Source: an uncultured Christensenellaceae bacterium (GTDB lineage: Bacteria > Bacillota > Clostridia > Christensenellales > UBA3700). From it: a stretch of 55,209 nucleotides of DNA. The stretch's first letter is position 1. Every line of letters starts with the position of its first letter. The stretch covers positions 1-55,209 of the forward strand of contig CALWKR010000020.1 in NCBI GenBank assembly GCA_944381315.1, in the 5' to 3' direction. Position numbers and translations under genes: made by a program. Of this stretch, positions 1 to 55,209 are shown piece after piece. Below the pieces are notes generated by a model. That model saw only the letters and a list, made by a program, of their open reading frames with translations, searched no databases and had not been told where the DNA came from.

Positions 1-26
1 TTTGCGCGGTTAACGAATTTTTGCAT
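1..26 (-). CDS. Start of a protein gene running off the left edge
   Basis: Only the first eight complete codons lie in the window (Met-Gln-Lys-Phe-Val-Asn-Arg-Ala). The call rests on an ATG at 24-26 (minus strand) with GGAGGT five bases upstream, and a SigA-type promoter about 30 bases further up. The product cannot be named. It is transcribed away from the repeat-rich segment, so it may mark the intact chromosome beside the integration scar. Confidence 0.55.
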
Positions 27-54
27 GGCGCACCTCCGAAATGCTTATATCTAT

Positions 55-82
55 ATTATACTCAAAATTATAATAATTGCAA
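55..82 (-). promoter_or_regulatory. SigA-type promoter of the left-edge gene
   Basis: TTGCAA at 77-82 and TATAAT at 55-60, separated by 16 bp, reading leftward into the ATG at 26. The short leader contains GGAGGT. Confidence 0.55.
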
Positions 83-269
83 GTATAATCTTCCAGAACG
101 ATAAAATTATTTGTCGGTTCGCCAAAGGTTGATATCAGAGAACGGGTAAATGCGAATTGATTTATTGCGATAAATTTACCATAGTAACGTTATAAACAAC
201 CCGGAGAGAAACCGACAATCAATTAGTGCCAATGCTTATTACACTGAATTATGCTTTTTCGACGAAATT

Positions 270-346
270 TTGAAAAGTGTGATTTTATCCATTCATTTTT
301 ATTTGAAAAGTGTATATTTTGGTGTATATAGATACTTGAAAAGTGT
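270..346 (+). repeat. Three 11-bp direct repeats at exact 33-bp periodicity
   Basis: TTGAAAAGTGT occurs at 270-280, 303-313 and 336-346. The starts are exactly 33 bp apart, about three helical turns, so bound proteins would sit on one face of the DNA. The sequence between copies is not repeated. The third copy abuts the first two TAGCAAAC-type repeats. There is no gene here. Iteron-like spacing next to tRNA remnants suggests recombinase or accessory-protein arm sites; that role is inference. Confidence 0.8.
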
Positions 347-619
347 TTGCTATTTGTTTGCTATTACTTCGCGGAAACCACACGAAAACAGCCTTAAAAT
401 GGCTATTTTACCTTGTATTTGCCCTTAAAAAAGACTGCCTTTTACGCTCTAAAACGGTCTAAAACGCAAAAATAGCAAACGGAAGCAAACAAAACGGCAT
501 TTTTAGGTGTTTGCTATAAAAATCAGAACAGCCCCAAATTTGAAAATTTCTACTATATATTGTTGTCAATAGCAAACAATTTATCGAGATATTGTGGCGT
601 GTTTTTCCTTGGCGTATTT

Positions 620-676
620 TAGAGCACTTCCTTGGTAAGGACGAGGTCACCGGTTCGAATCCGGTTAGCAGCTCCA
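620..676 (+). pseudogene. tRNA-Thr(GGT) 3' fragment, attachment-site scar
   Basis: The segment matches a tRNA-Thr from the end of the D arm through the CCA end. The anticodon loop TTGGTAA carries GGT at 634-636. The T arm is ACCGG-TTCGAAT-CCGGT, followed by TAGCAGC, T and CCA. The 5' acceptor strand and most of the D arm are missing; unrelated sequence precedes base 620. The anticodon stem has one mismatch (T628 against C642), so it looks decayed as well as truncated. This is what an element inserted in a tRNA gene leaves at the end carrying the duplicated 3' half. Confidence 0.7.
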
Positions 677-682
677 TAAAAA

Positions 683-710
683 TGCGACACATCTTCGTGT
701 CGTATTTTTT
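683..710 (+). terminator. Terminator after the first tRNA-Thr remnant
   Basis: An 8-bp stem (683-690 with 697-704, one G-U pair) is followed by six T. It starts seven bases after the CCA end, as expected for a genuine tRNA 3' flank. Confidence 0.65.
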
Positions 711-774
711 ATGCAAACTGATACCGATATTCGAACAGGTGACCGAGTCCAAGGACGAAGCGCGACGCGTTAAG

Positions 775-797
775 AAAACAGTCCGGTGGACTGTTTT
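775..797 (+). terminator. 10-bp perfect hairpin with T-run between the tRNA remnants
   Basis: AAAACAGTCC (775-784) pairs with GGACTGTTTT (788-797) across a three-base loop, with another T following. It looks like a bidirectional intrinsic terminator, with no intact gene beside it. Confidence 0.6.
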
Positions 798-807
798 TAG
801 CAAAGCG

Positions 808-832
808 GGTTCGAATCCGGTTAGCAGCTCCA
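808..832 (+). pseudogene. Second tRNA-Thr 3'-end copy (25-bp direct repeat)
   Basis: The 25 bases at 808-832 are identical to 652-676, the T loop through CCA. Nothing resembling a tRNA precedes them. The copies lie 156 bp apart in the same orientation, and this one too is followed by a hairpin with T-run (840-862). A duplicated tRNA 3' end is the usual att core of tRNA-targeting integrases, so this appears to be a second, older or smaller, integration scar. Confidence 0.7.
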
Positions 833-839
833 GACGAGA

Positions 840-862
840 AACCACAAGATATTGTGGTTTTT
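840..862 (+). terminator. Terminator after the second tRNA-Thr remnant
   Basis: AACCACAA (840-847) pairs with TTGTGGTT (852-859), followed by T to 862. It begins eight bases after CCA. Confidence 0.6.
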
Positions 863-919
863 CACATTTTTGCCCCTTAAAAACCACAACTCAATCGTAA
901 AAATGCACCATTACCAAAA

Positions 920-946
920 GTTGTAGCAAACAAAATTTGCTACAAC
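920..946. repeat. Perfect 11-bp inverted repeat built on the TAGCAAAC motif
   Basis: GTTGTAGCAAA (920-930) and its complement (936-946) flank CAAAA. There is no T-run, so it is a poor terminator. It places two opposed TAGCAAA half-sites five bases apart and could be the core-type or resolvase-type site of the repeat cluster. Confidence 0.6.
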
Positions 947-1198
947 ATATAATTATATCCTTAAATTTATACCACATTTGCGGCTAATTGCACTTTTCCT
1001 CAATCCGCCTGATTTTCGCCCTGCCTAAACCGCTCTAAAACTGCCTTTTTCGGGTGCGGTAGCAAATAATAGCAAACACCTTCTGCCCGATGTTTGCTTA
1101 AATCGGCAAAAAATTTTTCTCACTCAGCCAATAGAAATCCCTTCTTTTTTTGTGCGGTAGCAAATGGTAGCAAACAATTTTTTGGGGTAAGCAAGCAT

Positions 1199-1229
1199 AA
1201 AAAAAAGCCGCCGCACTCGGCGACGGCTT
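1199..1229 (-). terminator. Intrinsic terminator of the truncated minus-strand gene
   Basis: A 10-bp stem with one mismatch (1205-1214 with 1220-1229) is followed on the minus strand by eight T. It lies 18 bases past the stop codon of the gene stump. Confidence 0.75.
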
Positions 1230-1246
1230 GACTTACTTTTAGACAC

Positions 1247-1340
1247 CTATTTTTTGGGTTTGTCCTCGTCTATCGCTTTCAAAAGCTCGTCTATGGAAGA
1301 TACTCCGTATCCGCTCATCATATCGTTTATGCTGTTGGGA
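1247..1340 (-). pseudogene. C-terminal stump of an unidentified protein
   Basis: About 30 codons read on the minus strand and end in SSIDELLKAIDEDKPKK and TAG (1247-1249). The amphipathic helix and charged tail are protein-like, and a canonical terminator follows, so the 3' end of a real gene is preserved. Upstream, near 1340, the reading frame runs into the antisense of the FtsH-like fragment, so the rest of the gene is gone. The family cannot be named from this short piece. Confidence 0.45.
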
Positions 1341-1589
1341 TTGGATCTTGTGTTCTTGGTCGAACACAACAACAAAATCCTCTACCCCGTCGAGCGCATA
1401 GACAGGATAAACAAGGAGTTTGACAAGATAATCGAAGTCTGTCACAAAAACGCAGTAAAAACCATACAGGCGAATGCGGAGCTGATCAAAAATTTGATAC
1501 CCGAACTCGTGGACAAAAAGAACATCTTCAAAACAGAATGCGAGAAGATATTGCAGGACCTCGGCGGCATCAAAAAGCCCGAAGAGTGA
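1341..1589 (+). pseudogene. FtsH-like protease C-terminal fragment
   Basis: About 82 residues read toward the stop at 1587-1589. The pattern ERIDRINKEFDKIIEVC, then an alanine-rich helix, then LIPELVDKKNIFKTECEKIL matches the helical C-terminal end of the M41 peptidase domain of FtsH (ID-x-E-x-II-x-EC ... L-x-KE-x-L ... E-I). The AAA+ module and the zinc motif HExxH are absent. An open frame reaches back to 1254, but its first 28 or so codons are antisense to another gene stump and are probably not FtsH. The fragment is best explained by a deletion or recombination that joined two unrelated gene ends tail to tail. The family assignment rests on pattern only. Confidence 0.5.
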
Positions 1590-1863
1590 GTGAGTCCTCA
1601 AATCGGGCACGAGGCGGAGCCAAAAGCTCCGCCTCGTGCTGTCGACAGACGAGGTATTCGATGTTTGCGCATACCTCGTTGATTTTGCTGATCGTCGTCG
1701 CTTTGTTGCTGCTTGCGTCTTTCTCTTTATTTTATAGAAAGCGCGGTAACTCTTCCATGCTTATGCGTTTCTCAAATTCTCAAATTTGTCGCACAGGCGC
1801 GAAATTTTGCGATCGAAAATTCGTGCCCGTGTCGATCGCGAAATAAATCGCTCTGTTTGCGGC
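1590..1863. other. Gene-poor gap with three hairpin-forming inverted repeats
   Basis: A perfect 14-bp inverted repeat (1607-1620 with 1626-1639, loop CAAAA) follows the FtsH stump by 17 bases but has no T-run. A 9-bp repeat (ACGAGGTAT and complement, about 1649-1679) encloses an ATG at 1661 that opens a 61-codon frame with a hydrophobic start; I do not consider it a convincing gene. A 12-bp stem with one G-U pair (about 1806-1845) lies just past the end of the large operon and may serve as its weak terminator. Confidence 0.55.
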
Positions 1864-4800
1864 TCATCCGTACAGGGCGTCGTATTTGGCACCGTTGGCG
1901 GCGTCGGCGGTTTGTTGAGCGAAGCTGTTGGGGCTGTCGTTGGGGTACATAAAGAAGCGGAAGTCCTGCGTGCCTGCGGCGAGGGGCAGGAAGTCTCCTT
2001 GGTCGAGCAAGACGGGGTCGTCGGACTCTTTGAGGATGGAGATGTTGACTTGGTAGACATTGAAGTCGGCGAGGTCGGGGTCGAGGTCGGAGAGGACGAC
2101 TTGGGCATAGTTTTTTCCGCCGCCGTACAGCGCTATCCCGCCGTGGACGACGTCGCCGTTGTCGGATGCGGCGATGATGTCGCCGTATTTGTCGGGAGCG
2201 AACGCTGCGGCGAAGCGGAGCATTGCGCCGAGGTCGAGGCTGAATCTGTCGATCTGCGAGTCTATCAATGTGGAGCTGTCGATGAGGTCAAGGCTTTTCC
2301 AATCATAGAGCCGCACGTCGCCTTTGAGGCGCAAGACGCTTGCGAACGACGTACCGCCCGTGCCTGCCCAGCCGTCGAAATCTACGCCCGACTCGGCGGC
2401 GTTGCGGGCGAGGACGGGCCCGGCGAAGTTGCTCTCGACGCCGATCGAAAAGAGTCCGCTCCTTTCGAGCACGCAATCTTCCACCGTGAGATCGGTCATC
2501 ACATAGCGGCTGTAAAAATAATCGTCTTGCCACAGCCCGTCAGTGCGCGGCGCATAGGGATCGCCCGACGCGTCGACGAGGTCGGGCTCGGCATTGGCAT
2601 ACAGATCGGCGGCGAGCGCGCGGTCGGAGCCGAGCTTGATCAAAAATTCTCTGCCCTGAGAGATCAGGCACTTTTCGATCGTCACGATCGCTCTGTCGGA
2701 GTCGGAGATAGGCGCGCCGTCCAACGCGTCGCGCATATAGTCGTTGCCCGACGTGTTGCCGCCGTAGACGCGTACCACGGTACGGCCGTTGCGGATGCGG
2801 CAGCTGCGGAGCGCGCAATCGGCGTTGACTTCGAGCACCGTGCCGACATTGTTGAGTTTTTCGAGCTTGGTCTGCCCGTCCTCCTCTATCGCGGCATCGC
2901 TGCAGCCGAGCAAGGTGACGTTGGAGATCTCCACGCCGTCGGTGCGGATCAAGAATGCGGAATTGTCCTGCCCTGCGACGGACGCGGAATCGCCGAGGCT
3001 GACGAAGTCGAGCGGGCCTTTGAACAAAAGCGGCATGCCCGTGCCGTCGGCGGCCGTCGTGAACAGTTCGGCATTGAGCGTATGCCCGTTGCCGTAGAGA
3101 TCGTTTTTGAATTCCAAGACATAGTTGATGACGGCTTCGCTCTCCCTGCCGGTGTTGGAATAGAATTCGGCATTGTAGGTCGATCTCATGCTTCCGAGCC
3201 GCGCGCGCATTGCGGAGACGTTGCCTCCAAACTCCTCGCCGAGCATGATATCCGCGTCGAGCACGATCGCGAGACCTTTGTCGGCGGCGTCGAACACCTG
3301 CGCCGACGTAGTGCATGAGACGGCGTCGGCGGCGACTTTAAGCGTGATCGACGAGGCGACGTTCCTGCCGAAAGCGCCGTTGCCCTTCCATGCGGCGGTG
3401 ACGGTGACTTCGCCGTTCTCGACGGGGCGAAGAGAAACGGAATTGCCGTCCGTCACAAGCTCGGCGATCGCCGGATCGGAGACTGAGAATTCGAGATCGT
3501 CGACGCAATCGGCTATCGGCCGAGCGCCGAAAAACGCGCGCAGATCGAAAGTAAACGTATTGGACACGGTCTTGCCGTCGCGATATGCCGAGCCCGCTAT
3601 GACGAGCTCGCGCGCCAAGCCGAGATCGGTGCGGTCTGCGATCTGAACAGACGTCAGCTCGTCGATCGCCGAGATCTGAATCTCTATCGGATAGACGTCG
3701 AGCGGATAGCCGCCGCGCGTCGGCCTAACGACGAGTTTGAACGACGCCGCGCTGCTCGCGCCTATCGTGCAGCTGTCGCCGTGCGTCTCGATCGATATGT
3801 CGTCCGAAGTGGCATCCTCGATCGTCCAAACGTATTCTACATCGTCGGCGAGCACGGACGGCACGGCAAAGAACGTGACTTCTCCGCCCGTCAAAATGAC
3901 GGCGTCCGCGCCCTGTACGGGCAACGTGGACGACACAGAGAAAGCGAAGTCGGCGTTCGCGATAGCAACGGTCGCGCTGCCATCGGCGCCGCAGACTTGG
4001 ATCTCGATGTTGTCGGGCCTGTCGGGAGCAAGTATCGCGTCGACACGGTAGCAATGCTCGCCTGCTCCGTCGATTTGAGTTATCGTTTTTGAAGATATGT
4101 ATTCGCTTTTTAGCTCGATCTCGCTCTTTGCCTGCACAAAGAAGGAGATGTCGGAGCTGCCGCTCTCGACGGCAAGAGAGGCGTTTGCAGAACCGTTGAC
4201 GACAATGCCCGACACCGTCTCGGGGACGCTCACGTCCACGGTCACACTGTGCGAAATGGCGCCGAACGCGCCGTCTTGCACGCAAAAATCCAAAGTCGTC
4301 CTGCCCGAGAACGGGAATGTCAGCGTGCCTGCTTGAACGACGGCGAAGCCTGACGTCACCTGCACTTGCGCCTCGGCGAAACCTGCCGGGACGGCGTCTG
4401 TTCCATAGGCATATGCGCCTGCGGCAACAGAGGCATACAGTCCGTCGGAGGACGACGTCAGCAACTGGACGTCGTCGCCGACGGCGGTCAAAGACAATTC
4501 AAAGTCATACGGCTTGGACGAGGACGCAAGCACGACGAAGCTGTCGGTATAGCCGCCGTCCTTGGTCGCTACGACTACGCGCGCGGAGCCTGCGCTCTTT
4601 GCCGTCACTCTGCCGTGTTCGTCGACGGACACGTCGGCGAGGGGCGCACCCTCGACTGCCTCGACGCGATAGACGACGCTCTTGTCGCTCGCGTTTTCGG
4701 GTGTGACGAGCGCGTCAATGACAAAGTCTTCTTGAGGATCGGCGATGTCTATCGCGAGCACGTCCCCGTCCGGAGCGTTGAGGATCTCGACGCCGTTGAC

Positions 4801-4902
4801 GGCGATGGACACGCCGAGCCCTGCGACTTGCCCCGATGAAAATACCGCAAACACGAACAGCAGCGGCAATATCAGCATCAAAGCCACTACGGTCTTCCTC
4901 AC
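1864..4902 (-). CDS. Secreted Ig-like / beta-helix surface protein
   Basis: 1012 residues. Residues 1-27 form a Sec signal peptide (basic start, long hydrophobic core, SSG end) with no lipobox. Residues about 30-130 resemble a bacterial Ig-like group 2 domain (VSIAVNGVEIL ... VDEHGRVTAKSAGSARVVV). The middle holds more Ig/cadherin-like beta domains. Residues about 560-900 have short alternating strands with asparagine-rich turns (for example FLIRTDGVEISNVTLLGC) typical of right-handed parallel beta-helices that bind or process polysaccharide. The C-terminus (KYDALYG) has no sortase motif or membrane anchor, so the protein is probably released or held non-covalently. It is last in its operon; its ATG overlaps the permease stop (ATGA), so translation is coupled to the exporter genes. 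Function is unknown; adhesion or glycan binding is inference. Confidence 0.85.
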   Translation of the reverse strand: MRKTVVALMLILPLLFVFAVFSSGQVAGLGVSIAVNGVEILNAPDGDVLAIDIADPQEDFVIDALVTPENASDKSVVYRVEAVEGAPLADVSVDEHGRVTAKSAGSARVVVATKDGGYTDSFVVLASSSKPYDFELSLTAVGDDVQLLTSSSDGLYASVAAGAYAYGTDAVPAGFAEAQVQVTSGFAVVQAGTLTFPFSGRTTLDFCVQDGAFGAISHSVTVDVSVPETVSGIVVNGSANASLAVESGSSDISFFVQAKSEIELKSEYISSKTITQIDGAGEHCYRVDAILAPDRPDNIEIQVCGADGSATVAIANADFAFSVSSTLPVQGADAVILTGGEVTFFAVPSVLADDVEYVWTIEDATSDDISIETHGDSCTIGASSAASFKLVVRPTRGGYPLDVYPIEIQISAIDELTSVQIADRTDLGLARELVIAGSAYRDGKTVSNTFTFDLRAFFGARPIADCVDDLEFSVSDPAIAELVTDGNSVSLRPVENGEVTVTAAWKGNGAFGRNVASSITLKVAADAVSCTTSAQVFDAADKGLAIVLDADIMLGEEFGGNVSAMRARLGSMRSTYNAEFYSNTGRESEAVINYVLEFKNDLYGNGHTLNAELFTTAADGTGMPLLFKGPLDFVSLGDSASVAGQDNSAFLIRTDGVEISNVTLLGCSDAAIEEDGQTKLEKLNNVGTVLEVNADCALRSCRIRNGRTVVRVYGGNTSGNDYMRDALDGAPISDSDRAIVTIEKCLISQGREFLIKLGSDRALAADLYANAEPDLVDASGDPYAPRTDGLWQDDYFYSRYVMTDLTVEDCVLERSGLFSIGVESNFAGPVLARNAAESGVDFDGWAGTGGTSFASVLRLKGDVRLYDWKSLDLIDSSTLIDSQIDRFSLDLGAMLRFAAAFAPDKYGDIIAASDNGDVVHGGIALYGGGKNYAQVVLSDLDPDLADFNVYQVNISILKESDDPVLLDQGDFLPLAAGTQDFRFFMYPNDSPNSFAQQTADAANGAKYDALYG

Positions 4903-6584
4903 AGCACGCCTCCTTCAAAGCGATAGTAACGTTCTTTGAGCCTAAATACAAGGAATATCCAGCCGCCTGCAGCGGCGACGACGGCGAGCGCTCCGCCGAT
5001 CAAATATGTCAAGAAGCCGTACTCCTGCGCAAGTCCGCGCAGCGATAGCGCCATTCTCGACGCGAGGACCGCGCCGCCGACGGCGAACGCAGTCAGCATA
5101 CCGACAACGACGACGAGGGCTGCGGTGTTGCTCTGCTCCTTGATCTCGCCGTCCGGTTGGGAAGAAAACTTGGCATGATCGAAGTCTATCCTCGTCGCGA
5201 AGCAGATCTGCGAAAAAGAGAATGCGCTCGCAACGGCGAAGACGAACAGCGCGTGCAAGACGTCGAGTCCTCCGGCAGCGCAAAGCAATATCGCCGTGAG
5301 CAGCTGCGAGAGCACGGCGACGACGAGACACAGCAATACCTTGGAGAACACGACGGAGCGATAGCCGAGCGGCATCACCTTGACGGAGTAGAACATCATT
5401 CCGTCGCGGCTTATGTTGGTCGTGCAGAACACGTTGGCGAGCGAGCCGAACAACAGCGACAAAAACAGCGCCAGCTCCAAGTCGCACGATATGCCGATCA
5501 GGCGCACGACGAGCGCGGAGCTTATCGACATGCAGAAGTAGACCAAAAGAGGCACGACGAGCGCGACCGAGAAGTAGGAGAACATATAGTCGGGAGTGCG
5601 GAAGATCAGCAAAAATTCCTTTTTTATCAAAGCTGCGAGCGGCGACAGAGCACGCCTCTGCGCCCTCGCCGTCAAGTGTCGGACGCCGCCGGAAGAGACT
5701 TGAGCTTTGAGCGCGCGCGTCAATATAAGCTTGATGAAGATCAGCGACAGGGCGAAGCATACGACGAGCACCGCCGCTATGACGAGCGCAGAAGACAGCA
5801 CGTCCTTGCCCGTGAGCAACGCAGCGAAGAGATCCGCAGGATGCAGCCATGCGACTACGGCGGCTATCTTTGCCATCACCGCGTCGTTGAAAAAGTAGCG
5901 CAAGTCCTCGCCGAGCAGCATAGAGCTGACCAATCTCAGCAGATAGGCATAGGCGAACAGCAACGCGGCGGTGACGAGAGTTATCAGCACGAACGTCGCC
6001 GCAAATCTGTCTTTGAGCAACACTTTGAGCGCGTGGATCGGCAGCGCCAAAACGGACGCTATGCCGACCGACAGCATCGGCAACAGCGGACACGACAGCG
6101 CGGTGACGAGCCAAAAGTACCACTCCACGCTCGCGTGGGCGGCGACGGTGATGTTGGCGGTCAACACGCAGACGGTGCAGACGAGCGTCTGCCTGGCATA
6201 GATGACGATCGCCTTTGCGGCGAAGATCGTATTGGCGCCTATCGGGAGCGCGGAAAAGATCCTGACGTCCTCGCTCGAAAACAGCTCGCGCTCGAGCGCC
6301 GTCATCGCTCCTATCACTGTCAGCGCCATGATCGCGGCATAGACCATCGTCATCAGTTCGAACGCTCGCGTCAACGGCGCCGGCTCGCCGTCCGTCGTCA
6401 CAGCGAGATAGACGTCGGCGAAGTCGCCGAAAAAGACGACGAAGATCGCGATCAGCGCGACGATGAGCAACGTCCTGACGGCAAAGCCGACGACGTTGAA
6501 GTTGCCCTTGGCGAACGAAGCGGCGCTCTCGCAAAACTGCTTGCGCAGCAGCGCGCCGAGGACTTTGCGGCTTTCAGCTTTCAT
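4899..6584 (-). CDS. ABC-2-type exporter permease
   Basis: 561 residues with about 12 hydrophobic segments, arranged as two halves split by a basic cytoplasmic loop (LTARAQRRAL) near the middle. There is no ATPase motif; the ATPase is the preceding gene, which overlaps by 11 bp. The size and two-half layout match the large Firmicutes permeases paired with EcsA-like ATPases. It acts in the cytoplasmic membrane and probably exports a peptide, lipid or surface component. The flanking genes of the operon encode a huge lipoprotein and a secreted protein, so it may serve their maturation or a ligand they share. The downstream gene starts inside its stop codon. The substrate cannot be read from the sequence. 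Confidence 0.85.
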   Translation of the reverse strand: MKAESRKVLGALLRKQFCESAASFAKGNFNVVGFAVRTLLIVALIAIFVVFFGDFADVYLAVTTDGEPAPLTRAFELMTMVYAAIMALTVIGAMTALERELFSSEDVRIFSALPIGANTIFAAKAIVIYARQTLVCTVCVLTANITVAAHASVEWYFWLVTALSCPLLPMLSVGIASVLALPIHALKVLLKDRFAATFVLITLVTAALLFAYAYLLRLVSSMLLGEDLRYFFNDAVMAKIAAVVAWLHPADLFAALLTGKDVLSSALVIAAVLVVCFALSLIFIKLILTRALKAQVSSGGVRHLTARAQRRALSPLAALIKKEFLLIFRTPDYMFSYFSVALVVPLLVYFCMSISSALVVRLIGISCDLELALFLSLLFGSLANVFCTTNISRDGMMFYSVKVMPLGYRSVVFSKVLLCLVVAVLSQLLTAILLCAAGGLDVLHALFVFAVASAFSFSQICFATRIDFDHAKFSSQPDGEIKEQSNTAALVVVVGMLTAFAVGGAVLASRMALSLRGLAQEYGFLTYLIGGALAVVAAAGGWIFLVFRLKERYYRFEGGVL

Positions 6585-7311
6585 TGCTCAGATAGTACTC
6601 CTCAAAGTCAAAATCGGGATCGCTCGCGGCGATCTCGCGCACATTGAGATCGGACACCTGTTTGCCCTTGCGGATCAGCACGACGCGATCGCACAATTTG
6701 GCGACGGTATCGAGCGCGTGCGACGAGAAGAGTATCCCGTTGCCGCTCTTTGCATAATCGGTCATAAGCTCGCGCACCGCCCTCATCGTGCGCGGATCGA
6801 GCCCCGTCATCGGCTCGTCGAGCACCCACAGCTTGGGACGATGGACAAGCGAGCCCATCATGCATATCTTCTGTCTCATGCCGTGCGAATAGGACGCGAT
6901 CAGATCGCGCACGCTGTCGCCGAGAGCAAAGACGCTCTCGAGCTCGCGATAGCGCTCTTTGCGCACGCCGACGGGCACCTTGTAGACGTCGCAGATAAAG
7001 TCGAGATATTGGACGCCCGTCATCTTGACGAACACGGCGTGGTCGTCGGTGACGAATCCCATCTGCGACTTGGCTCCTATCGGGTCGCGGACGATGTCTC
7101 GGCCGCAGATAGAGATGTTGCCGCGATCGAACGGCAACATGCCTTCCAGACAGCGCAAAGTAGTGCTCTTGCCTGCGCCGTTGTGTCCGAGCAAGCCGAC
7201 TATCTCGCCGGCTTTGACGTCAAAGGACACATCCTCGACAGCCCACTCTGCGCGTTTGCCGTACTTCTTGAACAGCCTGTCTACCTTGACGATCTCGTCG
7301 CTCATGCCCAC
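6574..7311 (-). CDS. ABC transporter ATPase, EcsA-like
   Basis: 245 residues with a complete ABC ATPase core: Walker A GHNGAGKST (42-50), signature YSHGMRQ (141-147) in place of LSGGQ, Walker B WVLDEP (162-167), and a switch histidine in FSSHAL. The SHGM(K/R)QK signature is shared with the second ATPase of this window (17479-18213), and the two are clearly paralogous. It energises the permease encoded immediately downstream (11-bp overlap). Its start overlaps the end of the MBG lipoprotein gene by 10 bp. The C-terminal 30 residues are short, with no extra regulatory domain. Confidence 0.93.
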   Translation of the reverse strand: MGMSDEIVKVDRLFKKYGKRAEWAVEDVSFDVKAGEIVGLLGHNGAGKSTTLRCLEGMLPFDRGNISICGRDIVRDPIGAKSQMGFVTDDHAVFVKMTGVQYLDFICDVYKVPVGVRKERYRELESVFALGDSVRDLIASYSHGMRQKICMMGSLVHRPKLWVLDEPMTGLDPRTMRAVRELMTDYAKSGNGILFSSHALDTVAKLCDRVVLIRKGKQVSDLNVREIAASDPDFDFEEYYLSNES

Positions 7312-10300
7312 ACTCCTTGGGTGCAGACATATGTCTTGCCGGCAGTCACGTCGGCAGGAGCATAGCCGTCGCCGCTCTTGTTTTCGAGCTTGGCGGTAAA
7401 TGTTATGTCGTAAGTACTGCTATCAAACAAACTTGTAGCATAATCTTCCTTTATCGTCCCCGAAAGCTCCGCTCCCGAGTTGACGACCAGCTTGCCGCCG
7501 TCCTCGCCGTAAGTGCCGATAGCGAACACGGATCCCGAATTTACGTTTACCGTTCCGCCGACGACGAGCGTCGCAGCAGAGGAAGTCGTGTACGAAGGCG
7601 TGGGCGTGATCCTGTGCGTCTTGGCGAAGATGCTGTGCGGATAGCCTCTATTCAGCGTGCCGTCCACCCAAGTCGTCTTGTCGGAAGGCAGTGTGAAGTT
7701 GCCGTCGCTGAGTCCGTACAAATTGCCGCTGACATTGAGAGTCGCGCCCTGCTCGACGACAAGCTCGGCGCCGGGCAGCATCTTGATCTGCACGTCGGCG
7801 GGTATCGTCGCGGTGCTGCCATCCTTGACACTGAGTTTGAAATGTCCGGCAAGCGGAACTTGCAGTCCCTCGGTGGACATGTTATATATCGACGAAATCG
7901 ATACACTCAAATTGTTGAATGTACTGCTGCCGTACAGATCGAAATGCACGTCGCCGTTCTTTTCGTCTACATATTTTACTAGCTTACCGCTGTCCAATTG
8001 CATAAACGCATCGCTGGTGTCCGAAACAAAATCAACATCCGCTGTTTGAATACCCGCAGCATCAACAACTGCGGACGCCTTGTACTGCGCGCCGCTCTCG
8101 ATCGTACTCTTGGCGATCAAGCTGTTGAGCGTGAACTGATTGATCGGGAAGACTTTTCTCATTATCGCAACCGAAATTGAACCGCCCTTCCAGCCATAGA
8201 GATTGAAGGTCTCATAGAGATTTGAGCCGCTCTTGAAAGTCAGCTCGCCGTCGCCGTAGATAAAGCCGTAGACATATGTCGACGAGCCGCTCTCGGCGAC
8301 GATCGTCGCGCCCTCCTGCACCTCGATGTCGCCGTGCGCGACGGGGGAGCCGGAATACGAGCCGCCGACCGTAGCCCTCTGCGCGTGCGCTCTCAAAGTG
8401 CCGTTGACGACAAGATGCGTGCCCTCGGGCAGCGTCAGCAATACATATGGATCTGCGGTCACTCCTGCGGAATTGCTGACGGTATCCTTTGCGCTGTTGG
8501 TATAGTCGGCGCTGAAAGGCACAAGCAGCTCAACTCCGCTCTTGATCGTGCGATAGCCGTCGCCGACATAGGCGATGTCTCTGACGTCGGGATGAGCGAA
8601 CGAAGTGTCGTGCGCGATGATGACTTGACCATCGGTAGCGACGTTGAGAGCGTCCTCGATCGTATAGAGCGCATCGCCGACTTTGACGGACTTGATCTTG
8701 ATCGGCACGATTGCGCTTTTTGTGCCGTTGGCGAACACGGGCTCGTAAAAGTCCATCGTGCCGTCCAGGGTGAGATCTATCGGATAGGTGCCGCCGACGG
8801 CGGTGTTGACGCGGTCGGAAGAGACTGTTATCATCTGCGACGGGAGCTCGCGGACGACGCCGCTCTCATCGACTGAGGTATATGCCAAAGAGAGCTCGGG
8901 CAAAGCCGCGCCATACTCGATCTCGAAGGTATTGGCGACGGTGACGGTCAGGCGCTCCTTGCGAGCGTCGAAGTCGACGGTGAGCGGATATGGCTCATAG
9001 TGCTGCGGATCGCCGCACCAGGTGAGCTCGACAGATTTGTTGGCTCCGACGGCATAGCTCTCGCTCGGGTATGTCCACGCAAAGCCTTCATTGAGCACGA
9101 TGTCGGCGAGAGTCTTGTCGGCGCCAGCAACGATGTCGTCGTTTGCAAAGACATCTGTCGGGACGTCGCTCTCGTCATAGAGCGCCTTGATAGTGTCGAC
9201 GCTGACTGTCAGCTCTGCGTCCGTCCAGTTGTTAGACTCGGCGACGACGAGCGTGAACGAATGCTTCCCGACGCTGTCCACGATCGCGGACGAGCCGTCG
9301 GAAAGCTCGACCGTGCCGAACTTCGCCGTGACGTTGGAGCGCCAGTCTATCGTCTCGCCCCAGCTGTATGTACCCCACTCGCCAATCGTTTCGATGGCGT
9401 TTTGGGCAGGGCTGATGCGAGCGTTATATCTGCCGCTATAATCTTGATAGTTGGGCGCGGAGATCGCATAGTAGACGGTGTAATCGCCTGCATCGGTCGC
9501 CGTCGGCACGCTTTCCGTCATCGCGTCCTCGCTCAAGCCGTAGACGATCGTCAAGCCCTCGGGCGCGTTGTTGACGACGATGCCGTTGCCGAGAGCGATC
9601 GCGTTGCCGTTGTACTCTGCTTCGAAGTCGTCTATCTGCCCTATCCCGAACGGGATAGCCTCTACGCTCACAACGACGTCTATCTCAAAGACGAAGTTGT
9701 CGGTGACGTCCTCGCCGTCCGAGACGACTCTCGGCTCGACGGTCCAATCGAACATATCCTCGTGCAACGCGTATTTGTATTCGCCGACGTCGGCGCCGCT
9801 CATCGTGAGCGTACCGACAAACGAATGCCCGTCGGGCAGCGTCGGCGCAAAGTCGGACTTGCTCCAAGCCGCGCCGGCATTGACCGTCGAGCTCGCCCGG
9901 ATCGCCGCGCGATACGGCTCGACGCTCAAACTCGCGGTCTGATATTCTATGATATAGTTGGCGGCGCTCAGCCCGCTCATCACGACCGAATAGTCTCCGA
10001 CGGGAAGTAGTCCTTGCGGCGCCTGCTCTCCCTGCGCGTCGACGATGACGTAGTCGGCATCGCCTGTGACTGCGTCGTCGAAGTCGTCCCCTTGCACGAT
10101 GCCGAGATAGGACATAAACACGGACGGCTCGTCGCCGTAGTCAATTCTCGACGCCGTGACGGGAGTGATCGTCAACGTCGCGACAGTCACGTTGAAGTCA
10201 GATTCTGCGTCTGCGATCGTATAGTTGCTCGCGCTCCAGCCGGACGCAGTGACTTTGTGCTCGCCGACATCCAGCAAGCCGCTCGCGGACATATCGGGAT

Positions 10301-11672
10301 AGCTGAATTCTCCTGCCGTCACGACGCTCGCGTCGTCGTCATAGGCAAAGCCGCTCAAAGAGATCTCGGGCGTCGGAGATTCGCCGTACACGACGTCGCC
10401 GACTGTGATCGTCATGGTCAAAGCCTTGGGAACGATCGAGAACTCGCCCTCGCCGACCATCACTTGATAGTTGGTCAAAGCGGACACGTCCGCGCCTATC
10501 GAATAGTCGCCGACTGCGGGACTGTCGCCTATCGGCGAGCCGTCTGCGGTCTTGTAGACGAATGTCATCGTCTGCGACAGCGATGCGGCGTCGTCGCCTA
10601 TCCAGCCCAATATCGAACAGGACGCTTCGGGGAGCGGATCGCCGTAGATCACGCTTGCCGCATCGGCAGTCACGCTCACGCTCAAAGGCGCCTTGGCGAC
10701 TTGCGCGTCGGCGGCAAAAGTCTTGACATCGGTGATGACGACGTCGCCGACGGCATAGCGCGCCTCGACTTGCGCCGAAAGCTCTGTCTCGCCTGCCGCG
10801 GCAAAGACAAAGTCGGCGTCCGCCGTGCCGTCCTGCCATTGATATTTGAATTCCAGATCGGGGATCTCGGGCAAGATCATGCCCACACTGCCGCCGTAAA
10901 CTGCGGCGGCGACGTCGTCGGAGTCTATCGCGACGCCCGTCCAATCTATCGCAAAAGCCGCGACTGCAGTCACGTCGTGCGACGGCATTGCGGCGTATTG
11001 CTGCTGCAGCGGGACGCTCTCGCCGTCGACGTCGACGAACCAGCCGACAAACGTCAAGCCCTGCGGCGCGACGGGATCGGCAAGCATGATCTCGGAGCCG
11101 TACTCAACGCTGTCGGACGACTTTGCGCCGAGCACGTCGGCAGTGAGCTGATAGCTGTCGATCGAGTATTGGGCGGTGACTTCGGTGCGTCCGACGATCT
11201 CGTCGAACGGCTTGTCCCAGCCGACGAACGTGTAGCCGTCGTGGCTCGGAGCTTTGGGCGCAGTAGCCGCGCCGCCGTATTGCACCTTGACCTCGTCGAT
11301 CGTCTCGCCGCTCAGTCCGTCCTTGAAAGTGACGGTGTATGTGGGCAGCCGAAGATCGCCCTCTTCGTCTCCGTCGTCGACTTGCTCGAACACGGCATAG
11401 TAAGTCGCCGCGGCGCTCACAGTCACCGCAGAGAGATCGACGACGTCGCCGTTCTCGTCGTCGCTCCAACCGACAAAGCGAGATCCGTCCTCCGCGACGG
11501 GATCAGTCTCGGGGAGCGGCACAGGCTGACCTATCTCGGCCTGAATGACGGCGAAGGTCTCGCCGTCGCCGACGAATGTGATCGTGACCTCTGCGTCGTC
11601 GACAGACTCGCAGCCAAACAACGCGCACAGCGAAAGCGCGATGACGATCATCGCGATCGCGAATTTTTTCAT
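7302..11672 (-). CDS. Giant MBG / InlB-repeat surface lipoprotein
   Basis: 1456 residues. A lipoprotein signal ends in LFGC with Cys21, so the protein should be lipid-anchored on the outer face of the membrane. Residues about 27-240 contain three InlB/Listeria-Bacteroides-type repeats (YTVTFKDG ... GYTFVGWDKPF ... VTAQY). From about 255 to 800 come MBG-type modules, recognisable by xIxYGDPLPE or VxYGESPTPEIS starts and NYxI/NYQV ends, at least three in tandem. The last 450 residues are rich in short beta strands with glycine/asparagine turns, like a beta-helix stalk. There is no C-terminal sorting signal. It is first in a four-gene operon behind a strong promoter, with GGAGGT eight bases before ATG. 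Such proteins usually work in adhesion or glycan contact; the exact role is unknown. Confidence 0.88.
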   Translation of the reverse strand: MKKFAIAMIVIALSLCALFGCESVDDAEVTITFVGDGETFAVIQAEIGQPVPLPETDPVAEDGSRFVGWSDDENGDVVDLSAVTVSAAATYYAVFEQVDDGDEEGDLRLPTYTVTFKDGLSGETIDEVKVQYGGAATAPKAPSHDGYTFVGWDKPFDEIVGRTEVTAQYSIDSYQLTADVLGAKSSDSVEYGSEIMLADPVAPQGLTFVGWFVDVDGESVPLQQQYAAMPSHDVTAVAAFAIDWTGVAIDSDDVAAAVYGGSVGMILPEIPDLEFKYQWQDGTADADFVFAAAGETELSAQVEARYAVGDVVITDVKTFAADAQVAKAPLSVSVTADAASVIYGDPLPEASCSILGWIGDDAASLSQTMTFVYKTADGSPIGDSPAVGDYSIGADVSALTNYQVMVGEGEFSIVPKALTMTITVGDVVYGESPTPEISLSGFAYDDDASVVTAGEFSYPDMSASGLLDVGEHKVTASGWSASNYTIADAESDFNVTVATLTITPVTASRIDYGDEPSVFMSYLGIVQGDDFDDAVTGDADYVIVDAQGEQAPQGLLPVGDYSVVMSGLSAANYIIEYQTASLSVEPYRAAIRASSTVNAGAAWSKSDFAPTLPDGHSFVGTLTMSGADVGEYKYALHEDMFDWTVEPRVVSDGEDVTDNFVFEIDVVVSVEAIPFGIGQIDDFEAEYNGNAIALGNGIVVNNAPEGLTIVYGLSEDAMTESVPTATDAGDYTVYYAISAPNYQDYSGRYNARISPAQNAIETIGEWGTYSWGETIDWRSNVTAKFGTVELSDGSSAIVDSVGKHSFTLVVAESNNWTDAELTVSVDTIKALYDESDVPTDVFANDDIVAGADKTLADIVLNEGFAWTYPSESYAVGANKSVELTWCGDPQHYEPYPLTVDFDARKERLTVTVANTFEIEYGAALPELSLAYTSVDESGVVRELPSQMITVSSDRVNTAVGGTYPIDLTLDGTMDFYEPVFANGTKSAIVPIKIKSVKVGDALYTIEDALNVATDGQVIIAHDTSFAHPDVRDIAYVGDGYRTIKSGVELLVPFSADYTNSAKDTVSNSAGVTADPYVLLTLPEGTHLVVNGTLRAHAQRATVGGSYSGSPVAHGDIEVQEGATIVAESGSSTYVYGFIYGDGELTFKSGSNLYETFNLYGWKGGSISVAIMRKVFPINQFTLNSLIAKSTIESGAQYKASAVVDAAGIQTADVDFVSDTSDAFMQLDSGKLVKYVDEKNGDVHFDLYGSSTFNNLSVSISSIYNMSTEGLQVPLAGHFKLSVKDGSTATIPADVQIKMLPGAELVVEQGATLNVSGNLYGLSDGNFTLPSDKTTWVDGTLNRGYPHSIFAKTHRITPTPSYTTSSAATLVVGGTVNVNSGSVFAIGTYGEDGGKLVVNSGAELSGTIKEDYATSLFDSSTYDITFTAKLENKSGDGYAPADVTAGKTYVCTQGVWA

Positions 11673-12470
11673 GGTCGATTACCTCCAAACGATCTTTGCC
11701 GCCAACGGCGCCCTCTCTGCCATACCTATCAAACTTGCACCATATGCAAAATTTTGCGTAAATACGCAAGCGAGCGCGCGCCGTCTTTTTGCACAAAGAC
11801 GGTGCGCACAATATTTTTCTGTTATGAATATATCTCTGAATAATGATTTTGTCAAGCTTTTTTCGGTACAAAAGTATTGATTTTCAAATTTTCTTCTTGT
11901 TATTTTTTTAACACAGATATTAATGGTTATATTTACGAGAATTTCTCGTACCAAAACGGAGTTTGCGGACATATTTTCTCTTTTTGCGACAAATTTTGAA
12001 AATCGGCGAAAAATGTCGAAAGGTAAGCTGAAAATGTACCGAAATAAGTACATTGATGAATATTTATACATAATATCGTGAATTTTTATCCACGATTATA
12101 GCCTCCGCCATGCACTAAAACGGAAAAATCGGTCCGTCGCTCGGCGCTCCGTATACCGTCTTTTGGTTCTATAAGTTTTATCTGTTAGTTTGTACCAAAC
12201 AACGCTGCCTTGCAGAATATCTCATTCCACCGAACGAGTGCCGTTGCAAGTGCCGACATTGATGTCTCCGCGCGCCTATGCGCTGTCATAATGGACTATT
12301 TTCGAAAATATTGCGCTTTCGCGCCGCTAAATGAAAAAATCGGCGCAGCTCGGGCAAAAAATACATTAAAATTAAATCATTATTTTCGTCGAAAATATTC
12401 GCGCATTAGTGTTGCGCGCCAAAATTATTTATAAAATTTGCGCCCCGCTCTCGCGAGGCGCCGACGGTCG
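11673..12470. other. Long AT-rich gap between the WYL gene and the surface operon
   Basis: No convincing gene. It holds the surface-operon promoter and a 15-bp near-palindrome ACGAGAATTTCTCGT (11935-11949), which recurs with one change at 13810-13824. A stem (GCGCCTCGC, GAGA loop, near 12441-12463) lies just past the WYL stop and is followed on the minus strand by AT-rich sequence, so it may terminate that gene. Short open frames here are AT-rich and lack ribosome sites. Confidence 0.6.
11827..11855 (-). promoter_or_regulatory. SigA promoter of the surface-protein/ABC operon
   Basis: Perfect TTGACA (11850-11855), 17-bp spacer, TATATT (11827-11832). The start would be near 11820, giving a leader of about 150 bases with GGAGGT before the ATG. 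Confidence 0.8.
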
Positions 12471-13664
12471 TCACACCTTTTTCGGTTTGCGCGCTCTGTT
12501 GCCGCTCCCCCTCTTGCGCCGTCTCGGCGGCTCGGGGACAACGATCTCCTCAGGCAAGCTCGTCTTGGGCGCGCGCATCTTGCGCTCTCGCACCTTGGGC
12601 TCGCGCAGATCCAATTCCGGATCTACGATCGGGGGCATATAGACGGGATCCGTGTTCTCGGGCTTGTGCGACAGATAGAGCCTGCGCACGGCGAGGACTT
12701 CGTCCTTGACTTCGCTGACAAGCTCGGTCGGCGCGAGGACCTTGACGTTTTTGCCGAATTGCATGATCCATATCTTCATCGCGGACGGGCTGGCATACAC
12801 CGAGAAGTACGTGTCCTCGTCCCTCTTCCAAATGTCCACGTTGGAACCGAACGTATCGATGACAAAGTCGATCATCGACGGCGGCGCATACGGCGTCGTG
12901 CGGAAGACGACCTTGACGGGATCCTCGACATAGAGATAGGGCGACGTGTTGGAGATCTTGCCCAGATTGATCCCTCTCTCGCAATTCTTGACAGTGTGCA
13001 CGTCGCGTACGGGATCTTGCGTCTGCCTGATGTATGTGATCTTGTCTATGCGGCAAAATGCGAGATTGTCGTGCCTGTCAAAGTTGCAGACGACGTAATA
13101 GTGCCCGTTCTTGAAAAAGAGCGCGTACGGATTTACGATATCGGGAGCGCTGTGCGTCGGATGCAGCCGCTTGTCCGTGCCGTAGCGATTGTAGACGATC
13201 GCGACCTTGACCTTCTTTTCGATCGCCTCGCCGAGTACTTCGATGTTGAAGAAGAAGTCGCGGTTGTCCTCTTTGCGCCAATCGTCGAGATTGACGACTC
13301 CCTCCGCGTAGTTGTGATAATATCTGCCGCCCTCGGCGACGAGTTTTTTGATCAAGTCGCGCGTATATTGGACGCAGACGTTGCGATTGGCGAGCAGCGA
13401 ATCGGTCAGCAGTCTGAGCTCTCCGTGCTCGAATCTGCGCGAAGCAAGATAGCACCCCCTCTTGTCCGCGACGATGTCAAAACCCGCGCGCTGCAAAAAA
13501 TCGATGTTGCGCGCGACCGCCTTCCTCTCGCACTCTATGCCGTAGAGCGACGACAGCTTCTCGATTATGTCTTGCTGGCGAAGCTTGTGATCGGCGTCCG
13601 AGTATTCGCCGAGCACCTGCAAAATGCGCAAGATGGTCAATTTTTTCGGTTCGAAATCTTCCAT
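12471..13664 (-). CDS. WYL-domain transcriptional regulator
   Basis: 397 residues from the ATG at 13664, chosen because AGAGG lies seven bases upstream and a promoter sits just beyond; a longer frame from 13736 would overlap that promoter. Residues 1-75 form a winged-helix domain (LRQQDIIEKL ... ECERKAVARNIDFLQ). Residues about 140-215 are a WYL module with the pattern VNPYALFFKNGHYYVVC followed by RIDKI; here the WYL triad reads YYV. A WCX-like region follows, then an unusual basic, proline-rich tail (residues 345-397, RRRKRGSGNRARKPKK). WYL proteins sense ligands such as nucleotides and can repress or activate. The GH35 gene upstream is a possible target. Confidence 0.9.
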   Translation of the reverse strand: MEDFEPKKLTILRILQVLGEYSDADHKLRQQDIIEKLSSLYGIECERKAVARNIDFLQRAGFDIVADKRGCYLASRRFEHGELRLLTDSLLANRNVCVQYTRDLIKKLVAEGGRYYHNYAEGVVNLDDWRKEDNRDFFFNIEVLGEAIEKKVKVAIVYNRYGTDKRLHPTHSAPDIVNPYALFFKNGHYYVVCNFDRHDNLAFCRIDKITYIRQTQDPVRDVHTVKNCERGINLGKISNTSPYLYVEDPVKVVFRTTPYAPPSMIDFVIDTFGSNVDIWKRDEDTYFSVYASPSAMKIWIMQFGKNVKVLAPTELVSEVKDEVLAVRRLYLSHKPENTDPVYMPPIVDPELDLREPKVRERKMRAPKTSLPEEIVVPEPPRRRKRGSGNRARKPKKV

Positions 13665-13721
13665 ATGTGCCTCTTTCTCTTTAGTGTAACACATTGTGCG
13701 TACCAAAAAAGCCGCAATAAT

Positions 13722-13750
13722 ATTATAACATGGCACTATGGTTTTCGCAA
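13722..13750 (-). promoter_or_regulatory. SigA promoter of the WYL regulator gene
   Basis: TTGCGA (13745-13750), 17-bp spacer, TATAAT (13722-13727). The start would be near 13715, about 50 bases before the ATG at 13664. Confidence 0.75.
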
Positions 13751-13768
13751 CTTATTTTTCAAAGTTTT

Positions 13769-13795
13769 GCGGACGGGAGATTCTCTCCCGTCCGC
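13769..13795. repeat. 12-bp perfect inverted repeat between GH35 and WYL genes
   Basis: GCGGACGGGAGA (13769-13780) and its complement (13784-13795) across a three-base loop. On the minus strand it is followed by AAAAC, not T, so it is not a standard terminator for the GH35 transcript. It begins 19 bp upstream of the WYL -35 box, where an activator or repressor could bind. Confidence 0.6.
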
Positions 13796-13824
13796 ACGCG
13801 TTTTTATTTACGAAAATTTCTCGT

Positions 13825-15567
13825 TTAGCCCAAATCGGGTCTCGAATCTATCACGACGCTCCCCTTTGCCTTTTCGAGCTCGAGAATGACAATCTCGTTG
13901 TCGCCTTTGAGCAGACTGCCCGGCAGATAGAGCGCCCTCTGCGGCCCGATCTCCCAATATCTGCCGAGGTTGAAGCCGTTGACCCAAACGACGCCCTTGC
14001 CGAAGCCCTTCATATGCACAAAGCAGTCGCCGTCGTTGTCGGCGCGGAACTTGCCGCGCAAGAACAGAGGATAGCGCTCCGAGCCGCCGTATTTGACGCC
14101 CGAGACGTCGTCGAGCGGCAGCGTCGTGACTTTGAAATTGGTCAAGTTTTGGTTGATGAGCCTCATTCCCGAAACGCCCTTGCGGTCCTTGATGTGCTCG
14201 CCGTAGTTGACGTGCCCCATCACGTCGACGAGCAGATCGAAGCGCTTGACGCCGCTGAACGGCGGTATGATCGCCGCAGGCTTGCCGTACAGCTTGGAGA
14301 CGGCGTCGCTCTTGCGGTAGTCGAACGTCTTGTGCAGCGCGCCGTCGACGAACAGATAGCCGCGGTCGCGCAGATCGTCAAAGGTCATGAACGAGCGGCA
14401 ATATTCGCCCTTGACGTCGACGGAATAGAGAATGAGCCCCGACGACTGCCCGTAGTGCTCCATCGGCTCGGGCACGGGCGAAAAATGCTCTTCGCCCAAC
14501 ACGTCCAAGTTGTCCCAAAGACTGCCCTTCTCGTCCAAAGTCACCGTGCCGACGTCTTGCAGCCGCGGCGACGGAGGCAGCTGCCCGAGAGGCTCGCCGC
14601 TCGCGTCATGCAGCATCTTGCGCACCGCGTGGTAGTTGGGGGTATAATCTCCCCACTCGGTCAGCAGAGCGCCGTAGTCGTAGCTCGTCACCGTGGGCTG
14701 ATATTTTTTGGCATAGTTGGCGCCGGCGGTGAAGCCGAAGTTGGTGCCGCCGTGGAACATATAGACATTGAAGTTGATGTCGTGATCGAGCATATAGCCT
14801 ATCTCTTTGACAAACTTCTTGTTCTGCCTGTGATGGACGTCGCCCCAATGGTCGAACCATCCGCACCAAAACTCCATGCACATCTTGGGCATCTTTTCGC
14901 CGAATCTGTCCAGCGACGAAAACGCGCCCGCGGCACCCGATCCGAAGTTGAGAGTCTTCCAGACGCCGTCCATCGCGCCTCCCGACAGCATCCAGTTGTC
15001 GGGGCCGTCCGACGTGAATCTGAGCACGTCGACGCCGCACTCGTCCAAAATGCCGTTTACGGCGGCGAGATAGGACTTGTCGTTGCTGTAACTGCCGTAC
15101 TCGTTCTCTACCTGCACGGCGATGACGTTGCCGCCGTTGCAAGCCAAGCGCTTGCCCACTCGCGAGAACAGCTCGCGGAAATAGTCGCGGACGTGTCCGA
15201 CAAAGACGGGATCGTTGCAGCGCAGCCGCACCGTGCCGTCTCTCAGCAGCCATGCAGGCAGTCCGCCGAGATCCCACTCCGCGCAGATGTACGGTCCCGG
15301 ACGCAGGATGACGTCCAGTCCGAGCTGCGCGGCCTCGTCGATGAATCTCTCTATGTCGAGCCGCCCCGAAAAGTCGAACCGCCCCTTGCGCGGCTCGTGC
15401 AGGTTCCAGCAAGTATAGGTCTCCACGGTGTTGAAGCCGGCGGCTTTGAGCTTGCGCAATCTGTCGCCCCAATACTCGGGCAGAGTGCGGAAATAGTGGA
15501 TCGCTCCCGACCATATCCTGTGTCTCTTGCCGTCTTTGAAAAATTTGCCGTCGTCGATAGTCAACAT
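13825..15567 (-). CDS. Beta-galactosidase, glycoside hydrolase family 35
   Basis: 580 residues, the usual length for bacterial GH35. The N-terminal TIM barrel carries the family hallmarks: SGAIHYFR near 20, RPGPYICAEWDLGGLPAWL (89-107), VENEYGSY with the proposed acid/base Glu156, and CMEFWCGW with the proposed nucleophile Glu232. C-terminal jelly-roll domains end in VWVNGFNLGRYW, typical of the family. There is no signal peptide, so it is cytoplasmic and acts on imported beta-galactosides. It has its own promoter and AAGGAG before ATG. The gene stands alone, with no adjacent sugar transporter. Confidence 0.95.
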   Translation of the reverse strand: MLTIDDGKFFKDGKRHRIWSGAIHYFRTLPEYWGDRLRKLKAAGFNTVETYTCWNLHEPRKGRFDFSGRLDIERFIDEAAQLGLDVILRPGPYICAEWDLGGLPAWLLRDGTVRLRCNDPVFVGHVRDYFRELFSRVGKRLACNGGNVIAVQVENEYGSYSNDKSYLAAVNGILDECGVDVLRFTSDGPDNWMLSGGAMDGVWKTLNFGSGAAGAFSSLDRFGEKMPKMCMEFWCGWFDHWGDVHHRQNKKFVKEIGYMLDHDINFNVYMFHGGTNFGFTAGANYAKKYQPTVTSYDYGALLTEWGDYTPNYHAVRKMLHDASGEPLGQLPPSPRLQDVGTVTLDEKGSLWDNLDVLGEEHFSPVPEPMEHYGQSSGLILYSVDVKGEYCRSFMTFDDLRDRGYLFVDGALHKTFDYRKSDAVSKLYGKPAAIIPPFSGVKRFDLLVDVMGHVNYGEHIKDRKGVSGMRLINQNLTNFKVTTLPLDDVSGVKYGGSERYPLFLRGKFRADNDGDCFVHMKGFGKGVVWVNGFNLGRYWEIGPQRALYLPGSLLKGDNEIVILELEKAKGSVVIDSRPDLG

Positions 15568-15606
15568 ACTTTCTCTCCTTGGGCGACGCCCTGCGTAGAT
15601 ACTATC

Positions 15607-15635
15607 ATATTACCATGATCGGGCGCGCCCGTCAA
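15607..15635 (-). promoter_or_regulatory. SigA promoter of the GH35 gene
   Basis: TTGACG (15630-15635), 17-bp spacer, TAATAT (15607-15612). The spacer contains the GC palindrome GGGCGCGCCC, a possible operator. Confidence 0.7.
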
Positions 15636-15744
15636 GCGCAGATCCGCGCGCTCTTGCACCGCCTTGAAAACAAGAATTTTGGCGCGCGTGTCGTTACGGT
15701 GCAAAAATCACTTTGCGCCATCTCGGCAAGATCTCGGCTTTGAA

Positions 15745-15773
15745 CAAAAAAATGCCCGTGCAAAGGCACGGGC
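15745..15773 (-). terminator. Terminator of the rarA/ABC transcription unit
   Basis: A perfect 8-bp stem GCCCGTGC (15754-15761 with 15766-15773, loop of four) followed on the minus strand by seven T. It lies just past the permease stop. Confidence 0.88.
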
Positions 15774-15790
15774 GACGACGCCTTGACTTG

Positions 15791-17482
15791 TCAAGGTTCT
15801 ATGTCGCGAAAATCGCGGTCGGCATGCCTGAGAGGCAATATGCCCATCACGATGAAGGACGTGATCGAGACGGCCGCCATGGGCAGCCATACGATCAATT
15901 GCACCGCATACGGCGGCAGCGCCGCGCCGGCGAACGCAACGATCATCGCAGGCAGTCCCGCGACGAGACCGAGCGCTACGCCGATGATCATCATTATGAA
16001 GTTGGTGCCGCTGTTGGCTGCCTTGGTCAGCTCCTTGACCGTCACCCAATTGAACTTGGGACGGCGCAGATCGCGCGACATCGAGAAGGTGTTGCAGCCG
16101 ACGAGATAGAGCGCGAGGAACACCGGGAACAGGACATAGGTATACCACGGCAGAGAGATCGCGAACGGCAGTACGATCGCGACGAGCGCCACCGAGATCA
16201 GCGACACCGCGTCGGCGATCGCGAGCTTGGTCAGCACCATGTTCCTGCCCGAGATCGGCATGCTTTTGAGCGTGCAGATGTTGTCCTTTTCCAGCGAGAA
16301 CGCGTACGACGCGCAGATGTTGGACGTCGGCGACGAGATCATCAGCGTCATCGCGATGAGCCCGATCGTAAAGTAGCCGATATAGTCGAACATATCGAGC
16401 GTCGCCTCGGGGTCGTCCGCGACGAGTTCCTCCGCCGACGGCATTATGAAACACATCAGCGCCGCGATTAGCACGGGCATGAGCAGCGTCAAAAGCAGGT
16501 TGACGAAGATGTCGGGCGAGCGCGCCATCGTCTTGAGCTGAGTCATGACGAGCGACTTGGACGCGCTCCTTTGGACGACGGTTTTCTCTTTGGTACGGCG
16601 CTTTTGAGCGCCGCCGCCGTCTACGCTCATCGAGATCGCTCTGCGATAGAGCAGCACGGACAAGCCGAGCGCTGCCGCCGCCATCGCGACTGTTATCCCC
16701 AAGAACGCGAAGAAGTTGCCTGCCGACGAGAAGCCGAGCATCGCGTCCGCCAAAAACGCCGTATAGAACGAAACGGAGCCGAGAGCCGTGAAGGCGCTCG
16801 TGTCCGTCTGCCCTTCGCCGCCGAGGCTCATAGTGCTCGAATAGCTGAAAAAGTAGACGACGCCGACGAAAGCGAGGACGAACACCGCCTGCAAGATCGC
16901 GGAGATCATGGGCTTTTTGGACAGCTTTTGCGCGAGCATCGCGATCGGGAAAGCCACGACCGACAAGATCAAGAGCGGCATCACCGGCAAAAGCACGATC
17001 GCGAACGGGATCAAGATCCAATATTGGGCGCCGAACAGATGCCCGTAACCGCCCTGGATGCCTGCCGCCGCCGTGACGATCGTGATCGGCAGCACTACGA
17101 TCGCGCTGACTACGAGCTCGTTGAGATAGGTGCACATCAGCTTGGACGCGAACACCTCGACGCCGCGCACGGGCAAGTTGAGGACGATCTCGTTGTCCTT
17201 GGCGAAGAAGATGGACGAGATGTAGGTATAGATCGAAAAGAAGATGACCAGCACCTGCGACATCGTGAACACGCCGGCGAGCAGCTGCGAACACATCCCC
17301 ATCGCAAGCATCGCCTGCGCGGCGAACCACAGCGTCATGCAGATCATCGCCAGCGGCGCAAGGAACGCGACGAATGTCAGCGCGGCGAGCGCGATGAAGC
17401 GCGTCCGCGACTTCTTGCTGTCGAACTTGGGCAGCACATAATATTTCAGATTGAGTTTGAGAAGAGCGGCGAACTGTTTCAT
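15791..17482 (-). CDS. ABC-2-type exporter permease (second copy)
   Basis: 563 residues from the ATG at 17482, which overlaps the ATPase stop as ATGA; the longer open frame upstream is antisense-quality sequence inside the ATPase gene. About 12 hydrophobic segments in two halves are joined by a basic loop (AQKRRTKEKTVVQRS). It has the same layout as the permease at 4899-6584, with little obvious identity. It pairs with the ATPase just upstream. The substrate is unknown. Confidence 0.87.
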   Translation of the reverse strand: MKQFAALLKLNLKYYVLPKFDSKKSRTRFIALAALTFVAFLAPLAMICMTLWFAAQAMLAMGMCSQLLAGVFTMSQVLVIFFSIYTYISSIFFAKDNEIVLNLPVRGVEVFASKLMCTYLNELVVSAIVVLPITIVTAAAGIQGGYGHLFGAQYWILIPFAIVLLPVMPLLILSVVAFPIAMLAQKLSKKPMISAILQAVFVLAFVGVVYFFSYSSTMSLGGEGQTDTSAFTALGSVSFYTAFLADAMLGFSSAGNFFAFLGITVAMAAAALGLSVLLYRRAISMSVDGGGAQKRRTKEKTVVQRSASKSLVMTQLKTMARSPDIFVNLLLTLLMPVLIAALMCFIMPSAEELVADDPEATLDMFDYIGYFTIGLIAMTLMISSPTSNICASYAFSLEKDNICTLKSMPISGRNMVLTKLAIADAVSLISVALVAIVLPFAISLPWYTYVLFPVFLALYLVGCNTFSMSRDLRRPKFNWVTVKELTKAANSGTNFIMMIIGVALGLVAGLPAMIVAFAGAALPPYAVQLIVWLPMAAVSITSFIVMGILPLRHADRDFRDIEP

Positions 17483-18213
17483 TTCCCCTCCTGCTCCTCC
17501 GTCAGAGAGAGGAATACGTCTTCGAGCGAACTGTTGGCGCGGATCTCGTCCAGCTCGTCGATGCCGAAGTCGGCGATGATGCCGCCGTTGTCGATGATCG
17601 CGACGTGATCGCACACCTTCTCGACGACTTCGAGGACGTGCGAAGAAAAGAACACGCTGTTGCCCTCTTCGCAATGCTTGCGCATGAGCTCTTTGAGCTC
17701 GAACGCGGACTTGGGATCGAGTCCCGTCATCGGCTCGTCCAAGATCCACAATTTGGGGGCGTGGATCAGCGCGCCTATCACGCAGATCTTTTGCTTCATG
17801 CCGTGCGAGAACGTCTTTATGTCGCTGTCCCACGCGTGCGACAGCTCGAACATCTCCATGTACATCTCGCCGCGCGTCTTGCGGTCGTTGGCTCCCACGC
17901 CGTAGATATCGCAGATGAAGTTGAGATATTCGCGCGCGGTCAGCTTTTCGTAGACTGCATGGTTGTCGGACACATAGCCGAGCTGCATCTTGGCGGCTAT
18001 CGGATCCTTGGCGAGGTCGACGCCGCAGATCTCGATCGTCCCTCTCTCATAGGGCAATATGCCCGCGACGCACTTGATCGTCGTGCTCTTGCCCGCGCCG
18101 TTGGGGCCGAGGAAGCCGAATACTTCGCCCTCCTTCACGTTCAGCGAAACGCCGTCCACGGCAAAGCGGTCGCTGCCGCGATAGCGCTTGCCGAGATCAG
18201 TGATGTTCAACAT
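17479..18213 (-). CDS. ABC transporter ATPase, EcsA-like (second copy)
   Basis: 244 residues with Walker A GPNGAGKST (36-44), signature SHGMKQ (136-141), Walker B ILDEP (157-161) and the switch histidine in FSSHVL. It is strikingly similar to the ATPase at 6574-7311 across the stretches YLNFICDIYGV and KLWILDEPMTGLDP. It starts 12 bases after the rarA stop and overlaps the permease gene by four bases, so all three genes probably share one transcript. Confidence 0.93.
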   Translation of the reverse strand: MLNITDLGKRYRGSDRFAVDGVSLNVKEGEVFGFLGPNGAGKSTTIKCVAGILPYERGTIEICGVDLAKDPIAAKMQLGYVSDNHAVYEKLTAREYLNFICDIYGVGANDRKTRGEMYMEMFELSHAWDSDIKTFSHGMKQKICVIGALIHAPKLWILDEPMTGLDPKSAFELKELMRKHCEEGNSVFFSSHVLEVVEKVCDHVAIIDNGGIIADFGIDELDEIRANSSLEDVFLSLTEEQEGK

Positions 18214-18225
18214 AACTCCTCCGTG

Positions 18226-19518
18226 TCATCCCTTGTTTTTGCGTATTTTTTTGGCTCTCACCAAATTTTTTTCTTCGCCGTTGGACGACGGGCGATATAT
18301 CTCCGCCCCCTCGAGAGACTCGGGCAGATAGCTCTGCTCCACCCATCCGCCGAAGTCGTGCGGATACTTGTATCCCGTCTGCGGCGCGCCTGCGTAATGC
18401 GTGTCGCGCACCGCAAGGGGGACGTCGTCGTCCTTGTGCTTTTCGACCAGCTCTTCCGCCGCCTCCAAAGCCTTGATGACGCTCGGCGACTTGCTCGCCT
18501 CGCACACATATATTATCGCCTCGTACAGCGGTATCTTGCCCTCGGGCATCCCCAGATTTTTGAGCGCGACCAGCGCCGATACCGCGACCGTAAGCGCGCG
18601 CGGATCCGCCATCCCGACGTCCTCGGCGCTGTGCACGACCGTGCGCCTCGCGATCGAGAGCGGATCGCATCCCGCATGGATGAGCCGCTCCGCCCAATAG
18701 ATCGCCGCATCGCTGTCGCTGCCCCTCAGCGACTTGCAGAAAGCGGAGAGCATATCATAGTACATCCCCTCGTCCACGCTCATCGCCTTTTTTTGGATGG
18801 ACTGCTGCGCGGCGGTCAAGTCGATGACGATCTTGCCGTCGCTGTCGGGATCTGTCGTCAGCGCCGCCATTTCCAGCGCGTTGAGCGCGTTGCGCAGATC
18901 CCCGTCCGCCGCCCAGACAAAGTGTTCGAGCGCCTTGTTGGTGATCGTCAGATCCAAGTTGCCCAGTCCTCTCTCCTTGTCGGCGGCGGCGCGCAAAAGC
19001 GCCTTGCGCACGTCGTCGGGCGACAGCTTTTTGAACTCAAAGATCCTGCACCGCGACACTATCGCGCGCGTCATATTGACATTGGGATTCTCGGTCGTGG
19101 AACCGATAAAGACGATGTAGCCCTTCTCGATCGCCGCGAGCATGCTGTCGGACTGAGCCTTGTTCCAGCGATGGCACTCGTCCAGCAACAAATAGGTGCG
19201 CCTGCCGTACAGCTCCAAGTTGTGCTTGGCGTCCTCTATGACGCGCTTGGCGTCGGCGACTCCGCTCGACACCGCGTTGAGCTGCACGAAGTCGGAGCCC
19301 GTCGTCCCGGCGATGATCTCGGCAAGCGTGGTCTTGCCGCAGCCGGGCGGACCGTAAAATATGCAGCTGCCCAATCTGTCCGTCAAGATCGCGCGGCGCA
19401 GCATGCTGCCCTTGCCGACGATGTGCTCTTGACCGACGAACTCGTCGAGCGAGCGAGGACGCATCCTCTCGGCGAGAGGGGCGTTGCCTTTGATGTTGAG
19501 ATCGAACAATGAGTCCAT
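18226..19518 (-). CDS. rarA: Replication-associated recombination protein RarA (MgsA)
   Basis: 430 residues, normal length. AAA+ core: Walker A GPPGCGKTT (56-64), Walker B LLLDECHRW (about 106-114), sensor-1 GSTTENP, arginine-finger region IVSRCRIF. The C-terminal region has the family's DPRALTVAVSALVALKNLGMPEG and YKYPHDFGGWVEQ segments. RarA acts at stalled forks together with SSB. The ATG at 19518 was chosen because the sequence beyond it is non-homologous and because a perfect promoter places its -10 box six bases before this codon, so the message is probably leaderless; no Shine-Dalgarno is present. It is followed by the ABC pair at a 12-base gap. Confidence 0.96.
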   Translation of the reverse strand: MDSLFDLNIKGNAPLAERMRPRSLDEFVGQEHIVGKGSMLRRAILTDRLGSCIFYGPPGCGKTTLAEIIAGTTGSDFVQLNAVSSGVADAKRVIEDAKHNLELYGRRTYLLLDECHRWNKAQSDSMLAAIEKGYIVFIGSTTENPNVNMTRAIVSRCRIFEFKKLSPDDVRKALLRAAADKERGLGNLDLTITNKALEHFVWAADGDLRNALNALEMAALTTDPDSDGKIVIDLTAAQQSIQKKAMSVDEGMYYDMLSAFCKSLRGSDSDAAIYWAERLIHAGCDPLSIARRTVVHSAEDVGMADPRALTVAVSALVALKNLGMPEGKIPLYEAIIYVCEASKSPSVIKALEAAEELVEKHKDDDVPLAVRDTHYAGAPQTGYKYPHDFGGWVEQSYLPESLEGAEIYRPSSNGEEKNLVRAKKIRKNKG

Positions 19519-19524
19519 ATCTTC

Positions 19525-19553
19525 ATTATATAAAAGCTCCGAGCAGATGTCAA
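19525..19553 (-). promoter_or_regulatory. SigA promoter of rarA, leaderless geometry
   Basis: Perfect TTGACA (19548-19553), 17-bp spacer, perfect TATAAT (19525-19530), then six bases and the ATG. The expected transcript start is the A of ATG or one base before it. Confidence 0.82.
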
Positions 19554-19705
19554 CAACAACGGCGCGCAAGCCTACCGTCGGCGCTCTTTTTGCGGGCTGC
19601 GCTCGAAGAAAGGCGAAAATTTGCCTCGAATGTGCAATTTTGGGCGACCTGTTTTGATTTTTTTGTAAAATTTTTCGCATTTTGCTTGTATTTTCAAGGA
19701 CGGTA

Positions 19706-19734
19706 TTGCAATGCACGATGTGCAATGATATAAT
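19706..19734 (+). promoter_or_regulatory. SigA promoter of the lipoprotein gene
   Basis: TTGCAA (19706-19711), 17-bp spacer, TATAAT (19729-19734). The -35 box and spacer contain a dyad (ATTGCA ... TGCAAT) that could be an operator. AAGGAGG precedes the ATG at 19769. Confidence 0.75.
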
Positions 19735-19768
19735 AATGATATATGGGCAACGCGCCCAAGGAGGAACT

Positions 19769-20911
19769 ATGAAAAAATTCGCAAAGATATTCGTGTGCGT
19801 ATTGGTCGTCGCGGCTTTCGCCGTCATGGCTTTTGCCTGCAACGGCGACAGCGGCAACGAGAACAACGACAAAAAGCCCGTCGCAGAACCTCATGAGATC
19901 ACCGTCTCCGCTCCCGACGGCGTCGACGTCACGACTAGCGCGTCAAGCGCGACCGAGGGCGTCGTCGTCACCGTCACGGTCGACGCTCCCGCTTGGTATG
20001 AAGTCACCGGCGTCACCGCAGGCGACGCAACCTGCACGAGCGGTGCGGACGGCTACACCTTTACCATGCCCGACGAGGACGTCGAGGTCGTCGTCACGGT
20101 CGCCGACTCCGGAGTCGACGTCAACGAGGCGGACGGCATGACTTGGGTCACCGCTCCGAGCCAGATCGCCCCCAACTCCTACAACAGTCAATACTTTGAG
20201 GTTTCGTTCGGAAATACTGCCGTGACCAACACCATCACCCAAGAAGGCATGTCCAATGTCCGAGTCGTCTCCACCAATCAAGCCGTCATCCCCGAGGACG
20301 CGATCTCGGGCGTTGATTCTACGAACGACGGAGCTTCCGCTTTCGGAGCAGTCTTTGGGATCGACTTGTCGCAGGTCGCCATCGGCTCTACGACGCTGAT
20401 CTTCACCGATACCCAGCATGACCGCACGATCGCCAAGTACGTCACCGTCTGCGAGGCGGGCACCATACAGCCCGAGCGCGCCTGCGTCGCCGAATTGACC
20501 ATTCAATTCAACGACATCGTCCAAGACGCCGATCTCGGCGACTTCACCGCCGACAACGTAGTTGTCCTCATCTCCGTCAACGACCAAGACTACATCTACG
20601 GCACCGATCCCGAATACGGCAAGCAATATGCTCAACAGCGCTTTGTATTGTCGTCCGAGGGCAGCCACTTGATGAACGTATCCATCCTCAAAGACCACTC
20701 CTACACCGTCAACGCGTCGCTGTGGGGATTTGAAGAAGGCGAAGATCCCGAGACTGCACAGCTCCAACAGCTCTACACCGGTCAGTCGCTCAAGATCTAT
20801 AACAACGTAAATTCCGCCTATTCGCTCACGACGGCGACGGGCAACTCCGTCAGCATGGAGATCTATGATCTCGCAAATCCGGAGATCTTGATCTCGCTGT
20901 ACATCGAGTAA
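19769..20911 (+). CDS. Surface lipoprotein with a bacterial-repeat domain
   Basis: 380 residues. The lipoprotein signal ends in AFAC with Cys24. After a polar linker, residues about 40-125 form a Flg_new_2-type repeat domain (ITVSAPDGVDVTTSASSATEG ... YTFTMPDEDVEVVV). The remaining 250 residues are beta-rich with no recognised family; the part from about 215 (CVAELTIQFNDIVQ) may be one beta-sandwich. The start is the ATG nine bases after AAGGAGG; the longer open frame upstream covers the promoter. It is one of only two intact plus-strand genes. It should sit on the outer membrane face; ligand unknown. Confidence 0.88.
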   Translation: MKKFAKIFVCVLVVAAFAVMAFACNGDSGNENNDKKPVAEPHEITVSAPDGVDVTTSASSATEGVVVTVTVDAPAWYEVTGVTAGDATCTSGADGYTFTMPDEDVEVVVTVADSGVDVNEADGMTWVTAPSQIAPNSYNSQYFEVSFGNTAVTNTITQEGMSNVRVVSTNQAVIPEDAISGVDSTNDGASAFGAVFGIDLSQVAIGSTTLIFTDTQHDRTIAKYVTVCEAGTIQPERACVAELTIQFNDIVQDADLGDFTADNVVVLISVNDQDYIYGTDPEYGKQYAQQRFVLSSEGSHLMNVSILKDHSYTVNASLWGFEEGEDPETAQLQQLYTGQSLKIYNNVNSAYSLTTATGNSVSMEIYDLANPEILISLYIE

Positions 20912-20958
20912 AAAACGTGCGCGTCCCAAACAGGGCGCGCGTCGGATAGCACAAACGA

Positions 20959-20994
20959 GAGGCGTTCTCTGTTCGGGAGAACGCCTCGCTTTTT
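20959..20994 (+). terminator. Terminator of the lipoprotein gene
   Basis: A perfect 11-bp stem GAGGCGTTCTC (20959-20969 with 20977-20987) followed by GC and TTTTT. It separates this gene from the convergent permease gene. A weaker GC-rich hairpin lies just before it. Confidence 0.88.
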
Positions 20995-21012
20995 GTCTCA
21001 TTCCGTCGAGCT

Positions 21013-22167
21013 TCAGCCGAGGACGAGATCGACGAGATAGCTCGAGCCTATCAATACGGCGAGATACGAAAAGTTGATCAGCGAAAACAAGCCGAGATAG
21101 CGCAGCGTCCTGCCCGGCATACGCTTGCGGTACTCGCCGAGAGTGATGAGGCTGGCGAGCGACGAGATCGGCGTGCCCAAGCCGCCAATGTTGACGGCGA
21201 TCAACAGATGCCGATAGTCGTCGGTGAACCGCGACAGCAGCACCGCCGACGGCACATTGCTGATCACCTGACAAGTCGCCGTCCCGACGAGCAGCGGAGA
21301 CATCGCGACGAGCGAGCCGAGTGCGTCTCTGACAGCAGGGGTGCGCGCGAGATTGCCCGAAAAGACAAAGAACGCGCAGAACGTGAGCAACAAGCCGTAA
21401 TCCACGCGCAAGAAGCACTTGGGCTCCAAGACGAGCAGCGCGACCGTGACGACGATGAGCCCGATGTAGAACTCAAAGACGCGGAAGACTATCATCACCG
21501 ACAGCGCGAACAATATGAAATAGACGACCATGCGCCATGCCGGCGGGGCCGCTTCGGGCGACGCGGTCAGTCTGATCGGCTCGGGCTTGACGATCATGCA
21601 GGTACCTGCGATCAGCACGAAGGCGACCGCAAACGGGATCGCCATGATCGCAAAGAACTCCCCCGCTCCGATCGAGTAGTAAGAATAGAGATAGAGATTT
21701 TGCGGATTGCCGAACGGCGTGAGCATGCCTCCGAGGTTGGCGGCGACATTCTGCATCACAAAGACGAACGCCGCATAGCGAGTCTGTCCGCACGACGAGA
21801 GCACGAGCCAGCCGAGGGGCAAGAACGTGATCAGCGCCATATCGTTCGCCATCACCATGGATCCGAAATAGGTGACGAACACGAGCGCGAACGTCACGCG
21901 GCGCATGTTGCCGAACGCGGAGACGATCTTGACCGCCAGCCACTCAAAGAAACGGCGGCGTTTGAGCGCGCTGACGACGGCGAGCGTGCAGAACAGACAC
22001 GAGAGCGTGTCGAGGTCGAAGTAGTCCGCGTAGCCGCTGTCGGGCGGCACGAAAAAGCAAGTCACGGCCGCCGCGACGATCGCAACGATCAACACGATGC
22101 GGCTCTTCAATATCCCCTTGATCTGATACCATCTCGACGCCCTGGCGACGTCTTTGTCACTGTTCAT
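21013..22167 (-). CDS. SLC13/ArsB-type (ion transporter superfamily) permease
   Basis: 384 residues, counted from the ATG at 22167 behind AAGGAG. There are ten or more hydrophobic segments. Two related signatures, NVAANLGGMLTPFGNPQNLY near 130-150 and SNVPSAVLLSR ... AVNIGGLGTPISSLASL near 300-340, are the paired re-entrant loops of the ion transporter superfamily (CitMHS, ArsB, NhaD, SLC13). Substrates of the family include citrate and other dicarboxylates, arsenite, sulfate and Na+/H+. No neighbouring gene fixes the substrate. It is 46 bases downstream of the PHP-domain gene and probably in the same transcript. Confidence 0.85.
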   Translation of the reverse strand: MNSDKDVARASRWYQIKGILKSRIVLIVAIVAAAVTCFFVPPDSGYADYFDLDTLSCLFCTLAVVSALKRRRFFEWLAVKIVSAFGNMRRVTFALVFVTYFGSMVMANDMALITFLPLGWLVLSSCGQTRYAAFVFVMQNVAANLGGMLTPFGNPQNLYLYSYYSIGAGEFFAIMAIPFAVAFVLIAGTCMIVKPEPIRLTASPEAAPPAWRMVVYFILFALSVMIVFRVFEFYIGLIVVTVALLVLEPKCFLRVDYGLLLTFCAFFVFSGNLARTPAVRDALGSLVAMSPLLVGTATCQVISNVPSAVLLSRFTDDYRHLLIAVNIGGLGTPISSLASLITLGEYRKRMPGRTLRYLGLFSLINFSYLAVLIGSSYLVDLVLG

Positions 22168-22213
22168 AACACTCCTTCTCTCCGACAAAAACTCAAACTA
22201 TCGACACGGGCGC

Positions 22214-22954
22214 CTAAATTTCGACAGCCTCGCCGCCTTGGGCGAGGATGATCTTGTGTCGCCTCTCGCGCAGTATCGCCGCAAGATCGCGCTCATCCTT
22301 AGGCGCGCGCGGCAACACCGTGCCGCCGCCCTCTCCGCCGCGGTAGTGGAAGTCGCTGCCGCCGGTCGGGACAAGTCCCGTGCGCTTGCACAATTCGAGC
22401 GCAAGCGCGTTGCGCGAATCGTGTCCCGGATGCGTATTGGCGACCTCTATGCCGTGCAAAAAACGCACGTCCATGACGTCGCAGATCTCGCGATAGGGAT
22501 GCGCCTGCACGAGCAATATGCCGCGCTCGTCGCACCAACGGAACAGTTGCTCTTGATCCATCGTCAAAAAGCTCTGCCCGTACTCTCTCAGCTCGTCTGC
22601 GGTGACGCCGTAGAGCAGATATTCGGCATACGGATGACCGGGCTTGTAATAAGTCACCTGATCGGGCGAGACTTCCGCGCCTGCGAACACGTCTATCCCG
22701 AACGCGGCGCACTCGTCTTTGAGCTCAAAAAAGTCGCGCAGATAGCACCCCATCACTCCCCTCGACAGCCTCTTCCACGGCGGCGCGACATAGCCGTAGA
22801 GATCGTTGCGGTTGAGGTGGTTGGTGCAGACGATGCCGTCGTAGCCTGCGTCCGCATAGATCCGCGCGATATCCTTGGGGCACTCCTTGCCGCAATCGCT
22901 GTTGCGAGAAGTGTGCAGATGCATCTCCAATTTGTAGCCTCGAGTCTCTTGCAT
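22214..22954 (-). CDS. PHP-domain metal-dependent phosphoesterase
   Basis: 246 residues from the ATG at 22954 behind GGAGGAG. The PHP motif HLHT (His12, His14) is followed by later metal ligands in TNHLNR, an AGAEVSPDQ segment (Glu), QAHPYR and GSDFHYR, giving the complete histidine/aspartate set of the family. PHP proteins hydrolyse phosphoesters, for example histidinol phosphate, nucleotides or RNA ends; the substrate here is unknown. No fused polymerase or TrpH-like extension is present. It is first in a two-gene unit with the permease, behind its own promoter. Confidence 0.9.
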   Translation of the reverse strand: MQETRGYKLEMHLHTSRNSDCGKECPKDIARIYADAGYDGIVCTNHLNRNDLYGYVAPPWKRLSRGVMGCYLRDFFELKDECAAFGIDVFAGAEVSPDQVTYYKPGHPYAEYLLYGVTADELREYGQSFLTMDQEQLFRWCDERGILLVQAHPYREICDVMDVRFLHGIEVANTHPGHDSRNALALELCKRTGLVPTGGSDFHYRGGEGGGTVLPRAPKDERDLAAILRERRHKIILAQGGEAVEI

Positions 22955-22982
22955 ATCTCCTCCGTCCCCCTGTCCGTGCGAT

Positions 22983-23011
22983 ATTCTACCACCGCCGCAT
23001 AACTCTGTCAA
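22983..23011 (-). promoter_or_regulatory. SigA promoter of the PHP/permease unit
   Basis: TTGACA (23006-23011), 17-bp spacer, TAGAAT (22983-22988), about 30 bases before the ATG. Confidence 0.78.
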
Positions 23012-23041
23012 CAAAGCGCGCGCGATTGATGCGCGCCAAAC

Positions 23042-23072
23042 AAAAAAAGCACCGCCCCGAAAGGGACGGTGC
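23042..23072 (-). terminator. Terminator of the GH18 gene
   Basis: A 10-bp stem GCACCGTCCC/GGGGCGGTGC (one G-U type mismatch) with a TTTC loop and seven T on the minus strand. Confidence 0.9.
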
Positions 23073-23087
23073 GGCCGTTGCAACGCG

Positions 23088-24611
23088 TCAGCGCTCTATG
23101 TATCTGTCAAGAGCGTTCTCTATCCCCCTCGCGACGGAGTCGGGATGATCCATCGTCTTGTCGCACGCGAGCCTGAACACCATAACGCCGCCTGCGCCGC
23201 TCAACAGCGCATATGCGGTCTTATCCCCTGCGAGCGCGGGCGCGCAGAACGTGAAGTCGGCGAGCTGTCCTTCGCAGACGACGTTGTATTGCATGCTGTT
23301 CCAATAGTCCTCGCGCTCGACATCGCGCCAATTGGCCCAATACGTCGCGCCGTCCACAGGTCTGCCGTATGCGGCGATGCCGATGTTGATCTGTTCGAGC
23401 TTGACGCCCTTGTCGAGGAAGTCGAGCAGTCCTATTTGAGCCTGCTCCAGCGACGACTGATAGCCGTCCTCGTCGTTGCCGTCATACGCCATATATTGGA
23501 TCTGATCGAATCGCGCGAGCGTATCTTCGCTCATCCCGAGCGCTCCCGCCGAGAGCGCGGCGGACAAGATCGCGTCCTGCTTGAATTCCTTCATCCCGTC
23601 GTCAAGACGCGCGATGAAGTTGTCATAGCACTTCCAATCGTCCTTGGACTGCGGATATTCCCAATCAATGTCTATGCCGTCGAGGTCGTACTTCTTCATG
23701 AACGCGACGATCTGATCGGCGACACTGCTCCAATGCTCCGCCATGAACACGTTTACGCCGGTATGCCCTGCGCCGCCCGCGCCGTCGGCGAGCGCCGTGC
23801 AGACGATCTTGACTTCGTGATCGAGATCGCTGCGGCGACCGATCAACTCTTTGAGCGCGGCGAGCTCGCGCGCAAAGCCCTCTTCGCCGTCTTCGAAGCC
23901 GAAGGTCATCTCTCCCTCTTGCCAATTGACTGCGCCGAAGATGAGCACGGTGTCATAGACGTCGTAATAGCGCGCATAGGTCGCGATCTCCTCGTCGGAG
24001 CGCTGCAAGATCTCGGACGGCACGTCGCCGTCGAGGCGCTGATAGACGGTGACGTTGAAGTCGTCGGCGGCGCGCTTGGGCTCGTTGTACAGTTGGATGC
24101 TGTCTATCTTGGCGCCGCCTCCGCGGAACTTGTCGATCGACAGCCTGATCGCGTCGGCGGTCACGGCGTCAAAACTCATCAATCTGAGAGATTGGATCTT
24201 TTCGCTCTGATAGACGACTTGCCACTCGCCGTCCACGCGCGCCATCAGTCTGAAATATTGCACCTCGTTGCCGACTTCGCGGACGACGGCGGTGTTGAAC
24301 GTGCGCTCGCCGCCGAGATCGATCTCGACATAGCTGTTGCAGACTTCGGGCTGTCCGTCGGCAGGATCGCGGTCGGGATAGGACGGAGTCCAGCATTTGC
24401 CGTCGACGGCAAGGATGTTTTGGGCGTCGGCGCGCTCGTTCTTTTTGAGCGTTTCGTAGGTGACGGAGCAAGCTCCGTCGATGAGGTTGGGTGAAGAAAA
24501 TTGCGGTTGGACAAAGTCGTCCGCACTCGGCGTACAGCCGAACAAGAGAGTTCCGCCTATCGCGACGAGCATGGCGAGCACAAAGAGCCGCAGGCAAGAC
24601 TTGGTTCTCAT
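23088..24611 (-). CDS. GH18 glycosidase lipoprotein with carbohydrate-binding-like domain
   Basis: 507 residues from the ATG at 24611 behind AAGGAGG. The lipoprotein signal ends in LFGC (Cys26). Residues about 40-180 look like an F5/8-type-C/CBM32 module (SYVEIDLGGERTFNTAVVRE ... IRLSIDKF ... IDSIQLYNE). Residues about 190-500 are a GH18 barrel with the catalytic motif DGIDIDWEY; Asp314, Asp316 and the proton donor Glu318 are present, followed by IQYMAYD. GH18 includes chitinases and endo-beta-N-acetylglucosaminidases. The surface anchor and mucosal-type gene set make host N-glycan or chitin-like substrates plausible; this is inference. Confidence 0.93.
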   Translation of the reverse strand: MRTKSCLRLFVLAMLVAIGGTLLFGCTPSADDFVQPQFSSPNLIDGACSVTYETLKKNERADAQNILAVDGKCWTPSYPDRDPADGQPEVCNSYVEIDLGGERTFNTAVVREVGNEVQYFRLMARVDGEWQVVYQSEKIQSLRLMSFDAVTADAIRLSIDKFRGGGAKIDSIQLYNEPKRAADDFNVTVYQRLDGDVPSEILQRSDEEIATYARYYDVYDTVLIFGAVNWQEGEMTFGFEDGEEGFARELAALKELIGRRSDLDHEVKIVCTALADGAGGAGHTGVNVFMAEHWSSVADQIVAFMKKYDLDGIDIDWEYPQSKDDWKCYDNFIARLDDGMKEFKQDAILSAALSAGALGMSEDTLARFDQIQYMAYDGNDEDGYQSSLEQAQIGLLDFLDKGVKLEQINIGIAAYGRPVDGATYWANWRDVEREDYWNSMQYNVVCEGQLADFTFCAPALAGDKTAYALLSGAGGVMVFRLACDKTMDHPDSVARGIENALDRYIER

Positions 24612-24631
24612 AATTCCTCCTTTTCGAGACA

Positions 24632-24660
24632 ATGATAACATAAGTCGGAGGATATTTCAA
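24632..24660 (-). promoter_or_regulatory. SigA promoter of the GH18 gene
   Basis: TTGAAA (24655-24660), 17-bp spacer, TATCAT (24632-24637), about 20 bases before the ATG. Confidence 0.72.
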
Positions 24661-24760
24661 GATATATTCGCAAGATCGCGAGCGTCGGATATGCATTTTT
24701 GCTCAATGCGATCGGCAATGTCTCGCCGTTCGCTTGATTTGCAACGGCTCTCGTTCTTTG

Positions 24761-24788
24761 CAAAAAAACGAGCGCATTTGCTGCGCTC
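24761..24788 (-). terminator. Second terminator behind the structured RNA
   Basis: GAGCGCA (24770-24776) pairs with TGCGCTC (24782-24788), followed on the minus strand by G and seven T. It backs up the T-run that ends the RNA itself. Confidence 0.82.
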
Positions 24789-24789
24789 C

Positions 24790-24938
24790 AAAAAACCGAG
24801 GCGATAGTTTAACCCCGCTGGTAAGCAGGTGGGTATGCTGTGTCGAAGTTCTGTAATCCTCAACGGGGAGGCACGCCATCCCTCCGCCAACTCCGCATTC
24901 CCGTATTGATTTCTGCGGTTACACGCATCGCTTCGGTC
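24790..24938 (-). ncRNA. ssrS: Structured small RNA, probable 6S RNA
   Basis: No coding potential, yet a perfect-quality promoter (24945-24973) fires into it and a T-run plus a backup hairpin end it. The predicted 5' end ACCGAAGCGAT (24927-24937) pairs with ATCGCCTCGGT (24795-24805) just before the T-run, with one mismatch, giving a closed molecule of about 149 nt. Inside are a GC hairpin (CCGC ... GCGG), a GGAGG ... CCTCC hairpin and a CCCCG ... CGGGG pairing around an open central section. A long closing stem with a large central bubble is the 6S RNA plan, and size and genomic setting (about 5 kb from rarA) agree. 6S RNA sequesters sigma-70-type RNA polymerase in stationary phase. That it is an RNA gene is fairly sure; the 6S label is less so. 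Confidence 0.6.
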
Positions 24939-24944
24939 AACTAT

Positions 24945-24973
24945 ATTATATCCTATCTATCGCAAGATTTCAA
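24945..24973 (-). promoter_or_regulatory. SigA promoter of the structured RNA
   Basis: TTGAAA (24968-24973), 17-bp spacer, TATAAT (24945-24950). The predicted start is near 24938, exactly at the first base of the closing stem. Confidence 0.8.
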
Positions 24974-25067
24974 TACCCTTTTTGCAAATTTTACATTTGA
25001 CTCAAAAATTGATCGTCAAATCGTTGATTTTGCAAAATTTCCGTCGTTTCATAGCGAAATAAATTGC

Positions 25068-25892
25068 TCACTCCGCGCTATTTTCGCCGTTCTCCGCCGC
25101 GTCGCCGCCGTTTTGCGAGTCGACGGCACCGCTCTTTTCCTCGCTCTTCGGCTTCTCTTTTTGCTTCTTGCCGCTCTTCTTGTCCTTCTTTTCGGGCTTG
25201 GCGACTTGCGCTCCAAGACGCTCTGCGAGCTTGAGCGACTCCGCTTCTGCCTCTTTCCTCTCCTCTTTTTCGCGATCCCTGATCGCCTTGCGCTCCTCCT
25301 TGGAGAGCTTGGGCTGTTCCTTGGCTTGCTTTGCCGCCTCGGCAAGCGACTGCTTGGCCTTGGCGCGCCTGTCCGCCCTCTCCTCCTTGGTCAGCAAGAA
25401 GTCCGCCCAGCCCTCGGGCTCAGGCGGATTTTTGGCACAGGTGTCGATTATGCCCTTGATGCGTTCTATCTCCCTGTCGACTTCTTCGCATCCGGTATCC
25501 CCGTTCTTAGCGATAGCGACGGCTGTCAGTCCATAGCAGACCACGCCCATCGCGTGCTTCGGCGTATGCACTACGGACGCCGCCTGCGCCACCGCTCGCG
25601 CCGCCGCGCAAGCCGTAGGGCTGTATGCCGCCCGCGCCGCCGAATGCGCCGCGAGGATCTTGATCTTGGCGGCAGGCATCTTGATCCGTCCCTTTGCCCA
25701 AAGCGCTGCGGCTCCCATCGCCTCGCGCACGCTCGAACGGTGCCTCTCCTCTGCGAGCTCATAGAGCTTGCAATATTTTTCGGCGATCGTCAAAGCCGCG
25801 ACTATCGCCGCGCGCCGTCCGCAATTCGCGAACGCCTGCGACACTTCGGCGAGTTTTGCGTCGTTGGGAGCAAAGAGCAGCTTTTTTCTCAT
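25068..25892 (-). CDS. Imm-5-like helical protein with a charged tail
   Basis: 274 residues from the ATG at 25892, which overlaps the deoC stop (ATGA). Residues about 20-140 are alanine-rich helices with WAKGRIKMPAAKIKILAAH, AARAAYSPTACAAARAVAQA and HTPKHAMGVVCYGLTAV. This matches the Imm-5-like putative immunity fold, whose members contain repeated ARAA/AAxxA helices. Residues about 175-274 form a long lysine/glutamate-rich, probably coiled or disordered tail (KEERKAIRDREKEERKEAEA), unusual for the family. No toxin gene is adjacent. The position at the end of a nucleoside-salvage operon suggests a cytoplasmic role unrelated to toxin immunity; function unknown. Confidence 0.7.
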   Translation of the reverse strand: MRKKLLFAPNDAKLAEVSQAFANCGRRAAIVAALTIAEKYCKLYELAEERHRSSVREAMGAAALWAKGRIKMPAAKIKILAAHSAARAAYSPTACAAARAVAQAASVVHTPKHAMGVVCYGLTAVAIAKNGDTGCEEVDREIERIKGIIDTCAKNPPEPEGWADFLLTKEERADRRAKAKQSLAEAAKQAKEQPKLSKEERKAIRDREKEERKEAEAESLKLAERLGAQVAKPEKKDKKSGKKQKEKPKSEEKSGAVDSQNGGDAAENGENSAE

Positions 25893-26509
25893 AATCTTGC
25901 GCTGGCTCCTATCCTCGTCGCGCCTGCGGAGATGAACGCCTCGGCGGTCGCGGCGTCGCGTATGCCTCCGGCGGCTTTTATGCCGCAGTTGCCGCAGTTG
26001 CGGCGGATAATGTCGACTGCGTGCAATGTCGCGCCCGACTTGGAAAAGCCCGTGCTCGTCTTGACGATGTCGGCGCCTGCACGCACGCATACGCGCGTCG
26101 CCGCCGCTATCTCGTCGTCGGTCAGCAGACACTCTTCGATGATGACTTTGAGCGTGACGCCGCAAGCCTTTTTCACTGCGGCGATGTCGCGCTCGGCATA
26201 TTCGAGATCGCCCTCTTTTATCGCGCCGATCGCGATGACCATATCTATCTCGTCCGCGCCGTCGCGCACAGCCGTCTCCGCTTCAAAAGCCTTGACTTGG
26301 GTCGCCGCCGCGCCGAGAGGGAATCCCACGACGCACGCGACTCCGACGCCGCTGCCCTGCAACTGCCGCTTGCACTGCGCGACGAATCTGCCGTTGACGC
26401 AGACGTTGGCGTAGCCCCGTTCACGCGCGACGTCGCACAGCTCGACGATGTCTGCGCCGGTCGCGTCGGGCTTCAGATCGGTGAAGTCTATGTACTTGGC
26501 AATATTCAT
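25889..26509 (-). CDS. deoC: Deoxyribose-phosphate aldolase
   Basis: 206 residues, on the short side of the normal 210-260. It catalyses 2-deoxyribose-5-phosphate to acetaldehyde plus glyceraldehyde-3-phosphate. The Schiff-base lysine is Lys150 in DIVKTSTGFSKSGAT; GFPLG and KVIIEECLLTDDEI are also conserved. The ATG at 26509 overlaps the stop of the upstream phosphorylase gene (ATGA), and AAGGAGG lies inside that gene's last codons. It forms a pyrimidine deoxynucleoside salvage pair with pdp, although the intervening phosphopentomutase is not in the window. Confidence 0.96.
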   Translation of the reverse strand: MNIAKYIDFTDLKPDATGADIVELCDVARERGYANVCVNGRFVAQCKRQLQGSGVGVACVVGFPLGAAATQVKAFEAETAVRDGADEIDMVIAIGAIKEGDLEYAERDIAAVKKACGVTLKVIIEECLLTDDEIAAATRVCVRAGADIVKTSTGFSKSGATLHAVDIIRRNCGNCGIKAAGGIRDAATAEAFISAGATRIGASARL

Positions 26510-27774
26510 AAGTCCTCCTTGTCTATCTTGCAAATTATCCTACTCTTGCGCGGCGGCTCTTGCGCCGCGATCGAAAACGCGTCCGCGAGCAATGCGGCGA
26601 GCTCTTCGTCGCCGGGGCGGCTGAAATACAGCGTCGCGAGCGGCATTCCGCGCTCCGCCCTGTCGCCGACCGCGACGTGCAGCCTTGCGCCGACTTCGGG
26701 CAGGATGGGATCGCCCTTGCGCTTGCGTCCGCCGCCCGCTTCCAGCACCGCGCGAGCGACTTTGAGCGCGTCGACATCCGCTACGTATCCGCTCTCGCGC
26801 GCCTCGACGGTGACGCTGTACTTTGCGACGGGCAGCCTGTCCAAACACCCGGGCTTGCCGCCCTGTGCCGCGATCATGCTCTCGAACTTGGCGTACGCCG
26901 CGCCCGACGCTATCGCGCGGTCAAAGGCTCCTCCGTCCACTCCGAGAGCGGCGCAAAGCGCCTTGGACACGTCATAGACTTCGCCCCTCTCTTCGCCGCG
27001 CAAAATGCGGAGCGCGCACTGCACTTCGATCGCGTTGCCTATACAATTTTCGAGCGGAGAGTCCATGTCGGTGACGAGCGCGGACACGTTGCTCCCTACG
27101 CGCGAGCCTATGCCGACCATGATCTTGGCGAGGGTCTCGGACTCTTCGCGCGTCTTCAAAAACGCGCCTCTGCCCGTCTTGACGTCGAGGACGATGTTGC
27201 GCGCGCCGGCTGCGAGCTTTTTGCTCATCACGGACGACGCGATCAGCGGAATGCTGTCCACGGTCGCGGTGACGTCGCGCAACGCATAGAGATATTTGTC
27301 CGCAGGGCAAAGGCTGTCCGTCTGCCCCGCGATCGCGATGCCTGTCTTGTCGATGATGTCAAAGAATTCTCTTTGCGAAAGATCGGTGCGCACGCCGTCG
27401 ACAGATTCCAGCTTGTCGAGCGTGCCACCCGTATGCCCAAGGCCTCTGCCGCTGAGCTTGGCGGCGATCTTGCCGCAAGCCGCGGCGACGGGCATGACGA
27501 TCAAGCTCGTGCCGTCGCCGACGCCGCCCGTCGAATGTTTGTCCACCGTCACGTCGCCGTAGCGCGAGAGATCTAGCGAACTGCCGCTTTGCAGCATAGC
27601 TCGGGTGAGCGTCGAAGTCTCGCGAAAGCTCATGCCGTTGATGACGATCGCCATCAGCAGCGCGGAATTTTGGTAATCGGCAAAGCTCTCCAAGCCGTCG
27701 ATCCAAAAGCCGATCTGCTCGTCGGTCAGTTCTTCGCCCCTGCGTTTTGCGGCAATGACGTCGGTGATCCTCAT
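26506..27774 (-). CDS. pdp: Pyrimidine-nucleoside / thymidine phosphorylase
   Basis: 422 residues. It phosphorolyses thymidine, deoxyuridine or uridine to base plus (deoxy)ribose-1-phosphate. The family signature SGRGLGHTGGTLDKLES and the phosphate loop VDKHSTGGVGDGTSL are intact, as are the C-terminal domain GRKRKGDPI and VGARLHVAVGD. Length and order are normal. The ATG at 27774 overlaps the stop of the preceding small gene and it is coupled to deoC. Whether it is uridine-active (Pdp) or thymidine-specific (DeoA) cannot be decided by eye; Firmicutes context favours Pdp. Confidence 0.94.
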   Translation of the reverse strand: MRITDVIAAKRRGEELTDEQIGFWIDGLESFADYQNSALLMAIVINGMSFRETSTLTRAMLQSGSSLDLSRYGDVTVDKHSTGGVGDGTSLIVMPVAAACGKIAAKLSGRGLGHTGGTLDKLESVDGVRTDLSQREFFDIIDKTGIAIAGQTDSLCPADKYLYALRDVTATVDSIPLIASSVMSKKLAAGARNIVLDVKTGRGAFLKTREESETLAKIMVGIGSRVGSNVSALVTDMDSPLENCIGNAIEVQCALRILRGEERGEVYDVSKALCAALGVDGGAFDRAIASGAAYAKFESMIAAQGGKPGCLDRLPVAKYSVTVEARESGYVADVDALKVARAVLEAGGGRKRKGDPILPEVGARLHVAVGDRAERGMPLATLYFSRPGDEELAALLADAFSIAAQEPPRKSRIICKIDKEDL

Positions 27775-28094
27775 GATGCTCCTCTCCTGCGTGCGATGCC
27801 GTCGCACAGCTGCTCTATCTCGTCGCGATCGCCGTCGGCGCTCGCGATGCGATAATAGAGATCTGCGTCGGTCGTGACTTCGGCGCGGACGTATCCCAGC
27901 TCGATCAGATCGGCTCTGACCTTGTCGAGGAATTCCCTCTTTTGGCTGAGCGAGAACATGGGCCGAGTCATCAGTCCCACGACTATGCGGTCATCCGCGG
28001 CGGCGATGCGCCAAGCGGTGACGGCGTCCAGCGAGGCGAGATAGCCCTCCGCGCTCGCGTATTGCACCTGTACGGTATGAATGTCGATGTCCAT
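27771..28094 (-). CDS. Small YhcN/YlaJ-like protein
   Basis: 107 residues if the ATG at 28094 is used. There is no good Shine-Dalgarno, so translation may be reinitiated after rsfS, whose stop is 28 bases upstream. The order helix (LDAVTAWRIAAADDRIVVGL), long helix (SQKREFLDKVRADLIELG), strand VRAEVTTDADLYYRI and helix resembles the YhcN/YlaJ domain of sporulation proteins. The lipoprotein signal of that family is absent, so the resemblance is tentative. It is coupled to pdp through ATGA. Confidence 0.6.
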   Translation of the reverse strand: MDIDIHTVQVQYASAEGYLASLDAVTAWRIAAADDRIVVGLMTRPMFSLSQKREFLDKVRADLIELGYVRAEVTTDADLYYRIASADGDRDEIEQLCDGIARRRGAS

Positions 28095-28122
28095 ACCGAA
28101 AATATGCCCATGGCGCGGCTGT

Positions 28123-28482
28123 TTATTCTCTGCCTTCGTCGTATCGGGACACGTTGCCGCCGTCTCCCCAGAGCTGTTCGAGCGAATAGACCTTGCGCGT
28201 CTCCTCCTCGAAGATGTGGACAATGACGCTGCCGTAATCGAGCACTATCCACTTGCCGCCGCTCCTGCCTTCTGTGCGGAGCGCGCGCACGTCGTACTGC
28301 TTCTCCATTATCTCTTCGAGATTTTCGGACAGCGCCTTGACCTGAGTGGTCGAGCGGCCGCTCGCGATGACGAACCAGTCGGCGATCTCGGTCAGACCGT
28401 TGAGGTCGACGGTGGCGACGTCGACGGCTTTCTTTTCGTCCAGCGTCTTGCAAATCAAGTCTTTGAGTTGTGTAGTCTGCAT
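28123..28482 (-). CDS. rsfS: Ribosomal silencing factor RsfS
   Basis: 119 residues, normal length. It binds L14 on the large ribosomal subunit and blocks subunit joining when nutrients are short. Hallmarks: DEKKAVDVATVDLNGLTEIADWFVIASG, STTQVKALSENLEE, GKWIVLDYGSVIVHIF and YSLEQLWGD. ATG with AAGGAG six bases upstream. It lies 16 bases after the nadD-yqeK gene, the standard Firmicutes order. Confidence 0.97.
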   Translation of the reverse strand: MQTTQLKDLICKTLDEKKAVDVATVDLNGLTEIADWFVIASGRSTTQVKALSENLEEIMEKQYDVRALRTEGRSGGKWIVLDYGSVIVHIFEEETRKVYSLEQLWGDGGNVSRYDEGRE

Positions 28483-28498
28483 ATATACTCCTTTGTCG

Positions 28499-29620
28499 TT
28501 ATGCCGAATAATATTTGACTGCGTCGAGAGTGAGCGGATAGATGTCCGCGCCCTTCTCGACAAGGTATCGATAGGATCGGTCAAGGCACGCCCTGAATCC
28601 CGCCTCGAAGTCGCGGCGGATGAGCTTGCGCAAGTCATCGACGCCGTCGAAGTCGCGCGCCTGCTCCAACATGTCGGCGCAAAAGATCAGCTTGTCGAGC
28701 GCGGTCATATCGGGCTTGCCCGTGCAGTGGCACGCTATCGCGCCGATCACCGCCTCGTCGTCTATCCCGTACTTGGCGCGCGCGAGATATGCGCCCAAAA
28801 ATTGGTGCTCTACTTCCGTCCCCACGCTGTCGGGCGGACACGGCGAGCCGTCGTGCGGCTGTCGGCAGATCTTCTTGGCGCAGTCGTGGAGCATCGCCGC
28901 CAAAAACACTCTGTCCGTATCTTCGCGCAAGCCGCACTCGGCGTTGAGCGCGAGAGCGCAGACAATGGTGCGCTTGATGTGCGCGTAGGTCTTGGGCTCC
29001 ACGTCGGCGGCGAGCATGTCGGCGAGCGGCGTGAAGTAGGAATACAGTCCCCTCTCTCTGACATAGTCGGCGACGACGGGCATGAGCTCCGTATAGTCGC
29101 GCATGGACGCGAGATAGCGCGCCGACGTGGAAGACAGCGCGTCCGGGACAAAGTCGTCGGCGTATATGCGCGCGCCTCTGCCTGTCCAATGGTCGCGCGC
29201 CGCGTCAAACGCCGCGTCGCGGTCATTGCGCGGAAAGGCGAGGATGGGCATGCACGCGATCACCTTGTCGGGCTCGCGCCATCTGCAGAGATCGACGAGA
29301 CTGTCTCCGCCGATGACGAAGACGCAGTCGCCGTACTTGCGCGCAAGACGCGGCAGCGTCCGATAGCTGAAGTGGACGTCGTCGTCGCCGTTCTCGATCT
29401 CGTCGACGGACATATGCTCTCTGCCGCCGATCGCGGCGCGGAGCATCGCGGCCCTGTCGCGAAACGACGCCGTGCAATGCTTGTGCGGCGGATTGCCCGA
29501 CGGGACGAACACGACCGAATCGCACCCGAGCGCCAGCGCGCGCTCAGCCATCTGTATATGCGCCGAATGCGGCGGATCGAAAGCTCCGCCGAGCAGCGCC
29601 GTACCATGCAAAGGCTTCAT
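28499..29620 (-). CDS. nadD: NadD-YqeK fusion: nicotinate-nucleotide adenylyltransferase plus HD hydrolase
   Basis: 373 residues in two domains. Residues 1-190 are NadD, with GGAFDPPHSAH (T/HxGH-type nucleotidyl-transfer motif), VPSGNPPHK, FVIGGDSL and the ATP-binding LSSTSAR. It forms deamido-NAD from nicotinate mononucleotide and ATP. Residues about 200-373 are YqeK-like HD hydrolase with HIKRT ... AAMLHDCAKK, EVEHQFLGAYLA and ACHCTGKPDMTALDKLIFCADMLE. Related enzymes split diadenosine tetraphosphate. The two are neighbouring separate genes in Bacillus; here they are one frame. The ATG at 29620 lies six bases after a -10 box and lacks a Shine-Dalgarno, so the transcript is probably leaderless; an alternative ATG six codons upstream (29638) is possible. 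Confidence 0.95.
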   Translation of the reverse strand: MKPLHGTALLGGAFDPPHSAHIQMAERALALGCDSVVFVPSGNPPHKHCTASFRDRAAMLRAAIGGREHMSVDEIENGDDDVHFSYRTLPRLARKYGDCVFVIGGDSLVDLCRWREPDKVIACMPILAFPRNDRDAAFDAARDHWTGRGARIYADDFVPDALSSTSARYLASMRDYTELMPVVADYVRERGLYSYFTPLADMLAADVEPKTYAHIKRTIVCALALNAECGLREDTDRVFLAAMLHDCAKKICRQPHDGSPCPPDSVGTEVEHQFLGAYLARAKYGIDDEAVIGAIACHCTGKPDMTALDKLIFCADMLEQARDFDGVDDLRKLIRRDFEAGFRACLDRSYRYLVEKGADIYPLTLDAVKYYSA

Positions 29621-29626
29621 ACGTCC

Positions 29627-29655
29627 ATTATATAACATTCTCGCCTGAGAGGCAA
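29627..29655 (-). promoter_or_regulatory. SigA promoter of nadD-yqeK, leaderless geometry
   Basis: TTGCCT (29650-29655), 17-bp spacer, TATAAT (29627-29632), then six bases and the ATG. The spacing is identical to rarA. Confidence 0.72.
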
Positions 29656-29687
29656 TGGATTGACGCAAAAGGCGGCGTCGGACAACG

Positions 29688-29710
29688 AAAAAAGCGGCGA
29701 TCTTCGCCGC
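29688..29710 (-). terminator. Terminator of the small gene at 29765-30034
   Basis: GCGGCGA (29694-29700) pairs with TCGCCGC (29704-29710), followed by six T on the minus strand. Confidence 0.8.
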
Positions 29711-29764
29711 AAAGACGCAACAAAACACTTGCCGCCGATCGGCGACACTTGCCGCGAAGCCCGC

Positions 29765-30034
29765 TCAAAGATTGGCGAGCAACACGCGATAGACCTCGAT
29801 CGCCTCCGCGATCTCCTTCTCTCGGCGGCAGCACTCGTTGAAGCGCCACACCATCGGATGCCGCGGATCGGTGACTGCCATCATCGCCGCATTGGCGCGA
29901 TAACGGGGATCGTTCATCTCGTTTTGAGCGATCTCGAGCCTTCTGAGCCTGTCCCGCAGGTCGTCGCTCTTGAACAAGAAATCGAGGATCTCGTCGAGGT
30001 CGGTCTTGCGAAGTTGTGCTTGTTCGAATGTCAT
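29765..30034 (-). CDS. Small helical protein of unknown function
   Basis: 89 residues from the ATG at 30034 behind GGAGG. Mostly charged amphipathic helix (QLRKTDLDEILDFLFKSDDL, LRRLEIAQNEMND) with a central segment MMAVTDPRHPMVWRFNECC. No signal peptide or membrane segment. No family is recognised with confidence; the heptad-like pattern suggests a coiled-coil or small adaptor. It has its own promoter and terminator, so it is a single-gene unit. Confidence 0.75.
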   Translation of the reverse strand: MTFEQAQLRKTDLDEILDFLFKSDDLRDRLRRLEIAQNEMNDPRYRANAAMMAVTDPRHPMVWRFNECCRREKEIAEAIEVYRVLLANL

Positions 30035-30068
30035 ATGCGCCTCCAAAGTCCGTATCCTTTCCGCTTTC

Positions 30069-30097
30069 AGCATATTGCCATGCGCGCGCGTTGTCAA
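30069..30097 (-). promoter_or_regulatory. SigA promoter of the small helical gene
   Basis: TTGACA (30092-30097), 17-bp spacer, TATGCT (30069-30074). Confidence 0.7.
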
Positions 30098-30130
30098 TGG
30101 AGAGCGCAACGATTTTACACAAATTTTACA

Positions 30131-32830
30131 TTAGGACAGTTCAAAAGTCACCGTCTGCGCATTTTCGCCGTCCATTTTCAGCTCCGTCGTCTTGCCCGAC
30201 GCGCCGCACGACACGACGATCGTCTGCGGCGAATCCGCTTCGATGACCGCGGTGACCTTGCCCGTCGTCCTCGACCACTCCAAGCTGACCAACGTCGCGT
30301 CGGTGCGCAGTCTCAGTCCCGTGATCTTGCCCTTGTCAAAGCCCTTGGTCGGCAGCGCCGGCAGCAACTGCACTTCGCCCAGCGCGGAATAGACGAGGCT
30401 CTCGTTGACGATGCCGACATAGCCTATCGCGAAGTCGGTGCAATAGCCGCTCTCGCGGTTGGTATGGTGATTGGTCATCAGCGAATCATAATAGATCATC
30501 GAATTCATCAATTGGGCGAGCGCGTCCGTGACCGTCTCGGCGTCCTCGAGCTTGGCGCCGATCAGCGCGCGGTGGACGAGCGCGTGGCTCGCCTCGTTCT
30601 CGCTGGCGCGCACCTCGACGGCTTTCAGCGCCGCCTGTCTGAGTTCTTCGTCCTGCTTGGTCAGATCTACGGGCCATGCGCAATAGAGATGGCTGAGATG
30701 GCGGTGCTCGTTGTTCTCTTCAAAGTCGTAGCAAGCCCATTCTTTGAGCGCGCCGTCCTGCGTCAGGAAGGGCGGCAAGCTGTCGGCGAGCGCGTCCCAC
30801 TCGCTCGTATCGACGGACGCGTCCACAGACTTTGCGACGTCTTTGAGCATCTCTATGCAGCTGAGGCACGCGGCGATGTCGACCGCGGAATTCGCCGCCG
30901 CCGGCGACGGATAGTTGCGCGGAGTGTTTTCGGGCGAATAGGAAGGGATGATGCAATAGCTCTCCCCTTGTTCGAGCCGAGTCTTGCCCTGCTCGTAATG
31001 GATGTATCCGTCCGCGTCGGTATAATACTCGGGGGTGAGCAGCTGCGCCCAATAGTTGTAGGTCTTGATCAGCAGCGGATAGAGGATCTCGGTGCGCAGA
31101 TCGAGATAGCCTCTTTGCTTTATCTCGGCGATGTCCGAGTCGGTCAGATCATCCTGCGTCGGCGACAGCACGGAGCGCAATTTGTCAAGCTCGAACTGCG
31201 GCGACAGCGGCACGCGTATGTCGCCGTAACATTGAAGCGCTTCGTAGAGCGGCTGCAGCAGCCACGACGCGCCGGCATTCCAATATCTGAACGGATATGG
31301 ATACGCAGACTCGGTCATCAGCGCCATGTCGCCGTCGCTGTTGACGGGCGCTTGGATAGCGTCGACATAGCCGTGCGTGGCGCGCGCGTTGTCCTCCCAA
31401 TCGTCGACTTGGCGCAATATGAAATTGGCATAGCCTATCGGCGCGCTCGCGATGTTGGACGTATTGAGCGCGGAGACTTGCAAGTTGACGTTGGCGTCCA
31501 TCGTGTACTTGGAGCCCCACGACGCGCCCCACTCTCCCGTCCACATTCCGTACAGGCGCGGCGCGCTGCCGACAGAGCAGCAGATCTGCTCGTATCTGCC
31601 CGAATAGTAAGTCTTTTGGGCAAGAGAGCTGTCTATCTTGTCCTTGGTGACGAGATCGGTGATACTGACCGAGATCAGCTCTTCATTTGGCTCATAATCG
31701 GAGCCGCCGATGTCGAACGTGACGGCTTGATATTGCGGCGAATATATCTTCGCGTGAGCGAGCAGCGCCGCGTCGAAGTCGAATCCCGCCGAAGTGGCGT
31801 ACTTGTCTGCGACAGCCTTTGCCTTGGAGGCGAGAGCTATCGCAAGATCTGTCCCCGACGGATCGGAGACGTCGCCTTGCAGATCGTATGTCCTGTCCGA
31901 AACGGTGATCAAATAGACGTTTTGCGCGCCCTCTATCTCGACGGCAAAGTCATCGGACGCGCGATATTGCTCCTCGTCGGGCGCAGCCGTCGAAAGCACG
32001 TCGACCGAGCCGCCCTCGACGACGAGATAGCTGACCGTGGCATAGCCGCCGTCTTTGAGCTCGCTGCCCTCATAATCTTGATAGTGCGCGACAAAGTAGA
32101 GCAGCTTGCCGTCGCCGGAAGCCTCCTTGCCATAGCTCAGATCGTCGGACGTGTCGCGGTCTCTCTCGTTGACGGGATAGTCGGTCAAGTCGTCGTAGGA
32201 CAGAGTGACGTCGACCGCAGAGCCGCTGTCGGACGCCGAGATGCGCGTGATCGTCGCGTCGTCGGCAAAGGACGTGAACGTCTGCCTCAGCCACTCCCCT
32301 CCGCTGTCGGAATAGCGCACTCCGACGACCGCGCTGCGATAGTCGGTGTAGCGGATGTAGTCGCTCGTCTCCTTGGCGTCGGAGACTATGCGCAGCGTCG
32401 CGCCGGGGTGGTAACAATAGACGTCGTCATACGACTGCGTGTCGACGATGTCTTTGCCGTTGACGATAGCTTGGCGCACGTCTTCGAGCTGATAGGCGCT
32501 CTCGGGATTGACGCGAGGATTTTGGTTGGGCAAAATGAAGTTGATGTTCTGAAAGATGATCGTGTCGCTATATGGCGAACCGGCTATGACCGCGCCTTGG
32601 GTGCCGTTGCCCGTGACCATGCCTTGGCGCCAGCGTTTGGTGCCGTGTCCTCCCTCGTAAAGCTCATAATATTTTTCGGAAAAAGAGGACATCGCGCACG
32701 GCTCGAACCTTTGGGTCAAAAAAGAATAATCTATCACTTGGGGCGCGGGCTCGTCGTCGCACGCCGTCAACGAGACGGCGCACAGCGCGACCAAAGCTAT
32801 GCATATAAATACGGAAACTATCTTTTTCAT
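30131..32830 (-). CDS. GH95-like glycoside hydrolase lipoprotein
   Basis: 899 residues. The lipoprotein signal ends in LTAC (Cys24), so the enzyme is anchored outside the cell. Near 65-110, RWRQGMVTGNGTQGAVIAGSP with IIFQNINFILPN matches the N-terminal beta-sandwich of GH95 (alpha-L-fucosidase/galactosidase), where GNG-x-xGA and a QLN-like strand are typical. The middle region is an (alpha/alpha)6 barrel with YWNAGASWLLQPLYEA and HLSHLYCAWPVDL, again GH95-like. A C-terminal beta-sandwich (VSLEWSRTTGKVTAVIEA) completes the fold. The substrate is likely terminal fucose or L-galactose on host or plant glycans, but subfamily and linkage cannot be read by eye. Confidence 0.82.
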   Translation of the reverse strand: MKKIVSVFICIALVALCAVSLTACDDEPAPQVIDYSFLTQRFEPCAMSSFSEKYYELYEGGHGTKRWRQGMVTGNGTQGAVIAGSPYSDTIIFQNINFILPNQNPRVNPESAYQLEDVRQAIVNGKDIVDTQSYDDVYCYHPGATLRIVSDAKETSDYIRYTDYRSAVVGVRYSDSGGEWLRQTFTSFADDATITRISASDSGSAVDVTLSYDDLTDYPVNERDRDTSDDLSYGKEASGDGKLLYFVAHYQDYEGSELKDGGYATVSYLVVEGGSVDVLSTAAPDEEQYRASDDFAVEIEGAQNVYLITVSDRTYDLQGDVSDPSGTDLAIALASKAKAVADKYATSAGFDFDAALLAHAKIYSPQYQAVTFDIGGSDYEPNEELISVSITDLVTKDKIDSSLAQKTYYSGRYEQICCSVGSAPRLYGMWTGEWGASWGSKYTMDANVNLQVSALNTSNIASAPIGYANFILRQVDDWEDNARATHGYVDAIQAPVNSDGDMALMTESAYPYPFRYWNAGASWLLQPLYEALQCYGDIRVPLSPQFELDKLRSVLSPTQDDLTDSDIAEIKQRGYLDLRTEILYPLLIKTYNYWAQLLTPEYYTDADGYIHYEQGKTRLEQGESYCIIPSYSPENTPRNYPSPAAANSAVDIAACLSCIEMLKDVAKSVDASVDTSEWDALADSLPPFLTQDGALKEWACYDFEENNEHRHLSHLYCAWPVDLTKQDEELRQAALKAVEVRASENEASHALVHRALIGAKLEDAETVTDALAQLMNSMIYYDSLMTNHHTNRESGYCTDFAIGYVGIVNESLVYSALGEVQLLPALPTKGFDKGKITGLRLRTDATLVSLEWSRTTGKVTAVIEADSPQTIVVSCGASGKTTELKMDGENAQTVTFELS

Positions 32831-32846
32831 AATTTTCTCCGTCTTT

Positions 32847-32875
32847 ATTTTAGCAAAATCGCGCGCGTCGGTCAA
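32847..32875 (-). promoter_or_regulatory. SigA promoter of the GH95-like gene
   Basis: TTGACC (32870-32875), 17-bp spacer, TAAAAT (32847-32852), about 15 bases before the ATG at 32830. Confidence 0.72.
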
Positions 32876-32930
32876 TGCAATATTCGCTCAATATTATGGA
32901 GAAAAGCGCGTCTGCGCCGCGCTCGCATAC

Positions 32931-32960
32931 AAAAGCGGCATCCGCAAAAGCGAATGCCGC
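32931..32960 (-). terminator. Terminator behind the DAHP synthase gene
   Basis: GCGGCAT (32935-32941) pairs with ATGCCGC (32954-32960), followed on the minus strand by TTTTGT. The T-run is short, so it may be leaky. Confidence 0.68.
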
Positions 32961-32991
32961 GTCGCTAGCTCTGTCGGATCGCTCCGAACGC

Positions 32992-34020
32992 TCACAGCTT
33001 GTCCGCGATCTCGGTCAGCAGTCTCTCCGTCTTTTCCCAGCCCAGGCAGGGATCGGTGACGGACATCCCGTACTCGCATCCCGTGACGGGCTGAGCGCCG
33101 TCCTTGATGTAGCTCTCGATCAAGAATCCCTTGACGAACTTGCGCAATCTCGGGTTGTGACGGATGTTGTCGGTCACCTCTTTCGCGATGCGGATCTGCT
33201 CGATGAACTTCTTGCCGCTGTTGCTGTGATTGGTGTCCACGATGACGGCGGGATTTTTCAGCCCCTGCGCCTCGTACATATCGGCAAAGCGCATCAGATC
33301 CTCATAGTGATAGTTGGGGATATTGTTGCCGTAGACGTCCACGCTGCCGCGGAGTATCGCGTGCGCATAGGGGTTGCCCTCGGTGCGGACTTGGCAGGTG
33401 CGGTACTTGAACTCGTTGGGTATTTGCGCCGCATAGATCGAGTTGAGCGTAACGGGGAAGCTGCCGTTCATCGGATTCTTGATGCCGCACGGAATGTCTA
33501 CGCCGCTCGCGACAAGGCGGTGCTGTTGGTCTTCGCTCGATCTCGCGCCGACGGCGACGTAGGTCAAGAGATCGTCCAGATAGACGTGATTCTCGGGATA
33601 GAGCATCTCGTCGGCGGCGGACAGTCCGCTCTCTCCGATAGCGCGCAGATGCATCTTGCGCAGCGCGATGATGCCGGCTTGGATGTCGGTCTCGTTCTTG
33701 TGCGGATCGGGGTTGTGCAATATGCCCTTGTAGCCCTCGCCCTTGGTGCGCGGCTTGTTGGTGTAGATGCGCGGAATGACAAAGATCTTGTCCTTGATCT
33801 TGTCGGCGAGCACGGCGAGCCTGGACACATAGTCACAGACTGCGGTCTCATTGTCGGCGGAACATGGCCCGACGATCGCGATGAGTCTGTCGTCCTCTCC
33901 GCGCAAGATCGCCTTTGCCTCTTCGTCGCGGCGCGCCTTTACGGCGGCGATCTCGGGCGTCACGGGCTCGAGTTGCTTGATCTCCTCGGACGACATGATC
34001 TGTTTGACTTTGACAAACAT
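32992..34020 (-). CDS. 3-deoxy-7-phosphoheptulonate (DAHP) synthase, AroG/F/H type
   Basis: 342 residues, usual for type I-alpha enzymes. It condenses phosphoenolpyruvate and erythrose-4-phosphate in the first step of the shikimate pathway. Conserved active-site and metal-ligand segments are present: IVGPCSADN, RIYTNKPRTKGEGYKG, CQVRTEGNPYAHAILRG, VDTNHSNSGKK and GFLIESYIKDG. The ATG at 34020 shares one base with the stop of the copper ATPase gene (TGATG), so it is translated by coupling. No other aromatic-pathway gene is nearby, which makes the pairing odd. Confidence 0.96.
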   Translation of the reverse strand: MFVKVKQIMSSEEIKQLEPVTPEIAAVKARRDEEAKAILRGEDDRLIAIVGPCSADNETAVCDYVSRLAVLADKIKDKIFVIPRIYTNKPRTKGEGYKGILHNPDPHKNETDIQAGIIALRKMHLRAIGESGLSAADEMLYPENHVYLDDLLTYVAVGARSSEDQQHRLVASGVDIPCGIKNPMNGSFPVTLNSIYAAQIPNEFKYRTCQVRTEGNPYAHAILRGSVDVYGNNIPNYHYEDLMRFADMYEAQGLKNPAVIVDTNHSNSGKKFIEQIRIAKEVTDNIRHNPRLRKFVKGFLIESYIKDGAQPVTGCEYGMSVTDPCLGWEKTERLLTEIADKL

Positions 34021-36545
34021 CAGTCGACCACCTCGTATCCTGCGTCCTCTATCGCCTTGGCGATGTCCGCTTTCGCGACGTCCTTGTCCATGGTCACGAC
34101 TGCCTGTTCGGCATCCTTGTCCGCCTTGCAGTCGACGACGCCGTCCAACGCTTTGACCGCGTCGGAGACGTGCTTTTCGCAATGAGCACACATCATGCCC
34201 TTGACTTTTACCGTCATTGTCTTCATTTCTCTTTCCTCCTCGGGAGCAACGGCGCACGCGTTGCACGCGCAAGCGCGCGGCTGCTCTGCCGCTTTGTTTT
34301 CAATTATATTATCTTTGCCGCGATTTTTCAACCGTTTGGGCTTGAACAAACTCAATCTCAACGCGTTGAGCACGACGCTGACGGACGACAGACTCATCGC
34401 GAGCGCCGCGATCATCGGATCGAGCAGCAGTCCGCCGAGCGCATATACGACGCCTGCGGCGAACGGGATGCCCAAGATGTTGTAGATGAACGCCCAAAAC
34501 AAGTTCTCCTTGATGTTGCGCACGGTCGCCCTGCCGAGCTCGGTCGCGTATGCGGCGCCGCATACGTCGCCTCCGACGAGCACTACGTCCGCGCTCTCGA
34601 CTGCTATGTCGCTGCCCTCGCCGATCGCTATGCCCACGTCGGCGGTGGACAGCGCCGGCGCGTCGTTTATCCCGTCGCCGACCATGGCGACCTTCTTGCC
34701 CTCTCTCATCAATGCGGCGACTTTGTCGGCCTTGTCGCCGGGCAGCACCTCGGCGATGACTTCGTCGATGCCTGCCTCCTTTGCTATCGCGCCTGCAGTC
34801 GCGGCATTGTCGCCGGTCAGCATGATCGCCTTGATGTGCTGCGCGTGCAAGTCCTCGACAAGTTCTTTCGCGCCGCTTTTCAGTCCGTCCGCAAGAGCGA
34901 TCGAGCCTATCGCCTTGCCGTCATATGCGGCGGCGACGACGCTCGCGCCCATTTGATATGCGCGTCCCAACGCGTCCGCGATCGGCGCTACGTCCACGCC
35001 TTCGCGCTCCAAAAATGCCTGCTTGCCGCACAACAAGACCTTGCCGTCCACCTTGGCCTTCACCCCATAGCCGCTGATGTTCTCCACCTCTTCCGCGACA
35101 GCGGCGTCGGCGCCGTTCTCGGCAGCGTATTCTGTGACCGCCTTGGCGAGAGGATGAGTGCTCAAACTCTCGGCAGACGCACACAGGCCCAAAAATTTTG
35201 TTGCGTCGATCGTCGAGAAGACCTCTTTGACCTTGGGGATGCCCTCGGTCACCGTGCCCGTCTTGTCGAGCACGACGGTGTCGACGTGCGCGCACCTCTC
35301 CAACGCCTCGGCGCTCTTGAACAAAATGCCTATCTTGGCTCCCGCGCCGCTGCCGGTGATGATCGCCGTCGGCGTCGCAAGTCCGAGCGCGCAGGGGCAG
35401 GCTATCGTCAATACGGACACGAACACTTTGATGACGAACGCGCTGTCCTCGCCGCCTGCGGTCGCCCAAATTATCGCCGCGACGACTGCGATCGCCATGA
35501 CCGACGGGACAAAGATCTTGCTGACTTTGTCGGCGAGCTTGGCGATCGGCGCCTTGCTGTTTTGCGCGTTTTCGACGAGCTTGATTATCTTGCTGAGCAT
35601 CGTGTCGCCGCCGACTCCCGTCGCGCGGAACTTCAATGTCCCGTCGCCGTTGACGGTGCCGCCGATGACTCTGTCGCCGACCTTTTTGTCGACGGGCAAA
35701 CTCTCGCCCGTGATCATGCTCTCCTGCACCGCGCTCTCGCCCTCAATGACTTCGCCATCGCAGCAAAAACTCTCGCCTGCACGCACGAGCACTATGTCGC
35801 CGACGGCTACGTCCGCCGCGTCGACCTTGACGAATTCGCCGCCGCGGAGCACATATGCCTCCTTGGGCGCGAGCATCGTCAGCTTGGAGATCGCCTCGCC
35901 CGTCTTGGCGAGCGCGCGGTGCTCCAAATACTTCCCCAGCGAGATCAATGCGAGTATGACTGCCGCCGACTCAAAATAGAGATTGTGGACCGCATGCGTA
36001 TCTCCGCCGCAGATGAGCACGAATCCGTAGATGCTGTACGCGAACGCCGCCGTCGTGCTGATCGCGACGAGCGTGTCCATGTTGGGGTCGAGTCTGAAAA
36101 GGTTGCGATAGCCGCGCAGATAGATCTTGTAGCTGACCGCCATGACGGGTACGCAAAGACAGATCTGCACGATCGCAAAGACGAGCGGATCGCCGTCCGG
36201 GGAGATCGCGTCGGGATAGGGCACGCCGATCATGGGCAACATCGACCACAGCAGCAGCGACAACCCCAGCACGATGCGGACGATCGCAAGCACGAGATCG
36301 GCGTCGACTTTGGTCGCCGTCCTGCCGCTCTTCTCTGCAAATTCTGCCTGATAGCCCGCCTTGGCGACGGCCGCGGCGAGCGCGTCTTTGCCGGCGAGCT
36401 TTTCATCATACTCGACGACTGCCTTGCCGCTCGCAAAGTTGACGTCGGCGCGCGAAACGCCGTTGACTTTGAGCAACGCCTTTTGGCAGCTCGCGCTGCA
36501 TACGACGCAGCTCATGCCTTTGATGTTGAAAATCACGCTCTTCAT
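34020..36545 (-). CDS. copA: Copper-exporting P1B-type ATPase with N- and C-terminal metal-binding domains
   Basis: 841 residues. An N-terminal HMA domain carries GMSCVVC (Cys13, Cys16). Then follow membrane helices, the actuator motif TGES (279-282), the metal-transport motif CPC (383-385), the phosphorylation motif DKTGT (427-431), TGDN (577-580) and GDGINDAP (623-630). CPC places it among Cu+ exporters. After the last helices comes a cysteine-rich linker (Cys759, Cys761, Cys764) and a second, complete HMA domain with GMMCAHC (Cys786, Cys789), resembling a fused CopZ chaperone. The start at 36545 is the ATG beyond which homology stops. It has its own promoter and is coupled to DAHP synthase. 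No CopY-type box was seen. Confidence 0.96.
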
Positions 36546-36582
36546 TTCAATCCCTATCAAATCAGTAGACTTTGTTTTCTCT

Positions 36583-36611
36583 ATGATAACATTATGCGCG
36601 CAGGATGTCAA
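36583..36611 (-). promoter_or_regulatory. SigA promoter of copA
   Basis: TTGACA (36606-36611), 17-bp spacer, TATCAT (36583-36588), about 38 bases before the ATG. Confidence 0.76.
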
Positions 36612-36706
36612 TAAAAATACGCCGGCATACGCGACTTTGTGTACTGCGACGCCTTTTCGGAGAACTTGAAAAGGCGGTCTCTGTGCAGACAAAGCCTTCG
36701 CTTTGC

Positions 36707-36733
36707 AAAAAAAATCGCGATATGTATCGCGAT
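36707..36733 (-). terminator. Second terminator of the uronate operon
   Basis: ATCGCGAT (36714-36721) pairs with ATCGCGAT (36726-36733) across four bases, followed on the minus strand by seven more T. It backs up the terminator at 36746-36776; a third small hairpin (CAAAGC ... GCTTTG) follows. Confidence 0.78.
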
Positions 36734-36745
36734 ATCCCACTTTTG

Positions 36746-36776
36746 CAAAAAAACGGGGCAGGTCGCCCTGCCCCGT
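36746..36776 (-). terminator. Main terminator of the uronate operon
   Basis: A perfect 10-bp stem ACGGGGCAGG (36753-36762 with 36767-36776) with a four-base loop and seven T on the minus strand, 12 bases past the last stop codon. Confidence 0.9.
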
Positions 36777-36787
36777 CTCTCGATCCG

Positions 36788-38098
36788 TCAAAGCGTGGGT
36801 ACGGATACCGCGCCGCCGTCCTCGCCGTAGGCGATGTCGATGACGATGTGCATGCTGTCAAAGACGTCCGCTTTGAGCACAAGCTTTTGGTTGACCGCGT
36901 TCTCCTCGACATAATAAGGCATGATGCGCTCGACGTAATAGTCGATCTGATCCAGCCTGCTGTGCTTGTTGTTGTAGTCGTAGGTATAGCGCGCGGTGGT
37001 CATTGCGCCGATGTTGTCCCAGACATAGGAGATGTCCTCGTCAAAGTTGCTCCAATACTTGTTGCCCGACTCGATGTTCTCCTCAAGATTGATCCTCAGA
37101 GCCTCGTCGAAGTATGTCTCGATCCCGACCTGCCACTCTGCGACCGACTCTTTGAGACTGTCGAGATATTGCGGGATCGTCTGTTCGATCGCCGTCGTCC
37201 AGCCGGCGTCCGACGTGGAAGCAGGCACTTCCGGCACCGTCTCGAAGCCGATCACGGGCGCGTTCTCGGGCATGGCGTAAACCGATCTGTACTGCGCCTG
37301 CATGACATGGGTATAGATCTTGTTGCCGTTGGAGAAGCCGACGCAGTCTTCGGACAGGAAGGTGCCGACGTGCACGCCGTATTCTTCGAGCAGAGTGAGC
37401 CCGTCCTCGATCGTCTCGAACACGACGGGATCGCCGCCGTTGACGGAAGTCTTGGTCACTCCGTCCTCGCTCGCGACGACATAGACGATGCTGTTGTCTA
37501 TCGCCGCCTTGATCGTGTCGTATCTGTACTTGTCGCTCTGCGATTCTGCCGCCTTGGTCTGCAACTCTTCGAGTTTCGCTGCCCCGTCCTCGCCTATGCA
37601 ATCGGTGAAGTCGTCATAGAAGTTCTCCCAGATCTCGGGATAGACGGTCAGCTTGAAGTAGAAGTTGTCCGAGCCGTTCTGCGCGTACTGAACATACGAA
37701 TATTGGTCGTACCACGCATTGGTCTCTCTGCCGAGATCGGCGAGGGCTTGCTGTCTGTCGCTCTTGGTGCCGAACAGGTCGTCCAAGAAGTTGCTGTCCT
37801 CGTCGGCGAGCTCGTCGCTGAGAGCGTTGTACATCTTTTCGTATCGATCCCAACCCTTGTCGGACGAAGTGCCGCGCTCGATCGCCGCGTTGAAGTGTCT
37901 CTCGACGGCGAACTCTGTCGTGAAGGACGCCTGCTGCAAGTTGGCGAGAATGGACTCGTACTTGCTCTCGAAATCCTTCATATCGTCCTCGATGGACTGA
38001 TAGTACTCTTCTTCGCTCTGCGAGCAGCCGACGAACACGGTCGCAAGCAGGCATATGACGGCAATGATCGCCGTGAGGATAACGTATCTCTTTTTCAT
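36788..38098 (-). CDS. Surface lipoprotein of unknown function, end of uronate operon
   Basis: 436 residues. The lipoprotein signal ends in FVGC (Cys25). The mature part is acidic and helix-rich at first ([19 protein letters not shown]), then mixed, with many aromatic residues in the last 150 ([17 protein letters not shown]). No domain is recognised. The ATG lies three bases after the symporter stop, with GAGGAG overlapping that stop, so the two are translated together. As an exposed lipoprotein cotranscribed with a sugar symporter it may bind or present a uronic-acid glycan; this is inference. Confidence 0.82.
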
Positions 38099-38101
38099 AG
38101 C

Positions 38102-39703
38102 TCACTCCTCCCCGTCAAAGTGCACCGTCTCGGCGGCGACCGCCTCTTTGAATTCGACGACGTCTTTGCCGTCGATGACGACTTTGCCGTCCTCGGTGAC
38201 GGGAGCTTCGGCGCCCTGCTCGGCAGCCTTCTTGGCTTCGTACTCCGCCTTTCTCTTGTGCGCGAGCCTGACTTCGATCTCAGCCATCTTCTTGCCCGAG
38301 AGGTTGTAGAACAGCATCGGGATGATGGACACGAGGTTGGTGATGGCAGGTATGATCGTGAAGATCATGAAGATGCCCATCTTGGTGAACTCGGTCTGCG
38401 CCGGCGTATGGTCGTTGAGGAAGCCGAGCGGCTGCGAGAACAGGAAGAACGCGAGCAGCCAGGACAGGAAGTAGTCCTTGAATCCCGACGAGACCTTGCT
38501 GCGCAAGCTCATCAGCGAGAACGTGATGCCCTCGAGTCTCTCGCCCGTCTTGTCTTCCCAATAGTCGAGCGTATCGGTCGCCATGAGGTGCGGCACGACG
38601 TTGAGCACGCCGACTGGCAGCATTGCGAAGAACATCAGCACCGCGACGAGTATGAAGTCGGTGCCGCCCAGCAGATATATGATGAAGATGAGCGCCAGCG
38701 CCGCTGAATGCCAAACCGTAGCCAAGATGAACAGCCGCTTGGAGTCCATCTTGCGTTTCAGCCGCGGAGCGAACAGCATGCCTATCATCGACGCGATCGC
38801 GCTCGGGAGCGCAAACGCTATCTGCAGCGAGCCGTTGCTGTATATGTATGCGACGACGTACATGATCGCCGCGCTGACGAGGTTGCGGAAGAACGTCAGC
38901 AAATTGGACAAGATCAGCAGCAGGAAGGGCTTGTTCTTGAACATATACTTGAATCCTTCCAACAAGCTCGGCGTGGTCTCGGTAGGTTCGCATCTCTCCT
39001 TGACGCGGATGCCGCCGAGCACCATGAACAGAGGTCCGAGCACGCCGATGATGATCGCCGTGATCATATAGGTATTGGTGTAGTCGTCGTTGCTGAGCAG
39101 CAAGCCGAGCGAGATGAGCACGAGCGCGGACTGCTCGCCTATCGATCCCAGCACACGGCTGACCGAGATCAGCTTGGATCTCTCGTCCATATTGGGCGAC
39201 GCGACTGCCGGGATGCCGTCCAGAGGCACGCCGACGATGGTACCGGTGATGTCATAGAGGATATATGTGACGTACATCCACGCGATCTTGCCGCCGGAAG
39301 AGAATCCGGTGACCGGCATGAACATCAAGATCGTAACTATCGCCCACGGCACCGCGCCGATGACGAGGTAGGGGCGCATCTTACCCCAGCGCGTACGGGT
39401 CTTGTCGACGATCATGCCCATGACGGGGTCGTTGAGGCCGTCGAAGATCTTGGTGATCAGGAACATCGTGCCAACATCCGTTGCATTTATGCCCACGCAC
39501 GCTGTGTAGAAGAACAACAGGTAGCCCTGAACAAGACCGGTGACCGCGCTGCTTGCGAAACGCGCGAGCGCGAACAGGATGTAATCCTTCTTGGACAGGA
39601 ACTTTTCGTTGATCAGCTTGCTGTCTTCGGCGGCATTGTTGTCCGCGCCGCCGTCAGGAGCGAGCTGAGCCAACTCTTGGTTGGTGTCGATCGTATTTTC
39701 CAA
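38102..39703 (-). CDS. GPH-family (MelB-like) sugar:cation symporter
   Basis: 533 residues with about 12 membrane helices. Family marks: FDGLNDPVMGMIVDKTRTRWGKMRPYL near 85-112 (the cation-site aspartates and the RWGK-RP loop of glycoside-pentoside-hexuronide carriers), and TDTLDYWEDKTGERLEG in the second half. A long charged C-terminal tail of about 70 residues is extra. It probably brings uronates or uronide disaccharides into the cell. The start is TTG at 39703, set by GGGAGG eight bases upstream; an out-of-frame ATG lies between them and is too close to the ribosome site. Confidence 0.92.
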   Translation of the reverse strand: MENTIDTNQELAQLAPDGGADNNAAEDSKLINEKFLSKKDYILFALARFASSAVTGLVQGYLLFFYTACVGINATDVGTMFLITKIFDGLNDPVMGMIVDKTRTRWGKMRPYLVIGAVPWAIVTILMFMPVTGFSSGGKIAWMYVTYILYDITGTIVGVPLDGIPAVASPNMDERSKLISVSRVLGSIGEQSALVLISLGLLLSNDDYTNTYMITAIIIGVLGPLFMVLGGIRVKERCEPTETTPSLLEGFKYMFKNKPFLLLILSNLLTFFRNLVSAAIMYVVAYIYSNGSLQIAFALPSAIASMIGMLFAPRLKRKMDSKRLFILATVWHSAALALIFIIYLLGGTDFILVAVLMFFAMLPVGVLNVVPHLMATDTLDYWEDKTGERLEGITFSLMSLRSKVSSGFKDYFLSWLLAFFLFSQPLGFLNDHTPAQTEFTKMGIFMIFTIIPAITNLVSIIPMLFYNLSGKKMAEIEVRLAHKRKAEYEAKKAAEQGAEAPVTEDGKVVIDGKDVVEFKEAVAAETVHFDGEE

Positions 39704-39755
39704 TTCATAACCTCCCGATTATCACTTTTGTGATATCTCTATTTGGTGACTTGCG

Positions 39756-41702
39756 TCACTTTGTCCTTTGGGTGAGCTGCTTGTCGAAGAACTTGCCGTC
39801 CGCATAGCTCATTACGAACGCGCCCGTACTGCTCCAAGCCTGCAACAGACTGCCCTGCTTGTGCAGCGGAGAGAAGAACTCCACCGGAGTGTAGTTGCCC
39901 TTCTCGAAGTTGTATTCGAACCAGCGCGTCAGCGGATAGACATAGTCCATGCCGTGCATCAGCTTTGCGTACGCATAGACGCAGGACAGATAGGGCCAGT
40001 CTCCGCCGTTGTGATAGTAGTACGGCAGCGAGGACTTCTGAACGATGTCCGTCGCGCGCTTGTAGAAAGGATAGACGCTCAGCGTGCCGAAGTCGCCTGC
40101 GATCTGCTCGCCGTTCTTGTCCGACTCCAACCACTTCTCCATGGCCGAGAGCACCGATACGGCGCGCTTGTCGTCGCACAGTCCGAACAAAATGACCGGC
40201 ACCGTGTCAATCGACAGGTTGTCCTCGACGAAGTCTGCGTCCTTGTAGTTGACGAACCACCCCTTGGCGTCGTCCCAGAGCAAGGCGTTGATGGACTCCT
40301 TGACTTTGCGATATTTGGCATACCACGAGTCCCCCGACGCGCCGACGACGTCGCACATCTCCGCCATCGCGAACAGCGCGCGCGCATAGAGAGCTTCGTC
40401 GTAGGTGACATAGCCGCAGCGGAACACGTTGTCGCACCAATCGCGGCGGTTGAACTCTCCGCTCTTGACGAGCAAGCCGCTCGCGTCCGTCTCTTCTCCG
40501 AGCCTGTCGAGGACGAGCCGCGCGGCGTCCAAGACGGTGCCGCAGTCGCACTGCTCGCTCAATATCGACTTGTCGCCCGTGTGGCGCAGATAGTCATAGA
40601 TCATTATTACAAAGAAGGACGGCGAATCGTAGTGGTTGCCCCAATAGTTGCGGAAGTTGAACTTGACCGCAGACGGACACTCGCCCTTCTTGTTGATGCC
40701 GCACGCGAGAGTGACGATCTCGTTGCGGACGAGGTCGGGCCTGACGGGCAGCACCGACAGCACCGTCCAATAGGCGTCGCGGTAGTACGTCCTTGCCGGG
40801 AACTGATAGACTATGCCGGCGAGGAAGCCCTTGAACTTGCCCAGCTCCTTGTAGTTGGACAGCGAGCAATTGAGCAGCGAGCGGTAGTAAGCGTCCGCAA
40901 ATTCCTGCCCCTTGACCTCGGCGACCTTGCCTCCGTCCGGGCACGCGAGCGAATCGACGTATGCGTCGGCGTCCGCGAGCGCGCGGTCAAAGGAGTCGAA
41001 CGCGTCGTCCACGCTGCTGAAAGTATAGTCGTTGCGCGTCCCGGCGCTGACGACATAGCGCATCTTCTTCACTTCGCCGGCATTGAGTCGCGCGCCGTAG
41101 GCGAATTGATTGAAGAATCCTCTCTCATGTTCGAGCGCAACGGCCTTTTCGCCTATCGCGAAGTCTATGTAGAAATCGCCGAGCACGTCGCCGTGCAGAC
41201 GATAGTGCGAGCCGACTTGCGTCAAGCCGTTCTTCTTGCTCTTGACAAATCCGGCAAGCAGCGTCGCGATCGTCTTGGGGCTAAGTCTGTTGGCGAGCAG
41301 CTGCTCGACATAGGAGCTGTAATTCACGCCATAATTGACCGTGTCCGAAAACTCGATCGCCTGCTTTGCCGCGACCTGCGTCTGCACGAAGATCGCATTG
41401 GTGCCCGAGTCGAGGAAGAGCGTGATCTCGATGTCGCACTTGGGGTGAGCGATGCGCACGACCTGCTTTTTGCCGACCATCGTGACCGTCTTGGGCTCGG
41501 AATAATCGAGCGGCACTCCGTCCACCGAGTAGACGGAATAGAAGTTGCTGAACACGGAAAACTTGTTCATCACCGCATACTTGGAGACGGCGCCTCTGCC
41601 GTCGAACTGCGCGGTGATGCGATTGTTGCTGACGTCGTATTCCGCGATGTCGGCGAGGACTCCCTCGACTACCATCGCGCCGCCCTTGAAGTACTTTTTC
41701 AT
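39756..41702 (-). CDS. Six-hairpin glycosidase superfamily enzyme
   Basis: 648 residues, no signal peptide, so cytoplasmic. An N-terminal beta-sandwich (about 1-230) precedes an (alpha/alpha)6 barrel (about 260-648) with FPARTYYRDAYWTVLSVLPV, the RDxYW segment seen in debranching-type and related six-hairpin hydrolases, plus GEFNRRDWCDNVFRCGY, ENLSIDTVPVILFG-like and YYYHNGGDWPYLS segments. The exact GH family is not clear. The ATG overlaps the stop of the upstream oxidoreductase (ATGA), and a 52-base gap precedes the symporter gene. In this operon it may remove a neutral sugar from imported uronic-acid oligosaccharides. Confidence 0.82.
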   Translation of the reverse strand: MKKYFKGGAMVVEGVLADIAEYDVSNNRITAQFDGRGAVSKYAVMNKFSVFSNFYSVYSVDGVPLDYSEPKTVTMVGKKQVVRIAHPKCDIEITLFLDSGTNAIFVQTQVAAKQAIEFSDTVNYGVNYSSYVEQLLANRLSPKTIATLLAGFVKSKKNGLTQVGSHYRLHGDVLGDFYIDFAIGEKAVALEHERGFFNQFAYGARLNAGEVKKMRYVVSAGTRNDYTFSSVDDAFDSFDRALADADAYVDSLACPDGGKVAEVKGQEFADAYYRSLLNCSLSNYKELGKFKGFLAGIVYQFPARTYYRDAYWTVLSVLPVRPDLVRNEIVTLACGINKKGECPSAVKFNFRNYWGNHYDSPSFFVIMIYDYLRHTGDKSILSEQCDCGTVLDAARLVLDRLGEETDASGLLVKSGEFNRRDWCDNVFRCGYVTYDEALYARALFAMAEMCDVVGASGDSWYAKYRKVKESINALLWDDAKGWFVNYKDADFVEDNLSIDTVPVILFGLCDDKRAVSVLSAMEKWLESDKNGEQIAGDFGTLSVYPFYKRATDIVQKSSLPYYYHNGGDWPYLSCVYAYAKLMHGMDYVYPLTRWFEYNFEKGNYTPVEFFSPLHKQGSLLQAWSSTGAFVMSYADGKFFDKQLTQRTK

Positions 41703-42871
41703 GCCTGCTTGACTCCGCCCTGTTTCTCTTCTTCTATCCTCTGCTCGAGACCTGCGATGAACGCGTCCTCGTCGATCGGATAGACGACTTGCTTGCCCGT
41801 CCAGCTCGAGAGATGGATGGCGTTGCTGAACGTCAGTCCGTTGAGTCCGTCCGCATACGGCGCGATCAGCTTGCTCTCTTTGCCGAGCACGACGAGAGAG
41901 AAGTTGCGGATGACGTTGATGTGCTGCTGCTCTATCGCTCCCTTGATCATGTCGATCAAGTTGAGCTTGTACTTGTATGTCTTGTTGGGGATCTTGCCCA
42001 TAAAGACCTTGTTGGTGGCGCTGAATTGAGGTTCGGGCATACTGTTCTCGACAAAGGTGAGCTTCATCGTGATGTCGCTGCCCCCCTCAATGATCATCTT
42101 GCCGCCGTCGCCGCTGATCTCGAGACGGTTGGTGCCGGGCGCGTCGTGGGTGGATGTGATGAACACTCCCTCCGCGCCGCCTTCGAACTCGCAGACCGCG
42201 GTCACGTCGTTCTCGACATTGATCTTGCGCCCGACGGTCTTTGCGACGCTCCACACCTTGGTGATGGGCTTGCCTGCCAACCATGTGAACAGATCGAGCT
42301 GATGCGGATCTTGATTGATCAGCACGCCGCCGCCTTCGCCCGCCCAAGTGCCGCGCCAGCCGCCTTGGTCGTAGTACGCCTGCGGTCTGTACCAATTGGT
42401 GATGATCCAGACTATGCGTTTGAGATTGCCGAGCCTGCCGGAATCGATGATCTCTTTGGCCTTGACATACACCTTGTTGGTGCGTTGATTGTAGAGCAAT
42501 CCGAATTTGAGCTCGGGCTTGGTCTTGCCGTGTTCCGCCGCCTCGCGCACCGCCTTGGTATAGACGCCTGCCGGCTTGTCGCACAGCACATGCTTGCCTG
42601 CGTCGAGAGCCTCGATCGCGATGCCGGGATGCGCATAGTGCGGAGTGTCGATGATGATCGCGTCGACGTCCTTGTCTGCAAGCAGCTGCTTGTAGTCGTC
42701 AAAGACTTTGACCCCTGCGAGGTTGCTCTTCGCCCACTGTCTGCGATCTTCCTTGATGTCGCAGACGGCGGCGAGAACGCCGTTTTTGTCCATGCCCTTG
42801 AAGAGCCTCTTGGCATAGTTGCTTCCCTGCTTGCCTATGCCGATGATCCCGTACCTGACCTTGTCCATCAT
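41699..42871 (-). CDS. Gfo/Idh/MocA-family oxidoreductase (copy A)
   Basis: 390 residues from the ATG at 42871 (overlapping the upstream stop as ATGA; a second ATG follows at once). The N-terminal Rossmann fold has YGIIGIGKQGSNYAKR. CDKPAG near 100 is the conserved dehydrogenase lysine-proline motif. GEGGGVLINQDPHQLDL holds the family's catalytic-region histidine. It is closely related to copy B at 43827-44978: both contain YNQRTN, then WYRP or WYRS, WRxxWxGEGGG and LINQ-x-x-HQLDL, so the two look like a duplication flanking the TIM-barrel gene. It probably oxidises or reduces a sugar or glycoside hydroxyl with bound NAD(P). Confidence 0.93.
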   Translation of the reverse strand: MMDKVRYGIIGIGKQGSNYAKRLFKGMDKNGVLAAVCDIKEDRRQWAKSNLAGVKVFDDYKQLLADKDVDAIIIDTPHYAHPGIAIEALDAGKHVLCDKPAGVYTKAVREAAEHGKTKPELKFGLLYNQRTNKVYVKAKEIIDSGRLGNLKRIVWIITNWYRPQAYYDQGGWRGTWAGEGGGVLINQDPHQLDLFTWLAGKPITKVWSVAKTVGRKINVENDVTAVCEFEGGAEGVFITSTHDAPGTNRLEISGDGGKMIIEGGSDITMKLTFVENSMPEPQFSATNKVFMGKIPNKTYKYKLNLIDMIKGAIEQQHINVIRNFSLVVLGKESKLIAPYADGLNGLTFSNAIHLSSWTGKQVVYPIDEDAFIAGLEQRIEEEKQGGVKQA

Positions 42872-43815
42872 GCCTTCTCCTTTTCCGCTCTTTCGAGGAT
42901 ATCTTTGAGTCCGCGGTATTGCCATGTGAAGATGTCTTTGCGCGTGACTTTCTGCATCGGCTCGATGCCTTTCGCCTCGTCGATGCGTTTGAATATCTTG
43001 TTCCAATTGCCGACATAAGGCAGCATCCAAGTGAACCATCCGAAGATGTGGAACAGCACCTTGTGATCCGCATACTTGCCGGTGTGCGGCTCCAGCGTCA
43101 TGAAGCCGTCATAATTCCTGTTGACGACGAGATCGCGGATCATCTCGTTGTAGCCGCCAAGACCGAGCCCGATCGGGACCTCGACCTTCTCGGGCGAGCA
43201 GTCCTTGATATGATAATAGACGACGTAGTCTTTGAGCATTTGATACGCCATCGGCGCGTTGACTCCGCATTGGATGAAGTTGGACGCGTCATATGCGAGC
43301 TTGAATTGGGGATCGTTGATCTCGCTGTACAATTGCAAGCATCTCTCGGGAGTGTCGCCGTAGATGCGCTTCTCGTTCTCGTGCAAAAGGATGACGTCCT
43401 TGCCTTTGACTCTTTCGAGGAAGCCGCGCAACTTCTTGACGACTTCGGGGAAGTAGGCGTCATAGTCGCCGCCCTGCTTGACTCTGAACGAGAAGATGCG
43501 GATGTACTTGCAACCCATAATCTCGCAGATCTTGACCAGCTCGTCCAGCTTGGTGAGCTGAGCCTCATAGGCGGCGTTGTCGTGCAGCCCTATCTTGCCT
43601 ATCGGCGAACCTATCGACGAAAAGAGTATCCCCGCCTCGTCCAAGCGCGGCTTGATGTCCCTCGCGAACTCCTCCGCGGTGTAGTCGGCGATGTTCTTGC
43701 CGTCGACGACGCGCGGGCACAGATACTTCTCTCCGAACTCCTTGATCAGAGCGATCTGGTCGTCCAGCTTGGAGCTGACCTCATCGTAAAAACCCGATAT
43801 CTTTACCTGTGACAT
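42868..43815 (-). CDS. Xylose-isomerase-like TIM-barrel protein
   Basis: 315 residues. Segments such as KYIRIFSFRVKQG, VILLHENEKRIYGDTPE, FKLAYDASNFIQCG, YYHIKDCSPEKVEVPIG and GFMTLEPHTG contain the Glu/Asp/His/Glu metal ligands of the AP-endonuclease-2/sugar isomerase barrel. Relatives epimerise keto-sugars, dehydrate inosose, or cleave 3-keto-glycosides. It overlaps copy A by four bases and starts 11 bases after copy B ends. An isomerase/epimerase or lyase acting on the product of the adjacent oxidoreductases is the likely role. Confidence 0.9.
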   Translation of the reverse strand: MSQVKISGFYDEVSSKLDDQIALIKEFGEKYLCPRVVDGKNIADYTAEEFARDIKPRLDEAGILFSSIGSPIGKIGLHDNAAYEAQLTKLDELVKICEIMGCKYIRIFSFRVKQGGDYDAYFPEVVKKLRGFLERVKGKDVILLHENEKRIYGDTPERCLQLYSEINDPQFKLAYDASNFIQCGVNAPMAYQMLKDYVVYYHIKDCSPEKVEVPIGLGLGGYNEMIRDLVVNRNYDGFMTLEPHTGKYADHKVLFHIFGWFTWMLPYVGNWNKIFKRIDEAKGIEPMQKVTRKDIFTWQYRGLKDILERAEKEKA

Positions 43816-43826
43816 AATTCCTCCAC

Positions 43827-44978
43827 CTATTTGCTTATTCCGGCTTTGCCGTTCATTTCCTCTTTGATCTTGGCGGCGAGCGCGTCGGCATACGCCCCCT
43901 CGTCGACGGGCAAGCTCACCTTGCCTCCCGACCAATCCGAAAAGTTCATCGCATTGATCATCGACAGCGCGCCCATCCCCTCTTCGCCTCTCGCGACGAG
44001 CAGCGAGGGATCGTGCCTCTCCGCCGCGCGCACGAATGCGCGCAATACCTTGCATTGCTGCCCCATCCGCCAGTCGAACAGATAGTTGTCTATCCCGTAG
44101 AACTTGCGCACGGTGCGATATTTTTTGTCCTCTTTGTTGCCGTAATCGCGCTTGGAACGCGCGTTGATCTCGCTCTCGTCCATTTTGAGCAGCTTGGCGG
44201 TCAGCATGCCCCTCGTGACCGTCAGCAAACCCTTGGTGCCGGCTATCTCCAATCTGTTCACTCCCGGCAGCTCGTGCGTCGACGCGCGGAAAGAACAGTC
44301 AAAGCCGTCGTATCCGAACAGCGCCGTCACGTCGTTCTCGGTCGAGATGTGCCTGCCCACGGTCCTGCACTTGCAGGTGACTTCGGACGGCATGCCGAGG
44401 ATCCACTGCAACAAGTCGAGCTGATGCACGCATTGATTGATCAGCGTGCCGCCGCCCTCTCCCGACCAGCTCGCACGCCAGCCGTTCATGTCATAGTAGA
44501 ATTGCGAGCGGTACCAATCTGTGACCGTGAAGTCCGCGCGCACTATCTCGCCCAGCTGTCCGCTGCCGACGAGCGCCTTGGCTCGGGCATAGAGAGGATT
44601 GGTGCGTTGGTTGTAGACGATCCCGAAAATTACGTCCCCGTGTCGATGAGCGACGTCTATCAGCTGTCTCGCGCTCTGCGCCGTGACGGATATGGGCTTC
44701 TCCACGAGGGTGTGTACGCCTGCCTCTATCGCGTGCGAGCAGATCTCGACGTGCGAATAGTGCGGCGTCGCTACGACGACTGCGTCGGCGGCTCCCGAAT
44801 CTATCAATTCGCGATGATCGGCGAAGGTCTTGACTCCCCACTTGCTCTCGGCTTTGGCACGGACGGACGGATCGATGTCGCAGATCGCGGCAAGCTGCGC
44901 CCCGGGCACTGCTCCCGACGCGAGATTCGCCGCATGGCGCGACCCCATCCTTCCTGTTCCGATGACCGCAACTCTCAT
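43827..44978 (-). CDS. Gfo/Idh/MocA-family oxidoreductase (copy B)
   Basis: 383 residues. Nucleotide-binding start VAVIGTGRMGSRHAANL, EKPIS near 93, YNQRTNPLYARA, WYRSQFYYDMNGWRASW and GEGGGTLINQCVHQLDL. The related features of copy A occur in the same order, indicating common descent. Residues about 265-310 are a basic insert (RSKRDYGNKEDKKYRTVRK) not seen in copy A. It overlaps the stop of the GDPD-like gene by four bases. The sugar substrate cannot be read from the sequence. Confidence 0.93.
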   Translation of the reverse strand: MRVAVIGTGRMGSRHAANLASGAVPGAQLAAICDIDPSVRAKAESKWGVKTFADHRELIDSGAADAVVVATPHYSHVEICSHAIEAGVHTLVEKPISVTAQSARQLIDVAHRHGDVIFGIVYNQRTNPLYARAKALVGSGQLGEIVRADFTVTDWYRSQFYYDMNGWRASWSGEGGGTLINQCVHQLDLLQWILGMPSEVTCKCRTVGRHISTENDVTALFGYDGFDCSFRASTHELPGVNRLEIAGTKGLLTVTRGMLTAKLLKMDESEINARSKRDYGNKEDKKYRTVRKFYGIDNYLFDWRMGQQCKVLRAFVRAAERHDPSLLVARGEEGMGALSMINAMNFSDWSGGKVSLPVDEGAYADALAAKIKEEMNGKAGISK

Positions 44979-45628
44979 TGTTTTTCCTCTTCTTTTTGGC
45001 TCAACTCATATCTTATCGCGGACGCGACCACGGGCAGATTGGTCGTCACGTTGGCGACGCCCCAGCGCATGAATCGCGACAGCTGTCTGTACGAATCGAG
45101 CGTGAACACGGACAACTTCACTCCGTGATCGCGGCAAGCGGCGAGGAAGTCGTCTCTTGCCATATACTTGTTGACGTTGAGTCCTGCGAAGTGCGGATTG
45201 CCCGATTCTTCGAGCGCGCGCTTGATCGCAGGGACGTTCTTGGCGATGTACGGCAGACCCTTGATCTTGTTGAGCCAAGCGTCGCCGGCGGTCAGCACGT
45301 CGCTGTCCGTCAGTCTCACCGCGCCGGTGAAGATGAGATTCTCCTTCACACCGAGCTCTGTCGCGAGATCTATGACGTCGCGGACGAGTCCGCTCATCTT
45401 GAGGTCGCAGTTGATCTTGAGACCGCGCTGTTTGACGATCGCGAACGCCTCGGCGAGAGTGATCTTTTTGCGATACAGGAAGAGCGACGGCAAGTGGCTG
45501 AGATACAAGACGCCTCCGCGCTTGTATACGTCCACCTCGATCGCGTCGGCGTTGTAGGCGCTTATGTTCTCAAAGTACATACGCGAATTCCTGCCGGTGC
45601 CAAGTGCTCCTCCGTGTGCTGTGATCAT
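44975..45628 (-). CDS. Glycerophosphodiester-phosphodiesterase-like TIM-barrel protein
   Basis: 217 residues from the ATG at 45628, with GAGGAG about 12 bases upstream. ITAHGGALG, ADAIEVDVYKR, YLSHLPSL and INCDLK follow the order HRG ... E-x-D ... H-D ... N-x-E-x-K of the GDPD/PI-PLC barrel. The first and second histidines and the EVD pair are kept, but HRG reads HGG, the usual HD reads HLP and the ELK reads DLK. It is shorter than the usual 240-250. It may therefore use another phosphodiester or a non-phosphate substrate. It sits between two oxidoreductases, with a four-base overlap to copy B. Confidence 0.8.
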   Translation of the reverse strand: MITAHGGALGTGRNSRMYFENISAYNADAIEVDVYKRGGVLYLSHLPSLFLYRKKITLAEAFAIVKQRGLKINCDLKMSGLVRDVIDLATELGVKENLIFTGAVRLTDSDVLTAGDAWLNKIKGLPYIAKNVPAIKRALEESGNPHFAGLNVNKYMARDDFLAACRDHGVKLSVFTLDSYRQLSRFMRWGVANVTTNLPVVASAIRYELSQKEEEKQ

Positions 45629-45644
45629 GCTGTCGACGCTCTCC

Positions 45645-46922
45645 TCACTTTTGTATGTCCGGGATCTCGGACATCTCAACCTTTGCGCCGCCGCGGTGTC
45701 TGGACAGTTCCGCAGCGGTGACTATGCGGTGGCTCTCCACCGTATCCTCTATCCAAGTATATTGTCCGTTGGGATCGAGCTTGCCGCGCAGCAGATCCGC
45801 GGTGGCCTTGCTTATCCCCTCGTCGCCGCCGTAATGTCCCTTGATCACGGGGATGATGTTGACGACGATCTTCTTGGTGCGCTTGTCGAACAGCCTCAGC
45901 TCGATGACGCTGCCCCTGTCGTCGGCGATCAGCTCGCCCTTGGTGCCGCGGATCTCGGTGTGGCGATGGTCTTTTTCGTTGAACGCGTTGGCGGTCATCA
46001 CGATCTTGACGCCGTTCTCCATCTCCATATTGACCGTCTGGCAGTCGACGACGTCGTTGTCGCACGCAAAGACGCATCTCGACCACAGCTTGCCGCGCTC
46101 GCCGTTTTTGAGCGCGTCGATGACCGCGTCCTTCTTGGGACTGACGCTGAAAGCATACGTCCCCCACGGGAACTTGTGCGGTCTCAGCCCTCTGCCCACA
46201 TATTGATAGGTGCATTCATAGATGCACTCGTTGCGGTACTTGCAGTCAAAGCAGTTGTCCGCCGCACCCTGCGGCGCGTTGGCGGAATTGAAGAAGGACA
46301 GATCTCCGTACGACGACAGGCTCTTGCACTTGGCTCCGGCGAACCAATAGAGCAAGTCCATATCGTGACAGCACTTGGCGAGCAGCATCGGCGAAGTCTC
46401 CTCTTCGCGGCGCCAATTGCCTCTGACATAGCTGTGACAGAAGTGCCACCACGAGATATGCTCGTCATGCTTGATCAGCTTGATGTCGCCGAGCACGCCT
46501 TGATCGATCAGCTGCTTTATGCGGCGATAGTAGTTGGCATAGCGCAACACATGGCAGACAAGCACTTTTCTGCCGTGCTCGCGCGCATACTTCTCTATCT
46601 CCAAGCACTCCTCGATGTTGGGGCTGACCGGCTTTTCGAGCAACAGGTCGTAGCCGAGCGCGAGCGCCTTCATCGCGTGTCCGTAGTGGTCGCGGTCTTG
46701 AGTTGCGATGACCATGACGTCGGCGACTTTGCCTTGACCGAAAAACTTGTCCTCGTCGACGAAACACTTGTCGTCGGGGACGTGCCAAGCCGTCTTGACG
46801 TTGTCGATCTTGGCTTGATATTTGTCGCAGATCGAGACGATCTGCACGTCGGGGATCGCGTTGAGATGATTGCCGTAATTGCGGCCTCTCGACCCGAGCC
46901 CTATCACCGCGACCTTGTGCAT
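45645..46922 (-). CDS. Gfo/Idh/MocA-family oxidoreductase (copy C, cysteine-rich insert)
   Basis: 425 residues. VAVIGLGSRGRNYGNHL opens the Rossmann fold; EKPVSPN near 95 is the dehydrogenase motif; KCCHDMDLLYWFAG corresponds to the catalytic helix. It is distinct from copies A and B. A striking insert near 225-245 has four spaced cysteines (NCFDCKYRNECIYECTYQY), a possible metal-binding knuckle. The start lies one base after the SDR stop and its ribosome site is inside that gene. It may act on a different sugar position than A and B. Confidence 0.92.
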   Translation of the reverse strand: MHKVAVIGLGSRGRNYGNHLNAIPDVQIVSICDKYQAKIDNVKTAWHVPDDKCFVDEDKFFGQGKVADVMVIATQDRDHYGHAMKALALGYDLLLEKPVSPNIEECLEIEKYAREHGRKVLVCHVLRYANYYRRIKQLIDQGVLGDIKLIKHDEHISWWHFCHSYVRGNWRREEETSPMLLAKCCHDMDLLYWFAGAKCKSLSSYGDLSFFNSANAPQGAADNCFDCKYRNECIYECTYQYVGRGLRPHKFPWGTYAFSVSPKKDAVIDALKNGERGKLWSRCVFACDNDVVDCQTVNMEMENGVKIVMTANAFNEKDHRHTEIRGTKGELIADDRGSVIELRLFDKRTKKIVVNIIPVIKGHYGGDEGISKATADLLRGKLDPNGQYTWIEDTVESHRIVTAAELSRHRGGAKVEMSEIPDIQK

Positions 46923-46923
46923 A

Positions 46924-47757
46924 TCAAACCCCCGAATAGGCGGAGAAGCCTCCGTCGATCGGCACGACGATGCCCGTGACGAATCCCGCCTTGCTGTCGT
47001 CGGTGAGCCATGTCAGCGTGCCGAGGATCTCCTCGGGCTCTCCGAATCTGCCCATCGGAGTGCTCGCGATGATCTTGCGCGCTCTCGCGGTGGGCGCGCC
47101 GTCCTTGTCGAACAGCAAGACGTAATACTGCTTGGTGACAAAGAAGCCGGGCGCGATCGCGTTGACTCTGATCCCCTCTTTGGCAAAGTGAACGGCGAGC
47201 CACTCGGTGAAGTTGCTGACCGCCGCCTTTGCGCCGCTGTAAGCCGGGATGCGCGTGAGCGGACGGAAAGCGTTCATCGAAGAGACGTTGACGATGTTGC
47301 CGCCCCTGCCGACCATATCGGCGGCAAAGACCTGCGTGGTCAGGAAGGTGGCAAGGAAGTTGAGCTTGAACACGAAGTCCACGCCTCCCCCGTCGAGATC
47401 GAAAAAGCTCTTGACGTCGGGATCGTTCATGTCCTTGACGTCGAAGTAGTCGTTGGTCGTCGTCCCCTTGGGATTGTTGCCGCCGGCGCCGTTGATGAGG
47501 ATGTCGGTCAAGCCGAGATCCTTGTTGATCTGCGCCTTTGCCGCGATCATCGTCTCCTTTTCGAGACAATTGACGGCATATGCCTTGGCGATCCCGCCGT
47601 CCGCGACGATCTCGTCGGCGACCTTTTGCGCCGCGTCGAGATTGAGATCGAGCACGGCTACCTTTGCGCCGAGTTTCGCATACTCATTTGCCATCATGCT
47701 GCACAGGATGCCTCCTGCGCCGGTGATGACTGCGACCTTGTCCTTGTAGATATCCAT
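46924..47757 (-). CDS. uxuB: Short-chain dehydrogenase, D-fructuronate/mannonate oxidoreductase type
   Basis: 277 residues. Classical SDR: cofactor loop TGAGGILCS near the start, the NGAGG strand, catalytic Ser in NVSSMNA, and Tyr/Lys in AYSGAKAAV, ending VPIDGGFSAYSGV. The unusual loop GGNNPKGTTTNDYFDVKD matches the SDR-type D-mannonate oxidoreductases of Firmicutes (UxuB/YjmF-like), which replace the longer UxuB of E. coli. It would reduce D-fructuronate to D-mannonate, between UxaC and UxuA, whose genes lie immediately upstream. Confidence 0.88.
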   Translation of the reverse strand: MDIYKDKVAVITGAGGILCSMMANEYAKLGAKVAVLDLNLDAAQKVADEIVADGGIAKAYAVNCLEKETMIAAKAQINKDLGLTDILINGAGGNNPKGTTTNDYFDVKDMNDPDVKSFFDLDGGGVDFVFKLNFLATFLTTQVFAADMVGRGGNIVNVSSMNAFRPLTRIPAYSGAKAAVSNFTEWLAVHFAKEGIRVNAIAPGFFVTKQYYVLLFDKDGAPTARARKIIASTPMGRFGEPEEILGTLTWLTDDSKAGFVTGIVVPIDGGFSAYSGV

Positions 47758-47781
47758 TTTCTCCTCCCTGTGTATGTTATC

Positions 47782-48849
47782 TCACTTTATTGTCGGCACA
47801 TACTCGCCGCGCTGTTTGCCCACTGCTTCGATGATCCCGTCAAGATACATCGCGCCGAGCGCACGGTCGTACAGTCCGTATCCGCCTCTGCCCTCTTCGC
47901 CCCAGATCATGCGGCCGTGGTCGGGTCTGACATAGCCGTCGAACTTGGCGTCATAGAGAGCGTTGACGATCTGATACATGTCGAGGCTGCCTCTTTCGGA
48001 GACGTGTCCGCTCTCTTCGAAGCAGCGGTCGCCCGTGATCTTGACATTGCGCAGGTGGGCGAACGAGATGCGGTCGCCGCACATGCGGATCATATCGGGC
48101 AAGTTGTTGGCAGGATCGACTCCGAGCGATCCCGTGCAGAAAGTCACGCCGTTGAACGGAGTGTCCTCGATCGCGAACATGCGCTTGTAGCTCTCCGCGC
48201 CCGTGATGATGCGCGGCAAGCCGAAGATGCCCCACGGCGGATCGTCGGGATGGATCGCCATGCGCACGCCGTACTCCTCGGCGACGGGGATGACTTCGTG
48301 CAAGAACGTCGCGAAGTTGCTCCACAGCTTCTCTGCGTCGACGTCGGCATATCTGCCCAGCAATTCTTTGAGCCCGTCCTTGGTGTAGCTCTCGTCCCAG
48401 CCGGGGAGACTGAGCTCGCTCTTGACCGGATCGAGCGCGAGCACGGTGTCACGGTCGTATGCGAGCGCATGCGAGCCGTCGGGGAGCTGCTTGGAAAGGT
48501 CGCTGCGCAGCCAGTCGAATACGGGCATAAAGTTGTAGCAAATGCATCTGACGCCTGCGTTGCCGAGACGGCGCACGTTCTCCTTGTAATTGTCGATGAG
48601 CCTTGCGGCGTCGGGGCCGCCCAGCTTGATCTCTTCGTGGACGGGCACGCTCTCGACCACCTCGAACTCCAAGCCCTTCGCCTCGGCAAGGGTCTTGAGC
48701 CTGTTGATGCTCTCGTTGCTCCACACCTCGCCTACGGGGGTATCGTAGACGGCGGAGACGACGCCGGTCATGCACGGGATCTGTCTGATCTCGTCCAGCG
48801 TGATCCTGTCTTTTTCGCCATACCAGCGGAATGTCATCTTGAATGCCAT
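47782..48849 (-). CDS. uxuA: Mannonate dehydratase
   Basis: 355 residues, usual length. It dehydrates D-mannonate to 2-keto-3-deoxy-D-gluconate. Hallmarks: MTFRWYGEKDRITLDEIRQIP, ESVPVHEEIKLG, CYNFMPVFDWLR, RMAIHPDDPPW, FCTGSLGVDPANN and YVRPDHGRMIWGE, with the histidines and acids that bind the divalent metal. The ATG follows the uxaC stop without a gap. It is slightly shorter than the E. coli enzyme, as in other Firmicutes. Confidence 0.97.
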   Translation of the reverse strand: MAFKMTFRWYGEKDRITLDEIRQIPCMTGVVSAVYDTPVGEVWSNESINRLKTLAEAKGLEFEVVESVPVHEEIKLGGPDAARLIDNYKENVRRLGNAGVRCICYNFMPVFDWLRSDLSKQLPDGSHALAYDRDTVLALDPVKSELSLPGWDESYTKDGLKELLGRYADVDAEKLWSNFATFLHEVIPVAEEYGVRMAIHPDDPPWGIFGLPRIITGAESYKRMFAIEDTPFNGVTFCTGSLGVDPANNLPDMIRMCGDRISFAHLRNVKITGDRCFEESGHVSERGSLDMYQIVNALYDAKFDGYVRPDHGRMIWGEEGRGGYGLYDRALGAMYLDGIIEAVGKQRGEYVPTIK

Positions 48850-50229
48850 TTATCTCTCCTCCAAAAGGGCTTTTGCGTTGCCGTAACAGAGCGCGTATGC
48901 GACTTGCTTTGCGGCGTCCGTGCTGCCGTCCGCGTGATCGGCGAGCCAATTGCAGACGACTTGACGATAGTAGTCGTGTCGTGTATAGGACAAGAAACTG
49001 CGGCTGTCGGTCAGCATGCCGACGAGCGAGCAGATGTGTCCGAGCTCTCCGAGCGCGTCGAGCGTCTCGGTCATGCCGCGCTTGTGGTCGCAGAACCACC
49101 AGCTTATCCCGATGTGCACTCCCCTGAACGCGCCTGCAAGCGTGATCAGCGGATAATACGCGATCGGATTGAGCGAATAGATGACGGTCTCGGGAAGAGC
49201 GTGCGCGTCGTTCATCGCGTCGAGCATGCGCCTGACGCTCTCGACGGGAACGGGATCGGCGACACAGTCAAAGCCGCTGTCCGCGCCGAGCTCGCGGAAG
49301 CCCTGCGAGTCGCAATTGCGCGCAACGGACAGGTGCATCTGCATGACCATGCCGCGCGCCGCGTATTCTTTGGCGAGCGCGAGATAGAGCGCGCCTTTGT
49401 AGGCGTCGACGTCCTCCGCGCTCGGAGTCTGTCCCGAAACGAGCTGCGCATATATGCGCGCTGCGCGCTTGTCGTCGGCGATCGCGGACGGGAAGCCCTC
49501 CACTCCGACGTCCGAGAACTTGCATCCGTGCTCGACGAACGTATCCATGCGCGCCGCGACAGCCGCCTTGAACTCGTCCCATGTGTCCACGCTCATGCCT
49601 GCCGCCGCGCCGATCGCGCGAACGTAGTCGGCATATCCCGGCTTGTCTGCTCCGACGAGCTTGTCGGTGCGGAATGACGGCACGACTTTGACGTCGAGAT
49701 CTTTGTCTTCGGCAATGAGTCTGTGCCAATGCAGATCGTCGCACGGGTCGTCAGTCGTCGCGACATAGACGACGCCCGACATCTTCATGAGCTTGCGCGG
49801 CGAGAGTTTTTCTCTCGCGATGACGTCGTTGGCTTTTTGCCAAATGACGTCCGCGTTTTGGGCGTTGAGCTCCTCCGTTATCCCGAAGAAGAAGCCCAGC
49901 TCCGACTTGACCCAATCGCGCATGGGATTTCCGAGCGCGAGTCCGGTCGCTTTGGCGAACGCGCGGAACTTGTCCTTGATGTCCGCGTCGCCGGTGATGT
50001 ATTTTTCGTCTATGCCGAAGCCGCGCATCAGTCTCCATTTGTAATGATCCGCGGCGAGCCACATTTGCCCGATGTCGTCAAACGGCTTGTCCTCAAAGAT
50101 CTCCTTGGGCGAGAGATGGCAATGATAGTCTATGATCGGCAGCGACTGCACGCCGTCATAGAGCTCTCTCGCGAGCGCGTTCTTCAAAATGTCCGCCGTC
50201 TTACCTTTGAACTCTGCCACTTCCGTCAC
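48850..50229 (-). CDS. uxaC: Glucuronate isomerase
   Basis: 459 residues. It isomerises D-glucuronate to D-fructuronate (and galacturonate to tagaturonate). IIDYHCHLSPKEIFED carries the metal histidines; ATTDDPCDDLHWHR, MQMHLSVARNCD and DSRSFLSYTRHDYYR are family segments. The start codon is GTG at 50227-50229. It lies inside the kdgK gene, a 29-bp overlap, so translation is probably coupled by reinitiation. Context strongly supports glucuronate as the natural substrate. Confidence 0.96.
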   Translation of the reverse strand: MTEVAEFKGKTADILKNALARELYDGVQSLPIIDYHCHLSPKEIFEDKPFDDIGQMWLAADHYKWRLMRGFGIDEKYITGDADIKDKFRAFAKATGLALGNPMRDWVKSELGFFFGITEELNAQNADVIWQKANDVIAREKLSPRKLMKMSGVVYVATTDDPCDDLHWHRLIAEDKDLDVKVVPSFRTDKLVGADKPGYADYVRAIGAAAGMSVDTWDEFKAAVAARMDTFVEHGCKFSDVGVEGFPSAIADDKRAARIYAQLVSGQTPSAEDVDAYKGALYLALAKEYAARGMVMQMHLSVARNCDSQGFRELGADSGFDCVADPVPVESVRRMLDAMNDAHALPETVIYSLNPIAYYPLITLAGAFRGVHIGISWWFCDHKRGMTETLDALGELGHICSLVGMLTDSRSFLSYTRHDYYRQVVCNWLADHADGSTDAAKQVAYALCYGNAKALLEER

Positions 50230-51226
50230 CCTGCATGAGTTTGAGCACTTCTGCCTCGGTCACCGCGTTGAAGTCTCCCTCGATCGTATGTTTGAGGCAA
50301 GACGCCGCGACAGCGAATTCGAGCGATCTCGCCTCGTCCCAACCGTTGGACAGTCCGTGGATGAGGCCTGCTCCGAAGCTGTCTCCGCCGCCGACTCTGT
50401 CGACGATGTCGATCTCGTAGTGCTTGCTCGTCAGGACTCCGTGCCTCCCGACGAGGATCGCAGACCAACCGTTGGAGTCCGCATTGTGACTCTCGCGCAG
50501 CGTGAACGCGACAGCTTTGAGCGAAGGGAACTTGGCGAGCAGCTGCGCGCCTATCTCGGAATAGCCGTCCTTGGACAGCTTGCCCGAATCGATGGAACTG
50601 CCCTTGGCTTCGATGCCGAAGACGTCCTTGCAGTCCTCCTCGTTGCTTATCAAATATGTAACGCCGTCGAGCAGCTCCGTCATGACCTTGTTGGCTTTTT
50701 CGCGGCTCCACAGCTTTTTGCGGAAGTTGAGATCGCACGACACGTCGATGCCCTTGCTTCTCGCCTCTTTCATCAATTCGCCGATCATCTTTGCGGCGTT
50801 GTCCGAGATCGCGGGCGTGATGCCTGTCCAATGCAGCCACTTGGCGCCGTCCAGCACCTTGCGCGCGTCATAGTCGGCCTCCGAGATCTCGCTTATCGCG
50901 CTGTGCGCGCGGTCATATATGACTTGCGACGCGCGTTGCGAAAAGCCTTTTTCGCAAAAATATATGCCCATGCGCTCGCCGCCGCGGACGATCTTGTCCA
51001 CTCCGACGCCCCATCCTCGCAGCGTGTTTACGCAGGCGTCGGCAATGGGATTGTCGGGCAGCTTGGTGAAGAACGCCGCGTCGTCGCCGAATTGGGCGAG
51101 CGACACCGCCACGTTTGCCTCGCCGCCGCCGTAGACGGCTTCGTAACTGTCGGTCTGCACGATGCGCTTGTAGCCGGGCGGCTGCAACCTGAGCATGATC
51201 TCTCCTGCGGTGACTATCTTGCTCAT
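50201..51226 (-). CDS. kdgK: 2-keto-3-deoxygluconate kinase
   Basis: 341 residues, PfkB/ribokinase family. TAGEIMLRLQPPG starts the fold, YGGGEANVAVSLAQFG is the sugar-binding glycine segment, and RVGGGDSFGAGLIHGL holds the catalytic aspartate and anion hole. It phosphorylates 2-keto-3-deoxygluconate to KDPG. The ATG at 51226 overlaps the aldolase stop (ATGA), and the gene overlaps uxaC by 29 bp. Confidence 0.95.
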   Translation of the reverse strand: MSKIVTAGEIMLRLQPPGYKRIVQTDSYEAVYGGGEANVAVSLAQFGDDAAFFTKLPDNPIADACVNTLRGWGVGVDKIVRGGERMGIYFCEKGFSQRASQVIYDRAHSAISEISEADYDARKVLDGAKWLHWTGITPAISDNAAKMIGELMKEARSKGIDVSCDLNFRKKLWSREKANKVMTELLDGVTYLISNEEDCKDVFGIEAKGSSIDSGKLSKDGYSEIGAQLLAKFPSLKAVAFTLRESHNADSNGWSAILVGRHGVLTSKHYEIDIVDRVGGGDSFGAGLIHGLSNGWDEARSLEFAVAASCLKHTIEGDFNAVTEAEVLKLMQGDGSGRVQR

Positions 51227-51873
51227 CTCGCGCCTCCTCTGACTCTCTCTATCTCGGCGACGAGATCGCGCGCGGTCTGCTCGACCGCCGCATAGTCGCC
51301 CGTCTTGGCGCCTTTGGTCAAAAAGCTGCCTGCTCCGACGGCGCAGGCTCCCGCCTTGAACCAGTCGGCGACATTGGACAGATCGACTCCGCCCGTCGGC
51401 ATGATGTCGAGCTGCGGCAGAGGGCCTTTGAGGGCTTTGAGTCCCTTGGGGCCTGCGACATCGCCCGGGAAGAGCTTGACGAGATCCACTCCTGCCTCGA
51501 GCGCCGCGACCGCCTCGGTCGGGGTGAAGATCCCCGGCACGACGGCAACGGCATATCTGTTGCACAGCTTGATCGTATCTGTGTTGAGCGCGGGCGAGAA
51601 CACGAATTGCGCTCCCGCGAGTATCGCTGCTCTCGCCGTTTCGGGATCGAGCACGCTGCCTGCGCCGACAATGACGTCTTGGCAGTCGTACTTGGCGCAC
51701 AGCTCGGCGATGAGCTTGTCCGCCCCGGGCACGGTGAACGTGACTTCGATCAACTTGATCCCCCCTCTCACGCAAGCGTCGACGGACGCCAACGCCTTGT
51801 CATGGCTGTCACCGCGGATGACCGCGACGACGCCGCACCGTTTGATTGCTGCCAAAACCTGCTGTCTGTTCAT
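51223..51873 (-). CDS. eda: KDPG/KHG aldolase
   Basis: 216 residues, typical class I aldolase. It splits KDPG into pyruvate and glyceraldehyde-3-phosphate. VVAVIRGDS (phosphate loop start), EVTFTVPGA (catalytic Glu), FSPALNTDTIKLC and VKLFPGDVAGPKGLKALKG with the Schiff-base lysine in VKLFP are present, then MPTGGVDLSN. The ATG at 51873 follows GGAAGG. It is the first gene behind the operon promoter. Confidence 0.97.
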   Translation of the reverse strand: MNRQQVLAAIKRCGVVAVIRGDSHDKALASVDACVRGGIKLIEVTFTVPGADKLIAELCAKYDCQDVIVGAGSVLDPETARAAILAGAQFVFSPALNTDTIKLCNRYAVAVVPGIFTPTEAVAALEAGVDLVKLFPGDVAGPKGLKALKGPLPQLDIMPTGGVDLSNVADWFKAGACAVGAGSFLTKGAKTGDYAAVEQTARDLVAEIERVRGGAR

Positions 51874-51924
51874 TCTACCTTCCTTGAGGACGCGCCTTGC
51901 GCCCATCATCATTCTGTTGATATT

Positions 51925-51953
51925 ATTATAAAATAAACACACACGAATTTCAA
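51925..51953 (-). promoter_or_regulatory. SigA promoter of the 13-gene uronate operon
   Basis: TTGAAA (51948-51953), 17-bp spacer, TATAAT (51925-51930), about 50 bases before eda. The -35 is weak, as expected for an activator-dependent promoter. TTTCAA is repeated 14 bp away toward the divergent promoter, a possible regulator half-site pair. Confidence 0.78.
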
Positions 51954-51973
51954 GTATTTGATTTTCAAAATTA

Positions 51974-52002
51974 TGGACAAAACGGTTGAGTTCTGCTATA
52001 AT
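51974..52002 (+). promoter_or_regulatory. SigA promoter of the AraC-type regulator gene
   Basis: TGGACA (51974-51979), 17-bp spacer, TATAAT (51997-52002). It is back to back with the operon promoter, with only 20 bp between the two -35 boxes, so one bound regulator could control both. Confidence 0.76.
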
Positions 52003-52026
52003 CAAATCGAAAGGAGGTGCACCGTA

Positions 52027-52791
52027 ATGCCCGTGATCAACTATATCGGCAAAAATATGAAGACCTACAACGTCTCCAGCCACCAGCACGACTATTGGGA
52101 GATCATCTATTGTACGAACGGCGACGGCAAGATCGTTTTTGAAGACGAATCCGTCATCGAGTATACGCGCAACCAAATGGTCATCATCCCGCCGCACGCC
52201 GTACATTCCAACATTTCCAAGTCGGGATTCCGCAACATCTACCTCACCGTCGCCAATTGGACTCCGACGTTCAAGCGGCCCCAGATCGTCTCGGACAACC
52301 CTCAACGCGACATCTACAACGTGCTCAACCTCTGCTATCGCTACTTCAATTCCGAGACGGGCAACCAAGGCAACATCATCGTCTCGTTCACAGAGCTGAT
52401 CATCAACCTGCTCGCCGCTTTCGCCGGCACCAACAACTGCTCTCGCCACGTCGAGATCATTGCGTCCGCGATCGTCGAAAACTTCTCCGATCCCAACTTC
52501 TCCCTCGACGACGTCTATGCGAGCTTCCCTCTCAGCAAAGACTACATCCGCAGACAGTTCATCAAAGAAAAAGGCATCTCGCCGCTTCAATTCCTCAACA
52601 ACACTCGCATCGCCTTTGCCCAAAAACTGCTGCTCGGCAAGACCGTCAACAACTTCAAGATCTATGAGATCGCCGAGATGTGCGGCTTCTCCGACCAGCT
52701 CTACTTTTCGCGAGTGTTCAAAAAGATCACCGGCGTCAGCCCCAAAGAATATACGAGCATACCGAGAGCGGAGCATTACAATAGTATTTAG
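52027..52791 (+). CDS. AraC-family transcriptional regulator
   Basis: 254 residues from the ATG at 52027 behind AAAGGAGG. The N-terminal cupin-like sensor domain contains SHQHDYWEIIYCTNGDGKI and MVIIPPHAVHSN. The C-terminal 95 residues have two helix-turn-helix units: FSLDDVYASFPLSKDYIRRQFIKEKG and the signature IYEIAEMCGFSDQLYFSRVFKKITGVSPKEY. Such proteins usually activate sugar operons when a sugar binds the cupin domain. It is divergent from the uronate operon, with a shared 153-base promoter region, so it is the obvious candidate controller. Confidence 0.95.
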   Translation: MPVINYIGKNMKTYNVSSHQHDYWEIIYCTNGDGKIVFEDESVIEYTRNQMVIIPPHAVHSNISKSGFRNIYLTVANWTPTFKRPQIVSDNPQRDIYNVLNLCYRYFNSETGNQGNIIVSFTELIINLLAAFAGTNNCSRHVEIIASAIVENFSDPNFSLDDVYASFPLSKDYIRRQFIKEKGISPLQFLNNTRIAFAQKLLLGKTVNNFKIYEIAEMCGFSDQLYFSRVFKKITGVSPKEYTSIPRAEHYNSI

Positions 52792-52805
52792 CTTTAAGGG
52801 GGGCG

Positions 52806-52934
52806 CCACGCCGCGTATAGCGGCACACCTTTGCGCCTTACTGCAGACTTAGGTGCGGTCACGTATTTCATATACGCTTGGCCGCGCCTCTCGCTTTTGT
52901 ACGGCGCAAATCTGCACCACTCTCCGCGGCGTGG
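52806..52934. repeat. Nested 129-base hairpin structure
   Basis: Outer stem CCACGCCGCG (52806-52815 with 52925-52934, perfect). Middle stem TTTGCGCC (52830-52837 with 52903-52910). Apical hairpin CGTAT-TTCAT-ATACG near 52861-52876, flanked by GCGG/CCGC. An alternative TGCAGA/TCTGCA pairing exists, so the molecule could switch. It might be a small RNA, a palindromic repeat element, or a folded 3' region of the AraC message. Confidence 0.65.
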
Positions 52935-53151
52935 TACCCTTGCGATACCGTAGTATGGTGAGCTTATCCGAGTAAGCGGTTACGCTTAGATGTATGTATG
53001 TTGCCTTTACAAGTAGTATTGGGTGAGCGATTTTGCGGCGATACTTCAACACGAAAATTAAATAAGCGCACGAGCGGAAACCGCGTTTTTCGCCGTGCGC
53101 ACTATGCGGAGCCGCGAGCGGTGAGCGAACGTGCTCCGTCGGAGGGGATCA

Positions 53152-53223
53152 TTGAAGGGGAACCAAAATGCCTCCGTATATAAGCGAAGCGATTTAGGAG
53201 ATAGCATTTTGGTGCCCCTTCAA
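53152..53223. repeat. Long inverted repeat, palindromic-unit type
   Basis: TTGAAGGGG (53152-53160) and CCAAAATGC (53163-53171) pair with GCATTTTGG (53204-53212) and CCCCTTCAA (53215-53223), interrupted only by a symmetric two-base mismatch. A CTCC/GGAG pair extends the stem inward. A smaller hairpin (GCGCACG, 53066-53072 with 53094-53100) lies upstream. The form matches dispersed palindromic elements of bacterial genomes; whether it recurs outside this window cannot be seen here. Confidence 0.68.
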
Positions 53224-53228
53224 AGAGG

Positions 53229-53260
53229 AAGAGAGCTATCGCTTTCGCGACAGCTCTCTT
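53229..53260 (-). terminator. Terminator of the rpsF-ssb-rpsR operon
   Basis: AAGAGAGCT (53229-53237) pairs with AGCTCTCTT (53252-53260), with an inner TCGC/GCGA pair and one mismatch. On the minus strand the loop is GAAA and T-rich sequence follows. It lies about 40 bases past rpsR and may also stop the convergent AraC transcript. Confidence 0.72.
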
Positions 53261-53300
53261 TGATTCGAAGCGTTATTTTGGGTTGTCTCCCCAAAATATG

Positions 53301-53552
53301 TTATTCCGCCACATACGGCAGCAATCCCATATATCTCGCTCTCTTGATCGCCTGGGCGAGCAGTCTTTGGTGCTTGGCGCAAACGCCGCTCATGCGCTTG
53401 GGGATGATCTTGCCCTTTTCGGTAATGTACTTGCGCAATTTGGCGACGTCCTTGTAGTCGATGTCTTGCGCTTTGTCTACGCAGAAGTTGCAGACCTTCT
53501 TGCGCGGAACTCTCTTGATAGGTCTTTTGACCGTAGTCTTTTCTTCGCTCAT
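53301..53552 (-). CDS. rpsR: 30S ribosomal protein S18
   Basis: 83 residues. [23 protein letters not shown], the [19 protein letters not shown]-binding segment and the C-terminal [20 protein letters not shown] are the family signature. A CxxC pair is retained (CNFC). It binds S6 and the platform of the small subunit. Last gene of rpsF-ssb-rpsR, 15 bases after ssb. Confidence 0.98.
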
Positions 53553-53567
53553 TGTTGTTCTCCTTGA

Positions 53568-53987
53568 TTAAAACGGAAGATCTTCTTCGGAAGAATCTAT
53601 CCTTTCGAGCTTGGGCGCGGGAGCGTCTTCTTTGCGGGCGGAATAGCCGCCGGAGGGAGCTCCTTCTTCACTGTTGCGCGAGCCCAAGAACTCGACTTCG
53701 TCGGCGCTGACTTCGACCGACGTGCGTTGTTTGCCGTCCTGACCCTCGTAGTTGCGGATCTGAATGCTGCCGACGACGCACACCTTTCTGCCCTTGGTAA
53801 GGCTCTTGGCGCAGGAGTCGGCGACGCCTCTCCATGCGACGACGTTGAAGAAATCGACTTCGTTGTCGCCGCCGCGGCTGAAACGCCTGTTGACCGCAAG
53901 CCCGAACCTGCACATCGACACGCCGGACGCGGTGGTCGTATGCTCGGGGTCGCGAGTTAGGTTGCCAATCAAAATTACTCTGTTCAT
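53568..53987 (-). CDS. ssb: Single-stranded DNA-binding protein
   Basis: 139 residues. The OB fold runs from MNRVILIGNLTRDPE to VEFLG, with CRFGLAVNRRF, DFFNVVAWRG and KGRKVCVVGSIQIRNYEGQDG. A short flexible linker ends in the acidic tip EEDLPF that recruits repair and replication proteins. The linker is short compared with model bacteria. It is between rpsF (7-base gap) and rpsR. Confidence 0.98.
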   Translation of the reverse strand: MNRVILIGNLTRDPEHTTTASGVSMCRFGLAVNRRFSRGGDNEVDFFNVVAWRGVADSCAKSLTKGRKVCVVGSIQIRNYEGQDGKQRTSVEVSADEVEFLGSRNSEEGAPSGGYSARKEDAPAPKLERIDSSEEDLPF

Positions 53988-53994
53988 AGATCCC

Positions 53995-54276
53995 TCACTT
54001 CTTGATGATCATGATCCTGACGATCTCGTCCATGATGCGGCTGAGACGGTTGATCTCGGCAGGAACGGTCGCAGGAGCGGTGAACGTCATCAATACATAG
54101 TAGCCTTCGGTCTTGAAGTCGATCGTGTAGGCGTACTTGCGAGTGCCCCATTTGTCGAGAGAGACGACTTCGCCGCCGGCTTCGGTGACGACTGCGCTGA
54201 GTCTGTCGATGACAGCCTGCTTTGCGTCTTCGGACAAATCGTTGTCGATGATGTACAAAAGCTCGTACTTGTTCAT
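53995..54276 (-). CDS. rpsF: 30S ribosomal protein S6
   Basis: 93 residues from the ATG at 54276 behind AAGGAGG; the longer open frame upstream is leader. MNKYELLYIIDNDL, LDKWGTRKYAYTIDFKTEGYYVLMTF and EINRLSRIMDEIVRIMIIKK are the conserved ferredoxin-like fold of S6. It forms a dimer with S18 on the platform. First gene of the operon, behind promoter 54351-54379. Confidence 0.98.
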   Translation of the reverse strand: MNKYELLYIIDNDLSEDAKQAVIDRLSAVVTEAGGEVVSLDKWGTRKYAYTIDFKTEGYYVLMTFTAPATVPAEINRLSRIMDEIVRIMIIKK

Positions 54277-54300
54277 ATAAACCTCCTTTTGGTCTGATGT

Positions 54301-54320
54301 CTCCGTCTCTGAGGGCGGAG
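54301..54320 (-). promoter_or_regulatory. Possible S6:S18 autoregulatory leader hairpin
   Basis: In the rpsF leader, CTCCG (54316-54320 as read on the minus strand) pairs with CGGAG (54301-54305) around a ten-base loop, about 24 bases before the ATG. The known S6:S18 leader presents a CCG triplet in such a hairpin so that the S6:S18 dimer can shut down its own message. The hairpin and CCG are visible; the function is inferred. Confidence 0.4.
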
Positions 54321-54350
54321 CAAGGAGCAAATCTTTCGATTCGCCTAACT

Positions 54351-54379
54351 AATATAGCACAACTTTTGGCGCTTGTAAA
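54351..54379 (-). promoter_or_regulatory. SigA promoter of rpsF-ssb-rpsR
   Basis: TTTACA (54374-54379), 17-bp spacer, TATATT (54351-54356). The leader is about 70 bases. Confidence 0.75.
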
Positions 54380-54413
54380 GCGTTTTGGGGCACGAAATGC
54401 CCTTTTCGCGCGC

Positions 54414-55209
54414 CTATCCTATCGTGTGCGCGGCGAGCCACTCGGCATACTTGCCCCACGCGCTCGCGCTCGTGTTGGTCATGTCGCCCGCTCCTGCGAA
54501 CGCGAACATCCTGAGCACTGCGATGAGCTTGCGGAAGTTGTCGGTCACGAGATCGCCGTCGCCGTTGATTGCGACAAGAGCTGTGTTGAACACATAGTCG
54601 TTGACGACAGCCGTGATCTCGGCGTTGTCGCTCCAAACGATCTTGGCGCTCGCCTCGTCTGCCTCGGCGACTTTTGCGCCGTCCTTGAAGGCGACGTCTT
54701 GGACGAAGCCGTTGTTGCTCGCGGAGCCGCTGCCGATGACTGCGCCGCCTATCTGCGCCGTAGCCGCGCCGTATGCGCGCAGCGTCGCGACGGTCGCGTT
54801 GTCTGTCGCCGACGCCGCTCCGTCCGCGCCGATCGCTATGCCGACTGCCGCAGAGCTGCCGCTCGCCGACGCCCAAACTTGGCCGTTGATCACGCTGACG
54901 CAGCCGTCGATCGCACCGTAGTTGTTGACTGCGACGCCGCCGAATTTGGCGCTTGTCGCGTCGGATGTGCCGCTCGCGATCGTGCCCTCGACTGTGCAAT
55001 CTTGGATCGTACCGTGGTTGTCGATCGCGACGCCTGCCGCCGCCGCATTGTCGCCGTAGGCGTCGAACACGGAGTCGACGATCTTGACATTGACGATCGT
55101 ACCGCCGTTGCTCTCGATCAATGCGGACTTGGCTCCGTCGCCGACGTTGAACTCGAAGATCTCCGCAAGCGTGAAGCCTGCGCCGTCAAGTGTGCCCGTG
55201 AAGTCGAGC
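54414..55209 (-). CDS. C-terminal part of a beta-helix surface protein, cut by the right edge
   Basis: About 264 residues are visible; the frame is open to the window edge. Short repeating strands with glycine/asparagine turns (IESNGGTIVNVKIVDSVF, AIDNHGTIQDCTVEGTIASG, AVNNYGAIDGCVSVING) are GLUG-like or parallel beta-helix rungs of roughly 35-40 residues. The outermost visible segment LDFTGTLDGAGFTLAEI is the usual opening of such a domain. The last 45 residues (KYAEWLAAHTIG) are helical with no sorting signal. Probably secreted and glycan-facing, like the proteins at 1864-4902 and 7302-11672; the N-terminus is not in view. Confidence 0.82.
   Translation of the reverse strand, partial: LDFTGTLDGAGFTLAEIFEFNVGDGAKSALIESNGGTIVNVKIVDSVFDAYGDNAAAAGVAIDNHGTIQDCTVEGTIASGTSDATSAKFGGVAVNNYGAIDGCVSVINGQVWASASGSSAAVGIAIGADGAASATDNATVATLRAYGAATAQIGGAVIGSGSASNNGFVQDVAFKDGAKVAEADEASAKIVWSDNAEITAVVNDYVFNTALVAINGDGDLVTDNFRKLIAVLRMFAFAGAGDMTNTSASAWGKYAEWLAAHTIG

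Follow-up and report, generated by a model that had tools for sequence, protein, structure and literature searches.

The window, that is, the whole stretch of 55,209 nucleotides that was analysed, carries thirteen tightly packed genes on the minus strand, running from position 51873 to 36788 (Table 1). From the 5′ gene onward they encode Eda, KdgK, UxaC, UxuA, an SDR, GfoC, a GDPD-like protein, GfoB, a barrel protein (the HENEK barrel), GfoA, an (alpha/alpha)6 protein, a GPH symporter and a lipoprotein, and the successive intergenic gaps, as counted in the window, are -4, -29, 0, 24, 1, 16, -4, 11, -4, -4, 52 and 3 bases. A promoter-like site ends about 50 bases upstream of the first start codon; since the region contains no excess of such sites over shuffled sequence (5 against a shuffle mean of 5.9), this promoter is assigned by its position. 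Terminator-like stems, of which the region has 19 in total compared with 13.6 (SD 4.0) in shuffles, follow the last gene. These features uphold the sequence-only reading of this DNA, which had described thirteen close-packed minus-strand genes behind one promoter.

Table 1. Genes and signals of the operon and its flanks.
Feature	Position	Strand	Basis
Divergent AraC-family regulator, upstream of operon	51958..52791	+	Pfam HTH_18 60.5 bits, AraC_binding 27.5
Promoter-like TTGAAA-17-TATAAT before Eda	51925..51953	-	11/12 consensus match
Eda, KDPG aldolase	51223..51873	-	NF005119 284.5 bits, cut-off 238
KdgK-type PfkB kinase	50201..51226	-	Pfam PfkB 110.9 bits
UxaC, glucuronate isomerase	48850..50229	-	NF002794 499 bits, cut-off 387
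UxuA, mannonate dehydratase	47782..48849	-	TIGR00695 403 bits, cut-off 199.55
SDR, D-mannonate oxidoreductase (fructuronate reductase)	46924..47757	-	NF006132 406 bits, cut-off 281
GfoC, distant Gfo/Idh/MocA oxidoreductase, inositol-linked module	45645..46922	-	Pfam
GDPD-like barrel protein, His-Gly for His-Arg	44975..45628	-	Alignment to GDPD 5t91
GfoB, GfoA paralogue, proposed 3-keto-glucuronate reductase	43827..44978	-	8TDI 5.6e-73; 38% identity, 397 columns
HENEK barrel, proposed eliminase and hydratase	42868..43815	-	Alignment; model pLDDT 95.6
GfoA, proposed glucuronide 3-dehydrogenase	41699..42871	-	8TDI 6.9e-98; 43% identity, 393 columns
Beta-sandwich plus (alpha/alpha)6 glycosidase-/phosphorylase-like protein	39756..41702	-	Fold, weak profile matches
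GPH-family cation symporter	38102..39703	-	TIGR00792 276 bits, cut-off 231
Putative lipoprotein	36788..38098	-	Lipobox by eye
Terminator-like stems past last gene	36768-36756 and 36733-36714	-	Stem scan

The genome to which the window belongs measures 1.48 Mb and is 91% complete. Among the matches listed, which may leave out genomes very similar to that of the window, the closest named genome is that of Candidatus Ornithoclostridium faecavium, whose GfoA is 84% identical. Eight neighbourhoods of other genomes (L014-L021) repeat the gene order as far as each stretch extends, so the arrangement is not due to chance; the GDPD-like gene was found by tblastn in both L014 and L020. The 40 neighbourhoods compared within the order are a hand-picked subset of the listed genome matches.

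All five steps of the known UxaC/UxuB/UxuA/KdgK/Eda pathway are encoded in the operon, as had been read from the sequence. Four of the proteins, UxaC, UxuA, the SDR mannonate oxidoreductase and Eda, score above curated cut-offs. KdgK clears the Pfam cut-off for a PfkB kinase and stays below every NCBIfam equivalog cut-off: it scores 231 bits against the 440 of NF041332, and its 504.6 bits with NF041633, an aldolase/kinase fusion model with a whole-length cut-off of 700, come from the kinase half. The operon differs from the known pathway in that the reductase is of the SDR type and in that the genes are joined in one operon with redox genes.

With the glucuronide-transporter equivalog model, the symporter scores 186.5 bits, below the cut-off of 528, and its scores with two other GPH models, YagG (208.9) and MelB (197.1), are both slightly higher. 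A Pfam search with the lipoprotein gave no match; lipoprotein-like genes occupy the equivalent place in relatives, some of them matching weakly (22-24 bits in L016 and L019). The 648-aa (alpha/alpha)6 protein barely passes the cut-off of 21 bits with each of two part-length matches, GDE_C (26.6) and Trehalase (23.2). Its assignment to a single named GH family failed because many families tie by fold and the model is poor (pLDDT 67.8). The protein had been read as a glycosidase, and what stands of this is a glycosidase-/phosphorylase-like fold to which no family can be attached.

GfoA, GfoB and their linkage to uronate genes

The solved protein nearest to both GfoA and GfoB is PDB entry 8TDI, entitled 'P2B11 Glucuronide-3-dehydrogenase', which we take to be the structure from Nasseri et al. 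(2024, Nature). The runners-up are far behind, at 6.3e-33 for GfoA and 2e-30 for GfoB. The identities given in Table 1 extend over almost the full length, and the motif GGGxLxNQxxHQLD is common to the three proteins; the corresponding identities to 8TDI are 23% for GfoC (210 columns) and 20% for the IolG of this genome (315 columns). In a tree of 182 sequences, picked by length and score, the GfoA clade of the window, a distant GfoA clade that includes 8TDI, and GfoB make up one group (support 0.994), and for this reason GfoB is considered a sister of the glucuronide dehydrogenases. The order of the three groups has a support of 0.518, and 8TDI sits with the distant clade (0.993), not with that of the window. 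GfoC branches far off. Accordingly, the three Gfo/Idh/MocA oxidoreductases first noticed are all present, but they differ: GfoA and GfoB are sister proteins, and GfoC is distant from both.

The neighbourhoods of GfoA were compared in the best 80 of at least 571 confirmed loci, some of them from the same organisms as the 200 genomes discussed below; thresholds for the neighbour, co-occurrence and iol counts were set by us. The close clade (L054-L083) is at least 56% identical to the GfoA of the window, the distant clade (L084-L133) 45-50%. Among the 30 close loci in this best 80 of at least 571, UxuA is found in 26, the SDR in 26, UxaC in 21, GfoB of the close type in 18, and the metal-site HENEK barrel, adjoining GfoA, in 28. 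UxuA is present in only 4 of the 50 distant loci in the same set; if the count is restricted to loci flanked by 5 kb or more on each side, it is near GfoA in 20/22 close and 3/31 distant cases. Thus, UxuA rarely accompanies members of the clade of 8TDI, and an HNH barrel adjoins GfoA in 21 of those 50 loci (again from the best 80 of at least 571).

Genome-wide counts point the same way. Across 200 genomes of the order, UxaC (100 genomes) occurs in 60 of the 61 that encode a GfoA relative at 1e-40, as compared with 40 of the 139 that do not (Fisher 1.7e-22, common descent ignored). The sequence-only reading was to fall if the block proved unlinked to uronate genes elsewhere, and it had asked for a genome search with uxaC; the former search found linkage, and the latter co-occurrence. 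Fructuronate as the direct product, sought through genomes that lack UxaC, was rejected: 11 of 12 chosen genomes contain UxaC, the exception being G026 (88% complete), and the match in G074 is a fragment of 37 profile positions.

The HENEK barrel and a proposed oxidative route

Glu146, Asp176, His202 and Glu242 of the barrel probably form a metal site, all four residues being kept in 38/38 sequences of A3. The catalytic His of AtOGE/PuCGE-type enzymes lies two residues past the first metal ligand; at this place all 38 HENEK barrels have Glu148, and the F9 barrels show HNH in 11/11. In AtOGE the catalytic residue is reported to be His134 (PMC10628242), the position taken by Glu148 in the HENEK barrel. 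The nearest folds are isomerases, 3-epimerases (Art22, UlaE, tagatose 3-epimerases) and YcjR, a 3-keto-glucoside 4-epimerase; AtHYD is also among the fold matches. The Glu-Asp-His-Glu site is common to those isomerases and epimerases too. A second, AtOGE-type barrel was sought elsewhere in the genome with one F9 query and none was found at 1e-8, and none of 13 pattern-matching stretches of viral contigs encodes a relative of the barrel.

We consider it likely that a glucuronide is opened oxidatively and that the released glucuronate enters the glucuronate pathway, so that no ordinary glucuronidase step would be involved. The GPH symporter would bring the glucuronide into the cell, where GfoA, with NAD+, would oxidise C3 of the glucuronosyl residue. 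The metal-dependent HENEK barrel would then expel the aglycone in a beta-elimination and, probably, hydrate the 1,2-double bond as well. GfoB presumably works in the direction from 3-keto-glucuronate to glucuronate, restoring NAD+, and UxaC, the SDR, UxuA, KdgK and Eda would degrade the glucuronate, with pyruvate and glyceraldehyde 3-phosphate as end products. A second module, made up of GfoC and the GDPD-like protein, would probably act on the freed partner. We infer the catalytic steps of GfoA, GfoB, GfoC, the barrel and the GDPD-like protein from sequence comparison.

The proposed mechanism is not new in kind: the operons for levoglucosan and C-glycosides and the AtOGE operon use the same chemistry, and the solved relative of GfoA is named for glucuronides. 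In the levoglucosan pathway, LgdA, LgdB1, LgdB2 and LgdC carry out oxidation, elimination, hydration and reduction, LgdC being the reductase of 3-keto-glucose (PMC7676230). By analogy with LgdC, GfoB may run the final reduction. The levoglucosan genes form a cluster much as here, with a dehydrogenase, a Gfo reductase and, between these two redox enzymes, a pair of 'sugar phosphate isomerase' proteins where our operon has one; the product is glucose instead of glucuronate with its full catabolic pathway (PMC7676230). Likewise, the Agrobacterium AtOGE/AtHYD operon and the gut C-glycoside eliminase PuCGE are reported to involve metal-dependent barrels that act on 3-keto-glycosides, as proposed for the HENEK barrel (PMC10628242). 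The AtOGE/AtHYD arrangement differs from that of the window's genome, where no second barrel was found with the F9 query.

Alternatively, the barrel may be an epimerase or isomerase that, together with the redox enzymes, turns a rare uronate into glucuronate or fructuronate, for instance through oxidation at C3, epimerisation and reduction, and no glycosidic bond would be broken. This would be in keeping with its nearest folds and with the absence of the catalytic His of AtOGE. Yet the nearest solved relative of GfoA is named for glucuronides and not for free uronates, and the operon includes a glycosidase-like protein. Furthermore, the GfoA locus of genome G189 has an AtOGE-like HNH barrel and its HENEK barrel is encoded elsewhere, as if either barrel could work with the same partner. 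We regard this alternative as unlikely.

The block might also serve an inositol-type polyol, with the Gfo proteins as inositol dehydrogenases, the barrel as an IolE-like dehydratase and the uronate genes merely carried along, which seems very improbable. With the iolG model TIGR04380 (cut-off 355 bits), GfoA, GfoB and GfoC score 108, 116 and 74, and a true IolG (453 bits) is encoded separately in the genome; hence no Gfo protein of the operon is IolG by cut-off, and GfoA and GfoB were rejected as inositol dehydrogenases. In addition, the close GfoA clade travels with UxuA, the SDR and UxaC (best 80 of at least 571 loci), and iolD, iolA, iolE and iolG, at scores above 300, 300, 150 and 250 bits, occur in none of 120 GfoA loci (L014-L133), the stretch of L019 stopping before the iol genes of its genome. 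Eight of the 120 loci match two more genes from iol neighbourhoods, class II aldolases by eye, with 176-193 bits. Least probable of all, the 648-aa protein could be an unusual hydrolytic glucuronidase, the Gfo proteins and the barrel handling side products: its (alpha/alpha)6 fold is shared with inverting glycosidases and phosphorylases and it lies near GfoA in 12 of the 30 close relatives, but it was not seen in the other 18, some of them at contig ends, whereas the barrel adjoins GfoA in all but two of the 30 (best 80 of at least 571 loci in each case).

GfoC, the GDPD-like protein and inositol genes

The oxidative opening of glucuronides, which we favour, resembles what had been proposed from the sequence, and for GfoA, GfoB and the barrel that proposal is well supported by the homology to 8TDI, by conserved linkage to the SDR gene and uxuA, and by the co-occurrence with UxaC across genomes. 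It needs amending for GfoC and the GDPD-like protein, which seem to be a separable module linked to inositol genes. The GDPD-like barrel resembles GDPD by alignment, but misses the Pfam GDPD cut-off (18.3 against 23.6 bits), and its alignment to 5t91 shows His-Gly, not the His-Arg motif of GDPD, as do the relatives printed.

Several relatives illustrate the link of the GfoC module to the iolDEAG pathway. In G189 the genes of the operon are divided between two loci: L026 carries GfoA, GfoB, KdgK, the SDR, UxuA, UxaC and an F9 barrel, and L170 carries iolD, an iolA-type dehydrogenase and iolG, a PfkB-type kinase in the opposite orientation, and then GfoC, a PHP (CehA/McbA-type) hydrolase, the GDPD-like protein, the HENEK barrel, the (alpha/alpha)6 protein, GPH and the lipoprotein. 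In G096 (L186), the region upstream of Eda holds the AraC gene, the kinase and, right past them, an iol operon; its iolG and iolE are above cut-off, and iolD and iolA are recognised by similarity to those of G189. In G063 and G013 (L171 and L181), a GfoC relative (42-44%), PHP, GDPD-like and GPH genes are grouped. Of the eight neighbourhoods L014-L021, five have the PHP gene; the window lacks it, and its GfoC and GDPD-like genes are 16 bases apart.

GfoC orthologues (at least 66% identity) occur in 13 of the 200 genomes, the window's own counted; with relatives at 33-45% added, the count is 54 genomes at 1e-50. A true iolG above the model cut-off is present in 28/200: in 11 of the 13 with a GfoC orthologue, adjacent to it in two, and in 17 of the 187 without (Fisher 3.6e-9, descent uncorrected). 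In the window's family, iolG accompanies the GfoC module in 9/11 genomes, G005 and G059 having the module and no iolG, as against 0/2 without the module (G036, G143); in all nine, iolG is distant or on a separate contig. Similarly, in family f3, G096 and G189 carry both, and no iolG was found in six genomes that have GfoA without a GfoC orthologue (G034, G078, G113, G128, G154, G178). Genomes with a close-clade GfoA and no GfoC orthologue have iolG in 5/15 cases, all in family f24, and the remaining GfoA genomes in 1/33. On these counts, the iolG link follows GfoC more than GfoA, although a single acquisition of adjacent genes, shared by a few lineages, could produce it too. A PfkB-type kinase is found in 13/13 genomes with a GfoC orthologue as compared with 14/187 without. 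In each of the 11 GfoC-bearing genomes of the window's family, the kinase and GfoC lie on separate contigs; in the five of these that were inspected, the kinase adjoins a large protein, and the one such protein searched against Pfam has no match. In G109 the kinase gene is next to a GfoC-like gene, and in G010 it overlaps a PHP gene about 6 kb from iolG.

It is tempting to speculate, though this is improbable enough to be a guess, that the substrate is a glucuronosyl-inositol. The (alpha/alpha)6 protein would trim an outer sugar, and GlcA-inositol would be split oxidatively by GfoA, the barrel and GfoB. The GDPD-like protein (with PHP in relatives) would deal with the phosphate and GfoC with the inositol part, and each half would enter its own pathway, glucuronate or iol. 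In this scenario the single HENEK barrel would be a new bifunctional eliminase-hydratase that lacks the usual His. In one study, Man-GlcA-inositol-phosphate was observed as a soluble fragment, and ions from a plant mutant were attributed to GlcA-inositol and its phosphate (PMC11496612). Such a substrate, if true, would account jointly for the glycosidase-like and phosphodiesterase-like proteins, the glucuronate pathway and the inositol link. Bacterial GIPC breakdown was named in none of the titles at the head of the lists that a brief search of the open-access literature gave.

What becomes of many drugs, hormones and plant compounds depends on the cleavage of glucuronides by gut bacteria, an activity usually searched for through beta-glucuronidase genes. 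Should the oxidative route be correct, a branch of uncultured gut Clostridia would cleave glucuronides with enzymes that such searches overlook. Precedent includes the cleavage of alpha- as well as beta-linkages, and this is perhaps the case here too. If the inositol link also proves true, the operon would offer these bacteria a route for consuming the head groups of plant sphingolipids.

Proteins around the GDPD-like gene

In the GDPD-like family, glycine replaces arginine in the His-Arg motif, and an arginine is found further on, within Gly-Arg-Asn. This arrangement may reflect a swapped or new activity. Relatives carry a PHP hydrolase gene that is absent from the window; the two copies tested (L016 and L017) were found to be of the CehA/McbA type. 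By eye, the hydrolase of some relatives has an additional N-terminal part resembling family F29, which is a separate gene in others.

Genes following the operon and at other sites

Gene order past the operon end is partly conserved among the window and the fetched relatives. A heavy-metal P-type ATPase follows the operon in the window and in four relatives (L014, L015, L017 and L018), the L015 copy of this family (F13) being identified as such by Pfam. A DAHP synthase (F18) lies close to the ATPase gene in three of the relatives fetched. The 1456-aa protein is probably a surface protein; the genes neighbouring it, at 4899-6584 and 1864-4902, gave weak or no Pfam matches.

A PfkB-type kinase is present in all 13 genomes with a GfoC orthologue, and in the window's family the two genes lie on different contigs. 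A Pfam search with the 1407-aa protein preceding the kinase returned no match. Similar pairs of a large protein and a PfkB-type kinase occur in stretches of other genomes (L205-L208).

Coordinates of the features discussed
Feature	Location	Strand	Remarks
1456-aa protein	window, 7302-11672	-	Listeria-Bacteroides repeat and MBG domains
Heavy-metal P-type ATPase	window, 34020-36791	-	recognised by eye
GDPD-like gene	window, 44975-45628	-	
PHP hydrolase	L015:5746-6837; L016:6413-7378; L017:13248-14735		between GfoC and GDPD-like gene
1407-aa protein, then PfkB-type kinase	L204:2330-7458		window's own genome, C55

Barrels beside distant GfoA homologues

In the distant GfoA clade (L084-L133; Paenibacillus, Cohnella and others), the adjoining barrel is of the HENEK type, the HNH type, both or none. 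Since neither is adjacent in 21 of the 50 loci, other cleaving enzymes may operate there.
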